From Panorpa germanica (lineage: Eukaryota > Arthropoda > Insecta > Mecoptera > Panorpidae), in contig OY783213.1 of the NCBI GenBank assembly GCA_963678705.1, forward strand, positions 11,722,451 to 11,786,450: a DNA stretch of 64,000 nt. Reading direction: 5' to 3'. Shown piece by piece: positions 1 to 64,000 of this stretch (positions are counted from its first letter, which is position 1; each line of letters opens with the position of its first letter). Both the position numbers and the translations under genes were made by a program. The notes beneath the pieces are model-generated. The model made no database searches. It worked only from the letters and a program-made list of their open reading frames with translations, and was not told the origin of the DNA.

Positions 1-311
1 GCAGGACAACCGCCCGGGGCCTCGCATTCTCGCGCAACAACTGCGTATATCTTTTAAGGCATTCATGTACCTTAGTTTATCATCATTAATATTTGACGTC
101 TTTGTTCTTGTTAACTTTTATAAAACTTCCAATATAAAATTTTATTTCTCGTCAATTATCATCAAAAATACTTACTTACAATTTATATAAATTATACAAA
201 GAGCAACTGCCTCGCAAAGATCTGCCGCCCCAGGGCCTCGCAAATATCTGCAACCCGGGGCCTCGCAAAGATCTGCTGCCCAGGGCCTCGCAATGGCTAA
301 GGCTGCCCCTG
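1..311 (-). mobile_element. hAT-type MITE, family C, cut by window start
   Basis: This is the reverse complement of the complete copy at 5933-6318, about 80% or more alike by eye, including the GC-rich ends and the AT-rich middle. The right end reads CTAAGGCTGCCCCTG, which mirrors the CAGGGGC-type terminal inverted repeat of hAT elements. About 25 bp of the other end lie outside the window. The GC-rich part 210-300 carries three short tandem units of the 'cctcgcaaagatctgc' type where the complete copy has two. No transposase frame is present. Confidence 0.85.
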
Positions 312-464
312 CTTCTAGGATTGGGCACGGGTTTGTTACAGTTTATCGGAGTTCAGAGTTCGACAAATACAGATCGGTTAAGATAATAGCCGTTAATAAA
401 TGAATGTTAAAGTGATTATTGATTTTTAATTACTATATGTATTACTATAAGTACTATATGATAG

Positions 465-660
465 TCTTTCAACAAGAGCGGTCATTAAAATCTATAGAAA
501 AACGCAATATTTCGGTGAAATTTGGCAGGTAATGTGTTTCACTACTAACCTCAGAGTTTGTACTTTAGATTAAAATAACATTTCTGCACTTCAATGAATT
601 TTTCTGCATTACAACATATCTCAGCATAAAGTTAAGTAGTGACTTGCATGAATGGCGAAT
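465..660. repeat. Dispersed repeat K, copy 1
   Basis: It shares 'taacctcagagtttgtactt' (one mismatch) and 'gaaaaacgcaatatt' with 10750-10885. In this copy both blocks run in the same direction; in the other copy the second block is inverted. This suggests an element with two related arms. Family not identified. Confidence 0.5.
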
Positions 661-714
661 TAGTTTCGCTAATGCATTTGTTTAATAAATTTGCTAACGA
701 TCTGCTCAATGCAC

Positions 715-840
715 ATGCACTGTTAACGCACCAGCTGTGACACTCAGCACTTTCACACATCTAGTAGGCGGTGGGTGGTGCCGGTACTGGTGCTGCTCCT
801 CTGCAGGGAATCCATGGACCCGACGTCGAACACATGTTTT
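715..840. other. Small GC-rich island, unassigned
   Basis: The GC content is far above its surroundings. On the minus strand two frames stay open for 25-50 codons, and a 3' splice-site-like 'ccctgcag' occurs near 800. No family is recognised and no paired donor was found, so it could be an exon fragment or part of a repeat. Confidence 0.25.
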
Positions 841-1229
841 TCCACTAATCAACAACTCTTACAATAAATGAATATAACTTTAATACCACAAGTTAAGTAA
901 TTATAATTATTAAAATCTATTTATAACATGTGACGACTTACGCCACAAGTAATTAGTCAAACTAATTGTGTATTCACGTGACATAATATTAATTGCATAG
1001 CGTTGTCTCTTTCTAACGTATTGTAAATGTTTTAATAGAGGGAATATAATGATCATTTTAAACATTATGTTTGTTTAACTATTTAATTTAAAACATGGAA
1101 ACATTGTAAATAAATACGAAAATAAATTAATACTAAATTTGATTAATGGGTGACATCTGTTGGCTGGAAATTGTAGTTTTCTTCTTTAGATTTCAAATAT
1201 TTGGTAATTAAATTAAGTATAATGTAAGT

Positions 1230-1825
1230 AATGGGCTTGTTTCCTCATTTTTTAGTGGTCGATTTTTCAATTGTTGATTGAAATTGATGCTGATAAATGT
1301 GTCTATTTTATTAAACATCTAAATGTTAACGGAGATATAAGCAATTAAAAATTTGAATTCTAGTTTTAGAGCTAGAACTGTCGGCCATGAAATGCATTTT
1401 AACGTCAGTTATTTGTTGAGTAGGTCAGTGCTGTGGTAATGTTCTGTAGCTGTTGGTAGTCAAATAATCAAGTCAAGTCAAAGAATAATAAGTTTTTATT
1501 TTATTTAACCCTGTTACGGCAAACATAATATTAAAATTTTATTGTTCCTTGAAATAGCAGTAAATAATATTTGATATTTTGATATATAAATATATATAGC
1601 AGAGATTTATAAGCTATAAGGTTGGCAGCGGTTGTGATGTCACATGCATTTGGAACAACGTTGAATCCCTTTAATAATTAAAAAGAAAAAATGACTTTTT
1701 TAATTTTTAATATCTCTGAAATATAAGAAGTTATTAAAAAGTAATTAGACATTTGAGGTTCTGGTAACCAACTTTATCAATATATAGTACACTTTTATAG
1801 AAAGTTAGACATAGGACACAAGCAC
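1230..1825 (+). mobile_element. MITE family A, copy 1
   Basis: About 595 bp, beginning AATGGGCTTGTTTCC and ending GGACACAAGCA, near-inverted ends of a non-autonomous DNA transposon. It aligns along its whole length with the copies at 25742-26363 and 46639-47253 and, inverted, at 24276-24854. Landmarks in order: 'gatttttcaattgttgattg', 'gacgtcagttatttgttgag'-like block, 'aatcaagtcaagtcaaagaa', 'atatttgatattttgatata', 'atagtacacttttatagaaa'. It has no coding capacity. The right TIR is decayed. Confidence 0.85.
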
Positions 1826-2803
1826 TAAATTTTTGAATAATGGACTTGTTAAGTCACATGAATATTTCTATTATTTTAGATAAGAACAATTAGATTAGTT
1901 GATAATTAAACATCAATACAATTAATTGTTTGCTAACTGTTCTTCTACAACTTCAAAGAAATAACCCAGCGTCAGAAAACAACTGTCGCTAAAATTAACG
2001 ACTAATTTAAATGAAGCTCACGTTTAAAACCTCATTAAAACTGCATTATTTAGTTACTACTTCGTTATTTGTTGTTAAATACAACCTCAAAAAATTCTAG
2101 ACATGTTTAAAAAAAGCCAGTGATAAAAAGAAACCTCCAAATATTTGTAATGGATAAGGGCGCAAGGATCTGTGTAACTGCGTGATGTCAACGTGTATTA
2201 GATCTTCAAGTTCAGCGCTGGTGGGGTTCCCAAACTCTCATTTGGAATTCTAGCGGTACTTGGAGCCGTGCAACTATTCAAGCTGTTCCGCAGAAACGAA
2301 ACATCGTAAAAAGGTTTTTGTTATATTTCAAATCATTGCGATTCTATTGTATATACTCGTACGTGTGTTGTTAAATCTTTTTCGGAAATTCTTAACGTTT
2401 CTTAAAACAGCATGTGTTTGGTTGGTTAATTAGTCATTTTGAGTGGTGTTTTACCACAGATTCCACATAAGTAATACATATAAGTAATATCAATAGAATA
2501 TCACAATATTTCCGTGATTTGATGTAACTTCTGTTAGTACTTTAAGGGTTTTGCTTCTCTAGTTTCAGTTCCAAATGATAATTAAAAATTAAACATAAAT
2601 TCATAAATATCTTGATAATGAAGACAAGGTAGTCTAATTTAATTAATTATGTGCTTATCTTGTTCACTCATTGGTAAATACTAACCAAAAGAATGTCTTA
2701 AGATAGTCTATACTGTCGTGTACGTTAAGCGACACATTTGACTTGAGAAAAAATGTATCAGAGACAAACACAAAAATTATATTTAGACAGGCGTGCTATC
2801 AGT
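1826..2803. other. AT-rich non-coding stretch
   Basis: No splice-bounded frame, no recognised repeat and no GC island were seen apart from short poly-A/T runs. A 30-codon open frame on the minus strand around 2310-2410 has no supporting signals. Confidence 0.4.
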
Positions 2804-3060
2804 GTGCAATCGATAGAGGTATAAGAATAGAGTGCGTAAGAGACAGAGATAGCTGATGAGTGTCATCTGCGTCTCTTTCTAGCCGAGCACTGCGTCTCCT
2901 TGCTTGCTTACCCCCTACCTCACCACCAATCAATCAAGCCATCAGCAGCGGTTCGACTAAGAAGAGACAGATAGGACTCTCGGCAGTTATCTCTCTCTTT
3001 ATCCAGTTTGTATCCAACTGTATGACAGTTATCTCTATTCTTATATCTCTATGGTGCAAT
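2804..3060 (+). mobile_element. MITE family D, copy 1, with TIRs and target duplication
   Basis: The terminal inverted repeats are about 22 bp: CGATAGAGGTATAAGAATAG at 2811 and its near reverse complement ending at 3052. They are flanked by tgtgcaat (2803-2810) and ggtgcaat (3053-3060), an 8-bp target duplication with one mismatch, the size used by hAT elements. The inner block 'cttaccccctacctcacc' is shared with 15490-15660. The frame open across it is not a gene. Confidence 0.75.
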
Positions 3061-3358
3061 ATTCCTTACGCACCGTAATTACATGAATAATTTAGATCAC
3101 GTGATGTAACTCACCAAATTTCTTCTCTACCTAAATGCCATGTCAATCTCATAACTGTTTCATATAAAACGACAGGTAGCTATTAACCAAGAGTTATTGA
3201 TCCACATTCTCCATTTAATGAAATACCCAGAATTCTAGACAACATTCAAAAATACGTACAACTTTTTCAATTACAATACCGATAAATTTCTCAGGCGCAT
3301 TTCTTTTCCGCCATTGTTGGGTCACGTAAAGGTCAAACTGTGACCCTTTTGTCGAGAG

Positions 3359-3691
3359 ATGTCGTTCAATACAAAGGGCCTTTTATCAAGACGACTCATT
3401 TTATGTTGTAAGTGCTTCTTGATTCTTTTATCTCTTGCCAAGAGTCTTATGTCGATTTACAGAAGACGATTCATTGACACTCCTACTAAAAATAAATTAC
3501 TACTAAAGCTGATTCACGGTTTCAGACAAGTATCAGCAGGTTTTACGTTCATTAAATTTGTCTATGTAGTAGTTGGACAGTTCGTTTACGCACATGCTTT
3601 GGAATCATCTTGTGCAAGTATAGACTTCATTATATTAAGCAACATATCCACCAAAAAACCTTTTACTAAAATAATACAAAAACTTTTTTGA
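3359..3691 (+). CDS. Longest uninterrupted ORF in the window, 110 codons, doubtful
   Basis: An ATG frame rich in Leu, Ile, Lys and Phe, with no recognised domain. A hydrophobic run sits near residues 14-32 and another near 60-75, as AT-rich chance frames often show. No consensus splice sites, promoter or codon bias support it. In 64 kb of AT-rich DNA one such frame is not surprising. I record it only because it is the longest. Confidence 0.12.
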   Translation: MSFNTKGLLSRRLILCCKCFLILLSLAKSLMSIYRRRFIDTPTKNKLLLKLIHGFRQVSAGFTFIKFVYVVVGQFVYAHALESSCASIDFIILSNISTKKPFTKIIQKLF

Positions 3692-3699
3692 GTTAGCAA

Positions 3700-4370
3700 C
3701 CTTTGACACTTACAACTCGAAACATGCACGCTGTACACTTGAGGTCATAACCTTTGTTAAATTGAATATCCATTTTCTATAACGAATTTAAAGCTGCACG
3801 CACATAATGCGTTCTAAATAAGAATCATGACCTGTGCTCTTTCAAACGTTATAAATTAATTGTTTTCTGTCAGTCACTACATCTCTTTAAGTAGGTAATA
3901 ATTGTATTTCCCCTTTCTACTAGTACAAATAAAAAATATTTTTATTGTGTTAGTGTTTTTCTGTACGAGTATATTATGCACAAGCTTAGCTTGATCGGTA
4001 TTTTTCCCATTAAAAAACAAATCTTTATCAACATACGAAATTCAGATTTTTTATTGTTTTGAAAATTACGAAAGTATCTTCACTAAAACCACTGTCACTC
4101 CTAAACTAGTGATCGGAATATCATGAAATTTTAACACATATCGTTTGAAGATTGTTATTATCTAAAAATCATATGGATTTGTTAATAGTGACGCCATTTA
4201 TATGCTATCCTACGAATTTATTGAGTGAACTGTTAGATAAGTAGAGAGGGTAGCGTGAACCGCGTGAAACATCTTTACTTGACACTGTCTGAAATTCATA
4301 TTTTCTTAAACAAGACGTCATAGAGAAAAGAACCGACATAAATCTACGTTTTAATAAAAGTCTACAGGTA
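3700..4370. other. AT-rich non-coding stretch
   Basis: Nothing recognised: no coding island and no repeat shared with the rest of the window. Confidence 0.4.
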
Positions 4371-4371
4371 T

Positions 4372-4542
4372 TCGAGGTGGCTAGTGTGTTTAGTGAAAAA
4401 CAGGATATGGTATATAGCGGGTTTAAAAGTTTAGGTGTAATAATAAATGAAATGTAAAATTTTAATAAAATGAAATAAGAAGTGCGAAAAAAGGGCCGTG
4501 ATCCTAAGAAGCCCGTGAATTATTATTAAAAAAAAAAATAAG
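4372..4542 (+). mobile_element. LINE 3' end (untranslated tail with poly-A)
   Basis: 'caggatatggtatatagcgg' and 'aaaagtttaggtgtaataat' match the 3' untranslated part of the LINE at 7631-8099 (there 'caggatatggaatctagcgg'). Beyond it comes 'cctaagaagcccgtgaatta', then 'ttatt' and an A-run. The same terminal motif recurs inverted at 43015-43051. This is a dead, 5'-truncated copy of the same LINE family. Confidence 0.7.
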
Positions 4543-4659
4543 TCTACAACAAAATTACTAAAATATCTTCAGGATGATCGTCTTCCATAATTTTTTTAAA
4601 CTTCAAATCTGGACCTACCATTCCACGGTAGAAAATTGTCTCGCAATAAAAATTTAGAC

Positions 4660-4810
4660 TTAATATCTTGTCACAAGCGTTACATTGTATTATATTTTCT
4701 ACATGGGCCCAGATAGAAACGAACCTTGCACTGCAAGATAATTTCAATATAAAAAGTAGAAAATGAACCTTGAAATTAGCTTACGATAAGTTAGCATGTG
4801 CGAAACTTGT
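4660..4810 (-). repeat. Repeat family I, copy 1
   Basis: It carries 'ccttgcactgcaagataatt', 'aaaaagtagaaaatgaacct' and 'agcttacgataagttagcat', which recur, some inverted, at 10430-10545, 13565-13740, 20838-20880, 37425-37520 and 62085-62205. It is a short non-autonomous repeat with internal self-complementarity. No coding capacity; class unknown. Confidence 0.6.
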
Positions 4811-5924
4811 ATTATATGATAATTTTCTACGTAAGTTGCTTATTATTTGCTCTACGAGATCCTGACGATTTTGCACTTCATATTTCTGACAACTCCCGAG
4901 GAGTTAAGAATCCCTACTTACAGATAATTGAATTTTTCTTACTTTAACATCCGATTTGCACACGCGCTTCTAATCGCCACATGACGTATTTCCATCCACG
5001 CTTTCTACGTTCCACGGCTTACGCTTAAGTAACGGTTGAACCGTAATAATCCTAGATAATCTTACAGCCTAATTAAATGTTTAAAAGTAAAATAAAAGAC
5101 ATTGGAATTTAAGGTGCTAAGTACTTTTAAACTTTTAATAAAAATTCCTACCTAAATGCGTCAGTCAATACTTTTACAATAAAATCTTTTAGTAATTAAT
5201 AATTTTATATTTGTTTTTATCTGTGGGTTAATTACCAATTGAATAACTTGTTAGAGTAGCTTTGTAAATTGTCGTATATACTGCTAATGTTAACAGTTAA
5301 TACTTTGAATTGGACATGGTTATCTAAATTTTCATTTAAGTAATCAATGAAAAAGTTTTAGAAGTATTGCGCTGGTTCTAATGCATCCGTATTATTTTAA
5401 TGATCGGATAATGTCGTTTTATTATCTGTCATTTTTAATGATCTGCAATCAACATATGAATAATTTGGCGTTGGATTTGTTGAGTATCTACCGTCAACAT
5501 TCAGAGCACTGACCGCTTATTAATGTTTAACGTTCCAACTTGTGACACGCGAATCATACAATGCTTCGAGTATGAAGCTAAAAAGGTCAGGATTTTAAGG
5601 TCAAATTATACACATATGTATGTATGTATCTTACATACATCAACAAATTCATTAGCAATTGTAAAAACAATAAAAATTGGACTTATCTGATTTTTTTTAA
5701 GTTCTTGGACTTATCTTGGTTTCTTTCAAATATCTCGATATTGGTGGGTTCTACGGTCTTGGCATTTATTACCAATCTTAAAGAGAACAAAATTTTGGAC
5801 AAATTTCTCCTTCACAACTTTGCGCTAAACCTAATAACAAGCACGCTATAGCGCTGAGAAAATGGGACTTTTACCAAGTTGACGAAGGCAACACTTAGTT
5901 TTCTAAAATCATTACTCATGTGGT
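4811..5924. other. AT-rich non-coding stretch with GTAT microsatellite
   Basis: Contains a small (GTAT)n/(ACAT)n hairpin at about 5613-5640. The frame starting in that microsatellite is a chance ORF. Nothing else was recognised. Confidence 0.4.
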
Positions 5925-6326
5925 ATTGGAGTCAGGGCCGGCCTTAGCCATTGCGAGGCCCCGGGCAGCAGGCCATTGTGAGACACCGGGGCGGCAGATC
6001 TTTGTGAGGCACTTGTTCTTTGTATAATTTATGTAAATTGTAAGTAAGTATTTTTGATGATACATGACGAGAAATAAAATTTTATATTGGAATATTTATA
6101 AAAGTTAACAAGCACAAAGACGACAAATATTAATGATGATAAACTAAGGTAAATTAATACCTTAAAAGATATACGCAGTGATTCTAGTGGGATTTCTAAA
6201 GAGTGAGGCGCGATTTTCAAATACGTATATAGTAATTAATTTTTCTACTTGGCTTGTTGCGCGAGAATGCGAGGCATCGGGCGGTTGCCCTGCTTGCCGC
6301 CCCCTAAAGCCGCTTCTGATTGGAGT
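5925..6326 (+). mobile_element. hAT-type MITE family C, complete, with perfect 8-bp target duplication
   Basis: The 386-bp element at 5933-6318 begins CAGGGCCGGCCTTAGCC and ends CTAAAGCCGCTTCTG. It is flanked on both sides by ATTGGAGT (5925-5932 and 6319-6326), a perfect 8-bp duplication typical of hAT transposition. GC-rich ends enclose an AT-rich centre. It encodes no transposase, so it must have been moved in trans. Open frames crossing it are not genes. Confidence 0.93.
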
Positions 6327-6540
6327 CATATATTACCGTGAGAAAATGTTCAAAGATAACTTTTGTTATGTAATCTTACATTATACTAACCTGAAAAATG
6401 ATATGTAATAGAAACACATTTCTATCTTAAATAAACCTTACAATGTTCAGCGGGAATAAAAGACAGTACGTAGTATTTATATACACTTTTCTCTAAGATA
6501 GTATAATAAGATACAATCCATACAACTACAGAAGCAACTA

Positions 6541-6625
6541 TCAGAGCTCGATGGCTCGTCGTCTACATGAGTGGCGCTCACCGGCTCGCCGAATCGCGTG
6601 ATAAGGAGGCATAAAGTTCAAGCGC
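6541..6625 (-). CDS. Possible last coding exon of the FGF gene
   Basis: On the minus strand a strong 3' splice site (pyrimidine run then CTGCTGCAG) ends at 6626. The following frame begins with the third base of a codon and reads 27 residues to a TGA at 6543-6541. The peptide starts RLNFMPPYHAIRRAG and then becomes arginine-rich. FGFs end their trefoil with a strand of the type (K/H)-x-x-F-(L/M)-P followed by a basic tail, which is what suggests the link. It lies 6.7 kb downstream of the recognised FGF exon on the same strand. No perfect AATAAA follows within 150 bp. The exon needed between the two was not found, so the join is an inference; it could be a chance frame after a good acceptor. 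Confidence 0.4.
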
Positions 6626-6946
6626 CTGCAGCAGAAGAAGACGGGTTAAGTGAATACAACCATACGCATCAATGGTTATTTAATGGTTAGAAATGGATAT
6701 TTATTTAACAGAAAGCGTTGTAATTAAAAAAGAAACACTGGTATAGTACACAGTACTGGCGTATACCCATAAAGTGATTTAAAGAGATTAGAATTAATAG
6801 AATATTTGAAATGCATCTAATGTAACGGTATTTATTATTAGTATGGAAATAGTTCAATATTTTCGTTAACCCCTGTAAACAAACTAGAAATATAGTAAGA
6901 TTTGTACCGTTTATATCTCGTAAACTATATGTGCTAAGATAATGAT

Positions 6947-7240
6947 TTAAATTTTGTTAGATAGAGGGTTTATGTCTGTAATAGAGGTAAAAGCAGAAGA
7001 AGTGTTAATTAAGAAAGAAGGGAGTAAGGATAGTGAAAAGATAATAGAGGGTTTGTCGAGGGGAGACAAGGAAGGCAAGAAGAGTGACGGAGGTATAGGC
7101 AAGGAGGATGAAGAAGCAGGAAACGGTGAGAAAGAAGGAGGAGTAGGGAAGAAGAAGCAGAAAATACTTTTGGAAGCAGTAAAAAGTCTAGAATTGTTTA
7201 AGTTTTGTCTTAAGTTTGAATTTATATAGGAATTATATGT
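6947..7240 (+). repeat. Purine-rich repeat J, copy 1 (Lys/Glu-rich frame)
   Basis: An A/G-rich stretch with an open plus frame full of Lys, Glu and Gly. It shares 'aagaagaagcagaaaa', 'tacttttggaa' and 'gtctagaat(t/a)gttt' with 36305-36610 (inverted) and the last block with 23150-23560. It may be the ORF1 or linker region of a LINE, since a LINE 3' end lies 400 bp downstream, but that is inference. The long minus-strand frame opposite is its shadow. Confidence 0.5.
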
Positions 7241-7621
7241 ATTAGAAAATAAAATACTGTAAATGTGAAGTTGAAGGGCACACAATTACTATAATTAATA
7301 ATAATGTATTAGTAGAAGTTATTATCAAGTTGCATAAAGAAACCTAGCAGCATTTAATTTGAAAATAGCACACTTTTATAAGTCTAAAAATACATCATAT
7401 TTGTTTAATCCTAAACGGTATCTTTTTAAGATATTGGAATCTATAAAAGTAAGGTTTATAATTCAATGAATCAGGAAATGGGTAATTGCATTCACCATTA
7501 GGTTAAACTAGATACACAGCGGTAAAATTATGACTATATATAAGTAACTTTAGAGATTCATGTATTTATTTCTCACTATAAAAAGATTGAACTTCTAAAT
7601 AAGCTAAAAAATTAATTGTAC
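7241..7621. other. AT-rich non-coding stretch
   Basis: No coding island, splice-bounded frame or dispersed repeat was seen between purine-rich repeat J and the LINE insertion. Confidence 0.4.
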
Positions 7622-8108
7622 ATATAGTACTCTTAAGCAGCTAGAACAGTAGCTGTAGGAGAAATTCAATATGAGGTGGACTTATTGACAAAGAGCAAAA
7701 ATGAAGTGAAAGAGAAGTGGCAGGGTATGTGGAACAATTCAGAGAAAGGAAGAAAATTTTTCAGTTTACAGTCTTCGGTGTGCGGACGTCGTTGGTGGTG
7801 GAAAGCCCAAGGTCCGAGAAGAGTGTTATCACTTATCTCGAGACTAAGGGTGGACCATACAGAGGTATTGGCTCATCTTAAAAGAAATCACTTGGTGCAA
7901 AAAGATATGTGCAATTGTGGAGAAGGAGATTTTCCAGTGTACAGAAACGGAGTCCTGCAGAAATAATTTATACAGAGTTTTGGTAACAAATGGAGTGGTG
8001 TTGCCAAGTGTGCTTAGTGATAGACAGGATATGGAATCTAGCGGGTTTAAAAGTATAGGTGTAATAATAAATGTGAATATGTAAAATGTAAAAAAAAAAA
8101 TATAGTAC
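7622..8108 (+). mobile_element. 5'-truncated LINE: end of ORF2, 3' UTR, poly-A, 9-bp target duplication
   Basis: The insert at 7631-8099 is flanked by atatagtac (7622-7630 and 8100-8108). It carries the last ~110 codons of a non-LTR retrotransposon polymerase, to a TAA at 7964-7966. Key features are a W-x-x-x-W-x-x-S-x-x-GR segment, then R-L-R-V-D-H-T with a following C-x-C, in the manner of the C-terminal RNase H/CCHC region of R1-, I- and Jockey-like elements. A ~130-bp 3' UTR and an 11-A tail follow. The exact clade is not certain. The frame is intact but lacks everything upstream, so it is not autonomous. Confidence 0.75.
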
Positions 8109-8138
8109 ACTTTTATAGAAATTAAAACATGGTACATT
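8098..8138 (+). repeat. Terminal fragment of MITE family A
   Basis: 'tatagtacacttttatagaa' then 'attaaaacat' is the last ~40 bp of family A without the final TIR. It abuts the LINE poly-A tail, so the LINE target was probably family A-derived sequence. Confidence 0.5.
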
Positions 8139-8840
8139 ACCCAATTAAATGACTCAATTTCTAGTATACATTTATGACCGATCTAATACTTAATTTTATA
8201 AGACATATTTACTACAAGTATTTGAATATCTGATTACATCTAAAACACATTTTATTTCAATATTTCAACAAAATTTACAGCTACAATATAAAAGAAATAA
8301 ATATAAACCAAAATCTCTAGAACTATACGAGTATACTGGTACATAAGTCTTTAAAGTATCGGTTCGTAAAAAACTATCGTATCTTTGTATTTGTTGGTGT
8401 ATTTATTTAGTATGTAGAACTATAAATCTTCTGCATATTCTAAATAATTGGACAAATACCCATCAGATACGTTTACGATTAGAAGACGCTAAACAAGATG
8501 GATGACTTGAACAGTTGTTGGTTATTCTATTCCAGTTTCATTTCGGGAATAATAAGATGAAACGTTGGCCCTTCAAATGTGAAATATAGATCTAATTAAA
8601 CGTTTTAAACAATGAACTGACGGATTTTGAATACGTGGAACTATTACCATATCAAAGCCTCCCGAAATAACGAAATTTACGTAAACTTGGATTAGGATTA
8701 TATCTGAAAAATGTGGCAAGTTCCATTATTTGCATTTAGTTAAAAGTTACAATGTTTGCTTCTTCCATAATTAGGTAAAAGACTTTTTAATTGGTTCAAT
8801 ATTAATGAAGATATTAGCAATTATAGAGGACAAAGTGATC
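8139..8840. other. AT-rich non-coding stretch
   Basis: Nothing recognised. A decayed tRNA-like segment ('gtgtcttcgaattcgattct' at 8872) just beyond it may be an old SINE head. Confidence 0.35.
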
Positions 8841-8936
8841 ACAGCAGTGATGGTTGTTTGACCAGATTGATGTGTCTTCGAATTCGATTCTCGTTTTCAT
8901 TGTTTCGTTCAACTGATTATATAAATTGTCCTATAT

Positions 8937-9148
8937 TATAATGTTCTAGGTGTATTTCACTTGTTTATATGTTTGGTACTAAATTTTGTATGGTAGCTCG
9001 AAAATGGGTCCGTCAATGTTTTTGAAAATTACCTATTTCGTAGAGAAAAATCGTAATTTTGAAAAAAACTGGAAAAAAAGTGGGCTCTTTTTTGCTGTAT
9101 AAGTTTTTATTTGTAAAAGAGAGAAAGGTGAAATCTTCTATATATTTA
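8937..9148 (+). repeat. Repeat family H, copy 1
   Basis: It shares 'ttggtact(a/g)aattttgtatggtagctc', 'gtcaatgt(t/c)tttgaaaatt' and 'gaaaggtgaaat' with 11826-12110. It is AT-rich with no intact coding frame. Element class unknown. Confidence 0.6.
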
Positions 9149-9149
9149 A

Positions 9150-9285
9150 ATGTATTAGGCAGTGATGTAGTTAACATATATGAAGCTTTGTAACTATATA
9201 AACTGTCACCATAATAAGAAGACATCCGTGAAAACCCTCAGAATCGGAAATAGGTCCACATTAAATTAAATAAATAATTTATCTT
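9150..9285 (+). mobile_element. SINE family G, old 5'-truncated copy
   Basis: 'tattaggcagtgatgtag' through 'cagaatcggaaataggt' and 'aaattaaataaataa' corresponds to the 3' half of the SINE whose full copy is inverted at 30693-30963. The tRNA-like head is missing. Many substitutions indicate age. Confidence 0.65.
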
Positions 9286-9289
9286 TTAA

Positions 9290-10429
9290 ATAATAAGAAT
9301 TAAAAGAGTGGTATAAAGGAACACGAAAATTAAAGAGACAAACACTACGTCATTCTGTCTTACACTCACTAACTCAGTTATGCTGATCAACCTAAAGTTT
9401 TTATAATGACCTGTGTGTAAAAATGGTTAACCAAAAACCGTTAAATTTGTATAAAAAGATGCAAAATCATTTCGGTTTTAAATCTCTAATTTTAACAAAA
9501 CATTTTCGAATAAACACTTAATATAATCTGCAGATTCTACTGAGAGTACACCGCTCAATTAAAACTATAAATAGTGATGTTAATTTCATTGTATGACGAA
9601 AAGCAATGATGCTCTTCAGAAGTCAGTCCATCGTGTAATAGTATATTATACATTTTAACAAACCTCAAGAATTAGTCCCTCATTAGTTTCATTATATAAA
9701 AACAAAACATGGTCGAGTGTGAGTGAATACAAATAACAAGAAAAGACATAATTAATTATTATTTATTGATACAGTATCGATCACAATATAAATCGTTTTT
9801 TAAGGTTATATTGCCTCAAGAATCTCTATTATGACAGTTGACTAGGGTGGGCCGGCTTTATTTATTCTTTTATCAATAAATTAAAATAAATATATATTTT
9901 ATAGATCCAAAAACATAAAATGAATATAATTGACTAGATGGATCGAATCAGTCGGTTAAGCCGCTTTGTCTCGTACGTTGATTTAGAGAAAAATAAAAAT
10001 AAATAATTATAATAAATGATGTCCACCAAATCTGTATCATTAGAGTCATCAGAATGTTTTGTGGACTCAAATTTCGTGGAATTAGAAAAATGTAGATGAT
10101 GTTAATAGTAGATGATTTTAAGATACATATATTGTTTTTTTTTTATTAATTTGTATTTGATATTAATTGATGTAATAAAATAAAATTTGAGATAACGCGA
10201 AACAATATTTAAGGCATATGCATTCCAGCGGTATCAGACAAGTGTATCTACAATATAAGTTCATATCTATTTGCATTTATGAGTGAACTGAGTATTGAAT
10301 CAGATAGAGGGTACACATTTACATATAACAACATACTTAACTAAAATTTAGATTTTTTGAAAATGGCTGACAGAGGAACTGGACGATCGATATGTGATAT
10401 TAATTTTTATTTAAAATTAAAACCCTTTT
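9290..10429. other. AT-rich non-coding stretch
   Basis: No coding island, no consensus splice pair and no dispersed repeat recognised. Contains several A/T homopolymer runs. Confidence 0.4.
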
Positions 10430-10545
10430 CTTGCAGTATATGATTCGCACTTCCTAACTTGCCCCTACCTAATTCCAAGGCACATTTTCTACTTTTCATA
10501 TACAAATTATCTTGCAGTGCACTTTCACAATTGCTAGCTTACTGT
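10430..10545 (+). repeat. Repeat family I, copy 2
   Basis: 'tctacttttcatatacaaat', 'tatcttgcagtgcactttca' and 'attgctagcttac' match the other family I copies. Confidence 0.55.
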
Positions 10546-10749
10546 AATCTATATATAAGTGTTACGTTTTCTTTGCCTTTACTATTTCCTTCCAAATTTT
10601 TGTTTAACTTGTTCCAAATATATTTTCTACTTAAGTGAATTCAAGTTACGCGGATTTTTGGAAACGAATAAGACATGTTTAGGGTCTTTAGAGTCTTTGT
10701 TATTTTAAATTTCGCGCCATTTTTTAAATGTCAACATACAACTATCATT

Positions 10750-10885
10750 GCGATGACATTTGGTAGATATTGTGTTCCATTAATAACCTCAGGGTTTGTA
10801 CTTTCGATTAAAACAAAAATATGAAAAACTTTTCTAAAAAATATTGCGTTTTTCTGTTGATTTAAAATGACAACTCTTGTTGGCA
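10750..10885. repeat. Dispersed repeat K, copy 2
   Basis: 'taacctcagggtttgtactt' matches copy 1 at 465-600 in the same direction, while 'aatattgcgtttttctg' matches in inverted direction. See copy 1. Confidence 0.5.
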
Positions 10886-11283
10886 GCCCCTTAAGGTTGT
10901 TTATTTAATATTAAAAGCATTACAGTATGTCAATCGTGATGATAACTGAATTTTTTCTGTGCAATATTTGTAGAATTATTGTGTTTATAAAGTGCTTGCA
11001 CACTAATCGCGTGATCTGTGGTCAATGGTCATTTATTACATTATAAGTACGAAACGTGCCAAATTTCATGGAGGTAGCTAAAAGTGCAGAATGCTGTCAT
11101 TTATTTATATTGAGTAGCACACTATAACAACAATACACCTTGACGAATAAAACAATAAAGAAATAATTGGGCATAAAAAAAGCTGATTGACTAAATCCAA
11201 AAAAATGTTTTATTTTAATTGATTTTGATATTTGCACAATTGTTGTTTTGAAACCGTTTTAGGCAACAACTAAAAACGTCCTT

Positions 11284-11544
11284 TTGCTCGTTAAGTATCT
11301 TTACATGTATTTTAAATCGATTGCAGATCAGTTGCATCTGCTGGATGGTGTAACTGGTGACGGTGATAGACGTGTGGCCGAGGAGGTCGTTGAAGAATTG
11401 GCATGCGCCACGCTAAGACTTGTCTTGTTGAACCACTCATTGTTTTGTCATTTCGTCGCCTTATATGGAAAATGTGATTTACAGAGTTCCAATAATTGTT
11501 TTGAACCCAAACGAAACCCCGAATATCTGAGTCTGCTTTGTTAA
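11284..11544 (+). other. Unassigned open region, possible coding relic
   Basis: A plus frame of 86 codons with an unusually charged and balanced middle (D-Q-L-H-L-L-D-G then V-A-E-E-V-V-E-E-L-A). It is preceded at 11325 by an acceptor-like 'ttgcag', though the frame also runs open through it. A second peptide-like stretch (LSTEEFYKFFYNYKGLAKPG) follows near 11608-11667 after in-frame stops. The minus strand is also open over 11318-11450. It may be an old transposon gene or an exon relic; I do not recognise a family. Confidence 0.3.
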
Positions 11545-11654
11545 ATTGGCGAATATTTAAGAGGAGCTTACACTTGAAGATTTGGCAGATTTAAAGTAGT
11601 TGTCAACAGAAGAATTTTATAAATTCTTTTACAATTATAAAGGACTAGCTAAAC

Positions 11655-12480
11655 CGGGCAATGCTGAGCTCAGTCTGATATGAAATGAAAGGGAAAGTAA
11701 ATAAAAGACACACACACAAACACAGATGATGATCAACTAGAAAAAAAACGAATGAAATTTTAGGACAATTAACCTACTACTTGAGTTTTGCGAGTACAAA
11801 CATACGCAGGATGAATTTTTATCCTATATTATAATGTTACAGGTGTATATTTCTATTCTTATATGTTTGGTACTGAATTTTGTATGGTAGCTCAAAAACG
11901 GCTTCGTCAATGTCTTTGAAAATTGCCTATTCCGTAGAGCAAAAAATTCTAAGACTTTTTGCGTCCCCGGATTTTTTCCTGGAAACCCGCAATTTTGGAA
12001 AAACTGGAAAAAAGTGAGCTCTTTTTTATTGTATAATTTTTTATTCGTAGAAGATAGAAAGGTGAAATTTTGCACGTGTATTACGCTATTAAATGCAAAT
12101 ATATTCAAAATTCAAAATTTTATAAAATGAACACCGAGAAAATTACGGGGCCCGGTATGAAACTTTAAAGAAAGCTCAAATTTTGGATTGTGTAATAATT
12201 GAATATCGTATTAAAAGAAATATAATCAAAATTCAAAATTTTTTTTTGGGGGCACGGGGGCGGTTTTTGCCAAGGGTAAAAATTGTGCTAGAAAGGTGAA
12301 ATTTTGTATATGGGCTTAACTTTGGTACCTTATCTACGAATCAAAAAAAAAATCCCAAATTTTGAAAAAAAAGTTGGTCAAATAACGAATAAATTGAAAA
12401 TATTTCATATTTTATTGAAAATAATATATTTTTTTAGTCAGTTTATATGAAAAATTATTTGTTTTTAAATATGTAAAATA
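11655..12480 (+). repeat. Repeat family H, copy 2 (longest)
   Basis: 11655-11830 matches 45110-45265 ('gaaagtaaataaaa', 'tgagttttgcgag', 'aaacatac', 'tgaatttttat/c'). 11826-12110 matches 8937-9148. Together they show that the two shorter copies are parts of one longer element. A further stretch with 'ggggcacgggggcggttttt' and a second 'gaaaggtgaaattttg' near 12250-12310 is unique here. No family assigned. Confidence 0.55.
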
Positions 12481-13371
12481 TATATAGAACGAGTTAAATA
12501 TTTCAATTTAAAAATGGAATTAAAATTTGAAATGCAATTCAATTCATACACAAAAGAAAGTCGTCGTTTGTGTCGCTTAATAGAACTAGCCTTGACTATT
12601 CTTCTCTATATTTCTAAAAGTTAATTTTTTTTTATTTTCACTGTAACTTTATAAAAGACACTATAAAATAAAGCTTCAACGGGACGCGTGGTTCTTTTTG
12701 TAACATTAGTGCCATTCCTTTGTGCGACAGATATCTTTTCAAACGTCTTTAGTACTTATATAATTTATAAGATATAATTCAAATCGAAGTACATAACCTT
12801 AAAAAAAAGTGAAAACAACATTCATCACTACTTTTCCAATACCTGCTTATTATAACATTTATTACTCCACTTAAATACGTTTAACCAATAAAATAGTGCA
12901 TGTACTTGACCGCCAACACGTATTCAATTATTTAAATCGTGGGCTTGTACCAGTACAACAAATGCCAATGTCAAACATAAAACTAACGACCGACCAAGTT
13001 ATAAGTACACGTAACAAACTAACTCTAGATGAAATCAATCTTTCTAAAGTACCACATTACAAATCCATAAACTCCAAGTCAAATGTTTTATTTTCTATTG
13101 TTGGTGCCCATGTATATATCCACTAATGACATGTTGTACCAACAATACCCACACGAACAGAATTAATGATGTATACACTGATAGTAAAATTGTTCTCATT
13201 TTCGTTTTAACAGAACCTTTCTTCTAATTATTTGGGTGTGAAATTGATTTTTGTTTTGTTAAGTTCAACTGGTGGTAAAACACGCATGGGATTGTTTTTA
13301 GGATGAAGTGTTTTGATTACAGTCTGTGTAATGTTTGGTATAATTAAATATGCAAATGAGTTTATACTTAC
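12481..13371 (-). other. Intron downstream of the FGF core exon, first part
   Basis: It begins on the minus strand with GTAAGTAT at 13371-13364. The minus strand at 12680-12830 has weak FGF-like resemblance but a broken frame (see rejected items). A plus frame at 12896-13126 has no support. Confidence 0.5.
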
Positions 13372-13475
13372 AGATCCGTAGAGCATCCCACATGAGTCCA
13401 TACACAGAAATAGGCACGTTGCAACACCTTGTATCCTGATTTGGCCGATGTTTACTGTTGTCCTTTGAAGGATTG
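13372..13475 (-). CDS. FGF family core exon (middle of the beta-trefoil)
   Basis: The minus strand has an acceptor with pyrimidine tract (TTTTCTGTTTCAG ending at 13476), 104 bp, then the donor GTAAGTATAA. The frame starts after two bases that complete a codon and encodes 34 residues, I-L-Q-R-T-T-V-N-I-G-Q-I-R-I-Q then GVATCLFLCMDSCGMLYGS. This is the fibroblast growth factor pattern V-x-I-x-G-V-x-x-x-x-Y/F-L-x-M-x-x-x-G-x-L-Y-x-S, strands 4-6 of the trefoil that binds FGF receptor and heparan sulfate. Animal FGF genes have a middle exon of 104 bp with the same phases (1 in, 0 out), an independent confirmation. FGFs are secreted ligands of receptor tyrosine kinases; in insects they guide tracheal and mesodermal cells. 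The other reading frame open here is a shadow. Which insect FGF (branchless-like or FGF8-like) cannot be told from this exon. The preceding and following exons are not firmly identified. Confidence 0.93.
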
Positions 13476-13564
13476 CTGAAACAGAAAATCAAGTTAGATA
13501 TTTCGTATGTAGCTTCTTTAGGAGTATGTTTTAATAGTTACATTGAAAACCATTAGCTAAACTA

Positions 13565-13740
13565 TACAGTTCTTCTCGTAAAATGGTCTTACAATGCAAG
13601 TTTCACACTTGTCAGATTGCCATAAGCTAATTTCAAGGTTCATTATCTACTTTCCATATAGAAATTGTCTTACAGTGCAACGTTCATACTTGCTACCCTT
13701 CTAAAAGCTAATTCAAATGTTCATTTCGTACCTGAGATAG
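13565..13740 (+). repeat. Repeat family I, tandem pair
   Basis: Two units with a spacing of about 81 bp: 'tcttacaatgcaagtttcac...aagctaatttcaaggttcatt' and 'tcttacagtgcaacgttcat...aagctaattcaaatgttcatt'. They lie just upstream of the FGF exon inside its intron. Confidence 0.65.
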
Positions 13741-15029
13741 CATGTTTAATTTATTGAAACAAATCTAGACTGTTTCTTGTAAATAAGACTATAGTGTTAT
13801 ATACCATAACTTTACTAGCTTAAGTTTAAAGCTTCGTTTCCTTTATTGGTACTAGCTAAATCTACCAATCTAGCTAGCTCTCAAGGTGTATGGAAGCTTG
13901 ACTGGTGCTAGCTATCATTAAACCTTGCGCCAATCTTAAGTAGTAGCCTTAAAATACGACTATCATCATATTATCATCATAATATCCTTCTAATATTTTT
14001 CTCAAAATTTAACACAATGAATATTCTAATGGTCTTAATGTTTCAACGACAACCATTATCGTTAAATTAACGATATAAGCAGAGAAACGGTTTGGACGAC
14101 TTATTACAGGCCTCACTAGCAATGAGCTCTGAAAAGCCCATTTGGAGTCAGTTATGACTAGAAAAAATATATTTCGCGTTAGCTCTAAAGAAAATCGAAC
14201 TTAAATCTCCAATAATGTAATAATTCATGTACCATCGGGGCCGTTCCGAGGGTCATACGAGAGATACCTTTACCTCGGATGCCAAGAGAAAGGGGCCTCG
14301 TACTGTAATTTAATTTCACAGTAGTCTACTATTCTAAGAAAGAAAATGAGCGCCGAAAATCATCTCGCATGTACTAATTTCCCTCGAACCGTAACTGTCT
14401 ACCACTACCTTTTATGGCAAGAAAGTTGCATAAGGCAAATCTTAATATATACATGGTCTGCATAAGGTGTTTCGATAAATAAGATAATTGAAATGGTGTT
14501 ACGGAATTCATAGATGAAGTGTCTGAAATATCCTAATCCTCACTGGAGATAACTAATATTTAGTATAGTAAGGATTATAATGTGAAATACAAAGAATAGT
14601 TCATAAATGGAGGCAAAATATAATTAAATCATTAGAATCGGGTGTCATGCTTAGAGACATATCTGCTGCAGAGCTGCCCGTGTGCCACGTAAGCACTTTT
14701 CATACGCAGATTTGTGTAACCTTCAACATTCTTACTACAGTAATGAATTTATTAATTATTATTTTATTATATGGTTTCCTGTTCTACTGATGATATCGTA
14801 ACACTTCATGCACTTTTGATATTGCTTAAGAGCTTTGCTTAGTTCAAAAAAGATATTTAGAGTTTGGATATCAACATAACCTCACTTTACATCGAATCTA
14901 TTATGTATCAAGAATATATATCAGATGGTGGGTGTTAAATAACTAAAGTATCTACAATTTATAGCATTAAATGAAGGCAAAAGTGTTTGTAAACTATTCA
15001 TTTTGACAGTTGTACTATTGAAAACTATT
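13741..15029. other. Intronic AT-rich stretch with a short GC-rich hairpin
   Basis: At 14238-14296 a GC-rich segment has near-inverted arms ('ggccgttccgagg' and 'cctcggatgcc'). No coding frame or known repeat was recognised elsewhere. Confidence 0.35.
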
Positions 15030-15262
15030 TGTGATTACCCAGAGGCCATTGCGCGGCGTCGTGAAATACGTGGTGGACGAGATACTTTTATCAAATGAAA
15101 GAAGCACGCAACGGATAAGTATTCGCGTATGTCCGCCAGGGTAATATCGCATGGTGTACTCATAATTAGCCGAGGTATTGTGGACTGCAAACTCGTAAAC
15201 TGCACTGCAATGTGTACTCGTGCCTCACTCCTGCGTGCGTCTGTAGAACATGTCTTTATTAC
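15030..15262 (-). other. GC-rich island open in two minus-strand frames
   Basis: Two overlapping minus frames are open for 65-70 codons. One contains M-S-T-P-C-D-I-T-L-A-D-I-R-E-Y-L and ends in a basic R-P-P-R-I-S-R-R-R segment before a TAA. No convincing splice-site pair bounds it. It could be an exon, a transposon gene relic or a GC-rich regulatory block; no family is recognised. Confidence 0.3.
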
Positions 15263-15484
15263 GGCTAATGTGCATAAACGAAACGTTTAATGGAGGATTG
15301 TACGAGAATAAATAATAAAACTACGTGAAGTACGATTGTTTAAATATTAAAAATAACAAAAGGCATTAAAATAAAACAAAATATAAAGCTGCATCCATTC
15401 TCCAACTGTTTTATAACCAGGAAAAGAAGATGACCAGGCCCGAATTAACTAATAGACAAGTAAGACAAATATCAAGAGCCCATA

Positions 15485-15662
15485 ATTTTACCCCTACTTG
15501 CTTACCCCCTACCTCACCGCCAATCAACCAAGCCAGGAACAGCGGTTCGGCTAGAAAGAGACAGATAGGACACTCGACTGCTATCTCTCTCTTTACGTTT
15601 ATCGCTTCCTCTTACACGCGGCCGTACCCTTGGCGCCCTCTATGCTTATATCTCTATGGTTA
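15485..15662 (+). mobile_element. MITE family D, copy 2, 5'-decayed
   Basis: 'cttgcttaccccctacctca', 'gcggttcggctagaaagaga' and the terminal 'cttatatctctatgg' match copy 1 at 2811-3052. The left TIR is not recognisable. The ORF over it is not a gene. Confidence 0.7.
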
Positions 15663-15779
15663 CAACAGATTGGGGTTTATCATGTTTCTACACGTTTCTG
15701 AATGCAGTGTTGATGTTGACTTGGTTATCATTGAGATGATTCCCTTAAGTATTAATATGTTGAAATGTTTGTCCTTTTA

Positions 15780-16185
15780 ATATAAGATAAGTTAATATTA
15801 AAGAAATTAGTACATATATTACAAGAGGTATAATACATATTTTGATTATGTAGTCAACATTCAAGTATGACATAAGTAAGTTCATTTGTCAAATGTTACT
15901 ACGATATTTAATGCATAAAAAAAAAATAATTAGCTATCTTCGCGACTTCAAGTGATCAACAAGAATTTTTTGCAGTAGCGCAATAAGGAAACACATGCGT
16001 CAGCATGCGTATCTTTTAAATAAGTTACGTCACATCATAAAATTGTGAATCCAATTCAAACAAATGAACAGTAGACCCATTAACCGAAATAATTTATCAT
16101 CTGCTCTAAATCCATAAAACTGTGCGTTAACGCTGTGAAAATGCCCCGTTAATTTCATTGTGATATCTCTATTCGATTGAAATAG
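15780..16185. other. Intronic AT-rich stretch
   Basis: Nothing recognised. Confidence 0.35.
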
Positions 16186-16189
16186 TTGG

Positions 16190-16398
16190 CGTATGTTGAC
16201 AGATATTTTAATATTAGTATAGCCGTATAGTTTATATAATTAAGAGACTTATGCTTAAAACTAGTTGTACCGTATAAATCTAGGACACAATAAAATAACG
16301 CTGTTTCATTAATTTTTTTATAATGCTTATAGCAACAAACAAGATAAAATTTACCATCGTATCGTAGATTTATATAGTTCTTATTACTTGTTTTAAAC
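16190..16398 (-). mobile_element. MITE family E, old divergent copy
   Basis: Read on the minus strand it gives 'atcgta' / 'ttttatctt' / 'atttatac' / 'tacaactagttttaagca', the order found in the full copy at 42108-42311. The minus-strand ORF of 86 codons is only this element. Confidence 0.6.
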
Positions 16399-16734
16399 AT
16401 TACAATAGGAGACAATAACTAACCTGACCTGATCTCTCAAAGTCATATTTAATTCCTACCCTTTCCTTCTATGAATAACAGATGCGTAAATGCATCTGTC
16501 TCTAGGTAACACATAAGGTTTTGATATTATGAATGTTGTGAACAAAGAAAAACAAAATCGATTACTTTTTATACAGTCCTTAATACTAATAATGTGCCGC
16601 CAAAAAATGTTGCTGCAAACACAGAAATTCAAACTTTAAATAGCTATATCTCCGTTAATTAAAAAAACAAATAGATAATTTATTTAACGATGGCCTTTCT
16701 CCAATGAACAACACCGCCGCCTAATATTTTTTAT

Positions 16735-16857
16735 GATTTTGTAAACACAGAATCAAATTCAACCTTGGTAACAATTAAACCTAGAAAATATATAGCCTAA
16801 AATCAGCGATCAAACCTGAAGGCACAGCAGTTTGTCGTACTGCATTACAAGGCCCTC
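16735..16857 (-). mobile_element. SINE family G, decayed head and body
   Basis: 'aacaattaaacctagaaaat' and 'cagcgatcaaacctgaaggc' then 'acagcag' correspond to the inverted SINE at 30693-30963 ('ggggatcgaacccgaagaca', 'cagcag'). The B-box is degraded. Confidence 0.6.
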
Positions 16858-16859
16858 GA

Positions 16860-16957
16860 ATTTAAAGACGGCCCTCGAAAGAATTGCAGATTAATTTAGA
16901 ATTAAAAATGAAAGTAGAACTTTAAAGTTAGGGTCACTAAAATCGGAATCCGCCCCT
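16860..16957. mobile_element. Possible hAT-type end
   Basis: The right edge 'ggaatccgcccctg' is the reverse complement of a CAGGGGCGGATTCC-type hAT terminus. The left end is not clear, so the limits are approximate. Confidence 0.3.
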
Positions 16958-16959
16958 GT

Positions 16960-18960
16960 CAGAGATGCAAGTTTATTTAGAGATCCATTAACCGGGCCAT
17001 AGAAATAGTCTGGATTCAAGTCATGCATCCTGATAAAATAAGTCAGGAATTACAAAAGCAAAATTAGTGACAGAATTTGTATGACATGCTAACGGAATTA
17101 TATTTACACGTTTAAACGCGCGGATCTAAAAAGTTCAGACGTTCTTTCTCATAATGTTTCTTAAAATACTCCATAACAGGACCATGGCACAAGTCCATGA
17201 AACAAAAAATTAAAACTCAATTTTTGTTTGATTTGACAGCTTCAAAATATAATGTAAAAACAATTCGATTATTCTTACCGCGAGTAACAAATATCTAGAA
17301 CATTAGGATGTGCAAAATGTGGTGGGTTGTATTTAACAGTTAGTGAAGTTAATAGCCTGTAACTATAGTGTATCTCAAAATAACTGCAATAAATGTTAAC
17401 TTAGAATATTGTAAGACAGATAATGTACTTAACCTAAAAATAAGATGTTTATTGCTTTTGAAATATGAATGAACTTATTCGTTTTTCTTCCTGGTTTATA
17501 CATTTTATAAGTATGGTTACATATATAAATACATCAACTACATACTCCAGAACACAATACATGCCACAAACTTTAATAACACTTTACGTTTACACAAAAC
17601 TATTAAATCAAAACACTAATAAAACACTGAAATAAGAATCTGAACACTGTGTTTATATATAATACTATAACAAAAACATTCTTTACGAATATATGCACAT
17701 TGATATGTATATTATTATGACATTTCAACAAGAGCACCTTATTTCACACTTCCGTAATTATGACACCCGAATAATTACGAAAGAATCTATCGAATAATCT
17801 CGAAGATCCTCCAGCCTCCAGTGAGTTAAAAATGTCAGTGTTCAAGGTCGTTCAATTTTTTTCTAATTTTCTAAATTAAGTTTTTAAATAAAAAATGTAA
17901 TTTGGTATTCAAAATATGTTTTAAATTATAATATTAGTGTTCTGTAACATTGTGAGATATAAATTTATAAGCTATAAACTCTTTTTTTGCTAAAAATTTG
18001 TGTAAAGTATATAACCTAACATTACCGTTTTAAAATTTATACGCGTCGGTGTGAAGTTTTTTTTGCAGTGACACTAGCGGTACCACCGTAACGAAAAAAA
18101 ATGTTCCTGCAGAAACAGGTTAGTGTTTTTTATTAAATGTAAATGTTTTTAATTTAATGTATGTTGGTAGCTTAGCTGTCAGAATTGTTTAAATAGCTTT
18201 GTATATGTTTAATATATTTAATTTACAATTAAATATTGTTGTAATTAGAAAATTGCTATAGATATATATACAGTACACATATTTAATTATTTCCGCGGTA
18301 TATTAAACTTTTGAGTACGACTGTACCATCAGACTGCTTCTAGACATAAATATATACATACATTTAAATGCATGTAAGCACGTTCAAGAAAGTATAATTA
18401 TTTAACACGATTGACAAGGACGCTATGAGATATTTTAATGCAATACTTTGTGAGTCATCAACGATGCATTCAGTGAGATATAATTTAAGTATTAGCTAAA
18501 TTTATCTTTTATTTTCTATTTTGTTAGCACAGTATCTATAACACAAGTTAAAATTATACACATTTAATCGATCTCTTATCAATGAAATTATGAAATATTA
18601 TTTATTGCTTATAATTGTATAATTTTCTTTCATAAATATTTCGGGTTTGTAATTATAGGTTTTAGTTTTTTAAATGTGTTTAAATTTACGTTTTGAAATG
18701 AGGCGTAGAGTATAATTAGAGCTTGAAATTAAGTCATTTGTTATAATATGATACTTCGGGGCGTGAACGCCCTCACCTCTTACTCCCTCTCCCACTACCT
18801 TGCGGCTGACAGGTCCATACACGAATTAGAAAAAGAGTAATCTATCAATGAAGTACGAGTATTTAAACGTTTGCACAGAGGTTCTAAAAGTGTTATTAAA
18901 ATTATATGAGTATTAGCTGTTATACATTATAAATATATTATAAGTTGATAAATATATTAT
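16960..18960. other. Intronic AT-rich stretch, little recognised
   Basis: No exon-like island. A short GC patch at 18758-18815 ('cggggcgtgaacgccctcac') is a small hairpin of unknown origin. Confidence 0.35.
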
Positions 18961-18963
18961 ATA

Positions 18964-19110
18964 GTCGACTCGTGTACCTTTCCTCGTGTTTTATCTCACT
19001 CGCATACACGTTCGATCTCTCACTAACAACACAGTTGTAATCACATTCGCTTTGGGTAGATTCGAGGCTAAGGTTTGCAACCATTCGCCTCGTGTGCGGT
19101 GGGCCTTAGT
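18964..19110 (-). mobile_element. Foldback element family F, one arm
   Basis: 'tctcactaacaacacagttg' and 'cgcctcgtgtgcggtgggcc' then 'ttag' are the inverted counterpart of the left arm of the longer copy at 44396-44795 ('ccctccgcacacgaggtgac', 'gagttgttaatgagagaacg'). Only one arm is present here. Confidence 0.65.
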
Positions 19111-19805
19111 TCTTTAAAACTATATAAGTAGCAGCCTTAATATCTAAAAATTTCTATGTTGACATTTTTCTCTAGACTAAAAATAAAATATTTATTAAGT
19201 ATAAAAATTCCTTGAATACAATAAAAACCAGATGTACCTCAGCGCATCGTTATTTAAATCAGGTTTAATAAAATGCACATTCAAAAACATATGTCAGTGA
19301 TTATTGGTACGGTATTTAAAGTCTTTAAAGACTAGACTCGTTCTATATAAATTAAGTGATTCCAAAAAAAAGTTGGTATTTATCATAGTTGGTGTTAAGT
19401 GACAAAATAATGCACGGAAGTGATAATAGATAAGCTGTCTTGGAAACCAAAACATCAATAAATCTCCGCCTACCTTTAGACTACTATAGTAACACGTAAC
19501 ACATAAACATTGTGTTTTATTAATAGATATCTATTTTATATTCTTACTGGAGATAGAATAAAGTGGTTTTAATTAAAAAGGGGAAGTTAAATACTTGTAT
19601 ATTGTATTCCGCTTTTCATACCCTTGGTAAAATTGTTATTTTCTTTCTTATTGAAAGATTTATCCAAGTAAAAAATCTTATGAAAAGTCCCACTTATATA
19701 TTAAAAAATAAACCTAAGTATATTAGTTATAAGATTCAAAAGTTTCATATTATATAGGTTAGGAACACTATATGATCTTGAAACTTTTTAGAATAGAGGC
19801 ATAAA
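19111..19805. other. Intronic AT-rich stretch
   Basis: A plus frame at 19563-19757 is Lys/Ile-rich and looks like chance. No other feature. Confidence 0.35.
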
Positions 19806-19898
19806 AAAGTAATTTATTTGGCGTCCAAAGTGCTGAGTCCTATAACCGAGAGTTGAACCCTCTCATATATGCGGGTTACACATTTGCAATTTAATGTA
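19806..19898 (-). mobile_element. SINE family G, 3' half
   Basis: 'aatttatttggcgtcc', 'gctgagtcctataaccga' and 'catatatgcgggttacac' match the inverted SINE body. The head is replaced by a family B MITE that begins immediately after. Confidence 0.7.
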
Positions 19899-19902
19899 AT
19901 AA

Positions 19903-20114
19903 TAAACTTTTGGAGTCACTTTCACATCATATTGAAGATGCGTATGATTCTTTTGTCATGAAAGAGTTCAGTTTCTCACAGTCGTTCATATGAAATGTCT
20001 ATTTCTGGAATACAAATGGCTAAACCACTCCTCCTGTCGGAATACAAAGATACTGAAGTGCAATAGTGATGGAAACGTCACCAAATAAGACACTTTACCA
20101 AATTGTTTACTTGG
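19903..20114 (+). mobile_element. MITE family B, copy 1
   Basis: 'tttggagtcactttcacatc', 'attgaagatgcgtatgattc', 'tttctcacagtcgttcatat' and the end 'caaattgtttacttgg' match the copies at 34911-35133 and 38939-39191. The left TIR is damaged. Confidence 0.8.
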
Positions 20115-20837
20115 AAACCTAGAAATTATTACTCTGCTCCGGATATCGCTATAGGTTTTATATTTTATCGTGGAGAAATATAAAAAGTTTTTCTGAATAG
20201 CTCCCTTAGACGCTTATTTTATAACAATTTAGTGACGCCCTTTTACATTACAGGATTTTACAAAATTGGATTACTTAAGTTTATCCAAATATATCGGACT
20301 AACTCGAAAAGGTTGCGAAATAGATACGATATCTTGAGGACGACCTAAGTATGGTACTTCGAAAATATATCTAATGTTAAAGGGTCTCGTTAGAACTAGT
20401 AAAATTCTTGTATGTCAAAATTTCATGTTGTTCAGGAAATAGAAAGAATTTTGCTAATGATGGTTCGTAAGTTTAAATAAATTCGCCTTCTAGGTAAGCT
20501 TGAGCAAAGTGGTTTCTGTTCTAATTTTTGACATATGAAGTTTGTCATCTTTACCATCGATATTCATATTTGCAGTAATGGGTTCTTATTTAACTAAATG
20601 GAGCTTTTAAATCGTTTTGGGATAATTCCAAGTTATCACTGGTATGTGACGAGGTTGACGACAATTAGGCTTGATTAATTGCCAACAAATTGAATGTCAC
20701 AAGGCATTTCATAAAATTCTATCATCTTGAATAGTTAATTAAAATCTAAGATAAGGAAGCAAACTGTTTAATTGAACTACTTGTTCATTAACTTCATATA
20801 AATCATTTTCTAACAAGTTGATCGCAGGTAGAACATC
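20115..20837. other. Intronic AT-rich stretch
   Basis: Nothing recognised. A 'ctaggtaagctt' at 20487 looks like a juxtaposed acceptor/donor on the plus strand but lacks a pyrimidine tract. Confidence 0.3.
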
Positions 20838-20885
20838 GTCTTACAATACAATTTTAAACTTGCTAGTTTGCTATAAGCTAGAGGT
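20838..20885 (+). repeat. Repeat family I, fragment
   Basis: 'gtcttacaatacaattttaa' and 'cttgctagtttgctataagc' match family I. Confidence 0.45.
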
Positions 20886-21960
20886 ACAGGGAGAACCTTA
20901 TCGACTCTCATAGTGTGAATACCAGTGCGTGAATATATTTTAATTCTATTTCAAAAAGAGTTTTGTTTAAATATCCTGTTATTTAAGATATATAAAACAT
21001 ATCCTTTAATTGTAGTGGTCTATTGTATAAATGATTTTGGTCAAATTTTGGGACTGCCTCCTGAAACCATTATTTTCTTAATATCATTTCACAATCTGAT
21101 ACATAATTATTTAATTTATGACATCACGATTCATCTCTTCGGAATCTTAAACGATTTACATATATATTTTCAATACCATTCAACTATAATTAGAAACAGA
21201 TTCTAATATGAAAGAGAAAAGAGCGCGACTCGTGGTCGATCGTTGAACTATTAATAGTGTTTAAATACTATTTTTAACAAAATTGTAATAAATTATATAA
21301 TTAACAAATTACAGGAACTATTTCTGTAATAAATATGAAAATATTATGATATATGTTACGTTAAATTTCAAAACATTCCGACAGTAATTACAAATTATTG
21401 TTTAATTTAAATTGCGTGTTACAAGTCACACATTAATGTTTGAATTAAACAAGCATTTGTTTAAAATGACAGGTTTTTATTTATATATAATTAATAAAAG
21501 CTGTTGTACAAATGATGATGACCCGACCCGACCCGGCACGTGTGTCTGCCGCTCATATTTAATGCGTGTTAAATTTTCCAATCAAAATATTCTTCATGTT
21601 GCATTTATTGTGTATTGTTGTTAATGTAATTGTTATGCTCAAGACTATATCTATTGAATTGATTTAATATCTGTAATAAAACAGTGATAATTAGAAATTA
21701 TTAATTAGTAAAACTGTATCTATTAATATTTTAATTAATTTTGTTGAAATTATTATATGCTTGCTACGATCTCATATGTGGTGAAACGGATATTATTATA
21801 AAATGAACCTTACTTCTAACTGTCATACGATTGACATACTACGTTTACGTTTATGAACTGTATAATATATTTCTTATGTGTATAAGATTCATTTTACGAT
21901 AATATTCCTTTCTCAACTGTTCTCAACGCATAGGAGTGCCATATCGCTACAGGTAAATCT
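20886..21960. other. Intronic AT-rich stretch
   Basis: Two plus ORFs (20925-21206 and 21412-21624) are Ile/Leu/Tyr-rich without domain or splice support. No shared repeat recognised. Confidence 0.35.
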
Positions 21961-21964
21961 GCCA

Positions 21965-22450
21965 TACTTTCTATTTTATTCAGCGCTCATTTTATATATT
22001 CTCAGCCCTTGCTTCCTGTAAGATTTTTTACCATTCCTGCCTAATGGTCGGATTCATTTTCCAATTCCTTGCACCTATTCTCTTAGGTGCTATTCCAATT
22101 GTTCTTTTCACTTCTCCCGTGAGTTAGCGGTTCTGTTTTCGCCTGTTCTTTCTACATATCCTAATCGTTGTAGTCCTTTCCTCCTAATATCGTATTCTCC
22201 ACTGTCCGTACTGCTCCATAAATTTTCCTTTCCGCAATCGCTCTTCCTCAAATTATCTGGCTTTATTATCACTTTATATATCAGGATTCTTACTTTGCAA
22301 TTTATGGTACTTAGGCAGATCTATTTAAGTTTAATAATTAACAACCGGCTGTAATTTTTGCTTTAATTTGAAATCTCATATTTTCTGAATCGCACATTTC
22401 ATTCTATCCAATTTAAAATTATTAGTCCATTCTTGTGTAACTTTCAGTTG
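21965..22450 (-). mobile_element. LINE polymerase relic (end of reverse transcriptase)
   Basis: On the minus strand several frames together give the C-terminal pattern of non-LTR polymerases: K-V-R-I-L-I-Y-K-V-I-I-K-P, then L-Q-R-L-G-Y-V-E-R-T (cf. L-R-W-x-G-H-V-x-R-M), then W-x-x-x-P-T-I-R-Q-E-W and K-I-L-Q-E-A-R-A. Stops and frame changes near 22110 and 22030 make it dead. RTE- or R4-like clades fit best, but I cannot choose. It differs from the LINE at 7631. Confidence 0.65.
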
Positions 22451-22725
22451 CTGTAATGTTGCAAACGCAAGTAACCCGTTCAATCCTCGATGCGGCAGAT
22501 CCTTTGTAGTTCAAGTACATTAATTTCCTGATAAGCTACGCTTTTATAAATCACAAAACGCGTACGTCCAATTTTTTAATTTAATAAGAATGAATTAATA
22601 CATCCCCAGGGCAGTTTCTTATAAATCTTAGGATTTATTGACCTTCCCATACACGTTGCAATTAATTCCTTTGCTTACAAGATGAGGTGTTATCTTTCTC
22701 ATTGCTTGGCTATATATTCGGTGCA

Positions 22726-22920
22726 TTACACTTTGTCCGCCCTTGCACTATAAGTACAGATAAATGGCTGATGAAACACCCGCGGCTGCGGTTGTTGTTC
22801 GCATAAGACTCTTACATACTTTAGACTTATTTCAAGACGGTCTGACAGGTACAGAACGAAAGTGTAAGTACTCTTAATCGCTTCACGCCTTACGTCCTTG
22901 GCGTCTGCCACCATTGTCAA
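22726..22920 (-). CDS. Intact 64-codon ORF opposite a possible plus-strand first exon
   Basis: The minus frame starts at ATG 22920 or 22914 (second Met), has mixed codon third positions and ends in TAA. It contains Y-L-S-D-R-L-E-I-S-L-K-Y-V-R-V-L-C-E-Q-Q. The opposite strand is also gene-like (see next entry). One of the two is a shadow; neither protein is recognised. No splice sites were found for the minus frame. The LINE relic on the same strand ends about 280 bp downstream, so LINE origin is possible. Confidence 0.25.
   Translation of the reverse strand: MTMVADAKDVRREAIKSTYTFVLYLSDRLEISLKYVRVLCEQQPQPRVFHQPFICTYSARADKV
22764..22863 (+). CDS. Possible plus-strand first coding exon
   Basis: ATG at 22764 in the context ataaATGGCTG opens 33 codons beginning MADETPAAAVVVRIRLL, then a good donor T|GTAAGTAC at 22864. 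A TATA-like 'ctatatattc' lies about 50 bp upstream (22709-22718). No matching downstream acceptor exon with the right phase was identified. It overlaps the minus ORF above. Function unknown. Confidence 0.3.
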
Positions 22921-23149
22921 ATGTGTGTTTAAGATAGGATTACATTTGCGTGAAAGAAATAAAGCACAAGCTCACTATTTATTGCTTCATACGAGGGTAT
23001 TATTAGTTTGAATTTTTACGAGTTCATAAAGTTTTGTAATAAAGTATACTCTCAATAAGAAGATTGTAAGCAAGGTCATAATTCAACAGTAAATTTCTAA
23101 TACATACAGTAGAGATGACAGGTTTAAACTGTTAGAGACTAAGGGAATA
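22921..23149. other. Intronic AT-rich stretch
   Basis: Nothing recognised. Confidence 0.3.
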
Positions 23150-23560
23150 CCGGAGTACTTAGAAAATCAGAGAAGCAGCGATATTAAAATGATCGTGTGG
23201 AAGGAAGGAGGAGACGGAGAGAGTATTGAGGATATGTGGAGAGAAGGAGAAAAACTGGAGTATATGAGGAGCAGTGGAAAGAGCGTGAAAGTAATATTGC
23301 CAGGAGAAACTGAAGGAAGAACATGGATGATTGAAATAAGGAAGAGGTGAAAAGAAAGAGAGGGAGAGAATAACAAACAACAGTGCAAGGCAATGGAAGA
23401 AAGCTAAGGAGGAAAGAATTAGTAAAGAAAGAAAATAAACGTTGTGAGCAAGAAAATTAAGAGGAAGTAATTGTAGTGAAAAGAGAATTTATAAAAAAGG
23501 AGAGGGTCTTGAAGAATAGTTTAGTTTTCTTTTATTCTGTTTGCACAGTTTGGAATGAAT
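23150..23560 (+). repeat. Purine-rich repeat J, copy 2
   Basis: About 370 bp almost purely A/G, ending 'gggtcttgaagaatagttta' like the other J copies. All three minus ORFs opposite it are Ser/Phe/Leu-rich shadows of the purine tract. The plus strand has stops. Confidence 0.5.
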
Positions 23561-24275
23561 AATTACTATTGAAGTTTTAATATACAGAAATGATCTGCAA
23601 TAGTAAATGGTAATGCCAAGAGATTGATCAATTAATAAATGCACGCGGTACTAATTTGCGAGTTAATCCTAGAAAATATTATCGTTAACATTCTAATCTT
23701 TAGCTAGAACTCCAATATTTCTACTAAGAAAAGATGTGTCAACCTTTATCATGATCTTTTTGTTTGCTTACTTCTTTTATTATGTGTAATTTCCATTTAT
23801 CTGATTTAAATAATCTTAATCCATCTGAAAACGGCTTTCAAACCAGGTCAAGTTACAGATCAATGAAACCGTAATTCATCGATGTAATTTAATATATTAT
23901 AAATTCGATAAGATATACCGCTACAACCAATAGCGATTAAATATGCAAATTCAGTTAATAATTGAAATATTTTTAAAGTGAAATTTGATATTTTATTAAA
24001 TTTGATTTTTCTACCGTTAATTTTTAAATACCATCTGCTTATATTTGCTTTAAATTGTACTTATATACTGTAATCTGTTATCTGTAATCGATCTTGTTTA
24101 ATCTAAACAAAACCTTGCGTGATGCTGTATCCCAGCTGTACCAGGAAGTTCTAATCATCTGAATATAACATTTATTGGATGAGCTGCTTTGCATATTCGA
24201 AATGTTTAAAACAACGTTGAGGAAATGATTTAAAAGAAATACTTAAAGTCTGAAGATGATTTTAATGCACCATTT
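23561..24275. other. Intronic AT-rich stretch
   Basis: Nothing recognised. Confidence 0.35.
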
Positions 24276-24854
24276 AATGAGGTTCTGTCCTATGTCTTAA
24301 TTTCTATAAAAGTGTACTATATATAGATAAAGTTGGTTACTAGAACCTCAAATGTTCAATAATTTTTTAATAACTCCTTATATGTTAAGAGATATTAACA
24401 ATTAAAAAAGTAATTTTGTCTCTTTAGAGAGATTCAACGTTGTACAACATTCCAAATGACAGAACGAAGTTTACAGGTTACCAACCTTACAGCTCATAAA
24501 TCTCTACTATATGAATTTATATATCAAAATATCAAATATTATTTACAGTTATTTCAAGGAACAATAAAAATTTCAATATTATGTCTACTTTAGCAGGGTT
24601 AAATAAAATAAAAACTTATTATTCTTTGGTTTGACTTGTTTATTTGACTACCAACAGTTACAGAACATTACCACAGCACTGACTTACTCAACAAATAACT
24701 GACGTTGAACGTCATACAAATATGGCCGACCATTTCTAGCGCTAAAGCTACAATTCAAACTTTTAATTGCTATATCTTCGTGAATATTTAGATATTTAAT
24801 AAAATAGACACACCAATACACATTTATTAACATCAATCGACCACTAAAAATGAG
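24276..24854 (-). mobile_element. MITE family A, copy 2 (inverted)
   Basis: Begins AATGAGGTTCTGTCC (decayed TIR), runs through 'aaagtgtactatatatagat', 'gacttgtttatttgactacc' and 'tgctatatcttcgtgaat', and stops at 'ccactaaaaatgag' just short of the other TIR. Same order as copies 1, 3 and 4, inverted. Confidence 0.88.
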
Positions 24855-25741
24855 TAACTTCACTTTTGTTGATTAGTTCCAATTTTAATAGTTTAATAAC
24901 CAATTTTTCCTAAACTCAATAAACGCACTACAAATTTGAAACAAGTTAAGCAATTGTATTGTTATTTCGAGAAAAAAGTGAAGCAAGCTCACTTAATATA
25001 TAACAGGTTATGGGCCCGTAGAAACTGAGATCTTGCGTGCATTTTTTTTTATCAAAGCCGCCTACATGTCTCATGTAAGCTCTACAGAGACACGAATCGA
25101 TCTGATCGCAGATTTTATCAGCGTCTTAATCACGTTGATCTTTGTCACGTTGATAAAATAACTTACATAAAACATCTACACAAGCATTTCATCTAAAGTA
25201 AGGTCAATACCCTAACTACAATCCAAACCCTTTTCTCCAACCGACCCCAACTCTAAATATTCGAAATTTCTTTATAAATATTCTTGCACAAGAATACATT
25301 CCATTTATTATAGATCTATTACTGAACTATATTACGAAAAGTGAAATGAATTTTGGCTTGTGAACAATAATATTGAAAGTGATCTTGATAAACTTGTTTT
25401 TTTTTTATTTAAATACTTTAAATATGTTAAGTAGCACTGTTATCGCGATGTTTATGCCAGGAGCAAGGAGTTGACCTTCAAACGTCCACTTATTTCTAAC
25501 AGATCCATTTTTATGAATGACGTGTTAGGTATTCTGCTTTACTATATAATAATACTGTGTAGCAAAGGTAAATGAACTCTATTAATTTCGTTTAAATAAA
25601 TAAAGCAAACCCACGAAAATAACAAACGTTAAATTCAAAAGAAATTGAAAGTAATTTTCAAATAAACAATGAAATGATATTAAACGGGTATTCTGTGTGA
25701 AATGGACCACTTCCTTTTCTAGAGTCCAGTGTTAGTTGTGT
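24855..25741. other. Intronic AT-rich stretch between two family A copies
   Basis: The two MITE copies flanking it are in opposite orientation, forming a ~0.9-kb spaced inverted pair. At 25080-25155 'cacgttgatc' and 'cacgttgata' recur. No gene signal. Confidence 0.35.
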
Positions 25742-26363
25742 AATGGGCTTGTGTCCTCATTTTTTAATGGTCGATTTTTCAATTGTTGATTGAAATTGAT
25801 GTTAATAAATGTGTATTGGCGTGTCTATTTTATTAAATATCTAAATATTGACGAAGATATAGCAATTAAAAGTTTGAATTGTAGTTTTAGCGCTAGAAAT
25901 GGTCGGCCATATTTGTATGACGTGAAATGCATTCTAACGTCAGTTATTTGTTGAGTAGGTCAGTGCTGTGGTAATGTTTTGTAGTTGTTGGTAGTCAAAT
26001 AATCAAGTCAAGTCAAAGAATAATAAGTTTTTATTTTATTTAACGCTGCTAAAGTAGACATAATATTAAACTTTTATTGTTCCTTGAAATAACTGTAAAT
26101 AATATTTGATATTTTGATATATAAATACATATAGCAGATATTTATGAGCTGTAAGGTTGGTAGCGGTTATGATGTCACATGCATTTGGAATTTGTACAAT
26201 GCCTTTAATAATTAAAGAGACAAAATGACTTTTTTAATTGTTAATATCTCTTAACATATAAGGAGTTATTAAAAAATAATTGAACATTTGAGGTTCTAGT
26301 AAGCCACTTTATCAATATATAGTACACTTTTATAGAAATTAAGACATAGGACACAAGCCCATT
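25742..26363 (+). mobile_element. MITE family A, copy 3 (best preserved ends)
   Basis: Both TIRs are intact: AATGGGCTTGTGTCC at the left and GGACACAAGCCCATT at the right, perfect reverse complements over 15 bp. 622 bp, no coding capacity. No clear target duplication is visible at either flank, so the superfamily is open. Confidence 0.93.
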
Positions 26364-26869
26364 GGCGACTCGATATTCCCAGCAAAAATAAAAAAAAAAT
26401 AAAAATTGTTTTTTTATTACTTACTTGCTGATAGTCTTTCCTCCGTTTAAATTTTTACCTCTGACTTTTATATGATTCAATGTATTACAGAATTACGTAT
26501 TTTTTTCCGCGTCATTTTTTTCGCAGTGCAGTCTAAGAAAGAGGCGTCTAAAGATTTTTTTACAGTATAGATACAATTGATAGACTAGGTTGCATTGGAA
26601 CTAAAAATAAGGTAATTTCAGGCAAGATGGAAGTCAATTAGTCTCTTTACGCCACTGTCTGTGTTTTCCTTCTGTAATGCTAAACTTCGTTAAAAAATAA
26701 TCTAATCTTATTAAAAAATAAAAGTAAAACAGAAAGTTTCGTAAATTCTATTGAATTATGTAAGATAAAGTGTTACATCTTCTAAACCGTTTGTTGTTTG
26801 AATTCAAAACATTTAGAGGAACTTTGCGTTAGGAATAGGGAGCAGTGTTATTGTTATAAGAGTAATAAA
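26364..26869. other. Intronic AT-rich stretch
   Basis: A good minus-strand donor (CAA|GTAAGTAAT) lies at about 26425, but the frame upstream of it is short and not convincing. Confidence 0.3.
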
Positions 26870-27056
26870 TCGACTGCAGAGTGAATTAAATGACTCCGTT
26901 GAAGAAGAACTAATAAACACGTTGTCATCAAAGCTGCCATGAAGACGCTGACGCTGATGCTAACGCACCAAGTGAACCAAGAAATACTTGATAAGCCTTT
27001 GATGTGTGAGGCTGAGGCTGGGGCATCAATCCAGGAGATTAATTTATTGGTTTAAC
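26870..27056. other. GC-richer patch open on both strands
   Basis: The plus strand has a 38-codon ATG frame (26939-27055, MKTLTLMLTHQVNQEIL...) ending TAA. The minus strand has a ~59-codon open frame. No splice signals decide between them; no family is recognised. Confidence 0.2.
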
Positions 27057-28429
27057 TTTGTCGTTCATAAAGCGTTTTCAAATATTCAATGTATTTATTT
27101 TGGATTAGGTTTTGTTGATTTTTTGCTAAATGCAATGTTTAGTTAGGATTGTTACAAACGAGAAATTGCATCAAAAGCAAATGGATGACAGAAATATAAG
27201 AAGAATAATACTGTGGTAGAATGTTTGAGTATTACAGGGGCATCATTACATTTATTTGGTTTAAATTTTCATTGAAATAATGGCTTGATAATTTTAACTT
27301 TAACTTCAGAGCAAAGCGAATTATCGGTCACAATTTCTGTAATATCCAGTTTAATTATTTCTATACTGTATATGTTATTGATGTAGATGTTTATATTTCT
27401 TAGTTATTAAGATGGTTCATTAATACATATTTTCTAACTTGTTAATTCGGTTTTGAAATATAGAACCACTCTTCAAGGCTACTCAAACTACACTTTGAAT
27501 AAGTCCGAATACTGTGCTCAGATATGAACAAACTATTTATTTGAATCAAAATCGTATTTAATCGTGTATAACCTCATTTGGACTAACTGATTATTTTGAA
27601 ATGTAAATATTTAAGGCGCCAAAATTAAAACTGAGGTAATTCCTTATAATACATATTATACTTTTCTATTTTCGGTTCCAAAAGGTTTTGGTTAAATATC
27701 AAGAAAATAATGTTTATACATTCTTTCGGTATAAATACCCAAATCTTAGGAAATCATTCAGTTTTTAAAAAAACAATCTTTAAAAAATAAACAACATTAA
27801 TAAAAATACTTTATTCTTAAAATTTCTAAAGTTATAAATTCTTATATAAATGCAAATTAAATATAACACTAACAACCAATTTCTAAATTTCTATAAGTTC
27901 TAATTATTGTATATTGCATCCGGTGCATTAAGTGCATCCACTAAATGCATCCGAATGAATTTTATTTCATATAAAAAACTAACAAACATTCTCATAATTT
28001 ATTTAAACTTTTTAAAAATTAAAATAAAAAAAAATCATAAAACGATCCGCACTTAACTAATGGCGATATTAAAAGTATAATATTTATAAATTATTACACA
28101 TAAATTTGTACAAAATGTTTAAATTTACATAAATTTCATAATTTAACATGTTTGAAATGTCTCGTAACTGACTTCATTCATCATCTAGTTTATTTATTTA
28201 ATTTAACCTAATTTTGTTCGTATTTTAACATTTTAAAAACATTGTATATTATTTGTAAATGATAAATACGCATATTTTTACTGAATGTTTAACAAATTGT
28301 GTTTGATTTATCATTGCTATTATTTTTATATGAGCTTTACATATGTTTTGTTTTATAACATATGGTGTTGCATGTTGCAATTCAGAAATGATATATCTTT
28401 ATAAAAATAACGCTTGAAATATTACATAC
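27057..28429. other. Intronic AT-rich stretch
   Basis: At 27914-27954 the motif TGCATCC occurs three times with a TGCATT variant in 40 bp, giving small overlapping palindromes. Otherwise nothing was recognised. Confidence 0.35.
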
Positions 28430-28640
28430 ACGACACCGTATTAAGGTCTAAACACACTGCAGTGTATGCAGTTCGGCCATACCATGAACACACCCGTTTA
28501 GATTGTGATCGTAGTGGTATGCGAATGAGGGTATTTCCGCTGACACTGTACCCCTCATGCCATCGGTGAGCAGTGTTCGATACCCTACATACTATACTTC
28601 CCTTCCGAAAGAACACTCTTCAGTGATCCTTAATAGTTTG
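28430..28640. other. GC-richer island, possible unknown repeat
   Basis: Open on the minus strand (64 codons) and on the plus strand (73 codons) with no domain and no splice sites. 'acactgcagtgt' is a small palindrome. Probably a fragment of an unrecognised repeat. Confidence 0.25.
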
Positions 28641-28796
28641 GGATGTTTCTCCCCCCAGCTACATACCCTAAATTCGATTTTCATCGTACACATGCAGATG
28701 CAATTTTTGCACAAGGTCTATAAAGACTGGCATAACATTTTTGTCATATTCTCAATAAGAAAATTCTTTTTTTTTTAAAACAATCGTAAGAAAGTT

Positions 28797-29002
28797 ATAG
28801 TCCAAATTACGATAGTTCGACAGCGACTTATACTTAAAAGAGGTTATAAGAGCGGTATAAATCTATAATACGATAATGAATTTTATCTTATTCGTTTCTA
28901 AATACATTCTAGAAAAATACGTGAGTCAGTGCTTTTTAGTTATATCGGCAGTTTATACACCACAACTTGTTTTAAGTATGAACTCTCGTAATTTGAACTA
29001 TA
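28797..29002 (+). mobile_element. MITE family E, copy
   Basis: Starts TAGTCCAAATTACGATAG and ends CTCGTAATTTGAACTATA, with 'aaaagaggttataagagcgg' and 'cacaacttgttttaagtatg' inside. The right arm has lost about 10 bp of the TIR. Flanked by TA on both sides, as expected for Tc1/mariner-type insertion. Confidence 0.85.
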
Positions 29003-29359
29003 TCATTGTTATATTCGTTTAAACGTAGGTGTTAAAAATACATAGGTGTTAATATGGCTTAAAAATCCAAATTTCAAAAGATAAAATCTGAATATTTAGT
29101 ATCGCAAGAAGTATTGAAACTTTTTCTACGTTTTCAATATGATCTTAAGAATAGTGATTTTCTTGGAACGTTCTTAACCAATAAGAAAATAACCCGGTTA
29201 CATTTTTTGTCAGTATAATAAAACTAGAATCGAAAAACGTATTTTTCTATTTAACCTTCAGCTATTCAGGTTTGCACAGTACATCTACATATATTTATTT
29301 CGATTTATGTTCAGCATCCATCGTGCTCATCTTCTAGTGATGCTGTATAATCTCTAATC

Positions 29360-29605
29360 TGATAACTGGTTCACTAAGATTGCCGTCAAACAAAACACAA
29401 ACGTCTTAAAGAGTAGAGAGACAAATCTATCTTTATTTCTAACGACGTTGCGCATATAAATACTTAACTGTACTAATATTAGCTTGTAGTTACGTGAATC
29501 CGAGAGATTCGTGGAGAGGAGGACAGGGAGAGCATCGTTGATTTGCCGAAGTGCCTCGTTTGCGTCCGCATCATCATCGGCGTCGGCGTCGACGTCGGTC
29601 TACAT
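29360..29605 (-). other. GC-rich island with acidic open frame, possible exon
   Basis: A minus frame of about 81 codons (no early ATG) starts with an Asp/Ala repeat (T-D-V-D-A-D-A-D-D-D-A-D-A-N), then N-E-A-L-R-Q-I-N-D-A-L-P-V-L-L-S, and ends at a TAG near 29360. A potential donor GTAACT splits it after S-D-S. The plus strand is also open for ~59 codons with a Ser/Ala repeat, because of the GTC/GAC-type trinucleotide run at 29560-29600. It may be an exon or a GC-rich promoter-like element. Confidence 0.3.
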
Positions 29606-30219
29606 CGAGTTTCACAATTGTTTTGTTTATTTTTCTAAGCGGGCACTAAGGTTCATTTACCTAATAGTTTAATTTCTGCGTTATTTATTTTATTTTTATA
29701 ACAAATTATAACACAGCTATACTTCTTTCCTTTTAAACATTCGGGCACGTTCCTGGTTGCTTTCTAGGAACATGTGCTTTTTCTGGATTTTGTTTAATCT
29801 TTTATTACTGGAGAGGTGTAGCCCGTTTTTTATTTCTTTTTTATTTTTTGCGAGTTTTTCTTTGAAGATAAAATACTATTTCTTTATTAGTATTTTAAGT
29901 AAGACAAATATACTATTTAATTTATATTTAGCGAACGTAATTGACCTTGGCCATGCTGTCTGTTTTATTCTGGCAAAATCAGATTTTCTTAATTTGATTA
30001 ATTTACCGTTCAAAATTCTAGACTCTACTCACTAAACTTAGTTACGGTTTATTTTAATAAGTTTCATTTAACATACAAAATTTACCTTGTACATAATTTT
30101 TTTAGTGTTAATTTAATGTAGAATCTCATAACAAAACTTATCTTCCAACATAAATTTAGGTTTTCTGGCGTTATAAATAAATATATTAGTAAAAGATATA
30201 GAATCGTGCCTCATTTATA
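29606..30219. other. Intronic AT-rich stretch
   Basis: The plus ORF at 29757-30035 is Phe/Leu/Ile-rich, typical of chance frames in AT-rich DNA. Nothing else. Confidence 0.35.
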
Positions 30220-30335
30220 TTTACCAACACACTGCCTAATAATATATTTAATGTTTGTACAATTGAACTAAATAACCAAATCCATAAAACATAGCGCTGA
30301 TCTGAAGACACAGTAATCTGACATCCATCATCATC
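30220..30335 (-). mobile_element. SINE family G, decayed copy
   Basis: 'cacactgcctaataatatat', 'ataaccaaatccataaaaca' and 'gatctgaagacaca' follow the order of the complete copy 360 bp away, in the same orientation, with the B-box partly deleted. Confidence 0.65.
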
Positions 30336-30677
30336 CCTCCTGGCTATCTTATTATTTTATATTTATTTATTGATGTTGTAGAAATATATTAAATCTTGAT
30401 AAATAATAAAACGAAACGTTGGGTTAAATATGTGTAAAGAAATTACACTAACCAGAGAACTGCATTGTGGTCAGATGAGCTAACGGTATATATTAGTTAT
30501 AGCTATTTTCATTGTAGTTGATATTTGAAGTCGACAGAACTCACTGTGCATAATGTTAAGTTATTATAAAATTAGATAAAACGGAATTGACAATTTAAAT
30601 AATAAACTTTAAATGTCGTTTCTTTTATTTCAGTTAAACAATCTAATTATTATAATGTGTATGTAAATTACTAAAAT

Positions 30678-30978
30678 AAAAGTCTTTGATTTTTTTTTTT
30701 TTATTTAATTTATTTAACGTCGGCCTATTTCCGATGCTGAGTCCTATCACCGACGACCTCCTTCAATGTTGGCAGTATTTATGGTGTCGTGGCCTCATAT
30801 ATGTGGGTTACACCACTGCCTAATAACTGTATGATTATGTATGACCATAATCAATATAAGTTCATAATAACCAAACCCAGAAAATATATATCTGGTCCGG
30901 GGATCGAACCCGAAGACACAGCAGTCGGCGTCAAGCTTCAATGCTCTCGCCCACTGTGTCGTCAAAAGTCTTTGATTT
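30678..30978 (-). mobile_element. tRNA-derived SINE family G, complete with target duplication
   Basis: Element 30693-30963, flanked by a perfect 15-bp duplication AAAAGTCTTTGATTT (30678-30692 and 30964-30978). Read on the minus strand it begins at 30963 with a tRNA-like head containing the RNA polymerase III B-box GGTTCGATCC (30910-30901), then a ~170-bp body, and ends in an A-rich tail (T-run at 30693-30702). At least eight further copies or fragments lie in this window. It depends on a LINE for movement. Confidence 0.92.
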
Positions 30979-31776
30979 CATAAGCAACACATAAGTTGGT
31001 TTAAAAATGTATAATTCCTAAAATGTCTTATATATATTACATTAAAAATACATTAATTTACATTTTGCGATTATGTTTGTGTTAATATATTACATTTCTA
31101 ATATATTCTACTTACTTGAATGATTTGATAAAAAAAACCATATAGGAACGCATATATATGATAAGTTTACATTTAAGCAGATAAGTTTTAACATTGTAAA
31201 AATGAAAAGAAATGTTACTTAAAATATCAAGCAAAAGGAACAGTTGCGATCTACGTTGACGGACGGTGTGACACTCGATTGTAAATTATTATTACTCTCC
31301 CAAAACTGATGGACACTTCGTAATGACACAAAGTTTATTTCCGGGCTCACTAATCACTTAAATAGCATTATTTTTGTATAGAAAGAATAATCATCTTGAA
31401 TTTTTTTTAAAAATGTAACACGGATGAGCGCCTCTCTTTCTCCGCACTATATCTCAGAAACGGTCAATCATACGAAAAAATGCGTAAAATCATATTTCAA
31501 GAGAATTTTATGCTCTATAACTTTGATCATAATACTAAATATCATTCAGAGCATAGGAAATAAGCTATTTAAAAAAAAAAAAAATTTGTGACCTTTATGT
31601 GTGACCAAATCTAGATTTGCGTACACGCGATTCTATGAGATTTTTGAGAGAACTTATAAAATGTCAAAACAAAGATTTATACAAGTTTCTAACTTATATT
31701 TCATCCAGAGGTTGAATCCTTATATAACTGGGTTATTACTTTAAATACTGCCAGACAAGTAGTCTCATACAATGCA
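30979..31776. other. Intronic AT-rich stretch
   Basis: 'gagcgcctctctttctccgc' near 31425 is a GC-richer patch of unknown origin. No gene signal. Confidence 0.35.
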
Positions 31777-32012
31777 TGGTCGAGCAGAGGCGGCCTTAGG
31801 GGGTGTAAGCCAAGTAGAAAAATTAATTTCTATATATTTATTTGAATCTTGCGCCTCGCTCTTTAGAAATCCCACTTGAATCACTCGTTTATATATTATT
31901 ATGATATAATATTATTTTTTTCGCCGTGAAAATATTTTTATTTTTTTTCGCGGCGGAAATATTATTTTTTCTCGCGGCCCTCGCAATGGCTAAAGCTGCC
32001 CCTGTGGTCGAG
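31777..32012 (+). mobile_element. hAT-type MITE family C, short form, perfect 8-bp target duplication
   Basis: The 220-bp element at 31785-32004 starts CAGAGGCGGCCTTAG and ends CTAAAGCTGCCCCTG, flanked by TGGTCGAG (31777-31784 and 32005-32012). Its ends match the 386-bp copy at 5933. Much of the right side is replaced by degenerate 'tattattttttcgcggc' repeats, so it is an internally rearranged relative. Confidence 0.92.
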
Positions 32013-32119
32013 TGCATACGACGAGGGCAATAGCATTTTCAATTCCATTACATCACGATTAACTAATTTATATTTATAAGCGGTGTTACACATTCATAGG
32101 TTATTGTACTACTAGCATT

Positions 32120-32185
32120 GAATATGTCGTACCGCAGCGACCGCCACCGCACCGCCCTGCCCTGCCAACGGGGCGGGTCCCTTAT
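32120..32185. promoter_or_regulatory. Short CpG/GC-box island
   Basis: A ~60-bp stretch of very high GC ('gaccgccaccgcaccgccct', 'acggggcgggtcccttataa') contains a GGGGCGGG GC-box next to a TATAA-like sequence. It stands out in AT-rich DNA. It could be a promoter element or a GC-rich microsatellite; no transcript evidence. Confidence 0.25.
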
Positions 32186-32396
32186 AATAACATCTGAGTT
32201 AAGCTGATTACGTTTAGGATATTATTATTATTACTATTACCGCAGACTACAGAGGTGGAATACAATATGTCATATTAATCAATGTCATGGAGTAAATTAA
32301 TATGTGAATCGTTCGTTGACAACAACCACTTTATAAAATATTATCAGCGCTTCTAAAAATGTGTGTCTAATCACTTCAATATTGTATACTAATATA

Positions 32397-32462
32397 TAAT
32401 TCAAATTATGAGAGTTCGGTGGTATCATATATTTATACGGCTCTTATAACCTCTTTTAATAT
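32397..32462. mobile_element. MITE family E, rearranged fragment
   Basis: The left terminus 'caaattatgagagttcggtgg' is followed by 'ggctcttataacctctttta', which in intact copies lies inverted relative to it. So the fragment is a TIR joined to an inverted piece of the interior. Confidence 0.6.
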
Positions 32463-34910
32463 ATAATTATTTCTAAATTTCTATATAGTTCTAACGACAT
32501 TTGAAGAATACTTTAGTGAAATTTTCTTAAATAAATGTCATGAAATGAGGCATTGACGGTGAATATCCGCAGACGTCACAAAGAAAAGTTACATTGCGGT
32601 GCCACTCTTAACTCATCACTGAATTTTCTGGAATCGAAAAACCAATATGATTTCATTAGTTGATAAGTTTCTGCAGGTAACACTGTCAAGTTTTTCTTTT
32701 TTCATTGATTTTTAAATTTTTTACAACACTTAAAAGTCAAAATACCGATCTTTCATGAAAAAAATCAGAAACTTTGTTACTTTAAAATACGCTAAAATAA
32801 ACAAAATTAAAAAAAAACTCACAGCGTTACCTCGACATTTGTGTAAAGAAAGAGTGTGCAAAATTTTATAATAATCGGTCCAGTAGATTTTGAGCTAAAA
32901 AGGACACCGACTCTGATAATGCTATGTGTGAGAAACCGCATTTTAAAGTTTCAAAGTAACACGAAAGCAGAACAGAGAGGTGAAAACTTAAAACTCTATA
33001 TCTTCCACAGTTTTACTCCAAATCGACTTCAAATTACGTAACACCATACGTTTACACCATAAACCTAATATGTTGTACAATAATATAAATAAATAAAAGA
33101 TAATTAAAAAAAGAAAGGTGAAACCTTACCCCTCCCTTAAGAAATATGGGCAAAATTATGAGCAGTTTTGAATCAATAATAATTTTAAGTGAATTGCTCT
33201 ACTTCACAGAGGTGCAGCTCATTATGTATTCGATATACAAAAAAATGTTACAAATACAAATTGTAGAAAATTGAATCGTCTATCAGATTGATAAAAACTG
33301 TTTTTATCTTAAGGACGCACTAGTCTTGAGCCGCTAGTTTTTCAGGATGATGACCTAAATCATAAAAAATGAGAGTGGTTAGCAAAATTACTCAGAAAAG
33401 TTGGTTTTTCGTCAATTATCTGATTTAGATACACTTTTCTCGATAGTTGTACCTATATTATAACAATAGTCAGTCGTATCTCCACAGTGGCCGCTCAAAA
33501 TCGACTGATAAGTAATCTCTTGTTCAATAAAAATGTTAAATAAATGCATAAATGTACAAAAACAATAAATCATTCATATTACAGGAAAATACCGACGCTG
33601 CACTGGAGCTGGAGATTGAACCGTTGAACTCCTGGACTCCAGTGATTAAGATATCAGTTTCAACTTATTTCTTTATTATACAAATAGTTTTTACGTGCCT
33701 TGCATGTAAATGAGATTCATGAAATCTAAATAAGTCTTGTACTAGTATTACTAGAGTAGACGTGGACTTGTAATACGCATGCGTAAAAGGAAAGGTGTTA
33801 GAAAGAGGTTATCTCCTTGGCCGTGGAATGTTAATAGAGATGTTAGCTTATTGGAATAAATTGTCGATTGAAAACCAAAAAGAAAAAAAAAACATGTTTA
33901 ATATTAATGTTATTATTATCTTAGAAATCTGTTAAAAGTAATCCAACGAGAAGTAATGGTATAATTTATTTCAATTAATCTGTTGTAATTAAATGAGTTT
34001 TTGGAATACCAGTAGGCGGTGATCTTATGGGTTAATATGTTACACCTATCTAGGACAGATTCAGTTTAAGAATAAGGTGCATTATGTCTTTAATTTCATT
34101 ATTAGTGTCTGTTACATCATGTTTTTAAATAGTGTAATAAAGTAAATGACTTTTTTGACAAGAAAATTTACTTTAGGATATTGTTTTTGTAACAGAATCG
34201 ATATATTGAAATCGTAAAATGAAATTATCGGGTTTTATACGTAAATATATCGACAGAAAAGTATCGAGTATAATATGATATTAAAGAGAATTGCGGTAAA
34301 ACTCCAAACAAGATACACACTACGTTTTAATTATTTAATTTTATTATTAACATTTTCTATGACTCAATTCTTACTTCATTACAAGTTATTGTCTGTTACT
34401 ATTAAATTCAATCAGCGGAGTTTGTAATTGCCTCTCACTCAAACTATGTTTCGTCTCTTTTACACTCGTCTCTTTTGAATATTATATAATAAGGAAATAA
34501 GGTGGTTTAGACTGCAATAGACGCGATTAAAATCATTATAGACTGTTATAGGCTTTTCAGACAAGTAGTTTAATCAACAAAATATGAATATTTCTTAAAT
34601 TTCATGTGTAAACTAACACACATTCTAGTAATATTCCGCTTTTGTTGAACAAAGTATTCATTTGAATCTAAATCGTATGTCTAAATCTAATTATATGTTA
34701 CTCTTGGTGTTAGATCTCTGTTTCATTATATTGAAATGATGCACGTTTCTTAAGAAATTAGACGATTTAAGATTACCCAAAACTATCAGTCGACCTTAAA
34801 TAAAGTGCTAAATAAGTGTCATACTTGAAGTGAGCAAAAGTAGCCTACTTTAGAAAATATATGCCTTTCAAAAATAGTCTTATATTAAAAGACGTCTTCA
34901 AAAATTATAA
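32463..34910. other. Intronic AT-rich stretch, 2.4 kb
   Basis: 'aatcggtccagtagattttg' at 32872 is a phrase typical of insect repeats, but no copy occurs elsewhere here. The plus ORF starting at 32856 contains it. No exon signal. Confidence 0.35.
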
Positions 34911-35133
34911 CCCAGAGTCACATTGCCATCATATTGAAGATGCGTATGATTTTTTTGTCATGAAAGAGTTCAGTTTCTCACAGTCGTTCATATGAAATGT
35001 CTATTTTATCGGCTGGCGAAATCACGCTATCTGGCGGAATACAAATTAAGATAAAGTTGATTCGAATTATTATTAAAGTACAATAGTAATAGAAACGTCA
35101 CAAAACAGGACGCATCACCACATTGTTTACTGG
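34911..35133 (+). mobile_element. MITE family B, copy 2
   Basis: Matches 38939-39191: 'gccatcatattgaagatgcg', 'gtcatgaaagagttcagttt', 'gaaacgtcacaaaa', end 'cattgtttactgg'. Starts CCCAGAGTCAC, with ~10 bp of the left TIR lost. Confidence 0.85.
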
Positions 35134-36304
35134 AAAAATGAATTTATTATCACCATATCATCTTGTAGAAGACTTCCGTCAACTATTGATGGTTCCAAGT
35201 GGTTATACACAGTATTCTTTAGATTGATTGATAAAAACAGTTGACAATTTAAATTGAAATTAATAATAACCGTTATTATAACAGAAAAGTTGAAATTACA
35301 ATAAGGAGTTCAATTAACAAACAACAAGGTAAATCATCCCTGTTATTGTTATTAAAAACCACCCCTATACTAAAATTTGTGGTTAGAAACAATTTAAAAA
35401 ACAAACGGCTTTTTGTAACGTAAAACTAAGTCCATTTTACATTCAATAAACTAAGTCATCAAAATTGTAACATTATATTTAGCTATTGTCATTCAAAAAT
35501 TGTGAAAAAATTACAAAATCTGCAGATAACTGTGGTTAAAAAGACAGATGTTACAATAAAGAAAACACAGCAACTTCACCTATTACGGGTGCATTATCAT
35601 GTGATATTATTCAATTTCGTTTATCCATTTGTTTGGAAATATGTTATAATAAAAGGTAACGTATTGTTAGGGTGTGCGCTTATTATGTTACAATATTTGA
35701 AGTAATTTGATATTTAAGTTTGGTTTTATGGCCATAAATGTGTGTTTAGAGGAATTTACGTTGATTCCCGGCGATTTGAATCATAAAAACTAGGAAAGTA
35801 ATGTTATTTTTTCTATTGTGGTTATTAGAATTATTGTACAACCATCAAATGATATGAAAAATAGCGCCAGTATCTTTTACAGGAATGTCGATTACAGGAT
35901 TTCATCCTTTATTTAAATAATTTACATTAAAAAATATTTTATTAGGAGTTATACGCGCCTATTTTAATTATTATGAATTTAGGGCCTTTGAGACTTTTAC
36001 TACAGTAATGAGATTAGTTGTCAATGTCAGCTGTCTTGTTAATTGCTCTTTTTGCACGTACGATAACGCGCCATTCGCGTAAAGCAATCTTTTCAGATTA
36101 TCAGAACATAATTTAACTGGTTATTGAACGATAATTGAAGTCTTGATAATTGAAAATAACATAACATATTTTTTGTCAATTGCTGCAGAATTTTTTTGGT
36201 GTGTTTAATGAATAATTTTGTAACAATATAAAAAGTGGAGGTAGTTAGGTCGTAGCCTCTAATATGTGTGTGCCTTTCGGCTTTAAAATCTACATTCTTA
36301 ATAC
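35134..36304. other. Intronic AT-rich stretch
   Basis: The plus frame at 35502-35705 (Lys/Val/Ile-rich) has no support. No recognised repeat. Confidence 0.35.
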
Positions 36305-36612
36305 ATTTTATAGAACTTCAACTTGCAATTAAACTTAAAACTATTCTAGACCTTTCTATTTCCAAAAGTACTTTTCTGCTTCTTCTTCTCTTGACCCTCT
36401 CCCTTCATTTTCCTTAGTCCTCCTTCATTCTCACCGTTTCTTCACCTCTTGTCTTCTTTGTCTCATCGTCTCTTTGTCACTTCAGATTAAAATCACTTCT
36501 GCTCTGGCGTTACTTTTCTTTCCTCGTTTCTATTCTCTATTTCCGCCATCCACCTCTTCCCTTCACTGCCTCCCTTTAATAACTGCACAATATTCTTCTC
36601 GCTCATTACTTT
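36305..36612 (-). repeat. Purine-rich repeat J, copy 3 (inverted)
   Basis: Pyrimidine-rich on the plus strand. Read inverted it matches 6947-7240: 'gaaacggtgagaatgaagga', 'aagaagaagcagaaaagtac', 'ttttggaaatagaaaggtct'. Stops interrupt the Lys/Glu-rich frame. Confidence 0.55.
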
Positions 36613-37119
36613 TTTCTGACATGAAAACTTAATGTAAACTCTAATATTCAGCTGATGGAATAAATTAACTTCATGACTGGGAAAGAATTACTTTACCAAT
36701 TGATAATCGAATGTACCATACAATAAATGAATCTAGAAAACTTAAAATTATTATTATATTATAAATAATGCGAGATATAATCCAGCTGTTCAAATCGCAA
36801 TAATGTAACAATACAAAAAGTGCATAGGCTTATTTATAATTTCAATATTTATTCATAATTGTAAGTATATTACGAGTATTGTTTCCTTATTGACATTAAT
36901 CGTATACATTTCTAATTTTCTTTCTAATGTTTCTAAAGTTTTGATCAAGACAAAACCTAAAACATCATTCTCATATATATTTAAGACAGTCGACTAGTCC
37001 TGTGGTAATTGACTGTATTTTTAATGAAAATAAAATATAAATGTTTATCACCCTTGATTTCTAAAGACATATATTAATATTACATTTGACATTAAAACCA
37101 TGCACCAGCACTAGCATCA
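36613..37119. other. Intronic AT-rich stretch
   Basis: Nothing recognised. Confidence 0.35.
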
Positions 37120-37156
37120 CTGGAAGCTGGAATCTTCAGAAGATTCCAGCTTCCAG
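37120..37156. promoter_or_regulatory. Perfect 17-bp palindrome with GAAnnTTC modules
   Basis: CTGGAAGCTGGAATCTT, a 3-nt centre CAG, then the exact reverse complement. It contains GAATCTTC and GAAGATTC, each a GAAnnTTC unit as in heat-shock elements, plus flanking GGAAG/CTTCC. The two modules are separated by one base rather than the usual two, so heat-shock factor binding is only a possibility. It could also form a hairpin. Confidence 0.45.
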
Positions 37157-37424
37157 AGAAGCGGAGATAAATAATATCTTATCAGGAAAACGAAATAAAG
37201 TACTTCGACATGCTTTCTAATAGTTTCTAAGTAGCCAATGAATAATTTAAAAAAATATAGTATTTATTTACCATTGGTGCAATAGAAATATTATTTAACG
37301 TATTAGTTTTTACGTAACGTTGAAACAATTCTGTTGTTTTATCATTAAAGATCATAAAGACATTAAAAATCTTTTAACGGGTAAAAGTATGTAATATGAA
37401 ATTTTGCAGAAAGAAATGGTTTCT

Positions 37425-37520
37425 ATATGAAAAGTAAAAAATGAACATTAGCTTCTAGTAATCTAGCCTGTGTATACCTGCCATTCCAGGGCAATTTTCT
37501 ATCTGGAATTCTCTATAACA
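37425..37520 (-). repeat. Repeat family I, fragment
   Basis: 'tatatgaaaagtaaaaaatg' with 'aacattagctt' and 'gggcaattttctatctggaa' resemble other family I copies. Confidence 0.45.
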
Positions 37521-38938
37521 ATGTTGTCCCTTGCAGCAACGCTGATTGATATTCATCTCAAATGATTGATTAACGCTGACCCAACCAATTAGTAAACAAT
37601 TTCGATTTTACGTAACACAAAACAGCATCACCATCATTATTCAACTGAATTCAAACGGTTTTTTAAATTTATTTTTAATTTTTAATTTGTTTTTGTTAAT
37701 TTATTATAATGAGCTAATTGATTTTTAAATTGATTGCTAATCAGTGAATTTATAATGCATGCTCATGCAATCATGCTGCGATGTTAAGCTGCTAAGATGT
37801 GTGCCTTTCTTACGAATATAATCGTATCGTATAGTTTCTTGGCGCCAGATTCTAATTAATTTATATGTAAGTTTATCTGGTCAGCTTCTTAAACAACAAC
37901 TGTTGGCAACGTGGGTATAATGATAGTGACGTCATCAGTGATACTCTTCTTATTATTGATCGTTCAAGGTCAACTGGTTAAATTATGTCATGGTGAAAAG
38001 AAAAGAGAATCGAAAAATGGCAAGGTTAAATAGTTACCTATGATACAGCTATTAGATATGTTAAATATGCGAAACTTCGTCGAATCTGAAATGGAATCAT
38101 TTCTCATTTTGCTTTGTTCTTTATTGCTCTTTTCTTTATCATTATTTTATTATTGCTTTGAGAATGTTTGATATAATTTTAAAATATGTATGAAGATATT
38201 CGATCACGAATATCTGCAAAGGGATGTAAGTGTCAAAAGTAAAATTCTTCAGAAAACGAGTTTAAAGTTAATATCGTACGTACATTTTCGTTCAGTAGGT
38301 TTTAGAATTCACGTCATATAGTAAAATCTATCCAAGTTTTCGCTTATATCTCTGTGCCATTAAATAGTTTAGTACATCTTCTATCGTTTTCGCTGGTTTT
38401 CTCAAATTTTCAAAATTTGTCAGTTCTTGCTTCTAGACGCCTCATATGTGGTACGTGCCATCGAAGTATATAAATTGGAGATTTAAATTAATCTATTCCA
38501 TCTTATATTTATATCACTCCTTCAGTGTTCATCTGCATGCAATGCTTGTAAGAATCAAAAGATCTAATTTATTTTGATAACATTAATTTTTCAAACTTCA
38601 TATTTAATTTTAGCTAAGGTAAATTTGTATAATCTCCGAGTTATGACATTTTTAGCATTGTTTAGACCATTAGCGCCTATAGGATAACTTTCAGGAAGGT
38701 GCAAGCTCAGTGTTCAAAGAAGAAGGGTAGACGAGGACGCTGAATTTATTGACAAGACGTTGAACAATTTGTAGAACATAGTTCTTATTCAAACAGTAAC
38801 TTTAATAATTTTATTTCTTAATTATTTTCTGTGTACTTTCTTTCATGATAAGGAGTGGTTTACACAAACACTGCTAATATCTCGAAACCCCTAAAACAAA
38901 TTAAATCTACTCTTTTTGATTCCATTCATTATCTAAGA
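37521..38938. other. Intronic AT-rich stretch
   Basis: Nothing recognised. Confidence 0.35.
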
Positions 38939-39191
38939 CCCAGTAAACATTTTGGAGTCACTTTGCCATCATATTGAAGATGCGCATGACTTTTTTGTCA
39001 TGAAAGAGTTCATTTACAGTTTAGTTTCTCAAAGTCGGTAATATGAAATATCTATTTTATCGGCTACAAATGACGAAACCACTCCACCTGTCGGAATACG
39101 AATGAAGATAAAGTTGATGCGATCTATAATTGAAATGAAATAGTGATAGAAACGTCACAAAAAGAAACACTTCACCAAATTGTTTATTGGG
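38939..39191 (+). mobile_element. MITE family B, copy 3 (full length)
   Basis: Starts CCCAGTAAACATTTTGG and ends CCAAATTGTTTATTGGG, inverted ends of ~17 bp with two mismatches. 253 bp, no coding capacity. No clear target duplication. Confidence 0.88.
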
Positions 39192-41639
39192 AATAGACAA
39201 GGATATAGCTAACACTGAGCACAACATGAAATAGTTTTATGTTAAGTTTACAATCCCTGTCAATTAATTCACTGTTGCACCGGAACAATAAATAAACAAA
39301 TAATGACCTTGTCGTAGTATCAGTGGCTACTGACATGCTATTGCTTCTATGTGTGTGTGTGTGAATATGACTGAAATCAAATTGACCTGAACCCAGCTAT
39401 AGCATTATCATAATCAAGTCGTATCACTTCATCAAGTGATTATCACTGATTACGATATACATATAAATTATCGTAATTAGCGGCAGGACGCGGACAACGC
39501 TGCCGTTGCCGTTGAAATGACTAAGACGTTATGTACTTAGTTTCATTATCTTCCTCTAACTGATACCGAGAAATACAACTTTCACATTGCTCTCCGATAA
39601 CAATCTCTTCTTCATTATTATAAATCATAATAATTATAATGTTAATGTTTATAATTACATTTTATTTTAATGTAATTTACAATAAGACGCTATATTGAGT
39701 CGTTAAAACTTTATAGTATTTTATTTATCGTTGAATGAGACACCTGAGAAATTGAGTAAAGTCTTCATAATCACTGTTGTGAGGATTCGATAATATTAAA
39801 ATTAATAATCAGAAAATACGAGTGTTAAGATATTAATATATATTATAGTATATGTAGTGTTGCCTTAAGTGAATTAATAAACACTCGTTAGAATTTGAGG
39901 GAATTTTAATGTCAAGGTCATGTACACCTTTTATATATAAGTTATTTTATTTTAGTTAAATTTGATTTATTAAGTTTATATCAGTTAGAAATTCATGCAC
40001 TTTTTGAATTTCTTATGCATTGTCTAAAAGCATGTCCTTTAGTTCACCTCTGATGCTGTGTGTTTTGTTCGTTGAGTTTGATATTGTGGGCAGGTTACTA
40101 GTAGATGATGAACTGTTATTTGCGTTTGCACTGCGGAATTATTGTTTTACTCATTAAGTGTTGATGCGTCAACCTCGTATGTCCTGTTTGTAGTCTGAAG
40201 ATGACTATTTAAAATTGTCTGTTGCTCTGATAAGAAGTTTCCACTTTTATGTATTTTCATTAATCATTTTCAATTTGTTGCTACTTATTGTTCACTGTTT
40301 TACGTAACCATTCATTAGAGATGTGCTCGAGTTTACTATCTGCAATAATTTCACAGTAATAGGTTTGAAGCGTTCTTTGGTTTAGTTTATTTTAAAGTTC
40401 AACCGAAGGCGCTCTTATTTCGTAGGCTACACTTTTATCTACTTCTAAACAATTATTTAGGTAGCCCTGGAGCTAGACAGAAAGTGAAAGGTCTTTCACT
40501 CGAAAACTCTGAATGATAACCAAATGGCTTCATTTTTGTTGGATTAACGAATTGTGCTGCTTTCAGAAAGAAAGACAGGCATCAAATGTGCTAGTCTGGA
40601 GGTGCAATTACTCTTTTACGATTTGTTTCTTATTCGTTAGTTTGCTATGTTTTTAGTTAGAAATTGAAGTAACTTTCGACCATAGTCGTCCGCAGAAAAT
40701 TTGTTAGGGGTAACAAAACAACCAGATTTCATTGTCATCCCATTCGCCCCTACCGGAGTTTGCCACTGGTCTAGACTCTAAACGTCTCTGCATCAAAATA
40801 TGAACATTAATCATCCCATGTCAAAACCACTTGTTTAAACTGTTGATACGTTTTTTGCTCAACTCCTGGTTAAAACAAAAACATGGAGATTTCTTAAACT
40901 GCGACGTACCTTGCTTATGGGGTTGTAAACCATGTCTCAGTTTCTATGAATCAGTACTACATGATTATCAATAAAATTGGCCCAGGACCTTAAATATGCA
41001 ATTCTCTTTTATTAAGTCGCTATATTAATAAGATAACAACAGTTAAAATAATTTTATCCATCAAAATTTATAAAAATTTTAAAATATATTTCTTACTATG
41101 ACTGGAGAGTGGAAAAGATACAATATACTCGTACTTAAACGTCGAGTAGTATAAATGCAGGGATTTATGTTATAAATGAGGTAAATAACGATAAATATAA
41201 TCGGGTAGGAGTTTATTTAGACTACAGACTCAATTGATACTGCATAAAATTGATCTGAAAAAAAACAGAATTCCAAATTTTGAGTAGCTATTTCTTCGTC
41301 AACTTTTGTATGTTAAAAAAATAAAACTAATTAATATATACTTATATATTAATAAAGGATCTTCAGAGAATTCCTTCAAGAAAAGAAAGCAGCCTTAATA
41401 ACGGCATATCGGATAGAGCTGTCCTATTCCTATACGTTGTATATTCATAATTTTATTATTGTACAAATATTTCCATTTGTGGGTAACACAGTCTAGTGGC
41501 ACATATCTCTACAACATTCTAGTACCCTTTAGTTTTAAAATATCTAAATACTTTATACATATCTCCCAACATTTTTTATTACTTCATACATTTATTGTAA
41601 TATTATATTTTTTCGATAAAAAAAATGTTTAAAATATTT
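39192..41639. other. Intronic AT-rich stretch, 2.4 kb
   Basis: A (GT)n microsatellite lies at 39345-39362. 40677-40765 is a somewhat GC-richer patch ('attcgcccctaccggagttt') of unknown origin. No exon signal. Confidence 0.35.
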
Positions 41640-41842
41640 CAATAAATTTATATAGTTGACACACCGTTTAGTTGATACTTGCGCGCTCCTTCTCGTGCCC
41701 CCGCCCTTACTGTTACCCCATTGCCTACGTGGTGGGGTAACTTCTTCACGGACGATTAACCTTGCAGCTCCCCAACCCGTGAAGACGCTGAGTTTTTTCT
41801 CAGTACATGCAGTTAACAAGTTTACACGTCATTTTTAATAAT
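41640..41842. other. GC-rich island open on both strands
   Basis: Frames of 60 (plus) and 75 (minus) codons cross 'ccattgcctacgtggtgggg'. No domain, no splice sites. Probably part of an unrecognised repeat or a fossil exon. Confidence 0.2.
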
Positions 41843-42107
41843 TTATAATAAAAGCATATTCACTTGTCAAGGGCCACGGTATTTAAATAATATTCTAAAT
41901 ATATGATAGGGCTAGGGTTGATTCCTGACTATTTGTTGAACATTCTAATAACCAAACACTGATTATATTTAATGATATGGTTATTTAAATTTAATATTGT
42001 GGGGAAAATCTTTATTATTGTGTACAGCGCTTCTAAAAGTTTAGTTGAACGGTATTATTATACTGTTGTATTTTTTTTAAATTGTGTTACCACGATTTCA
42101 ACAGATG

Positions 42108-42311
42108 TAGTTCAAATTACGAGAGTTTGACGGCGACTCATGCTTAGAAGAGGTTACAAGAGCTACATTAATATATCAGACGATAGAGAATTTTATCTTA
42201 TTCATTATAAAAATGTATATGAGACAGTATTATTTAATTGTATCACAAATTTATACGACACAACTTGTATTAAGCATGAGCTACCGTCGAACTCTCTTAA
42301 TTCGAACTATA
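42108..42311 (+). mobile_element. MITE family E, complete copy with ~38-bp TIRs
   Basis: Starts TAGTTCAAATTACGAGAG... and ends with the near reverse complement ...CTTAATTCGAACTA. Inside are 'aagaggttacaagagct' and 'cacaacttgtattaagcatg'. The right flank is TA. The plus ORF across it is not a gene. Long TIRs and a TA-like target suggest Tc1/mariner mobilisation. Confidence 0.88.
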
Positions 42312-42429
42312 GGTTATATTTCGCATTAGTTGTAATATAAATAATTATGCATTTTTGTAGATTTGTTTATTATATTGGTTTTATTATTTGTGTATCACAT
42401 TTGATGAGTTATTTCTCTGCTATCATTTG

Positions 42430-42500
42430 CCATAAATTTATGCTGTTTCCGGGATTCGAACTCGGATCCAACGAAAGCCGAGTGTAGTTGTAACTTTTCA
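42430..42500 (-). repeat. tRNA-like fragment, different from SINE G
   Basis: Minus strand GAGTTCGAATCCCGG is a good tRNA T-arm/B-box, but no matching acceptor stem, D-arm or anticodon arm can be drawn around it. Probably the head of another SINE or a tRNA relic. Confidence 0.35.
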
Positions 42501-43002
42501 AAAATCCATACTGCTAGCATCAAACTTATTGGCTTTATTGAATAAAACGTATAAGAGAAGGAAAGGAGAGAGAAAATGTTTACAGAGAAAACAACTGAGA
42601 AACTGAGATCGTGACGTATTTGCCCCACTCCCTTGCCCCTCTTGCGTTTGATGTAATTAATGGCTAATCCCTAATTAATAAAACAGTTATAGAAAAATTA
42701 AGGTCTTGATAAAACTGCAAACCGGTGAAGTGGTTCAAACGAACAGTAGTGAAAACGGTTTGAATACGGAAACTGGTTTCTAAAACTATAATTTATAAAA
42801 ATTGTGACTCTATAAAAACTAAATTAGATATAATAAAGTTTTAGTAAAAACAATTATAATTTTGTTTTGAAATCATATGTGAATGCTACATATTTTTAAT
42901 AGTACAAGAATAACATTTTTAACCTGTTTTCCATTATGGCACACAAAAGCAGAAATATTTTTTTAATGAAGAACAAATGTAGCAAAAAATTTTGTACTAC
43001 AT
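42501..43002. other. Intronic AT-rich stretch
   Basis: Nothing recognised. Confidence 0.3.
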
Positions 43003-43063
43003 AATTTCGATTTTTTTTTTTAATAATAATTCACGGGATTCCTAGGACCACAATTTCGATTTT
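43003..43063 (-). mobile_element. Minimal 37-bp LINE 3'-end insertion with target duplication
   Basis: The duplication AATTTCGATTTT (43003-43014 and 43052-43063) encloses 37 bp that read, on the minus strand, 'tcctaggaatcccgtgaatt', 'attatt' and an A-run. This is the terminus of the LINE tail at 4372-4542 ('atcctaagaagcccgtgaat'). Confidence 0.75.
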
Positions 43064-44065
43064 AGATTCCTTGTTTTCAAATAGCGTTTATTCCTTTAAA
43101 ATGAAATGAAAATGCTTTGTAATTCGTAGGGTTACATAAACAAATTAATAAATTATGAAATCTACAGTACATTTTCTTTAAAATATTTGAATAATCAGAT
43201 ACAACAAAATATTTAAATCACACATATCTTCATCATAACCATTAAAATTCAAATGTACAAGATATAAAAGCCGAGATACCACATTTCCTATTCATCATAT
43301 TTACATTTTACGTTTTACAAATACAGCATAAATTAATAATAACTGTCAACCATGTTTTCTCACACTTATCGCCTTCCCTGTAATTAATTTCAAGTTGACA
43401 GGCCGGTAAGTGCGTTCTAATTAGTCTCCTTCCATGATATCATTGCTGCAGCTCCAGATTTCTCCAGTAGTTGTCAAGGAGTCAGAGTCAGTGACTGCAT
43501 GACTTCAAATCATCTATTTATTTCAGGTTATAGTTTATTGTTACTGTGGGAGAGAGTGAGATGGAGAATGATTAACAGCTAGTTCATATGCATTTATTAC
43601 ACTTGTTGGCGTGGATTATATTTATCAGCCGTGAAAAACGTTCATTGACAAGAACATTGAATACGCCTGGTTCTGATTCAACAACTTGGATAATAAACTA
43701 GCAAGATTGTTATCGGCTTCTGTTGGTAGCTGGTGGTAGTAATCTCAGCTTGATTAGATGTAGTCTTATCGTAATAGAATCGAACGCGTTTCTATGAGAT
43801 TGATATATTCGTATAGCTCCGATTCTAGGCATATTTATCGCAATGCACTTTAAGGCAATTCCCAATATTAGTAAGAGTAAGAGACTCTAGAACACACTGC
43901 AACCGTTTTCTTACGACCTGCTATTTTTTAGTACGGTTTAGTTGCATAAACATACTTTATCATAAGAGAAAATTTATATTTTAATATAATTAATACACCA
44001 CTGTATGTATTTCGTACGTCCGTATCAATAAATTGGTTCATCTACTACTCTACACAAAATGTTTC
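43064..44065. other. Intronic AT-rich stretch
   Basis: Nothing recognised. Confidence 0.35.
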
Positions 44066-44067
44066 TA

Positions 44068-44160
44068 AGAATCGTACGAATCTAACACGATCCTTATACG
44101 ATTCTAATACGATCTTTATACGATTCGTTTTGATTCATACGAATCTTACACGATTCTTGT
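44068..44160. repeat. Degenerate tandem repeat, unit ~16 bp (ACGAT-TCT-type)
   Basis: About six irregular units of the form 'tacgattctaa(t/c)acgatc(t/c)tta' in 90 bp, with some units inverted ('atacgaatc'). Confidence 0.7.
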
Positions 44161-44262
44161 CAAAATTGTTTACAAATTGCTTTTACAATTTATATTTATT
44201 CGACTGCGGTAGACCCGTCGTTGTGTTTATTATTTCTTTGAGGTGAAATGATTTCGGGAGGC

Positions 44263-44276
44263 GAGAGAGAGAGAGT
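44263..44276. repeat. (GA)n microsatellite
   Basis: A short run gagagagagagag. Confidence 0.8.
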
Positions 44277-44395
44277 GTACAATAAAGAAACACTGTGCAG
44301 CCAATATTTTACTGCTTAAATATTGAAGAAGATGACATGAACCGTCAGTTCATCTTATGATAAGATGTACTAATGCGAAAATACTGAAATTACTC

Positions 44396-44796
44396 TAAGG
44401 CCCTCCGCACACGAGGTGACTGGTTGCAAACCGAATCTGCCCGAACCGAATGTGATTGCAACTGAGTTGTTAATGAGAGAACGAACGTCTATACGAGTGA
44501 GATAAAACACACGGCACGAACGTAACTAAACTGATTTCAAACTGGTTTTAAGCATATATTCAGCGACTATATTTCTCGGTCACATGGCATTGTTGGTGCA
44601 TGCTTTTGATGATGATATCATCAACAGAGATTTTTACAAATACAATCAAATATAACACAATAGAATCCCCTGTTTTGCTATTGTTCAAAAATTTATAGAG
44701 TCACGGAACACGGCTCGACTACCAGTTTAGTTTCATTCGTGTTTTATGTTTTCTCTCACTCGTATACGCGTTCGTTCTCTCACTAACAACACAGTT
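44396..44796 (+). mobile_element. Foldback element family F, long copy
   Basis: The left arm runs from 'taaggccctccgcacacgag' through 'gagttgttaatgagagaacg' and 'ctatacgagtgagataaaac' to 'aacgtaactaaactg'. The right arm at 44730-44796 is its inverted repeat ('cagtttagtttcattcgtgt', 'tctctcactcgtatacgcgt', 'tctctcactaacaacacag') but stops before the outer GC-rich end. ~230 bp of AT-rich DNA lies between the arms. Confidence 0.75.
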
Positions 44797-45045
44797 CCTG
44801 AAATAGATCAAAGATTCTATCAGAAACTATAATTGGTTTTTCCTTATTCGCTGAGACAATATTAAACATACTGTATGATTAAAAAAAGATAAATCTATAA
44901 CTGGAGAAAATTTAAAAATAAATATAAATTCTATTTACGGTTTTTCATTCTGATTTCATGCAACTCGCCAGTTTACAACGAGTGACTACTGTCTGTTGAT
45001 TGGCTCTTCATCTGATACAATGGAAATTGCTTCTAAACTGATGGT

Positions 45046-45075
45046 ATCTTACCTGCAACAGAAAAAGAACATTAA
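45046..45075 (-). promoter_or_regulatory. Recursive splice (ratchet) site: zero-length exon
   Basis: The minus strand reads GTTCTTTTTCTGTTGCAG directly followed by GTAAGATACC; the 3' site ends at 45053 and the 5' site starts at 45052. This is the (Y)nNCAG|GTAAGT arrangement known from recursive splicing of long insect introns, where the intron is removed in steps and no exon sequence is kept. It lies on the FGF strand, about 31.6 kb upstream of the recognised core exon. That a functional site is used here is inferred from sequence only. Confidence 0.6.
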
Positions 45076-45104
45076 TTAATATTATTTCATGCTTTACTGT
45101 GTGA

Positions 45105-45268
45105 TAAGAAATGAATGGGAAGTAAATAAAAGGCACAAAAACACAGGCGACGATCGACTGGATAGAAATGAAAGAAATGAATTTGATTTTCGAAAACACA
45201 AATGTCAAATTTGAGTTTTGCGAGCATAAACATACACCGGCTGAATTTTTACTTGTTATACTACTACA
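45105..45268 (+). repeat. Repeat family H, partial copy
   Basis: 'gggaagtaaataaaaggcac', 'tgagttttgcgagcataaac' and 'ggctgaatttttac' match 11680-11825. Confidence 0.6.
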
Positions 45269-46638
45269 ATATTAAAATTGCTCTTTATTCAAAATTTATT
45301 TTCATATATAAAAGATTGACACAGCAATTATATAAGACGTATTAAAAATACCAATAAATCACGCGTGATAGTAGAACGGCTCGTTAATTAAGCCTCTAAA
45401 AACCGTTAAATTAATTACGCACGATAAAATAAAAAAAGTCGTTTTATCGCTAAGTAATTCGGCAATTATTGGTAATTAAATAAATTGGAATATTACATAA
45501 TAATGATGTTGGAAGCCGGTTCGATTAAGCTACTACCTTGGTAATTACACTGTAAAAAAATTGATTGAAAAACACTTTTAGACGTCTCTTTATGAAATAA
45601 ATAAATATACACATGCATCTTGATCCACCATTATCAATACAATTAAAATATGATTTCCCGTTCGAAAATGGAAACTACATATTTTATTTATTCATAACAG
45701 ATTGATAGCAGCGACATTGTTTGCTTCGTGACCATTTTGTGTACTAGTTCAGTTATAACTATTGATATTTACTAGTTCTCTATTCTACGATGGTTTACTG
45801 TATTGATTAGCGATAATTAACTGGTTTACATTTGTCATTTGCAGACTACATAGGTCTGTGACATTATTCGAAAAATTTACTATAAACTTCTAAACCAAGC
45901 AAAGAATATTTACTTTGTTTACAGCTTTATATTTTGATTCACGTTTATAGTTACTTACATAAAATGATTTAAACACAAAAAACATGTTTGTTTTGATAAT
46001 ATTTAACCTGCTGTATAGTATCGCCATCTATATTTTGCTAGAAAAAATGGCGAAATATCGTTTCACCTTAAAAACTGTTTTTGTATATTAGATATTTGAT
46101 AACGGAATATTTTTAATATCATTAACCACTGTGTCTCCATCTCCAAAGAAAACTTGGTTTAATCAATCAGTCTGACCCAGTATGGGATTAAAAAAGAAAG
46201 TGAAAGCTATTAGCATCATCGGCGGATTATAACTAATTAAAATAAAGTCTCAAATTAAAAGTCTTTGCTTAAAGCACTTAAAATGTGACACTATTATAAG
46301 AAAGCCCATTAAAAAAATGTCCGGCTTATAACGTTATGGTATAAAAGTCTATAATTTGATTTAATCAGAGATCGTTCTCTGTATTTTTATACAATTATCA
46401 CTCTCCCAGAAACCCCACGGCTGATTTTATCAATTATTAGTCTCTTAACATACAATTAGACATGATTTTACATAAACTTTATACACAGTTTTGTTTTTTA
46501 TACCTACTTAAAGACTTGCGTGTCAAAGTGTCGTTATATTTAAAATCGTTGTGTGATTTTCGTGATTTTAACGAAGTTAACACTAAGTTACTAAGTTAAA
46601 ATTGTTACTAAGTTACTTCGTTAAAATTTTAAATACAG
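45269..46638. other. Intronic AT-rich stretch
   Basis: Near 46560-46625 'taacgaagttaa' and 'ctaagttaaaattgttacta' form short self-similar units. No gene signal. Confidence 0.35.
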
Positions 46639-47253
46639 AATGGGCTTGTGTCCTCATTTTTTACTGGTCGATTTTTCAATTGTTGATTGAAATTGATGTT
46701 AATAAATGTCTAAATATCTATAAATGTTGACGGAGATATAGCAATTAATAGTTTGAATTGTAGTTTTAGTGCTAGAAATGGTCGGTCATATTTGTATGAC
46801 GTGAAATGCATTTTAACGTCAGTTATTTGTTGAGTAGGTCAGTTCTGTGGTAATCTTTTGTAGCTGTTGGTAGTGAAATAATCAAGTCAAGTCAAGGCAA
46901 AGAATAATGACTTTTTATTATTTAACCCTGCTAAGGTAGACATAATATTGGAATTTTATTGCTCCTTGAAATAGCTGTAAATAATATTTGATATTTTGAT
47001 ATATAAATACATATAGCAGAGATTTATGAGCTGTAAGGTTGACAGCGGTTGTGATGTCACATGCATTGGGAATGAGTACAACGTTTGAATCGCTTTAATA
47101 ATTAAAGAGACAAAATGACTTTTTTAATTGTTAATATTTCTTAACATATAAAGAATTATTAAGAAATAATTGAACATTTGAGGTTCTAGTAACCCACTTG
47201 ATCAATATATAGTACACTTTTATAGAAATTAAGACATAGGACACAAGGCCATT
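46639..47253 (+). mobile_element. MITE family A, copy 4
   Basis: Full length, AATGGGCTTGTGTCC to GGACACAAGGCCATT. It lacks ~20 bp present in copy 3 near 'ttggcgtgtctattttatt'. Confidence 0.92.
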
Positions 47254-48040
47254 AAAACACCATGGAAAAATCCTCGCGGAATTATTATTCAACGGAGTTT
47301 AGGCCTAAAAGGAACAAGATGATACAACTTAGATAGATTACAGTTATAGTATATAGCAGTCTTTATTTATCGTATGTTAAATGAAGACAGTAAAATAATT
47401 CAGAAATTCTCCTTGACACAAGAACAAAACTACAACGACTATTTAACCTATCAAGTATCATATCAATATTTCTTTCCCTGTTGACGTTGCATTGTCTTGA
47501 AGTTGCTACAGATTGACTGGAACACACATGAAGTTATTGCATAGAGAACATAAACTCATAGAACATAGACAATTGCGTGGGCGTGTGTGTTCGTCTAGCT
47601 AGAGCTAGAGCTAGAGCACCACAGGCACAATCGGACCTTGGTGACGGCGAGGCTTATTTTAGTTCAAATTATATTTATGTTATTTCGAGATACTACTTTT
47701 TTTACAAGTGGAACATTATACTTAGTCCACATGATTTAGGAATTTGGTAGTGGATTGAAACTAGTGTCCCCGTGGCATCTGGTCATAGTTTGAATGACTT
47801 TCTAGATAAAGTTAACTTAGTTTATGCTATCAACACCGCACATAAGTGAATTACACTGCTGCCTACTTAAACAGCTCGGAGTGTTACAGCTATTCAAGCA
47901 ATCACACATCAAAGCAGTCAATAATTATTATAACATTTACTTATTATTAAATAATTCAAATCGAATATGTATACGGTCAATTCTCTTTAAGGATCTGTAT
48001 GTGTCAAAGTTCTAAAGCCGAGTGCTCTAAATTCGGAGGG
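47254..48040. other. AT-rich stretch with GCTAGA microsatellite
   Basis: (AGCTAG)n-like run at 47594-47618. The plus ORF at 47824-48015 has no support. Confidence 0.35.
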
Positions 48041-48046
48041 ACTTAC

Positions 48047-48102
48047 CATAAGTTTACGCGCCAACGGTTAGAAGGATATATAAATGACTTGTCGTAAAAG
48101 AC
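48047..48102 (-). other. 56-nt segment bounded by good splice sites (micro-exon or repeat)
   Basis: Minus strand: acceptor TATTACCTTTTAG, 56 nt, donor GTAAGTCC. One of three frames is open (V-F-Y-D-K-S-F-I-Y-P-S-N-R-W-R-V-N-L). The phrase 'gttggcgcgtaaac' also looks like a dispersed lepidopteran repeat, from memory and not verifiable here, so splice sites may be fortuitous. Confidence 0.3.
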
Positions 48103-48525
48103 CTAAAAGGTAATATAAAGTTTCTGGCACTCTAAAAAATTGAACAGCTTAACTATAAACAATTAATTTCGCGTGACACCTAAAACAAATATTCTCCAAT
48201 TTTGTCCCGTGAGATTACCTCCCTAATTTTGTTTATTATTTGCTGTTTATTCGGTGATAGATTTACATAAGGGCTATTGACGTCATTATTCAACCTTCAA
48301 AATTTATCACAGCGAAAATAACATACATAATTAGACCCTTAACTTAAAATCCCGCAGATTTGTAAATCGATGATTGATGGCGATCAGGAACGAGGCACAC
48401 AAGTAAATGGTAGGTTTCGAGCGAAATAGGAGAATATGAATTTAAAAATATACATATTTTATTAAAAATTATTTACTTAAAAATAAAATTTTGCATTCAG
48501 ATCAATTTAACAGAAAACTTAAAAT

Positions 48526-48698
48526 TCAACGACAAATATTATACACGTCGCTTAGCGATTTTTTGTGTTCAACAAATATTTTACAGTGTTTTCGGCTATA
48601 ATTCCATCCGGCACCCTCGACCATATCATTTTGTAAGTCTTTCTTAACTCGAATCCATTCAAATGTTTTTGCATACTGAGTCTCTCCTGGCGCCTGGT
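48526..48698 (-). CDS. Possible terminal exon, unrecognised protein
   Basis: Minus strand: acceptor GTACTCTTCACTGTAATAG ends at 48699. Two bases complete a codon, then 56 residues run to a TGA at 48528-48526. Composition is strongly protein-like: Q-A-P-G-E-T-Q-Y-A-K, F-E-W-I-R-V-K-K-D-L-Q-N-D-M-V-E, G-W-N-Y-S-R-K-H-C-K-I-F-V-E-H-K-K-S-L. An AATAAA lies about 65 bp after the stop (48463-48458). The phase-1 acceptor fits the phase-1 donor of the exon ending at 59894, but no direct evidence joins them. Basic and aromatic, no membrane segment. It could also be a transposon gene relic; the family is not recognised. Confidence 0.45.
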
Positions 48699-48702
48699 CT
48701 AT

Positions 48703-49412
48703 TACAGTGAAGAGTACCAGTCAAAGCCTCTGGTAGTACTTACTCAATTTATTAGCTTTCAATAAACTTGAATATATAGTCTATATAATATATTATCTGT
48801 GCAATATATTTCTTCCATTGATTTATTTTTCTTTTTTGATAACAATAAAGATAAACACAAAAATGATTGTAATCTCACAGGCGCCGATAAAACGCACGAC
48901 TAAGCAGATCCCCTGATTTGATACAACTCCATTTCCAAAATCAATAAAAAAAGAAAAAAAAAACCCAAATGTCCACGTGGCATGTGGCATGGTAGCAAGT
49001 CGTCCACAAAAGAAATCGAATAAAAAGAAAATATCAATTAATATGTCAAGAAATTCCAGTTATTTGGCCAGTAAATGATACAATCTCATGTTTTTTAGAA
49101 TCATTTTTATTTCAATGATTAATCATATGCTGGTAAAGGTATCAGACGCACAACGTGATTTGGCATATTTGTAACTCATCCATCCTACCAATTAGATGAC
49201 CATTATTACTGTTAATTACTATTTTTCATTAAGCATTCATCGGTGATGAAGGTAATTACAACGTTGACGTGTGATAGACGTCGAATAGGCTAGTGAAAGA
49301 ACAGGCCCTCTGGACCCACTTCTGAAGTATTGTTATACTATAAATAGTAATTAGAGAACCTTACGTTAGTTATTATTCTTAAAACATATGAATAAAATAT
49401 ATGTATAAGTAT
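48703..49412. other. AT-rich stretch
   Basis: Nothing recognised. Confidence 0.35.
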
Positions 49413-49577
49413 CAGGCCCGTATTTGAGGGAGGGCAGGCGGGCCTACTGCAATAGAGATAAAAGCAATAAATTTTTGAAAGACTTGACGGAAAAAACTTG
49501 TTCCTTTTATTCGGAAAATAATTAGGGGCCTCCACTACTTCGTTGCCCAAGGGCTTCCACACCTCTAAATCCGGCTG
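49413..49577 (+). mobile_element. hAT-like MITE, distinct from family C
   Basis: Starts CAGGCCCGTATTTGAGG and ends CCTCTAAATCCGGCTG, imperfect inverted repeats of ~16 bp of hAT style. 165 bp. No 8-bp duplication is visible. The minus ORF over it is a shadow. Confidence 0.6.
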
Positions 49578-49649
49578 TGAGCTGTGATAGGTATAAAGAA
49601 TTATTAAAACACAAGATTTGCCGTTCAATTGTATTCAATAATTATGTAT

Positions 49650-49730
49650 TTTATCGTAAATTCATTATCGTAGTATAGATTTATACCGCTCTTATAAGCA
49701 TTAGCCAAACTGTCGCAATTTGAACTATAC
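49650..49730 (-). mobile_element. MITE family E, partial
   Basis: 'tatagatttataccgctctt' then 'ataagca' and 'cgcaatttgaactatac' are the left third of family E, inverted. Confidence 0.65.
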
Positions 49731-49736
49731 ATAACC

Positions 49737-49850
49737 AATTTAATTTGATAACAACAAAACCGTGAAAAAATAACTCTGGTCCGGGGATCGAACTCGAAGA
49801 CATTGAGTTAGCATTAAGCAACAATGCTCTTGACGACTGTGTCGCCTATT
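49737..49850 (-). mobile_element. SINE family G, head region
   Basis: 'ctctggtccggggatcgaac' then 'tcgaagacat', with B-box GTTCGATCC on the minus strand. Body truncated after ~40 bp. Confidence 0.75.
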
Positions 49851-51231
49851 TATTATTTAAAAATAATTCTGATACTAAAAATAACGCCAATTCTTAAAAT
49901 AACTAAACGAGAGCATTATAAAGGCGCGTGCTTTTGCCTCCACAAATTCCTTTGAAGTAAACACATAAGTTACGCAATATCCATCTCCTCGTTTCACCAC
50001 AACTGGTTTTATAGCTTAATTTTGGCAAATTATTATAAACTATGTGCCAGATGTTGCCAATTCTTGATGGATCATTTTATGCGTACGTTGCTTTACAAGT
50101 GTTATCAACAATTTAACAACTTTTTACATAAATTAATACCGCGATAAAAATACGGCTGTTTTATTGAAGATATACATATTTAACACATAAATAGAATACA
50201 TAACGTTAGTATAATCCATAAATTAAGTGTTGCTTTCAAATCGTTTTTATAATTTTGAATAATTTTGTAATTTTAAATTAAAACATGTGTACTTAAAGAC
50301 ATCAACATGAAAAAAAGAATATTTACGATTAAATGTAAATTATGCATTAAGTTTCGTCTTCACTGATATAATATTTTGTTTACAACAACAACTAGACGAT
50401 TCGAGAATCGTTAGTTACGCTTATGATTATGACAGTTTCTAGTAACAGTTTTCTATGAGCAGCAAAGTGGCGAAAGAAACCAATTTATTGATTATAAATA
50501 TAATAAGAAAATGTTTTGTTTCTTATCTTTTTCATTCTCCTCAACTGTAAAGAGCACTTGTAAGTGTTCCCTTGATCCGCTTACTTCTATTTACCTATTA
50601 AAACTTATAAGTATCTAAGTAAAACCCTTTTACAATATTTTAATGTCATTTTAGGATTTGCATAATTTTTCAATTTTGAATATGGCGCCAAAGAAAGATA
50701 CCAACATGACAGAAATAAATATTATAATATAAACATTAGTTTTATTAAAAGTTTCTTTTTGGGAATTAACATAATTCTTTTAGATCCGTCAAGCAGAAGA
50801 TTCAAGACTAGAGACTTAACGAAATAGAATATTTTGATGATAATTTATACATTACTTAAAGGGATTATTTGTGTAAAAGTACTTTTGTGGATTAATGCTT
50901 CATTTGCCGCGTTAAAACAATTAACATAAAGTTTGTGATTAGCATAATAGCGTAACGAAGGGAGAGGTAAATTAAGTAACAACTTTAGGGGCATGGTGGG
51001 AGTAGGAAAGCAAGATTAAAGATTTTGGAAGTAGGAGTGGCAGGGGCTAAAACTATTTACTTATTATATAATACTGAATTTTATTTTGTTAGATTTATAA
51101 TAGGTATTTCTCAATATCAAATAGAAAAGTGACAGCGGATTACTCGATATGGCAGGTGTCATATCTGATGTGAAGTTGACATAATTATGACTTATATTCG
51201 TTTATTAAGGAATACAAAAACCATTATCATT
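49851..51231. other. AT-rich stretch, 1.4 kb
   Basis: Nothing recognised. Confidence 0.35.
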
Positions 51232-51372
51232 AAAAACTGTTGATGCTTGACTCTCACTATTGTGTCTCCGGGTTCGATGCCCAGGCCAGAATTATATTAT
51301 CTGGGTTTGGTTACAATCAGATTTAATTGTTTATGTGTGTTTCATCATTTACATAAAGGTCTTGTACCTCCT
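51232..51372 (+). mobile_element. SINE family G, head and partial body
   Basis: 'gatgcttgactctcactatt', 'gtgtctccgggttcgatgcc' (B-box GGTTCGATGCC at 51271) and 'ttatctgggtttggttac' follow the SINE order in plus orientation. Confidence 0.75.
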
Positions 51373-51971
51373 TAAGTAAATTAAAAAAACATAGTATCAA
51401 AGGATTGGAAAAAAATCTCAGTTTTTACATCTGTTCTAAACCAATAAATTTCTGGTGTGCATCCAATATTCATTTTGAAAAAAAAAAGAAAAAAACATAT
51501 ATCAAATCAATAAATATTTATTTTCAAAAATTGATTTAGTAAACAATAAATATGTCATATCAGAAACAAATAACAAGAAGTCAAATGACAAGAGTAGCAC
51601 ATTGATCTGAAGTTATCTCAATGACAACTCATCATAAAAAACTGTATTAAAACTATAAAATATCTGTTTATATCTCACAACACCGTTCTGATATCATCAT
51701 ATGAAGATTGATTGAATAGATTCCCGGCAGATAAGTGTCCGGTAATATTCTAGTTAATCCGTGGTTCAGGTAGCTCCCGTAAATGTATTATGGTAAGGCG
51801 AGGTAATCCATCATTATTAATAAGCCCCTACATTGCTGGTCGGTTCTTAGCTTATAAAAAACTGATACAGGAAAAGAAGACATATTTCATAATACGTCAC
51901 ATAAATCTATATCTAAGATCTTATGAGAAATATCTTTGAGGTATTTAATAGCAATAATTGATTTCTACAAA
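51373..51971. other. AT-rich stretch
   Basis: Nothing recognised. Confidence 0.35.
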
Positions 51972-52587
51972 AATGGCTTGTGACTCGATTTTCTAAGTGT
52001 TGATTGAAATAGATGTTAATGAATGTATATTGGAGTTTTTATTTTATTGAATATCGAAATGTTGACGGAGATATAGCAATTACAAATTTGAATTGTAGTT
52101 TTAGCGCTACTGATGTCAGCCATATTTATGACGTAACATGTCGCACTATTAAGGGATAGGTCAGTTATTTATTATATTGAATTGATGTAGATGTTAATGA
52201 ATGTATATTGGCGTTTTTATTTTATTGAATGTCTACATTTTGACGGAGTTATAGCAATTACAAATTTGAATTGTAGTTTTAGCGCTACAGATGTCGGCCA
52301 TGTTTATGACGTATCATGTCGTACTATTAAGGGATAGATCAGTTATTTATTATATGTATAAGAATTCTGTGTTAAGTGTGATATCTCTTTTATGCTTTCT
52401 TGTATGAAACAGATATTTTTTAACAGGAATTTTCTATAACGATGTCCTTAATAATTAAATAAAAATAATGACTATTTTAATTGTTAATATTTCCTAAAAT
52501 ATAGAGAGACATTTGAGGTCCTACAGCCCAGTTTATCAATTTATTGCACAGTTTTATAGAAATTAAGACATAGTTCACAAGCACATT
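51972..52587 (+). mobile_element. MITE family A, divergent subfamily with internal duplication
   Basis: Ends AATGGCTTGTGA and TTCACAAGCACATT. A ~180-bp block (from 'attgaaatagatgttaatga' to 'ggtcagttatttattatat') is present twice in tandem at about 51999-52170 and 52177-52355, with few differences between the copies. The right third aligns with other family A copies. Confidence 0.8.
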
Positions 52588-52752
52588 ATATTCTCAGGGT
52601 TTGGTTGTTATCTTTTTAAATTGATTATATATAAACTTATTAGGCAGTGGTGTAATATACATATATGAGACCACTACACCACAAAAACATAATAGAGCGT
52701 CGTCGATAATAGGACTCAGCATCGGAAATAGGCTGACGTTAAATAAATTAAA
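52588..52752 (+). mobile_element. SINE family G, 5'-truncated
   Basis: 'ctcagggtttggttgttatc', 'cttattaggcagtggtgtaa', 'aggactcagcatcggaaata' and 'gctgacgttaaataaattaa' are the SINE body and tail. It begins exactly at the end of the MITE. Confidence 0.8.
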
Positions 52753-53366
52753 TTTAAAGTATTGTAAACGAAATAAAATAATTTATCGCCATGTCATTAT
52801 CATCTCATAAGGTGTTAAAACGTGTAATTATTTATACGAACTAGCATTGTACTCTAACATGCCTGATAATAACAGTGTAATTATCTTTTTTTTATCATTT
52901 GTTTAAGAATTTAGGTTAAATATTTGTTTGAAAAAAATTTGTTAACTTATTTTTTTCTAAACACTTTTTATTGTATCTAATTTGAGTTAAGTGCTGACTA
53001 TAAAGTAAATGTTGGTGCTGATGATTGAAATGGAGTCCCTGGTTTAGAGGAGGAGTAATTAATGGATGATTAGATTAAGGTAATCCCATGGAAGGTGCCA
53101 GGATTAAGTGAATGTACTGCTAGCCTTAGTTCTATTCAATTAAGTACTTTAGTTATTATCTGACTTAAAGAAAAGTGGAATAAATGATAAGGTTATGTGG
53201 TTAAGCATTAGTTTTATAAAAACATAAATTATGTAATGTTTAAGTGTGTAATCTTAAGTTTACTGAAACTCAAAATGGATGATAATTGAATTATGTCAGT
53301 TTATAAAGAAATTGAAGAGTAATTTAGGAGTATAAATGATAAACTTAGTCTCATAAACGCAATTTT
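52753..53366. other. AT-rich stretch
   Basis: Nothing recognised. Confidence 0.3.
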
Positions 53367-53512
53367 TTGCATGCGGTATTAAATAGGGAGATAATTTTAT
53401 TAAGTAAGACCCTTGTAATCGCTACTGCTATTCAGTATAAATTTGCTATAAGTTCCATTTTATTCAGTGAAAATTTGTCATTAATTCACTTCTTTAAATT
53501 CATCTTTACAGG

Positions 53513-53619
53513 TAAACCGGACGCTACACATTTACGTCTCTGTTTTACTTCAGTCAAACCTTTCAGATAAACCGTTACATGTATGTTCAGCATTAGGCTC
53601 TCGCCGCTTGAACAAAGTA
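53513..53619 (+). other. Weak plus-strand exon candidate with adjacent hairpin
   Basis: Acceptor CATCTTTACAG, 107 bp open in one frame, then AACAAA|GTAAGG. The donor lies inside a hairpin (GCTTGAA...TTCAAGC, 53608-53640). No protein similarity and no partner exon. Note that the 5' end is CAG|GTAAAC, so it also resembles a weak ratchet site on the plus strand. Confidence 0.2.
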
Positions 53620-53917
53620 AGGGTTTGACTAGATTCAAGCGATTTCAAAGGAGCTACACGAAAAAGTTATTTACAAGAGTTTGCTACCAAATCAGAAAAT
53701 ATTGCTTATATATATTATTGGCGCGTATTCACAGTTATCAAATTGACTCTTTTTCCAATGTGGTTTTTCGGCCCAATATGACTTACTTCTGATTGTAAGA
53801 GTTCTTTCTTAGGACCTCACTCGTGTTTTCTATTTTAACCAGAGTTCTTTCTTGGAACTTTGGACAAGAATTACATTTTTTTCTTTCATAACTTCAAACT
53901 TTTGATATAAGTATAGC

Positions 53918-54132
53918 ATAGTTCAAATTTCGAGAGTTCGGTGGCGACTTATACTTAAAAGAGGTTATAAGAGCGATACAAATCTATAATACGATAATTA
54001 ATTTTATCTTATTCGTTTCTATATACATTATAGAAAATTAAGTGTCAGTGCTCTTTAGATATATCGGCAGATTATACCCCACAACGTGTTTTAAGTATGA
54101 ATCGCCACCGAACTCTCGTAATTTGAACTATA
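53918..54132 (+). mobile_element. MITE family E, complete copy
   Basis: ATAGTTCAAATTTCGAGAG to CTCTCGTAATTTGAACTAT. It includes 'gttcggtggcgacttatact' and the inverted 'agtatgaatcgccaccgaac', the long TIR. Very close in the centre to the copy at 28797-29002. Confidence 0.9.
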
Positions 54133-55214
54133 CCTAACTTTTCCTGTATGATATGCTTCTTATATAACAAGACAGCGTTTCTATGAAGCATAACTCTCGC
54201 GTTATACGAGTACTAACAATATTTGATTACACTTTTTGAAATGCATGTCGTAGAAAGAGAAATCGATGAATCCAACAAATGAATAGACATCATAAATCTC
54301 AAGATTCTATACTTCAATTGTCTTAAAACAGAAGTAGGTTCAAGGTCAGATGAATAATTTGTTACGAGGTAGATAATAATCAAAAGATTCGAAACCATAT
54401 AAATTATTTCCTCTCCTTAATTCATTTATTTGTTCCCATCTCTTTGTTCTATTGATTCGTTATCTAATAGAACAAACAACACCAAAGAACAATGGAGGAA
54501 GTACAAGCTACAAGACTAACATAACCTTCAAAGGTAATAAAAATTTCTTTTACAAAAAGTTTAGATAGCTATTTCTTTGACTGTGGTAGACATCATGGCC
54601 ATGGTGGTTAACACAATAAAAACATTAACATTATGAATAATTATGTAACCAACTGGATTGTCGTATTTATGTTAATTTGATTAAAATATTTAAAGTATTT
54701 AGTTAACAACTCTGCCGCCAGAGCGCTTCGATATGTACAAGTACTTTTAATGTGAAATATTGGATTTCTTACATCGAACTTTCTATAATATTTTATGTCT
54801 TTTCGAATATATGTTTGCGTTAATCAAAAATGATTAGTTTTGTTAAGTTTCCTACAACTCAGTGTTTCTCATTTACATAATAATTTATAGTATCGAAGAA
54901 AGTAATAAATAAATATTGAGAAACAGTGATATATAAAACTGATGTTAAAGTTAAAACGTTCGTACCGACACACAATTAAGTGTGATTGTTTAATAAACAA
55001 TAGAATATCGTTTTATTGTTATAAACACACACACACGGTATTCTTAGAGAGTCAATAAAATTAACAATAGGGCATCGTGTTTTTCTTTTATTTAATTGAA
55101 AATTTCTAATGTAATTGAACTTTTGTTATAGACAAAACAATTAAATGTTTTATTAAAAAAATCTTATTCAATAACCAATATTATACGGTCGACAAATTAA
55201 AATAGAAAGATATC
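54133..55214. other. AT-rich stretch with (AC)n
   Basis: Microsatellite (AC)n at 55025-55037. Nothing else recognised. Confidence 0.35.
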
Positions 55215-55396
55215 TCAAGAGAATTTGTTAGAAAGTCTATCTTGCACCTCCGCCACAGAGCGCCAGTATCCAGTATCATGGCACACACTCCGCAGCCCTT
55301 TATCGCTTCTTCCCTGAGCGCCGTCACCCCTGAGAGCACTGTCTCCAACGTCTCCATCCTGCGCTTCGAATAAAATAATCCTGAGCTTTCGTTTCA
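55215..55396 (-). CDS. Possible terminal exon, unrecognised protein
   Basis: Minus strand: acceptor GATTTGTTTGCAG ends at 55397. Two bases complete a codon, then 59 residues run to TGA. The peptide starts KRKLRIILFEAQDGDVGDS, continues with Gly/Asp/Arg-rich residues and ends W-R-S-V-A-E-V-Q-D-R-L-S-N-K-F-S. A second frame in the same DNA is also open from an ATG (METLETVLSGVTALREEAIK...), so the true frame is uncertain. GC content is clearly above the surroundings. The acceptor phase fits the donor at 59894. No AATAAA was checked off with certainty downstream. Family not recognised. Confidence 0.4.
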
Positions 55397-57504
55397 CTGC
55401 AAACAAATCTCTTAGCAATTATTTTTCAAAATGAATACTTTTCTGTATTCATTCCTACGTTGATACGTACTTTATGAAGAAGTTATATAAGCGGTGAATA
55501 AAAGCGAAACAGACAAGAGAAAAAAAAACAGTACCGTTTTTTTGGGTATCAAATCACATCTGCAGGACTATTAAATTTAATATAAAATAAATATTTATTT
55601 AATCTAAACTATTATAATTTTTTTATTAGTGTTTTTTTTAATGTTTGTATGATTTAAAAATTAATTAATAAAATAGAATCTAAATGAACTATAAAAGCTA
55701 ATAAAACCATAATAAAAAACTCTATAAAAACATATCTGGACGAGCGCCTGTTGAAAGTGCATAATGGACACCGAAAGAAAGACAAAATGATTTATTAGAC
55801 AGAAAACAGATTAAAAATAATTGAAATCAATTTAGCACATTTTTTACAGAATAATACAAGTTATATTAAATATTTAAAGCGTGCTCTTTCTTACTAATAT
55901 ATGGGTGGTCGAGGTTTTTGTCACATATAAGACTTAAGGAAGCTAATTAATCATAGAAATTAAGATAAGGATTAAGTGACTTGCTACGTTTTATTTCTAA
56001 AACCATTACTTTTATGTTCTGTGACTTCATTTTGGGCAACATTAATTTTCTCATAAAATTGATAAAAGTTATATATTTGAAAAGGTTCTTTAATAAAATC
56101 ATGCCAGTTGAATCGTTTTTAAATATTGTACAAGGTGTTTCAAAAGTGGCAATAATTCTTTGTTAAAACGTCATTTTTGTTATGTACCATTCTGACAGAT
56201 TATATTTATAAGGTGTGCGATGTAGACAGTATAGGGTAAAAACAATGCAAATTAAAATTAATACAATGCAAGCAGTACCTAAGTAAACTATAACTCCAAA
56301 TATGTTAAGAAATAAGTTCCATTTCTTTTTTATTTAAAGAAAAAAAGTGATTATTTAAGACACCCTATAAATACGACGCCCGGATCAGTCCATCGTCTTA
56401 GAGATAATGTCAAATTCATCTTAATTATAATTTATGGTTTATTTTGGTACACTAAATCACTTTTTTGTTATTAAAGTTCTATTTATATAGTTATTAAAAA
56501 TGGAATTTGATTAGTGTTATATTATAGTTAGATATAAATTTTACGCGTTTCTTAAGAATTTTGATTTCGAAGAAATGAAAGAAAACAAATGGTAAACAAA
56601 ATAGTTTCAAAACAATTATGAATTGTTCGCTTTGTGTAATGTTTAAATTGCACAGTAATTATTTATAAATAGTGTAAGTGCATAGTTAGATATTATAAGT
56701 TATAGTTTTACTTATTAAATATGTTTGTTTGTTATTGTTTTTGGTGTTATCAACCCAGAGAGTGGCATGTATTCCCCTGGTCTATATTTTAAATAAATGC
56801 CAAATATATGATGGAAAAAGTCACCAATTTTTGAAGTTATTAAAGTAATTAGATTAACTTGAACCATTAGGTAACATGCCTTATAATGTGATTACTAAAC
56901 TAATAGAAAAAATCACAGTCTTAACCTATACAGACATATATAATTCTATTTAAATTCATATGCGACCCTTTACAAATAAACTTGGTGGCACCAGTCTAAC
57001 TTATTGAATGGAGATAATTGTCTACAGACATTGTTTATGAGCATGAGGACGACTTATTATTTAAATTTCACTCAGCCGTGTTATTTTACTTATATTTTAA
57101 AATACTACACATTCAAAGTACAATTGAAATTTCAATTTTCATTAAATTGTAATTTGTGTTAAACTTAAAATAATTTCAGACCTTTTTAGTAATTATAATA
57201 AAGTGTCTTCGTGGTCTGTAGGTATAACATTTAAATTGAAGAATTCTTTATATAATCAATGTTAAAAAAATATATCATTTTAGGAAAAACAATATATAAA
57301 TTTTAAGGATTAAGTCTTGGCGAAGTTAAAGAATAGATGCTTATTCTATAAAAATGAATTAACATTTTAGAATTTATAACTGAAAAAAATGGAGTTACTT
57401 TCGTAACCTAATAAAATGTGTCATTCATAGATAAAAATATATATTCTATAAAAATATTCACACGAAATAGGCGATCAGAGACGAGATCATTTTGCAAAGA
57501 TGTC
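55397..57504 (-). other. Candidate intron, AT-rich
   Basis: No repeat or coding island recognised over 2.1 kb. The plus ORF at 55981-56166 is a chance frame. Confidence 0.35.
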
Positions 57505-57926
57505 AATGGGCTTGTGTCCTCATTTTTTAGTGGTCAATTTTTCAATTGTTTATTGAAATTGATGTTAATAAATGTGTATTGGCGTGTCTATTTTATTAAA
57601 TATCTAAAACTTGTCGGAGATATGGCAATTAAAAATTTGAATTGTAGTTTTAGCGCTAGAAATGGTCGGCCATATTTGTATGACGTGAAATACATTTTAA
57701 CGCCAATTATTTGTTGAGTAGGTCAGTTTTGTAGTTGTTGGTTGTCGAAATAATCAAGTCAAGTCAAAGAATAATAAGTTTTTATTTTATTTAACCCTGT
57801 TAAGGCAGACATAATATTAAAATTTGATTGTTCCTTGAAATAGCTGTAAATAATATTTGATATTTTGATATATAAATACATACAGCAGAGAATTATGAGC
57901 TGTAAGGTTGGCAGCGGTTGTGGTGT
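57505..57926 (+). mobile_element. MITE family A, copy 5, right end lost
   Basis: Begins AATGGGCTTGTGTCC and follows the family to 'ggcagcggttgtggtgt', then leaves it. The plus ORF ending at 57717 lies partly in this element. Confidence 0.9.
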
Positions 57927-58059
57927 GTGATAAAGATAAACTAAGACATCAAACGTTTCCTTCTATCGTTCGTGTGGTCTATTTAAAATATTCATGAAAT
58001 AAAAGTATCCAACAATTAAGAGCATTACAATAAATTGAGTTTCATTTAAAATGATTTAC

Positions 58060-58320
58060 ATATAATAATAATTAACGTGTCCATGGAAGTGGAACTAGTA
58101 CACGATAGACTTGTATTACGGCCCCCTGGCTTCTTAGGTTGCAGTCAGACAGCAGGAGTAGGCCTCCCTCCTCCGTGGGTTGATGGAGCGTCTAGCTGTT
58201 ACCTCTTCTTGCTATATCCGTACAATGTGGCGCTCACTATTGTTAGCAAGTTTCTATTAACACATTGGGTCGTATTCATTAACGCGTATGTTGAGCAAGT
58301 GACGTCATGTCTTTAAAAGA
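58060..58320. other. GC-rich island open for 79 codons on plus
   Basis: ATG at 58083 in the frame from 58077. Contains L-P-P-P-W-V-D-G-A-S-S and a hydrophobic stretch. The minus strand is GC-rich too. No splice site, no family; possibly a repeat. Confidence 0.2.
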
Positions 58321-58365
58321 AATTGAAATGACCTTCCACTAATGAAATCGAAATCGGCACTATTT

Positions 58366-58465
58366 TATGTTTATTTTCGATTCCGGCCCTATCACTGACA
58401 AGTTACTTCAATGTAACCATAGTGTTTCCTAATAACTGTACGATATTCAATAAATAATCAATTAC
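58366..58465 (-). mobile_element. SINE family G, partial body
   Basis: 'ttattttcgattccggccct', 'atcactgac' and 'cctaataactgtacgat' match 30700-30835. Confidence 0.6.
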
Positions 58466-58469
58466 ACGC

Positions 58470-58567
58470 AGTGGCGAAGCTACAGTATAGGTAGGGTCCA
58501 CTATATGCAAAATTTCCCCGATGTGGGAAGTAAATTAGGAAAAAGTATATAATTTCGCCACCACGGT
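58470..58567 (+). mobile_element. Possible short hAT-like element
   Basis: CAGTGGCGAAGCTAC at the left and TTCGCCACCACGG at the right are weakly inverted. CAGTGGCG is a frequent hAT-type terminus. No target duplication identified. Confidence 0.3.
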
Positions 58568-59601
58568 AGTGATTTCCATGAAACTTATGCCGGTTTAACA
58601 CCAGAGAGTGTATATTTTTTTTATAATTTCCTAAGCTTAAAGATGATTACATAATAATAGTCTCCGAAATGTCTTATAGTTTCAAAGCATTCAAATAATG
58701 TTATGCCTGTTGGCATGAAATAGTGACGCTATTTAATAATAGACGTGGTTTGGCACAGACAGAGTTATATTCCATTGAGCAAAGTATCACTATACATTGA
58801 ACAAGATCTTCTAGATGGATGTGGTCACAGAGCATGAATCGTTGCACTGTCATTTATATTTGCAGATCAACACGTTACAGAATCACCATGATTGGCACAT
58901 GTTCCGGACATGATCTATGTCTTAACTCTCAACGATGTACTTGCTTTACATTATAAGTAGGAGTATCTTTTTAAATTTCTGTTTTCTTGAGTTTGTCTAA
59001 CTGTAGCCCATCGATTGAAAACGTAAAAGTTGAAAAATCTACTTTAAAATATTTCCCTTACAAAAGATTTGAGAGAGTACTTGATTTGATTTAGCTACTT
59101 GTCATGTTAAATGACTCAGCATCATCTTCGCGAATTTATGCCACCGGAAATACATCACGAAATCTTTCTTGACCATATAAAGAATATTATTTATTTCTTG
59201 TCGTTAGACTTGACAACCCGTTGTTGTTTTATAAGGGTACCGAAGAGGATTCTCGATAATCCAAGTACATTGCTCTTACATTGAAGAAAAGGATTCATCA
59301 GCAAACTTTGACTTGAAGTTAATCTTTCAAGTTCATCTTCGAATTATTGTGCTATGTCTTTTAAGCTGCTGTAACGACTTAAGCAGAATTGAAAATAAAC
59401 AAATATGTGTAGTTGAAAAAACGAAATATTCTCCTAAAAACTCTCCCAAAGTCGTAAAAGCGAAATATTGTCAAAATGTTATTCCTTTTAGTGGGATAAA
59501 CGATTTATTACTAAACTTTTCTATCGCAGTACGTCTTATTTAAATTAATATAGTTTCAAAATGAAGACATAAGCTTTACTAAGGCATTATTTCTGTATTC
59601 C
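58568..59601. other. AT-rich stretch
   Basis: A minus-strand donor TCAAT|GTAAGAGC at about 59277 follows a 21-codon open stretch, not convincing. The plus ORF at 59313-59543 is unsupported. Confidence 0.3.
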
Positions 59602-59713
59602 AATGGGCTTGTGTCCTCATTTTTTAGTGGTCGATTTTTCAATTGTTGATTGAAATTGATGTTAATAAATGTGTATTGTCGTGTCTATTTTATTAAATAT
59701 CTAAATGTTGACT
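59602..59713 (+). mobile_element. MITE family A, 5'-end fragment
   Basis: AATGGGCTTGTGTCC through 'attaaatatctaaatgttga', then abrupt end. Confidence 0.88.
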
Positions 59714-59893
59714 ATAATCTCTAGAACTTCAATTTCTTCCGTTACTTCTGCGATCGTATTTATTTGCAATATTGTAAATCATCTGCAACTAGTTCATATC
59801 ATCACCGTTTGTTTTACCAGCATAATATAGATGTAACAGGTAATGTAATCATCTCTACAGTATTCTCATACTTCAGTTAAGTCGTTCACTTAC

Positions 59894-60105
59894 ACAAGGT
59901 ACACTTCAGCGCCACCGCTAACCGTTCCGTCACGACTTCTCCGTATTCTTCAGTGAACCTCAGCACCGCGGTTCGCTTCATCTCAAATGACACGATATGA
60001 CACCATGATGCTGGGATCTGCACCAGGCACTTGTACAAAGATTCAACGACATTTACATCACTGTCGGAATCATTTACATCACCCATCAATTATTTTTACC
60101 ACACA
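59894..60105 (-). CDS. Probable coding exon with start codon, unrecognised protein
   Basis: Minus strand: acceptor with long pyrimidine tract (TGTTTTTCTCTGGTGCAG) ends at 60106; donor T|GTAAGTGA at 59893. After 19 nt with in-frame stops an ATG at 60086-60084 opens 64 codons plus one base (phase 1). The peptide begins MGDVNDSDSDVNVVESLYKC, then W-C-H-I-V-S-F-E-M-K-R-T-A-V-L-R-F-T-E-E-Y-G-E-V-V-T-E-R-L-A-V-A-L-K-C. Acidic start, no signal peptide. Codon use and GC content differ clearly from the surroundings, and with both splice sites this is the second best exon in the window. The upstream 19 nt would be the end of the 5' UTR, so a further non-coding exon should lie at higher coordinates. Phase 1 fits the acceptors at 55396, 48698 and also the FGF exon at 13475, but nothing in the peptide resembles an FGF N-terminus. 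Confidence 0.6.
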
Positions 60106-60596
60106 CTGCACCAGAGAAAAACAAAACAACTTGTTAACTTCATTTTTGTCATTTATTTAAATGAATGTGGTTGGATACTTGTAAAACTGCTTTTTTTCAT
60201 TATTATATTCAATTGAAATTTCTGAATAGAGGTCTCCAATTTTCGTGGTAGTAAATGGAATATTGGACAGAAGCACCTGTCTTTACAAAGACAAAAGGAT
60301 AGAAGATTTCTTCTCAAAAACATTCCTTAAGTAGTTAATAGCTGATGATTCATCAGAAGAAATAGAGCGTCTCCACCTGGTGTGACTTTTTAACAGAAAA
60401 TTAGATTTGAATGAAACTTAAACATCGTTCTTATTTTTTATAATTATAACACGACTCTAAAGATGTCAGTCACTTAAAATATGATGAAGTATTTTTCTTT
60501 TTAACTGTTATGTTGAGTTTTAATCACTATTAATAGTTAAGTTTATTAACTTAGTTCATTTGCTTAGTCATATGGCAACACTAAACTAAGTCACAG

Positions 60597-60733
60597 CCCA
60601 GTAAACAATTTGGTGAAGTTTCCCTTTTTGTGACGTTTCTATCACTATTTCCTTTTAATTATAGTTCGCATCAACTTTATCGATATATGACACAGTTTTA
60701 TGGAAATTAAGACATTGTTCACAATTGCCCATT
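60597..60733 (-). mobile_element. Composite of MITE B (inverted) and MITE A end
   Basis: 60597-60683 is family B inverted ('cccagtaaacaatttggtga', 'gtgacgtttctatcactatt'). At 'caactttatc' it passes into the right end of family A ('gttttatggaaattaagaca', 'caattgcccatt'). Both families have 'actttat' at this place. Confidence 0.7.
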
Positions 60734-61454
60734 ATGAAAATGTTATATTTTCTTCAAGATTCCTACTATGAGAAAAAAAACTGTTCCAAAAGAAAATAAC
60801 AATAAATTTACATTAAGTTTATCGATTAACTTTATTCTGAGAAATTGATTAGATTTGCCTGATTATATTTTCTTTATTTATATGCAAATAAAGTGTATGG
60901 TTTTCTACTTCCACGTAACAGATTTCTTAAATTGCCACCCATCCAGCTGTTAAAATGACTAACTACGGTAATTTGGTATAATTCAACGCGCGTAATTCAA
61001 TTACGCTAAACGAATTATAACTGTTCAGTAAATTTTGTACGTGTATGTATGTACTCACATATATTAAGTTAAATGTGTTAATAATTAAGTTTTACAAATC
61101 AAGTTTTGTAAACAAATCTATTATCAGGGTGTCAATGTCACTTAAGCCATAAAACGAAACATCGGGTTGTGATTTATCCCTGTAGGTTAAAGAGTTAAAA
61201 AAATTAAGTCAAAAAAATTGTTGACAACTTCCTAAGTCAACATGTTAGTAAACTGGATGATATATGTGTTAATAATCTTCAATTGCTGCTGGGTGCTAGA
61301 TTATGTCGTGTCAATAGGGTAGGGGAATCAATGTTGTCTTTATTAAATAAAGACAGTCCGTTAGAAAACGGTGTAGGCATCCATCAGAATAAGAAACTAT
61401 GATGTTTTTACTAAGAAAGATATGAGGAAAGTAAATGTGTAACGTAATGCCTTG
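60734..61454. other. AT-rich stretch
   Basis: Nothing recognised. Confidence 0.3.
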
Positions 61455-61990
61455 TACAGATTGGTGCGACATAAGCATGCGACATCCAACATTTATATAT
61501 TTTCATTCATAGGTAGACATTTTTTTAACATGAGTGTACTAAATGTGTTGTAGTTTTAACATGCAGACTAGTGCGACACTAATAAAACCTTTACTTATGC
61601 TATTTTTTTAAATTCTAGGTATGCAACAAAAATGTTTCAATACGAAGGCAACACAAATCTAAAGAAATTACGGTTTTGAATGTGATCTCGAACAAAAGAG
61701 CCGAGTAACTGTTCAGTCTCCAGTATAATCTCATTGTGAGTTGACGTTTTTTTTAGTTGTGTTTAGTAAATAAATAAAATAATTTGACAAGGTTAATCAC
61801 GAGTTAGCAGAGACCTTGTTAAATAACTGAGTTCTATTACTTTTTTTTGTAAATTTTTTTTTTCTAAAGTAGGTTGAAAGAATTTGTTCGAAATATGAAA
61901 GCTTCCGAAAAATTAAGTTGCATGTCGCACTAGTGTGAACGTGTTGTATAACTTCTTACAACAAATGTTAGATGTCGCAAGCATTTTGTG
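61455..61990. repeat. Region with repeated TGCGACAT motif in both directions
   Basis: 'gtgcgacataagcatgcgac' and 'catccaacattt' at 61463-61495, 'ctagtgcgacac' at 61568 and, inverted, 'catgtcgcactagtgtga' and 'aaatgttagatgtcgcaagc' at 61921-61984. The order suggests a ~530-bp element with inverted arms. No coding frame. Family unknown. Confidence 0.5.
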
Positions 61991-62084
61991 TAATTTTCAT
62001 TCTAATCATTGTTCAATTAAGAAAAACACTACAGTTAGAAAATGTAACACTATATAGTACGTAACATTATGTAGTAGCAAGCTA

Positions 62085-62210
62085 GCAATTATAAAACTTG
62101 CATTGCAAGTCAATTTCTATATAAAAAGTGGAAAATAAATATTGGAATTAGTTTATGACAAGCTAATAAATGTTAACTTTATACTGCTAGATAATATTCT
62201 ACCTCCGAAA
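62085..62210 (-). repeat. Repeat family I, copy
   Basis: 'cttgcattgcaagtcaattt', 'ctatataaaaagtggaaaat' and 'agtttatgacaagctaataa' match 4680-4790 in the same orientation. Confidence 0.6.
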
Positions 62211-64000
62211 TTACTATTATTGTCTTGTAGCCTACTTTCATGCCAAAATCTCTGATTCAAATTATTTAATGTATAAATCTAATATACTTCGAAAGCACCA
62301 AAATTTTCACAAATTATTCTGGTGTTTCTATTAACTTTATCATTACATGCAATTGATAGAAAATAAATGGCGAAATAACAGTCTTAGAAATTGAAAGTAA
62401 TAATAAAGAATATCTAACCAATGACAATGAACAGAGCTGGTGCAAGTGTGATCGCACACTAGATCCTCGATTGAGTTAAGATTGTCAGTCAAGTCTGGTA
62501 AACATCGTTCACTTTATTTATTCAATGCGTCCATGTGGTGTTGTCTCTCTCTTTCTACGACATCGTCTCTCCACTGTGCGATCGCCCTAATATGTTAAAT
62601 TAATAGACGTAGACACAATAAGTTTATGCGCTTAAATTTCCCCACCCAACAATTTGTGTCGCGCCTAAACAATAATAACAAACATTATCAATCAAGTCGT
62701 GAACTCAACCTCTTCAGATCATATGACTAGGTACATCGTACATTCATTTGTAATTGTTGCATCGTTGGACTATCCTCTGCAACTTCACTCTGTTAAACTA
62801 CTCCAGGTATTTCTTGGATCGATCTTGTGGCGTCTAGTTATGCAACGTACTACAATAGGGATATAATGTATACTGTGCTGTACAAGTACTAACATTTATG
62901 TTATTTCGGTGTGGTCCATTCTTGCATGATGCGTTGAATCCATTAGAAACGCTTCGTCTGTTTACATATTCTGCCCGACACGGTGTGCCTTCCTTATTTA
63001 TTGTTTCATACAGTCATTGTATTTAGTTGATAACTATTAGTTACTAATTGTGATGTTAGATCTTATGGTTAAATAGATTTATAAAGTAATACTAATGAAA
63101 TATTGTGCTTATAGATATTGTGCTGTGAGAGAGGATTTTATAATTAAGGTTAGATTTTTACTCTTAAGGAGTAATTATTACATGACATCTCAAATTTACA
63201 AGGTTCTTGTAAACCAGAAATTACCAGATTTATGGAAAAAATCTTGAAATTTGGATCCATGAATTTTTGACCAACTACTGTAAAATCGTCGGCCATTCTA
63301 TAGATATTATTTAGAATTTGAGTTGATTTCAATATCAAGGTCATGTTTGCTTGAAGTTACTTTATTTTAGTTAATTTTGATTCAGTAAATTAATCAGTTA
63401 AGAGCTCGAGCACTTTTTAAATTTGCAACCATGTACTTTAGTTCACCAATTATACCTTGAATATAGTATGTATATCCAAAAAAATTCTGAGATATCTTAC
63501 AGTATAAAAGAAAATGCACACAAAATAATTTTCTTTTTTATATAATGGTCCGTTTGAAAGTTCCATCGATTCTTTCACATAAAAACTCGATGATAACACC
63601 AGCTATTCTAATACAGTCTCCCTTCTATTAGATTACATTGTTCACAGTTATTGTTAGAACTAATTCCCATTGAATGATAATAAGGCGCAAACCTTCAACA
63701 ACATTAACAACATTCAAACATATGCACAAAATGTTAAAAACCATTAAAATGAAATAAAAATCTCTAAAAAGAATAAAACACTGATTATAAATCCGAATGT
63801 AGCCCTACACACTACATGTTCTTCTATATGTAGCGCCCTTTATTCTTCGTGGTCCTGTCAGCCTCTAAATCCGTGGTATCACATTCCACGCCGCGCACAG
63901 TGAACATAAATTGAGTGACAGATCATTACAGTTTAAATAGTGTTTAATTTGACAGAACGTCAAGAAAAATAACAAAATGGAACATTAAAAGAAACCATAT
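62211..64000. other. Terminal AT-rich stretch
   Basis: GC-richer patches at 62430-62590 ('gcaagtgtgatcgcacacta', a small palindrome) and 63825-63905. The latter has a 27-codon minus frame from an ATG (M-F-T-V-R-G-V-E-C-D-T-T-D-L-E-A-D) with no splice evidence; it may be an exon edge or a repeat. Confidence 0.3.

Follow-up and report, generated by a model that had tools for sequence, protein, structure and literature searches.

The window, that is, the whole stretch of 64,000 nucleotides analysed here, contains on its minus strand a coding exon which, judging from sequence comparisons, is almost certainly the middle one (exon 2) of a three-exon branchless (Bnl) orthologue in a genome of insect type. 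The features, with positions counted along the window, are the following:

13476..64000, minus strand: 3′ part of intron 1 as modelled (78,805 nt in total), continuing past the window as far as exon 1 (end at C10:11814731)
13476..13491, minus strand: predicted acceptor site of intron 1, with a polypyrimidine tract and TTTCAG, as read from the sequence
13372..13475, minus strand: coding exon 2 (104 nt) of the putative branchless (Bnl) FGF gene, encoding residues 308-341 and including two bases of codon 307
13366..13371, minus strand: predicted splice donor of intron 2, GTAAGT, as read from the sequence
1..13371, minus strand: 5′ part of intron 2 as modelled (24,763 nt in total), continuing past the window as far as exon 3 (start at C10:11711058)

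On the minus strand at 13475-13372, the exon is entered from an AG acceptor (...GATTTTCTGTTTCAG, followed by CAATCCTTC...) and left through a GTAAGT donor (...TACGGATCT, followed by GTAAGTATAA...). Translation starting two bases in yields the 34 residues ILQRTTVNIGQIRIQGVATCLFLCMDSCGMLYGS. The sequence-only reading had described an FGF core exon of 104 bp, running from phase 1 to phase 0 between a consensus acceptor and a consensus donor. This description proved accurate throughout: the 34 residues alone match the Pfam FGF profile (PF00167) with 34.2 bits (E = 2.9e-8; cut-off 24 bits), exactly 104 nt separate the TTTCAG and GTAAGT signals, and the phases, 1 at the acceptor and 0 at the donor, are compatible with the flanking exons of the gene model, 919 + 104 + 843 nt joining in frame. 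A homology-free scan of both strands of the window identified 39 open 104-nt AG...GT intervals in the phase of exon 2 (14 on the minus strand, 25 on the plus strand); exon 2 is the one interval of the 39 that combines a polypyrimidine tract at the acceptor with a donor of the form GTAAG or GTGAG. The findings confirm that 13475-13372 is a genuine, mostly ordinary, FGF coding exon.

The gene model comprises three coding exons (919, 104 and 843 nt; 622 codons with a single stop at the end, encoding 621 amino acids) and spans 105,434 bp (105.4 kb) of the minus strand. Exon 2 occupies C10:11735925-11735822 in contig coordinates; exons 1 and 3 lie on that strand too, both beyond the limits of the window. 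Exon 3 is found 24,763 nt downstream of exon 2, at C10:11711058-11710216 (843 nt, stop included); the acceptor reads GGTTACAG and the exon continues with REFTQDCVFNEQ... The splice model as a whole is built on homology and consensus sites only. As the introns measure 78,805 and 24,763 nt, the entire window would, by this model, be intragenic, made up of intron 2, exon 2 and intron 1. A minus-strand gene with very large introns had been anticipated, correctly, from the window's letters; the same reading let the gene fill much of the window, and the large extent stands, the model assigning to the gene the whole window, not merely much of it. At E ≤ 1, the only Pfam domain in the 621-residue protein is FGF, scoring 116.9 bits in a search by sequence only (residues 277-393, profile positions 1-115 of 124; cut-off 24).

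Exon 1, at C10:11815649-11814731, includes the start codon and ends in the donor ACA/GTAAGT. The search covered all phase-1 GT donors preceded by at least 18 open codons, across the window and a further 99.5 kb upstream, using a small profile of the first FGF strands made from eight human sequences and the C17 paralogue described below. Among 2,248 candidate donors the exon ranked first, with 20.1 bits (19.5 in one piece). In control searches, the best score was 5.8 bits on the plus strand (2,416 candidates) and 8.9, 10.1 and 6.7 bits in three mononucleotide shuffles. Its frame opens at an ATG and begins MIKALLLLWAPLLAASLS; by inspection this start is signal-peptide-like (MIKALLLLWAPLLAASLSLTCCA). 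Within the window itself, where 671 such phase-1 donors were scanned, the best candidate, second overall, was a stretch at 20815, scoring 17.5 bits over two pieces (12.1 for the best piece). This candidate was dropped on account of its poor donor (CTT/GTTAGA), short open stretch and lack of a signal-like start, against the 20.1 bits of the C10:11815649 exon. The profile score alone is not decisive, the unrelated-looking 20815 stretch also lying above the controls.

The two introns were searched for nested genes. Three of the five open frames of at least 110 amino acids have no Pfam match and two have weak ones (E 0.65 and 0.87), far below the cut-off; searches with Rfam and for tRNAs returned 0 matches each. 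An interspersed repeat of about 600 bp, probably a non-autonomous transposon, is present in both introns as whole or partial copies, at 1230-1828, 24272-24837 (inverted), 25742-26363, 46621-47256, 51956-52591, 57505-57941, 59602-59832 and 60672-60731. Similarity between pieces of these copies reaches 98% in some and falls to about 65-75% in others, and one copy harbours a 178-nt tandem duplication (52003-52355). Among the 2-kb bins of the window, 6001-8000 stands out by a marked GC skew (0.27) and AT skew (0.12). Elsewhere in the genome, only one of 20 COX1-like matches falls on the mitochondrial contig C249 (16,386 bp); most of the other 19 are short and contain several stops, and these 19 are probable nuclear copies of mitochondrial DNA. 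The mitochondrial contig carries tRNAs I-Q-M, W-C-Y, L2 and K-D around COX1/COX2 (28 tRNA calls, some probably spurious), presumably the ancestral insect/pancrustacean order.

A six-frame search of the genome (464 Mb in 249 contigs) with PF00167 identified four matches at E ≤ 0.001, including the exon 2 locus (E = 3.3e-6); two of the four belong to one gene on C17. The best solved relatives of the C17 paralogue are FGF1 chains, and those of the C21 paralogue, taken without its exon 1, are FGF18 and FGF8. The insect FGF set consists of Bnl, an FGF1/2-like and an FGF8/17/18-like member according to PMC3420111, and the present gene together with those on C17 and C21 matches it. The middle exon, with limits set by the open frame and consensus splice signals, measures 107 nt in C17 and 116 nt in C21 and goes from phase 1 to phase 0 in both. 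Thus, the phases are common to all three genes and the exact 104-nt length is found in the Bnl gene only. At the two FGF sites that it shares with the Bnl gene, C17 has introns of only 59 and 79 nt (C17:13778512-13778570 and 13778678-13778756), as opposed to 78,805 and 24,763 nt, so that giant intron size is not general to FGF genes here.

Assignment of the gene to Bnl draws on two stretches of the Drosophila protein (15 and 42 amino acids, not the whole protein) read from mutagenesis primers printed in PMC13041799. They were compared with the model and with 17 other FGFs, namely 15 human rows and the C17 and C21 paralogues; Tribolium Tc-Bnl, named in PMC3420111, was left out. The first stretch, KIQLYIKNRILQILR, has 11 of 14 residues identical to the model (score 57; next best of the 17, 25), and the second, of 42 residues, agrees at 25 of 41 with a score of 122, the runner-up reaching 58. 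Because both match far better here than in any of the 17 other FGFs, the gene is most likely the orthologue of Drosophila Bnl. The earlier suggestion of an insect FGF gains support, by inference, from this closeness to Drosophila Bnl among the FGFs compared, from the FGF set, which matches that of insects as given in PMC3420111, and from the tRNA order of the mitochondrial contig.

An alternative we consider very unlikely is that the exon comes from an arthropod FGF9/16/20 gene distinct from Bnl. PMC4244043 places a centipede FGF weakly with FGF9/16/20 and also regards it as a possible Bnl orthologue. Among the best 60 of 113 solved-structure matches, FGF20 (93.9 bits) and FGF9 (90.9) rank first, ahead of a designed consensus FGF (84.1), FGF10 (76.9), an FGF1 variant (71.3) and FGF13 (65.4), and the alignment reaches into the FGF9-type N-terminal stretch. 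Grouping with FGF9/20 is not rejected by the AU test on an 18-row tree lacking any other Bnl (p 0.28), nor is grouping with FGF7/10 (0.10) or with FGF1/2/C17 (0.09). However, the best tree sets the protein beside FGF8/18 and C21, with weak support (75/73), and the first fly stretch scores only 18 in FGF9 and 21 in FGF20, the second 48 and 46, against 57 and 122 here. Should Bnl itself be a derived member of FGF9/16/20, as PMC8224027 proposes, the two readings would merge. As for a dead FGF copy or a chance open stretch, the very large introns with their many repeats would suit it, but three ordered exons on one strand with an intact frame, consensus splice sites, a signal-like start and an FGF domain above threshold, in a genome where PF00167 at E up to 10 finds 8 places (9 candidates scored; weak extras on C5, E 3.2, and C3, E 7.3), make it a negligible prospect.

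The sequence-only reading took three cysteines in the core as a possible mark of an insect subfamily. This may hold for Cys327 and Cys335, which align with cysteine in none of the 15 human FGFs, but not for Cys331, which aligns with a cysteine of FGF8, 18, 19, 21 and 23 (5 of 15), as well as of C21, and is therefore not insect-specific. Cys348, encoded in exon 3, aligns with cysteine in all 15 human rows but not in C17; the near-invariant core residue at this place corresponds to Cys83 of FGF1. By analogy with FGF8-type FGFs, Cys331 and Cys348 would likely form a disulfide between the parts encoded by exons 2 and 3. The FGF1-like C17 paralogue (C17:13778757 onward), without the core cysteine of the 15 human FGFs, has ESTVF at that place.

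By the model, exon 1 would encode a start resembling a signal peptide, then a long N-terminal region that is rich in Ser, Thr and Asn and contains candidate Furin sites, and finally the first FGF beta strands; exon 2 would supply the central strands of the fold, and exon 3 the remainder together with a very basic tail. Candidate RXXR sites lie ahead of the FGF core, for example RRVR at 214. By analogy with Drosophila Bnl, the product would be a secreted, heparan-sulfate-binding FGF, trimmed by Furin, which would activate a Breathless-type FGF receptor and guide tracheal branching. The gene model, the FGF domain and the greatest similarity to fly Bnl have been established by computation; the mode of action is likely that of Drosophila Bnl, from which secretion, cleavage, receptor and role are transferred.

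Many vertebrate FGFs have introns at the two sites interrupted in this gene, and passage through a virus would be expected to strip a gene of its introns. PMC3420111 gives the origin of Bnl as unknown and sets out two possibilities: either the gene was inherited vertically and lost in other lineages, or a baculovirus captured it, after which it evolved fast and was re-integrated into arthropods. Potential horizontal transfer is also mentioned in PMC8224027, beside its FGF9/16/20 proposal. Presence of both FGF introns at ancestral positions and phases speaks for vertical descent and argues against baculovirus re-entry, since a virus-passed, intronless gene should lack them. With a conviction somewhat better than even, we favour a history in which Bnl descended vertically, as its ancestral introns contradict the viral scenario. 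Its source may have been FGF9/16/20, and in this history Cys327 and Cys335 were acquired as a mark of Bnl itself, possibly for an extra disulfide or dimer contact. No earlier report of the intron argument on Bnl origin was found in a search of open-access literature; a scan of IMG/VR for viral relatives yielded four stretches fitting a pattern, none of them confirmed. Intron positions also offer a simple test for the source of the arthropod-specific Bnl subfamily. This is a modest extra, introns at ancestral sites arguing against a published viral re-entry, in what is otherwise a well-conserved developmental gene.

Exon 2 has a counterpart in mammalian FGF5. In elephants and mammoth, exon 1 of FGF5 contributes 364 coding bp and exon 2 measures 104 bp (PMC2754481), therefore phase 1 and then phase 0; length and phases of the middle exon are equal to those found here, although the subfamily differs. 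FGF20 is 41% identical to the protein over 128 columns and, with FGF9, stands at the top of the solved relatives among the best 60 of 113; both lack Cys327, Cys331 and Cys335 and differ at the domain end, and the present protein has long flanks. Drosophila melanogaster Bnl undergoes removal of residues 1-164 by Furin1 and is GPI-anchored via a C-terminal signal, a hydrophobic tail being reported for its isoforms (PMC9203819). In the last 60 residues of the present model such a hydrophobic GPI-signal tail is absent (best 17-residue mean hydropathy 0.59); instead, a strongly basic cluster, RCRRRKKRRKKKRRC, follows the FGF core. This species may do without such anchoring of Bnl, or the gene may have another last exon; the GPI signal is known in the fly, as a feature not shown to define the Bnl subfamily. 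The precursors differ in length, 621 amino acids here and 770 in the fly according to PMC2923630, both being long. In common with fly Bnl (UniProt Q9VDT9 as given in PMC13041799), the protein has the FGF core, the signal-like start and the multibasic region ahead of the core. The gene is of a known type and provides a new example of it, with a complete model of a Bnl gene whose introns are very large.
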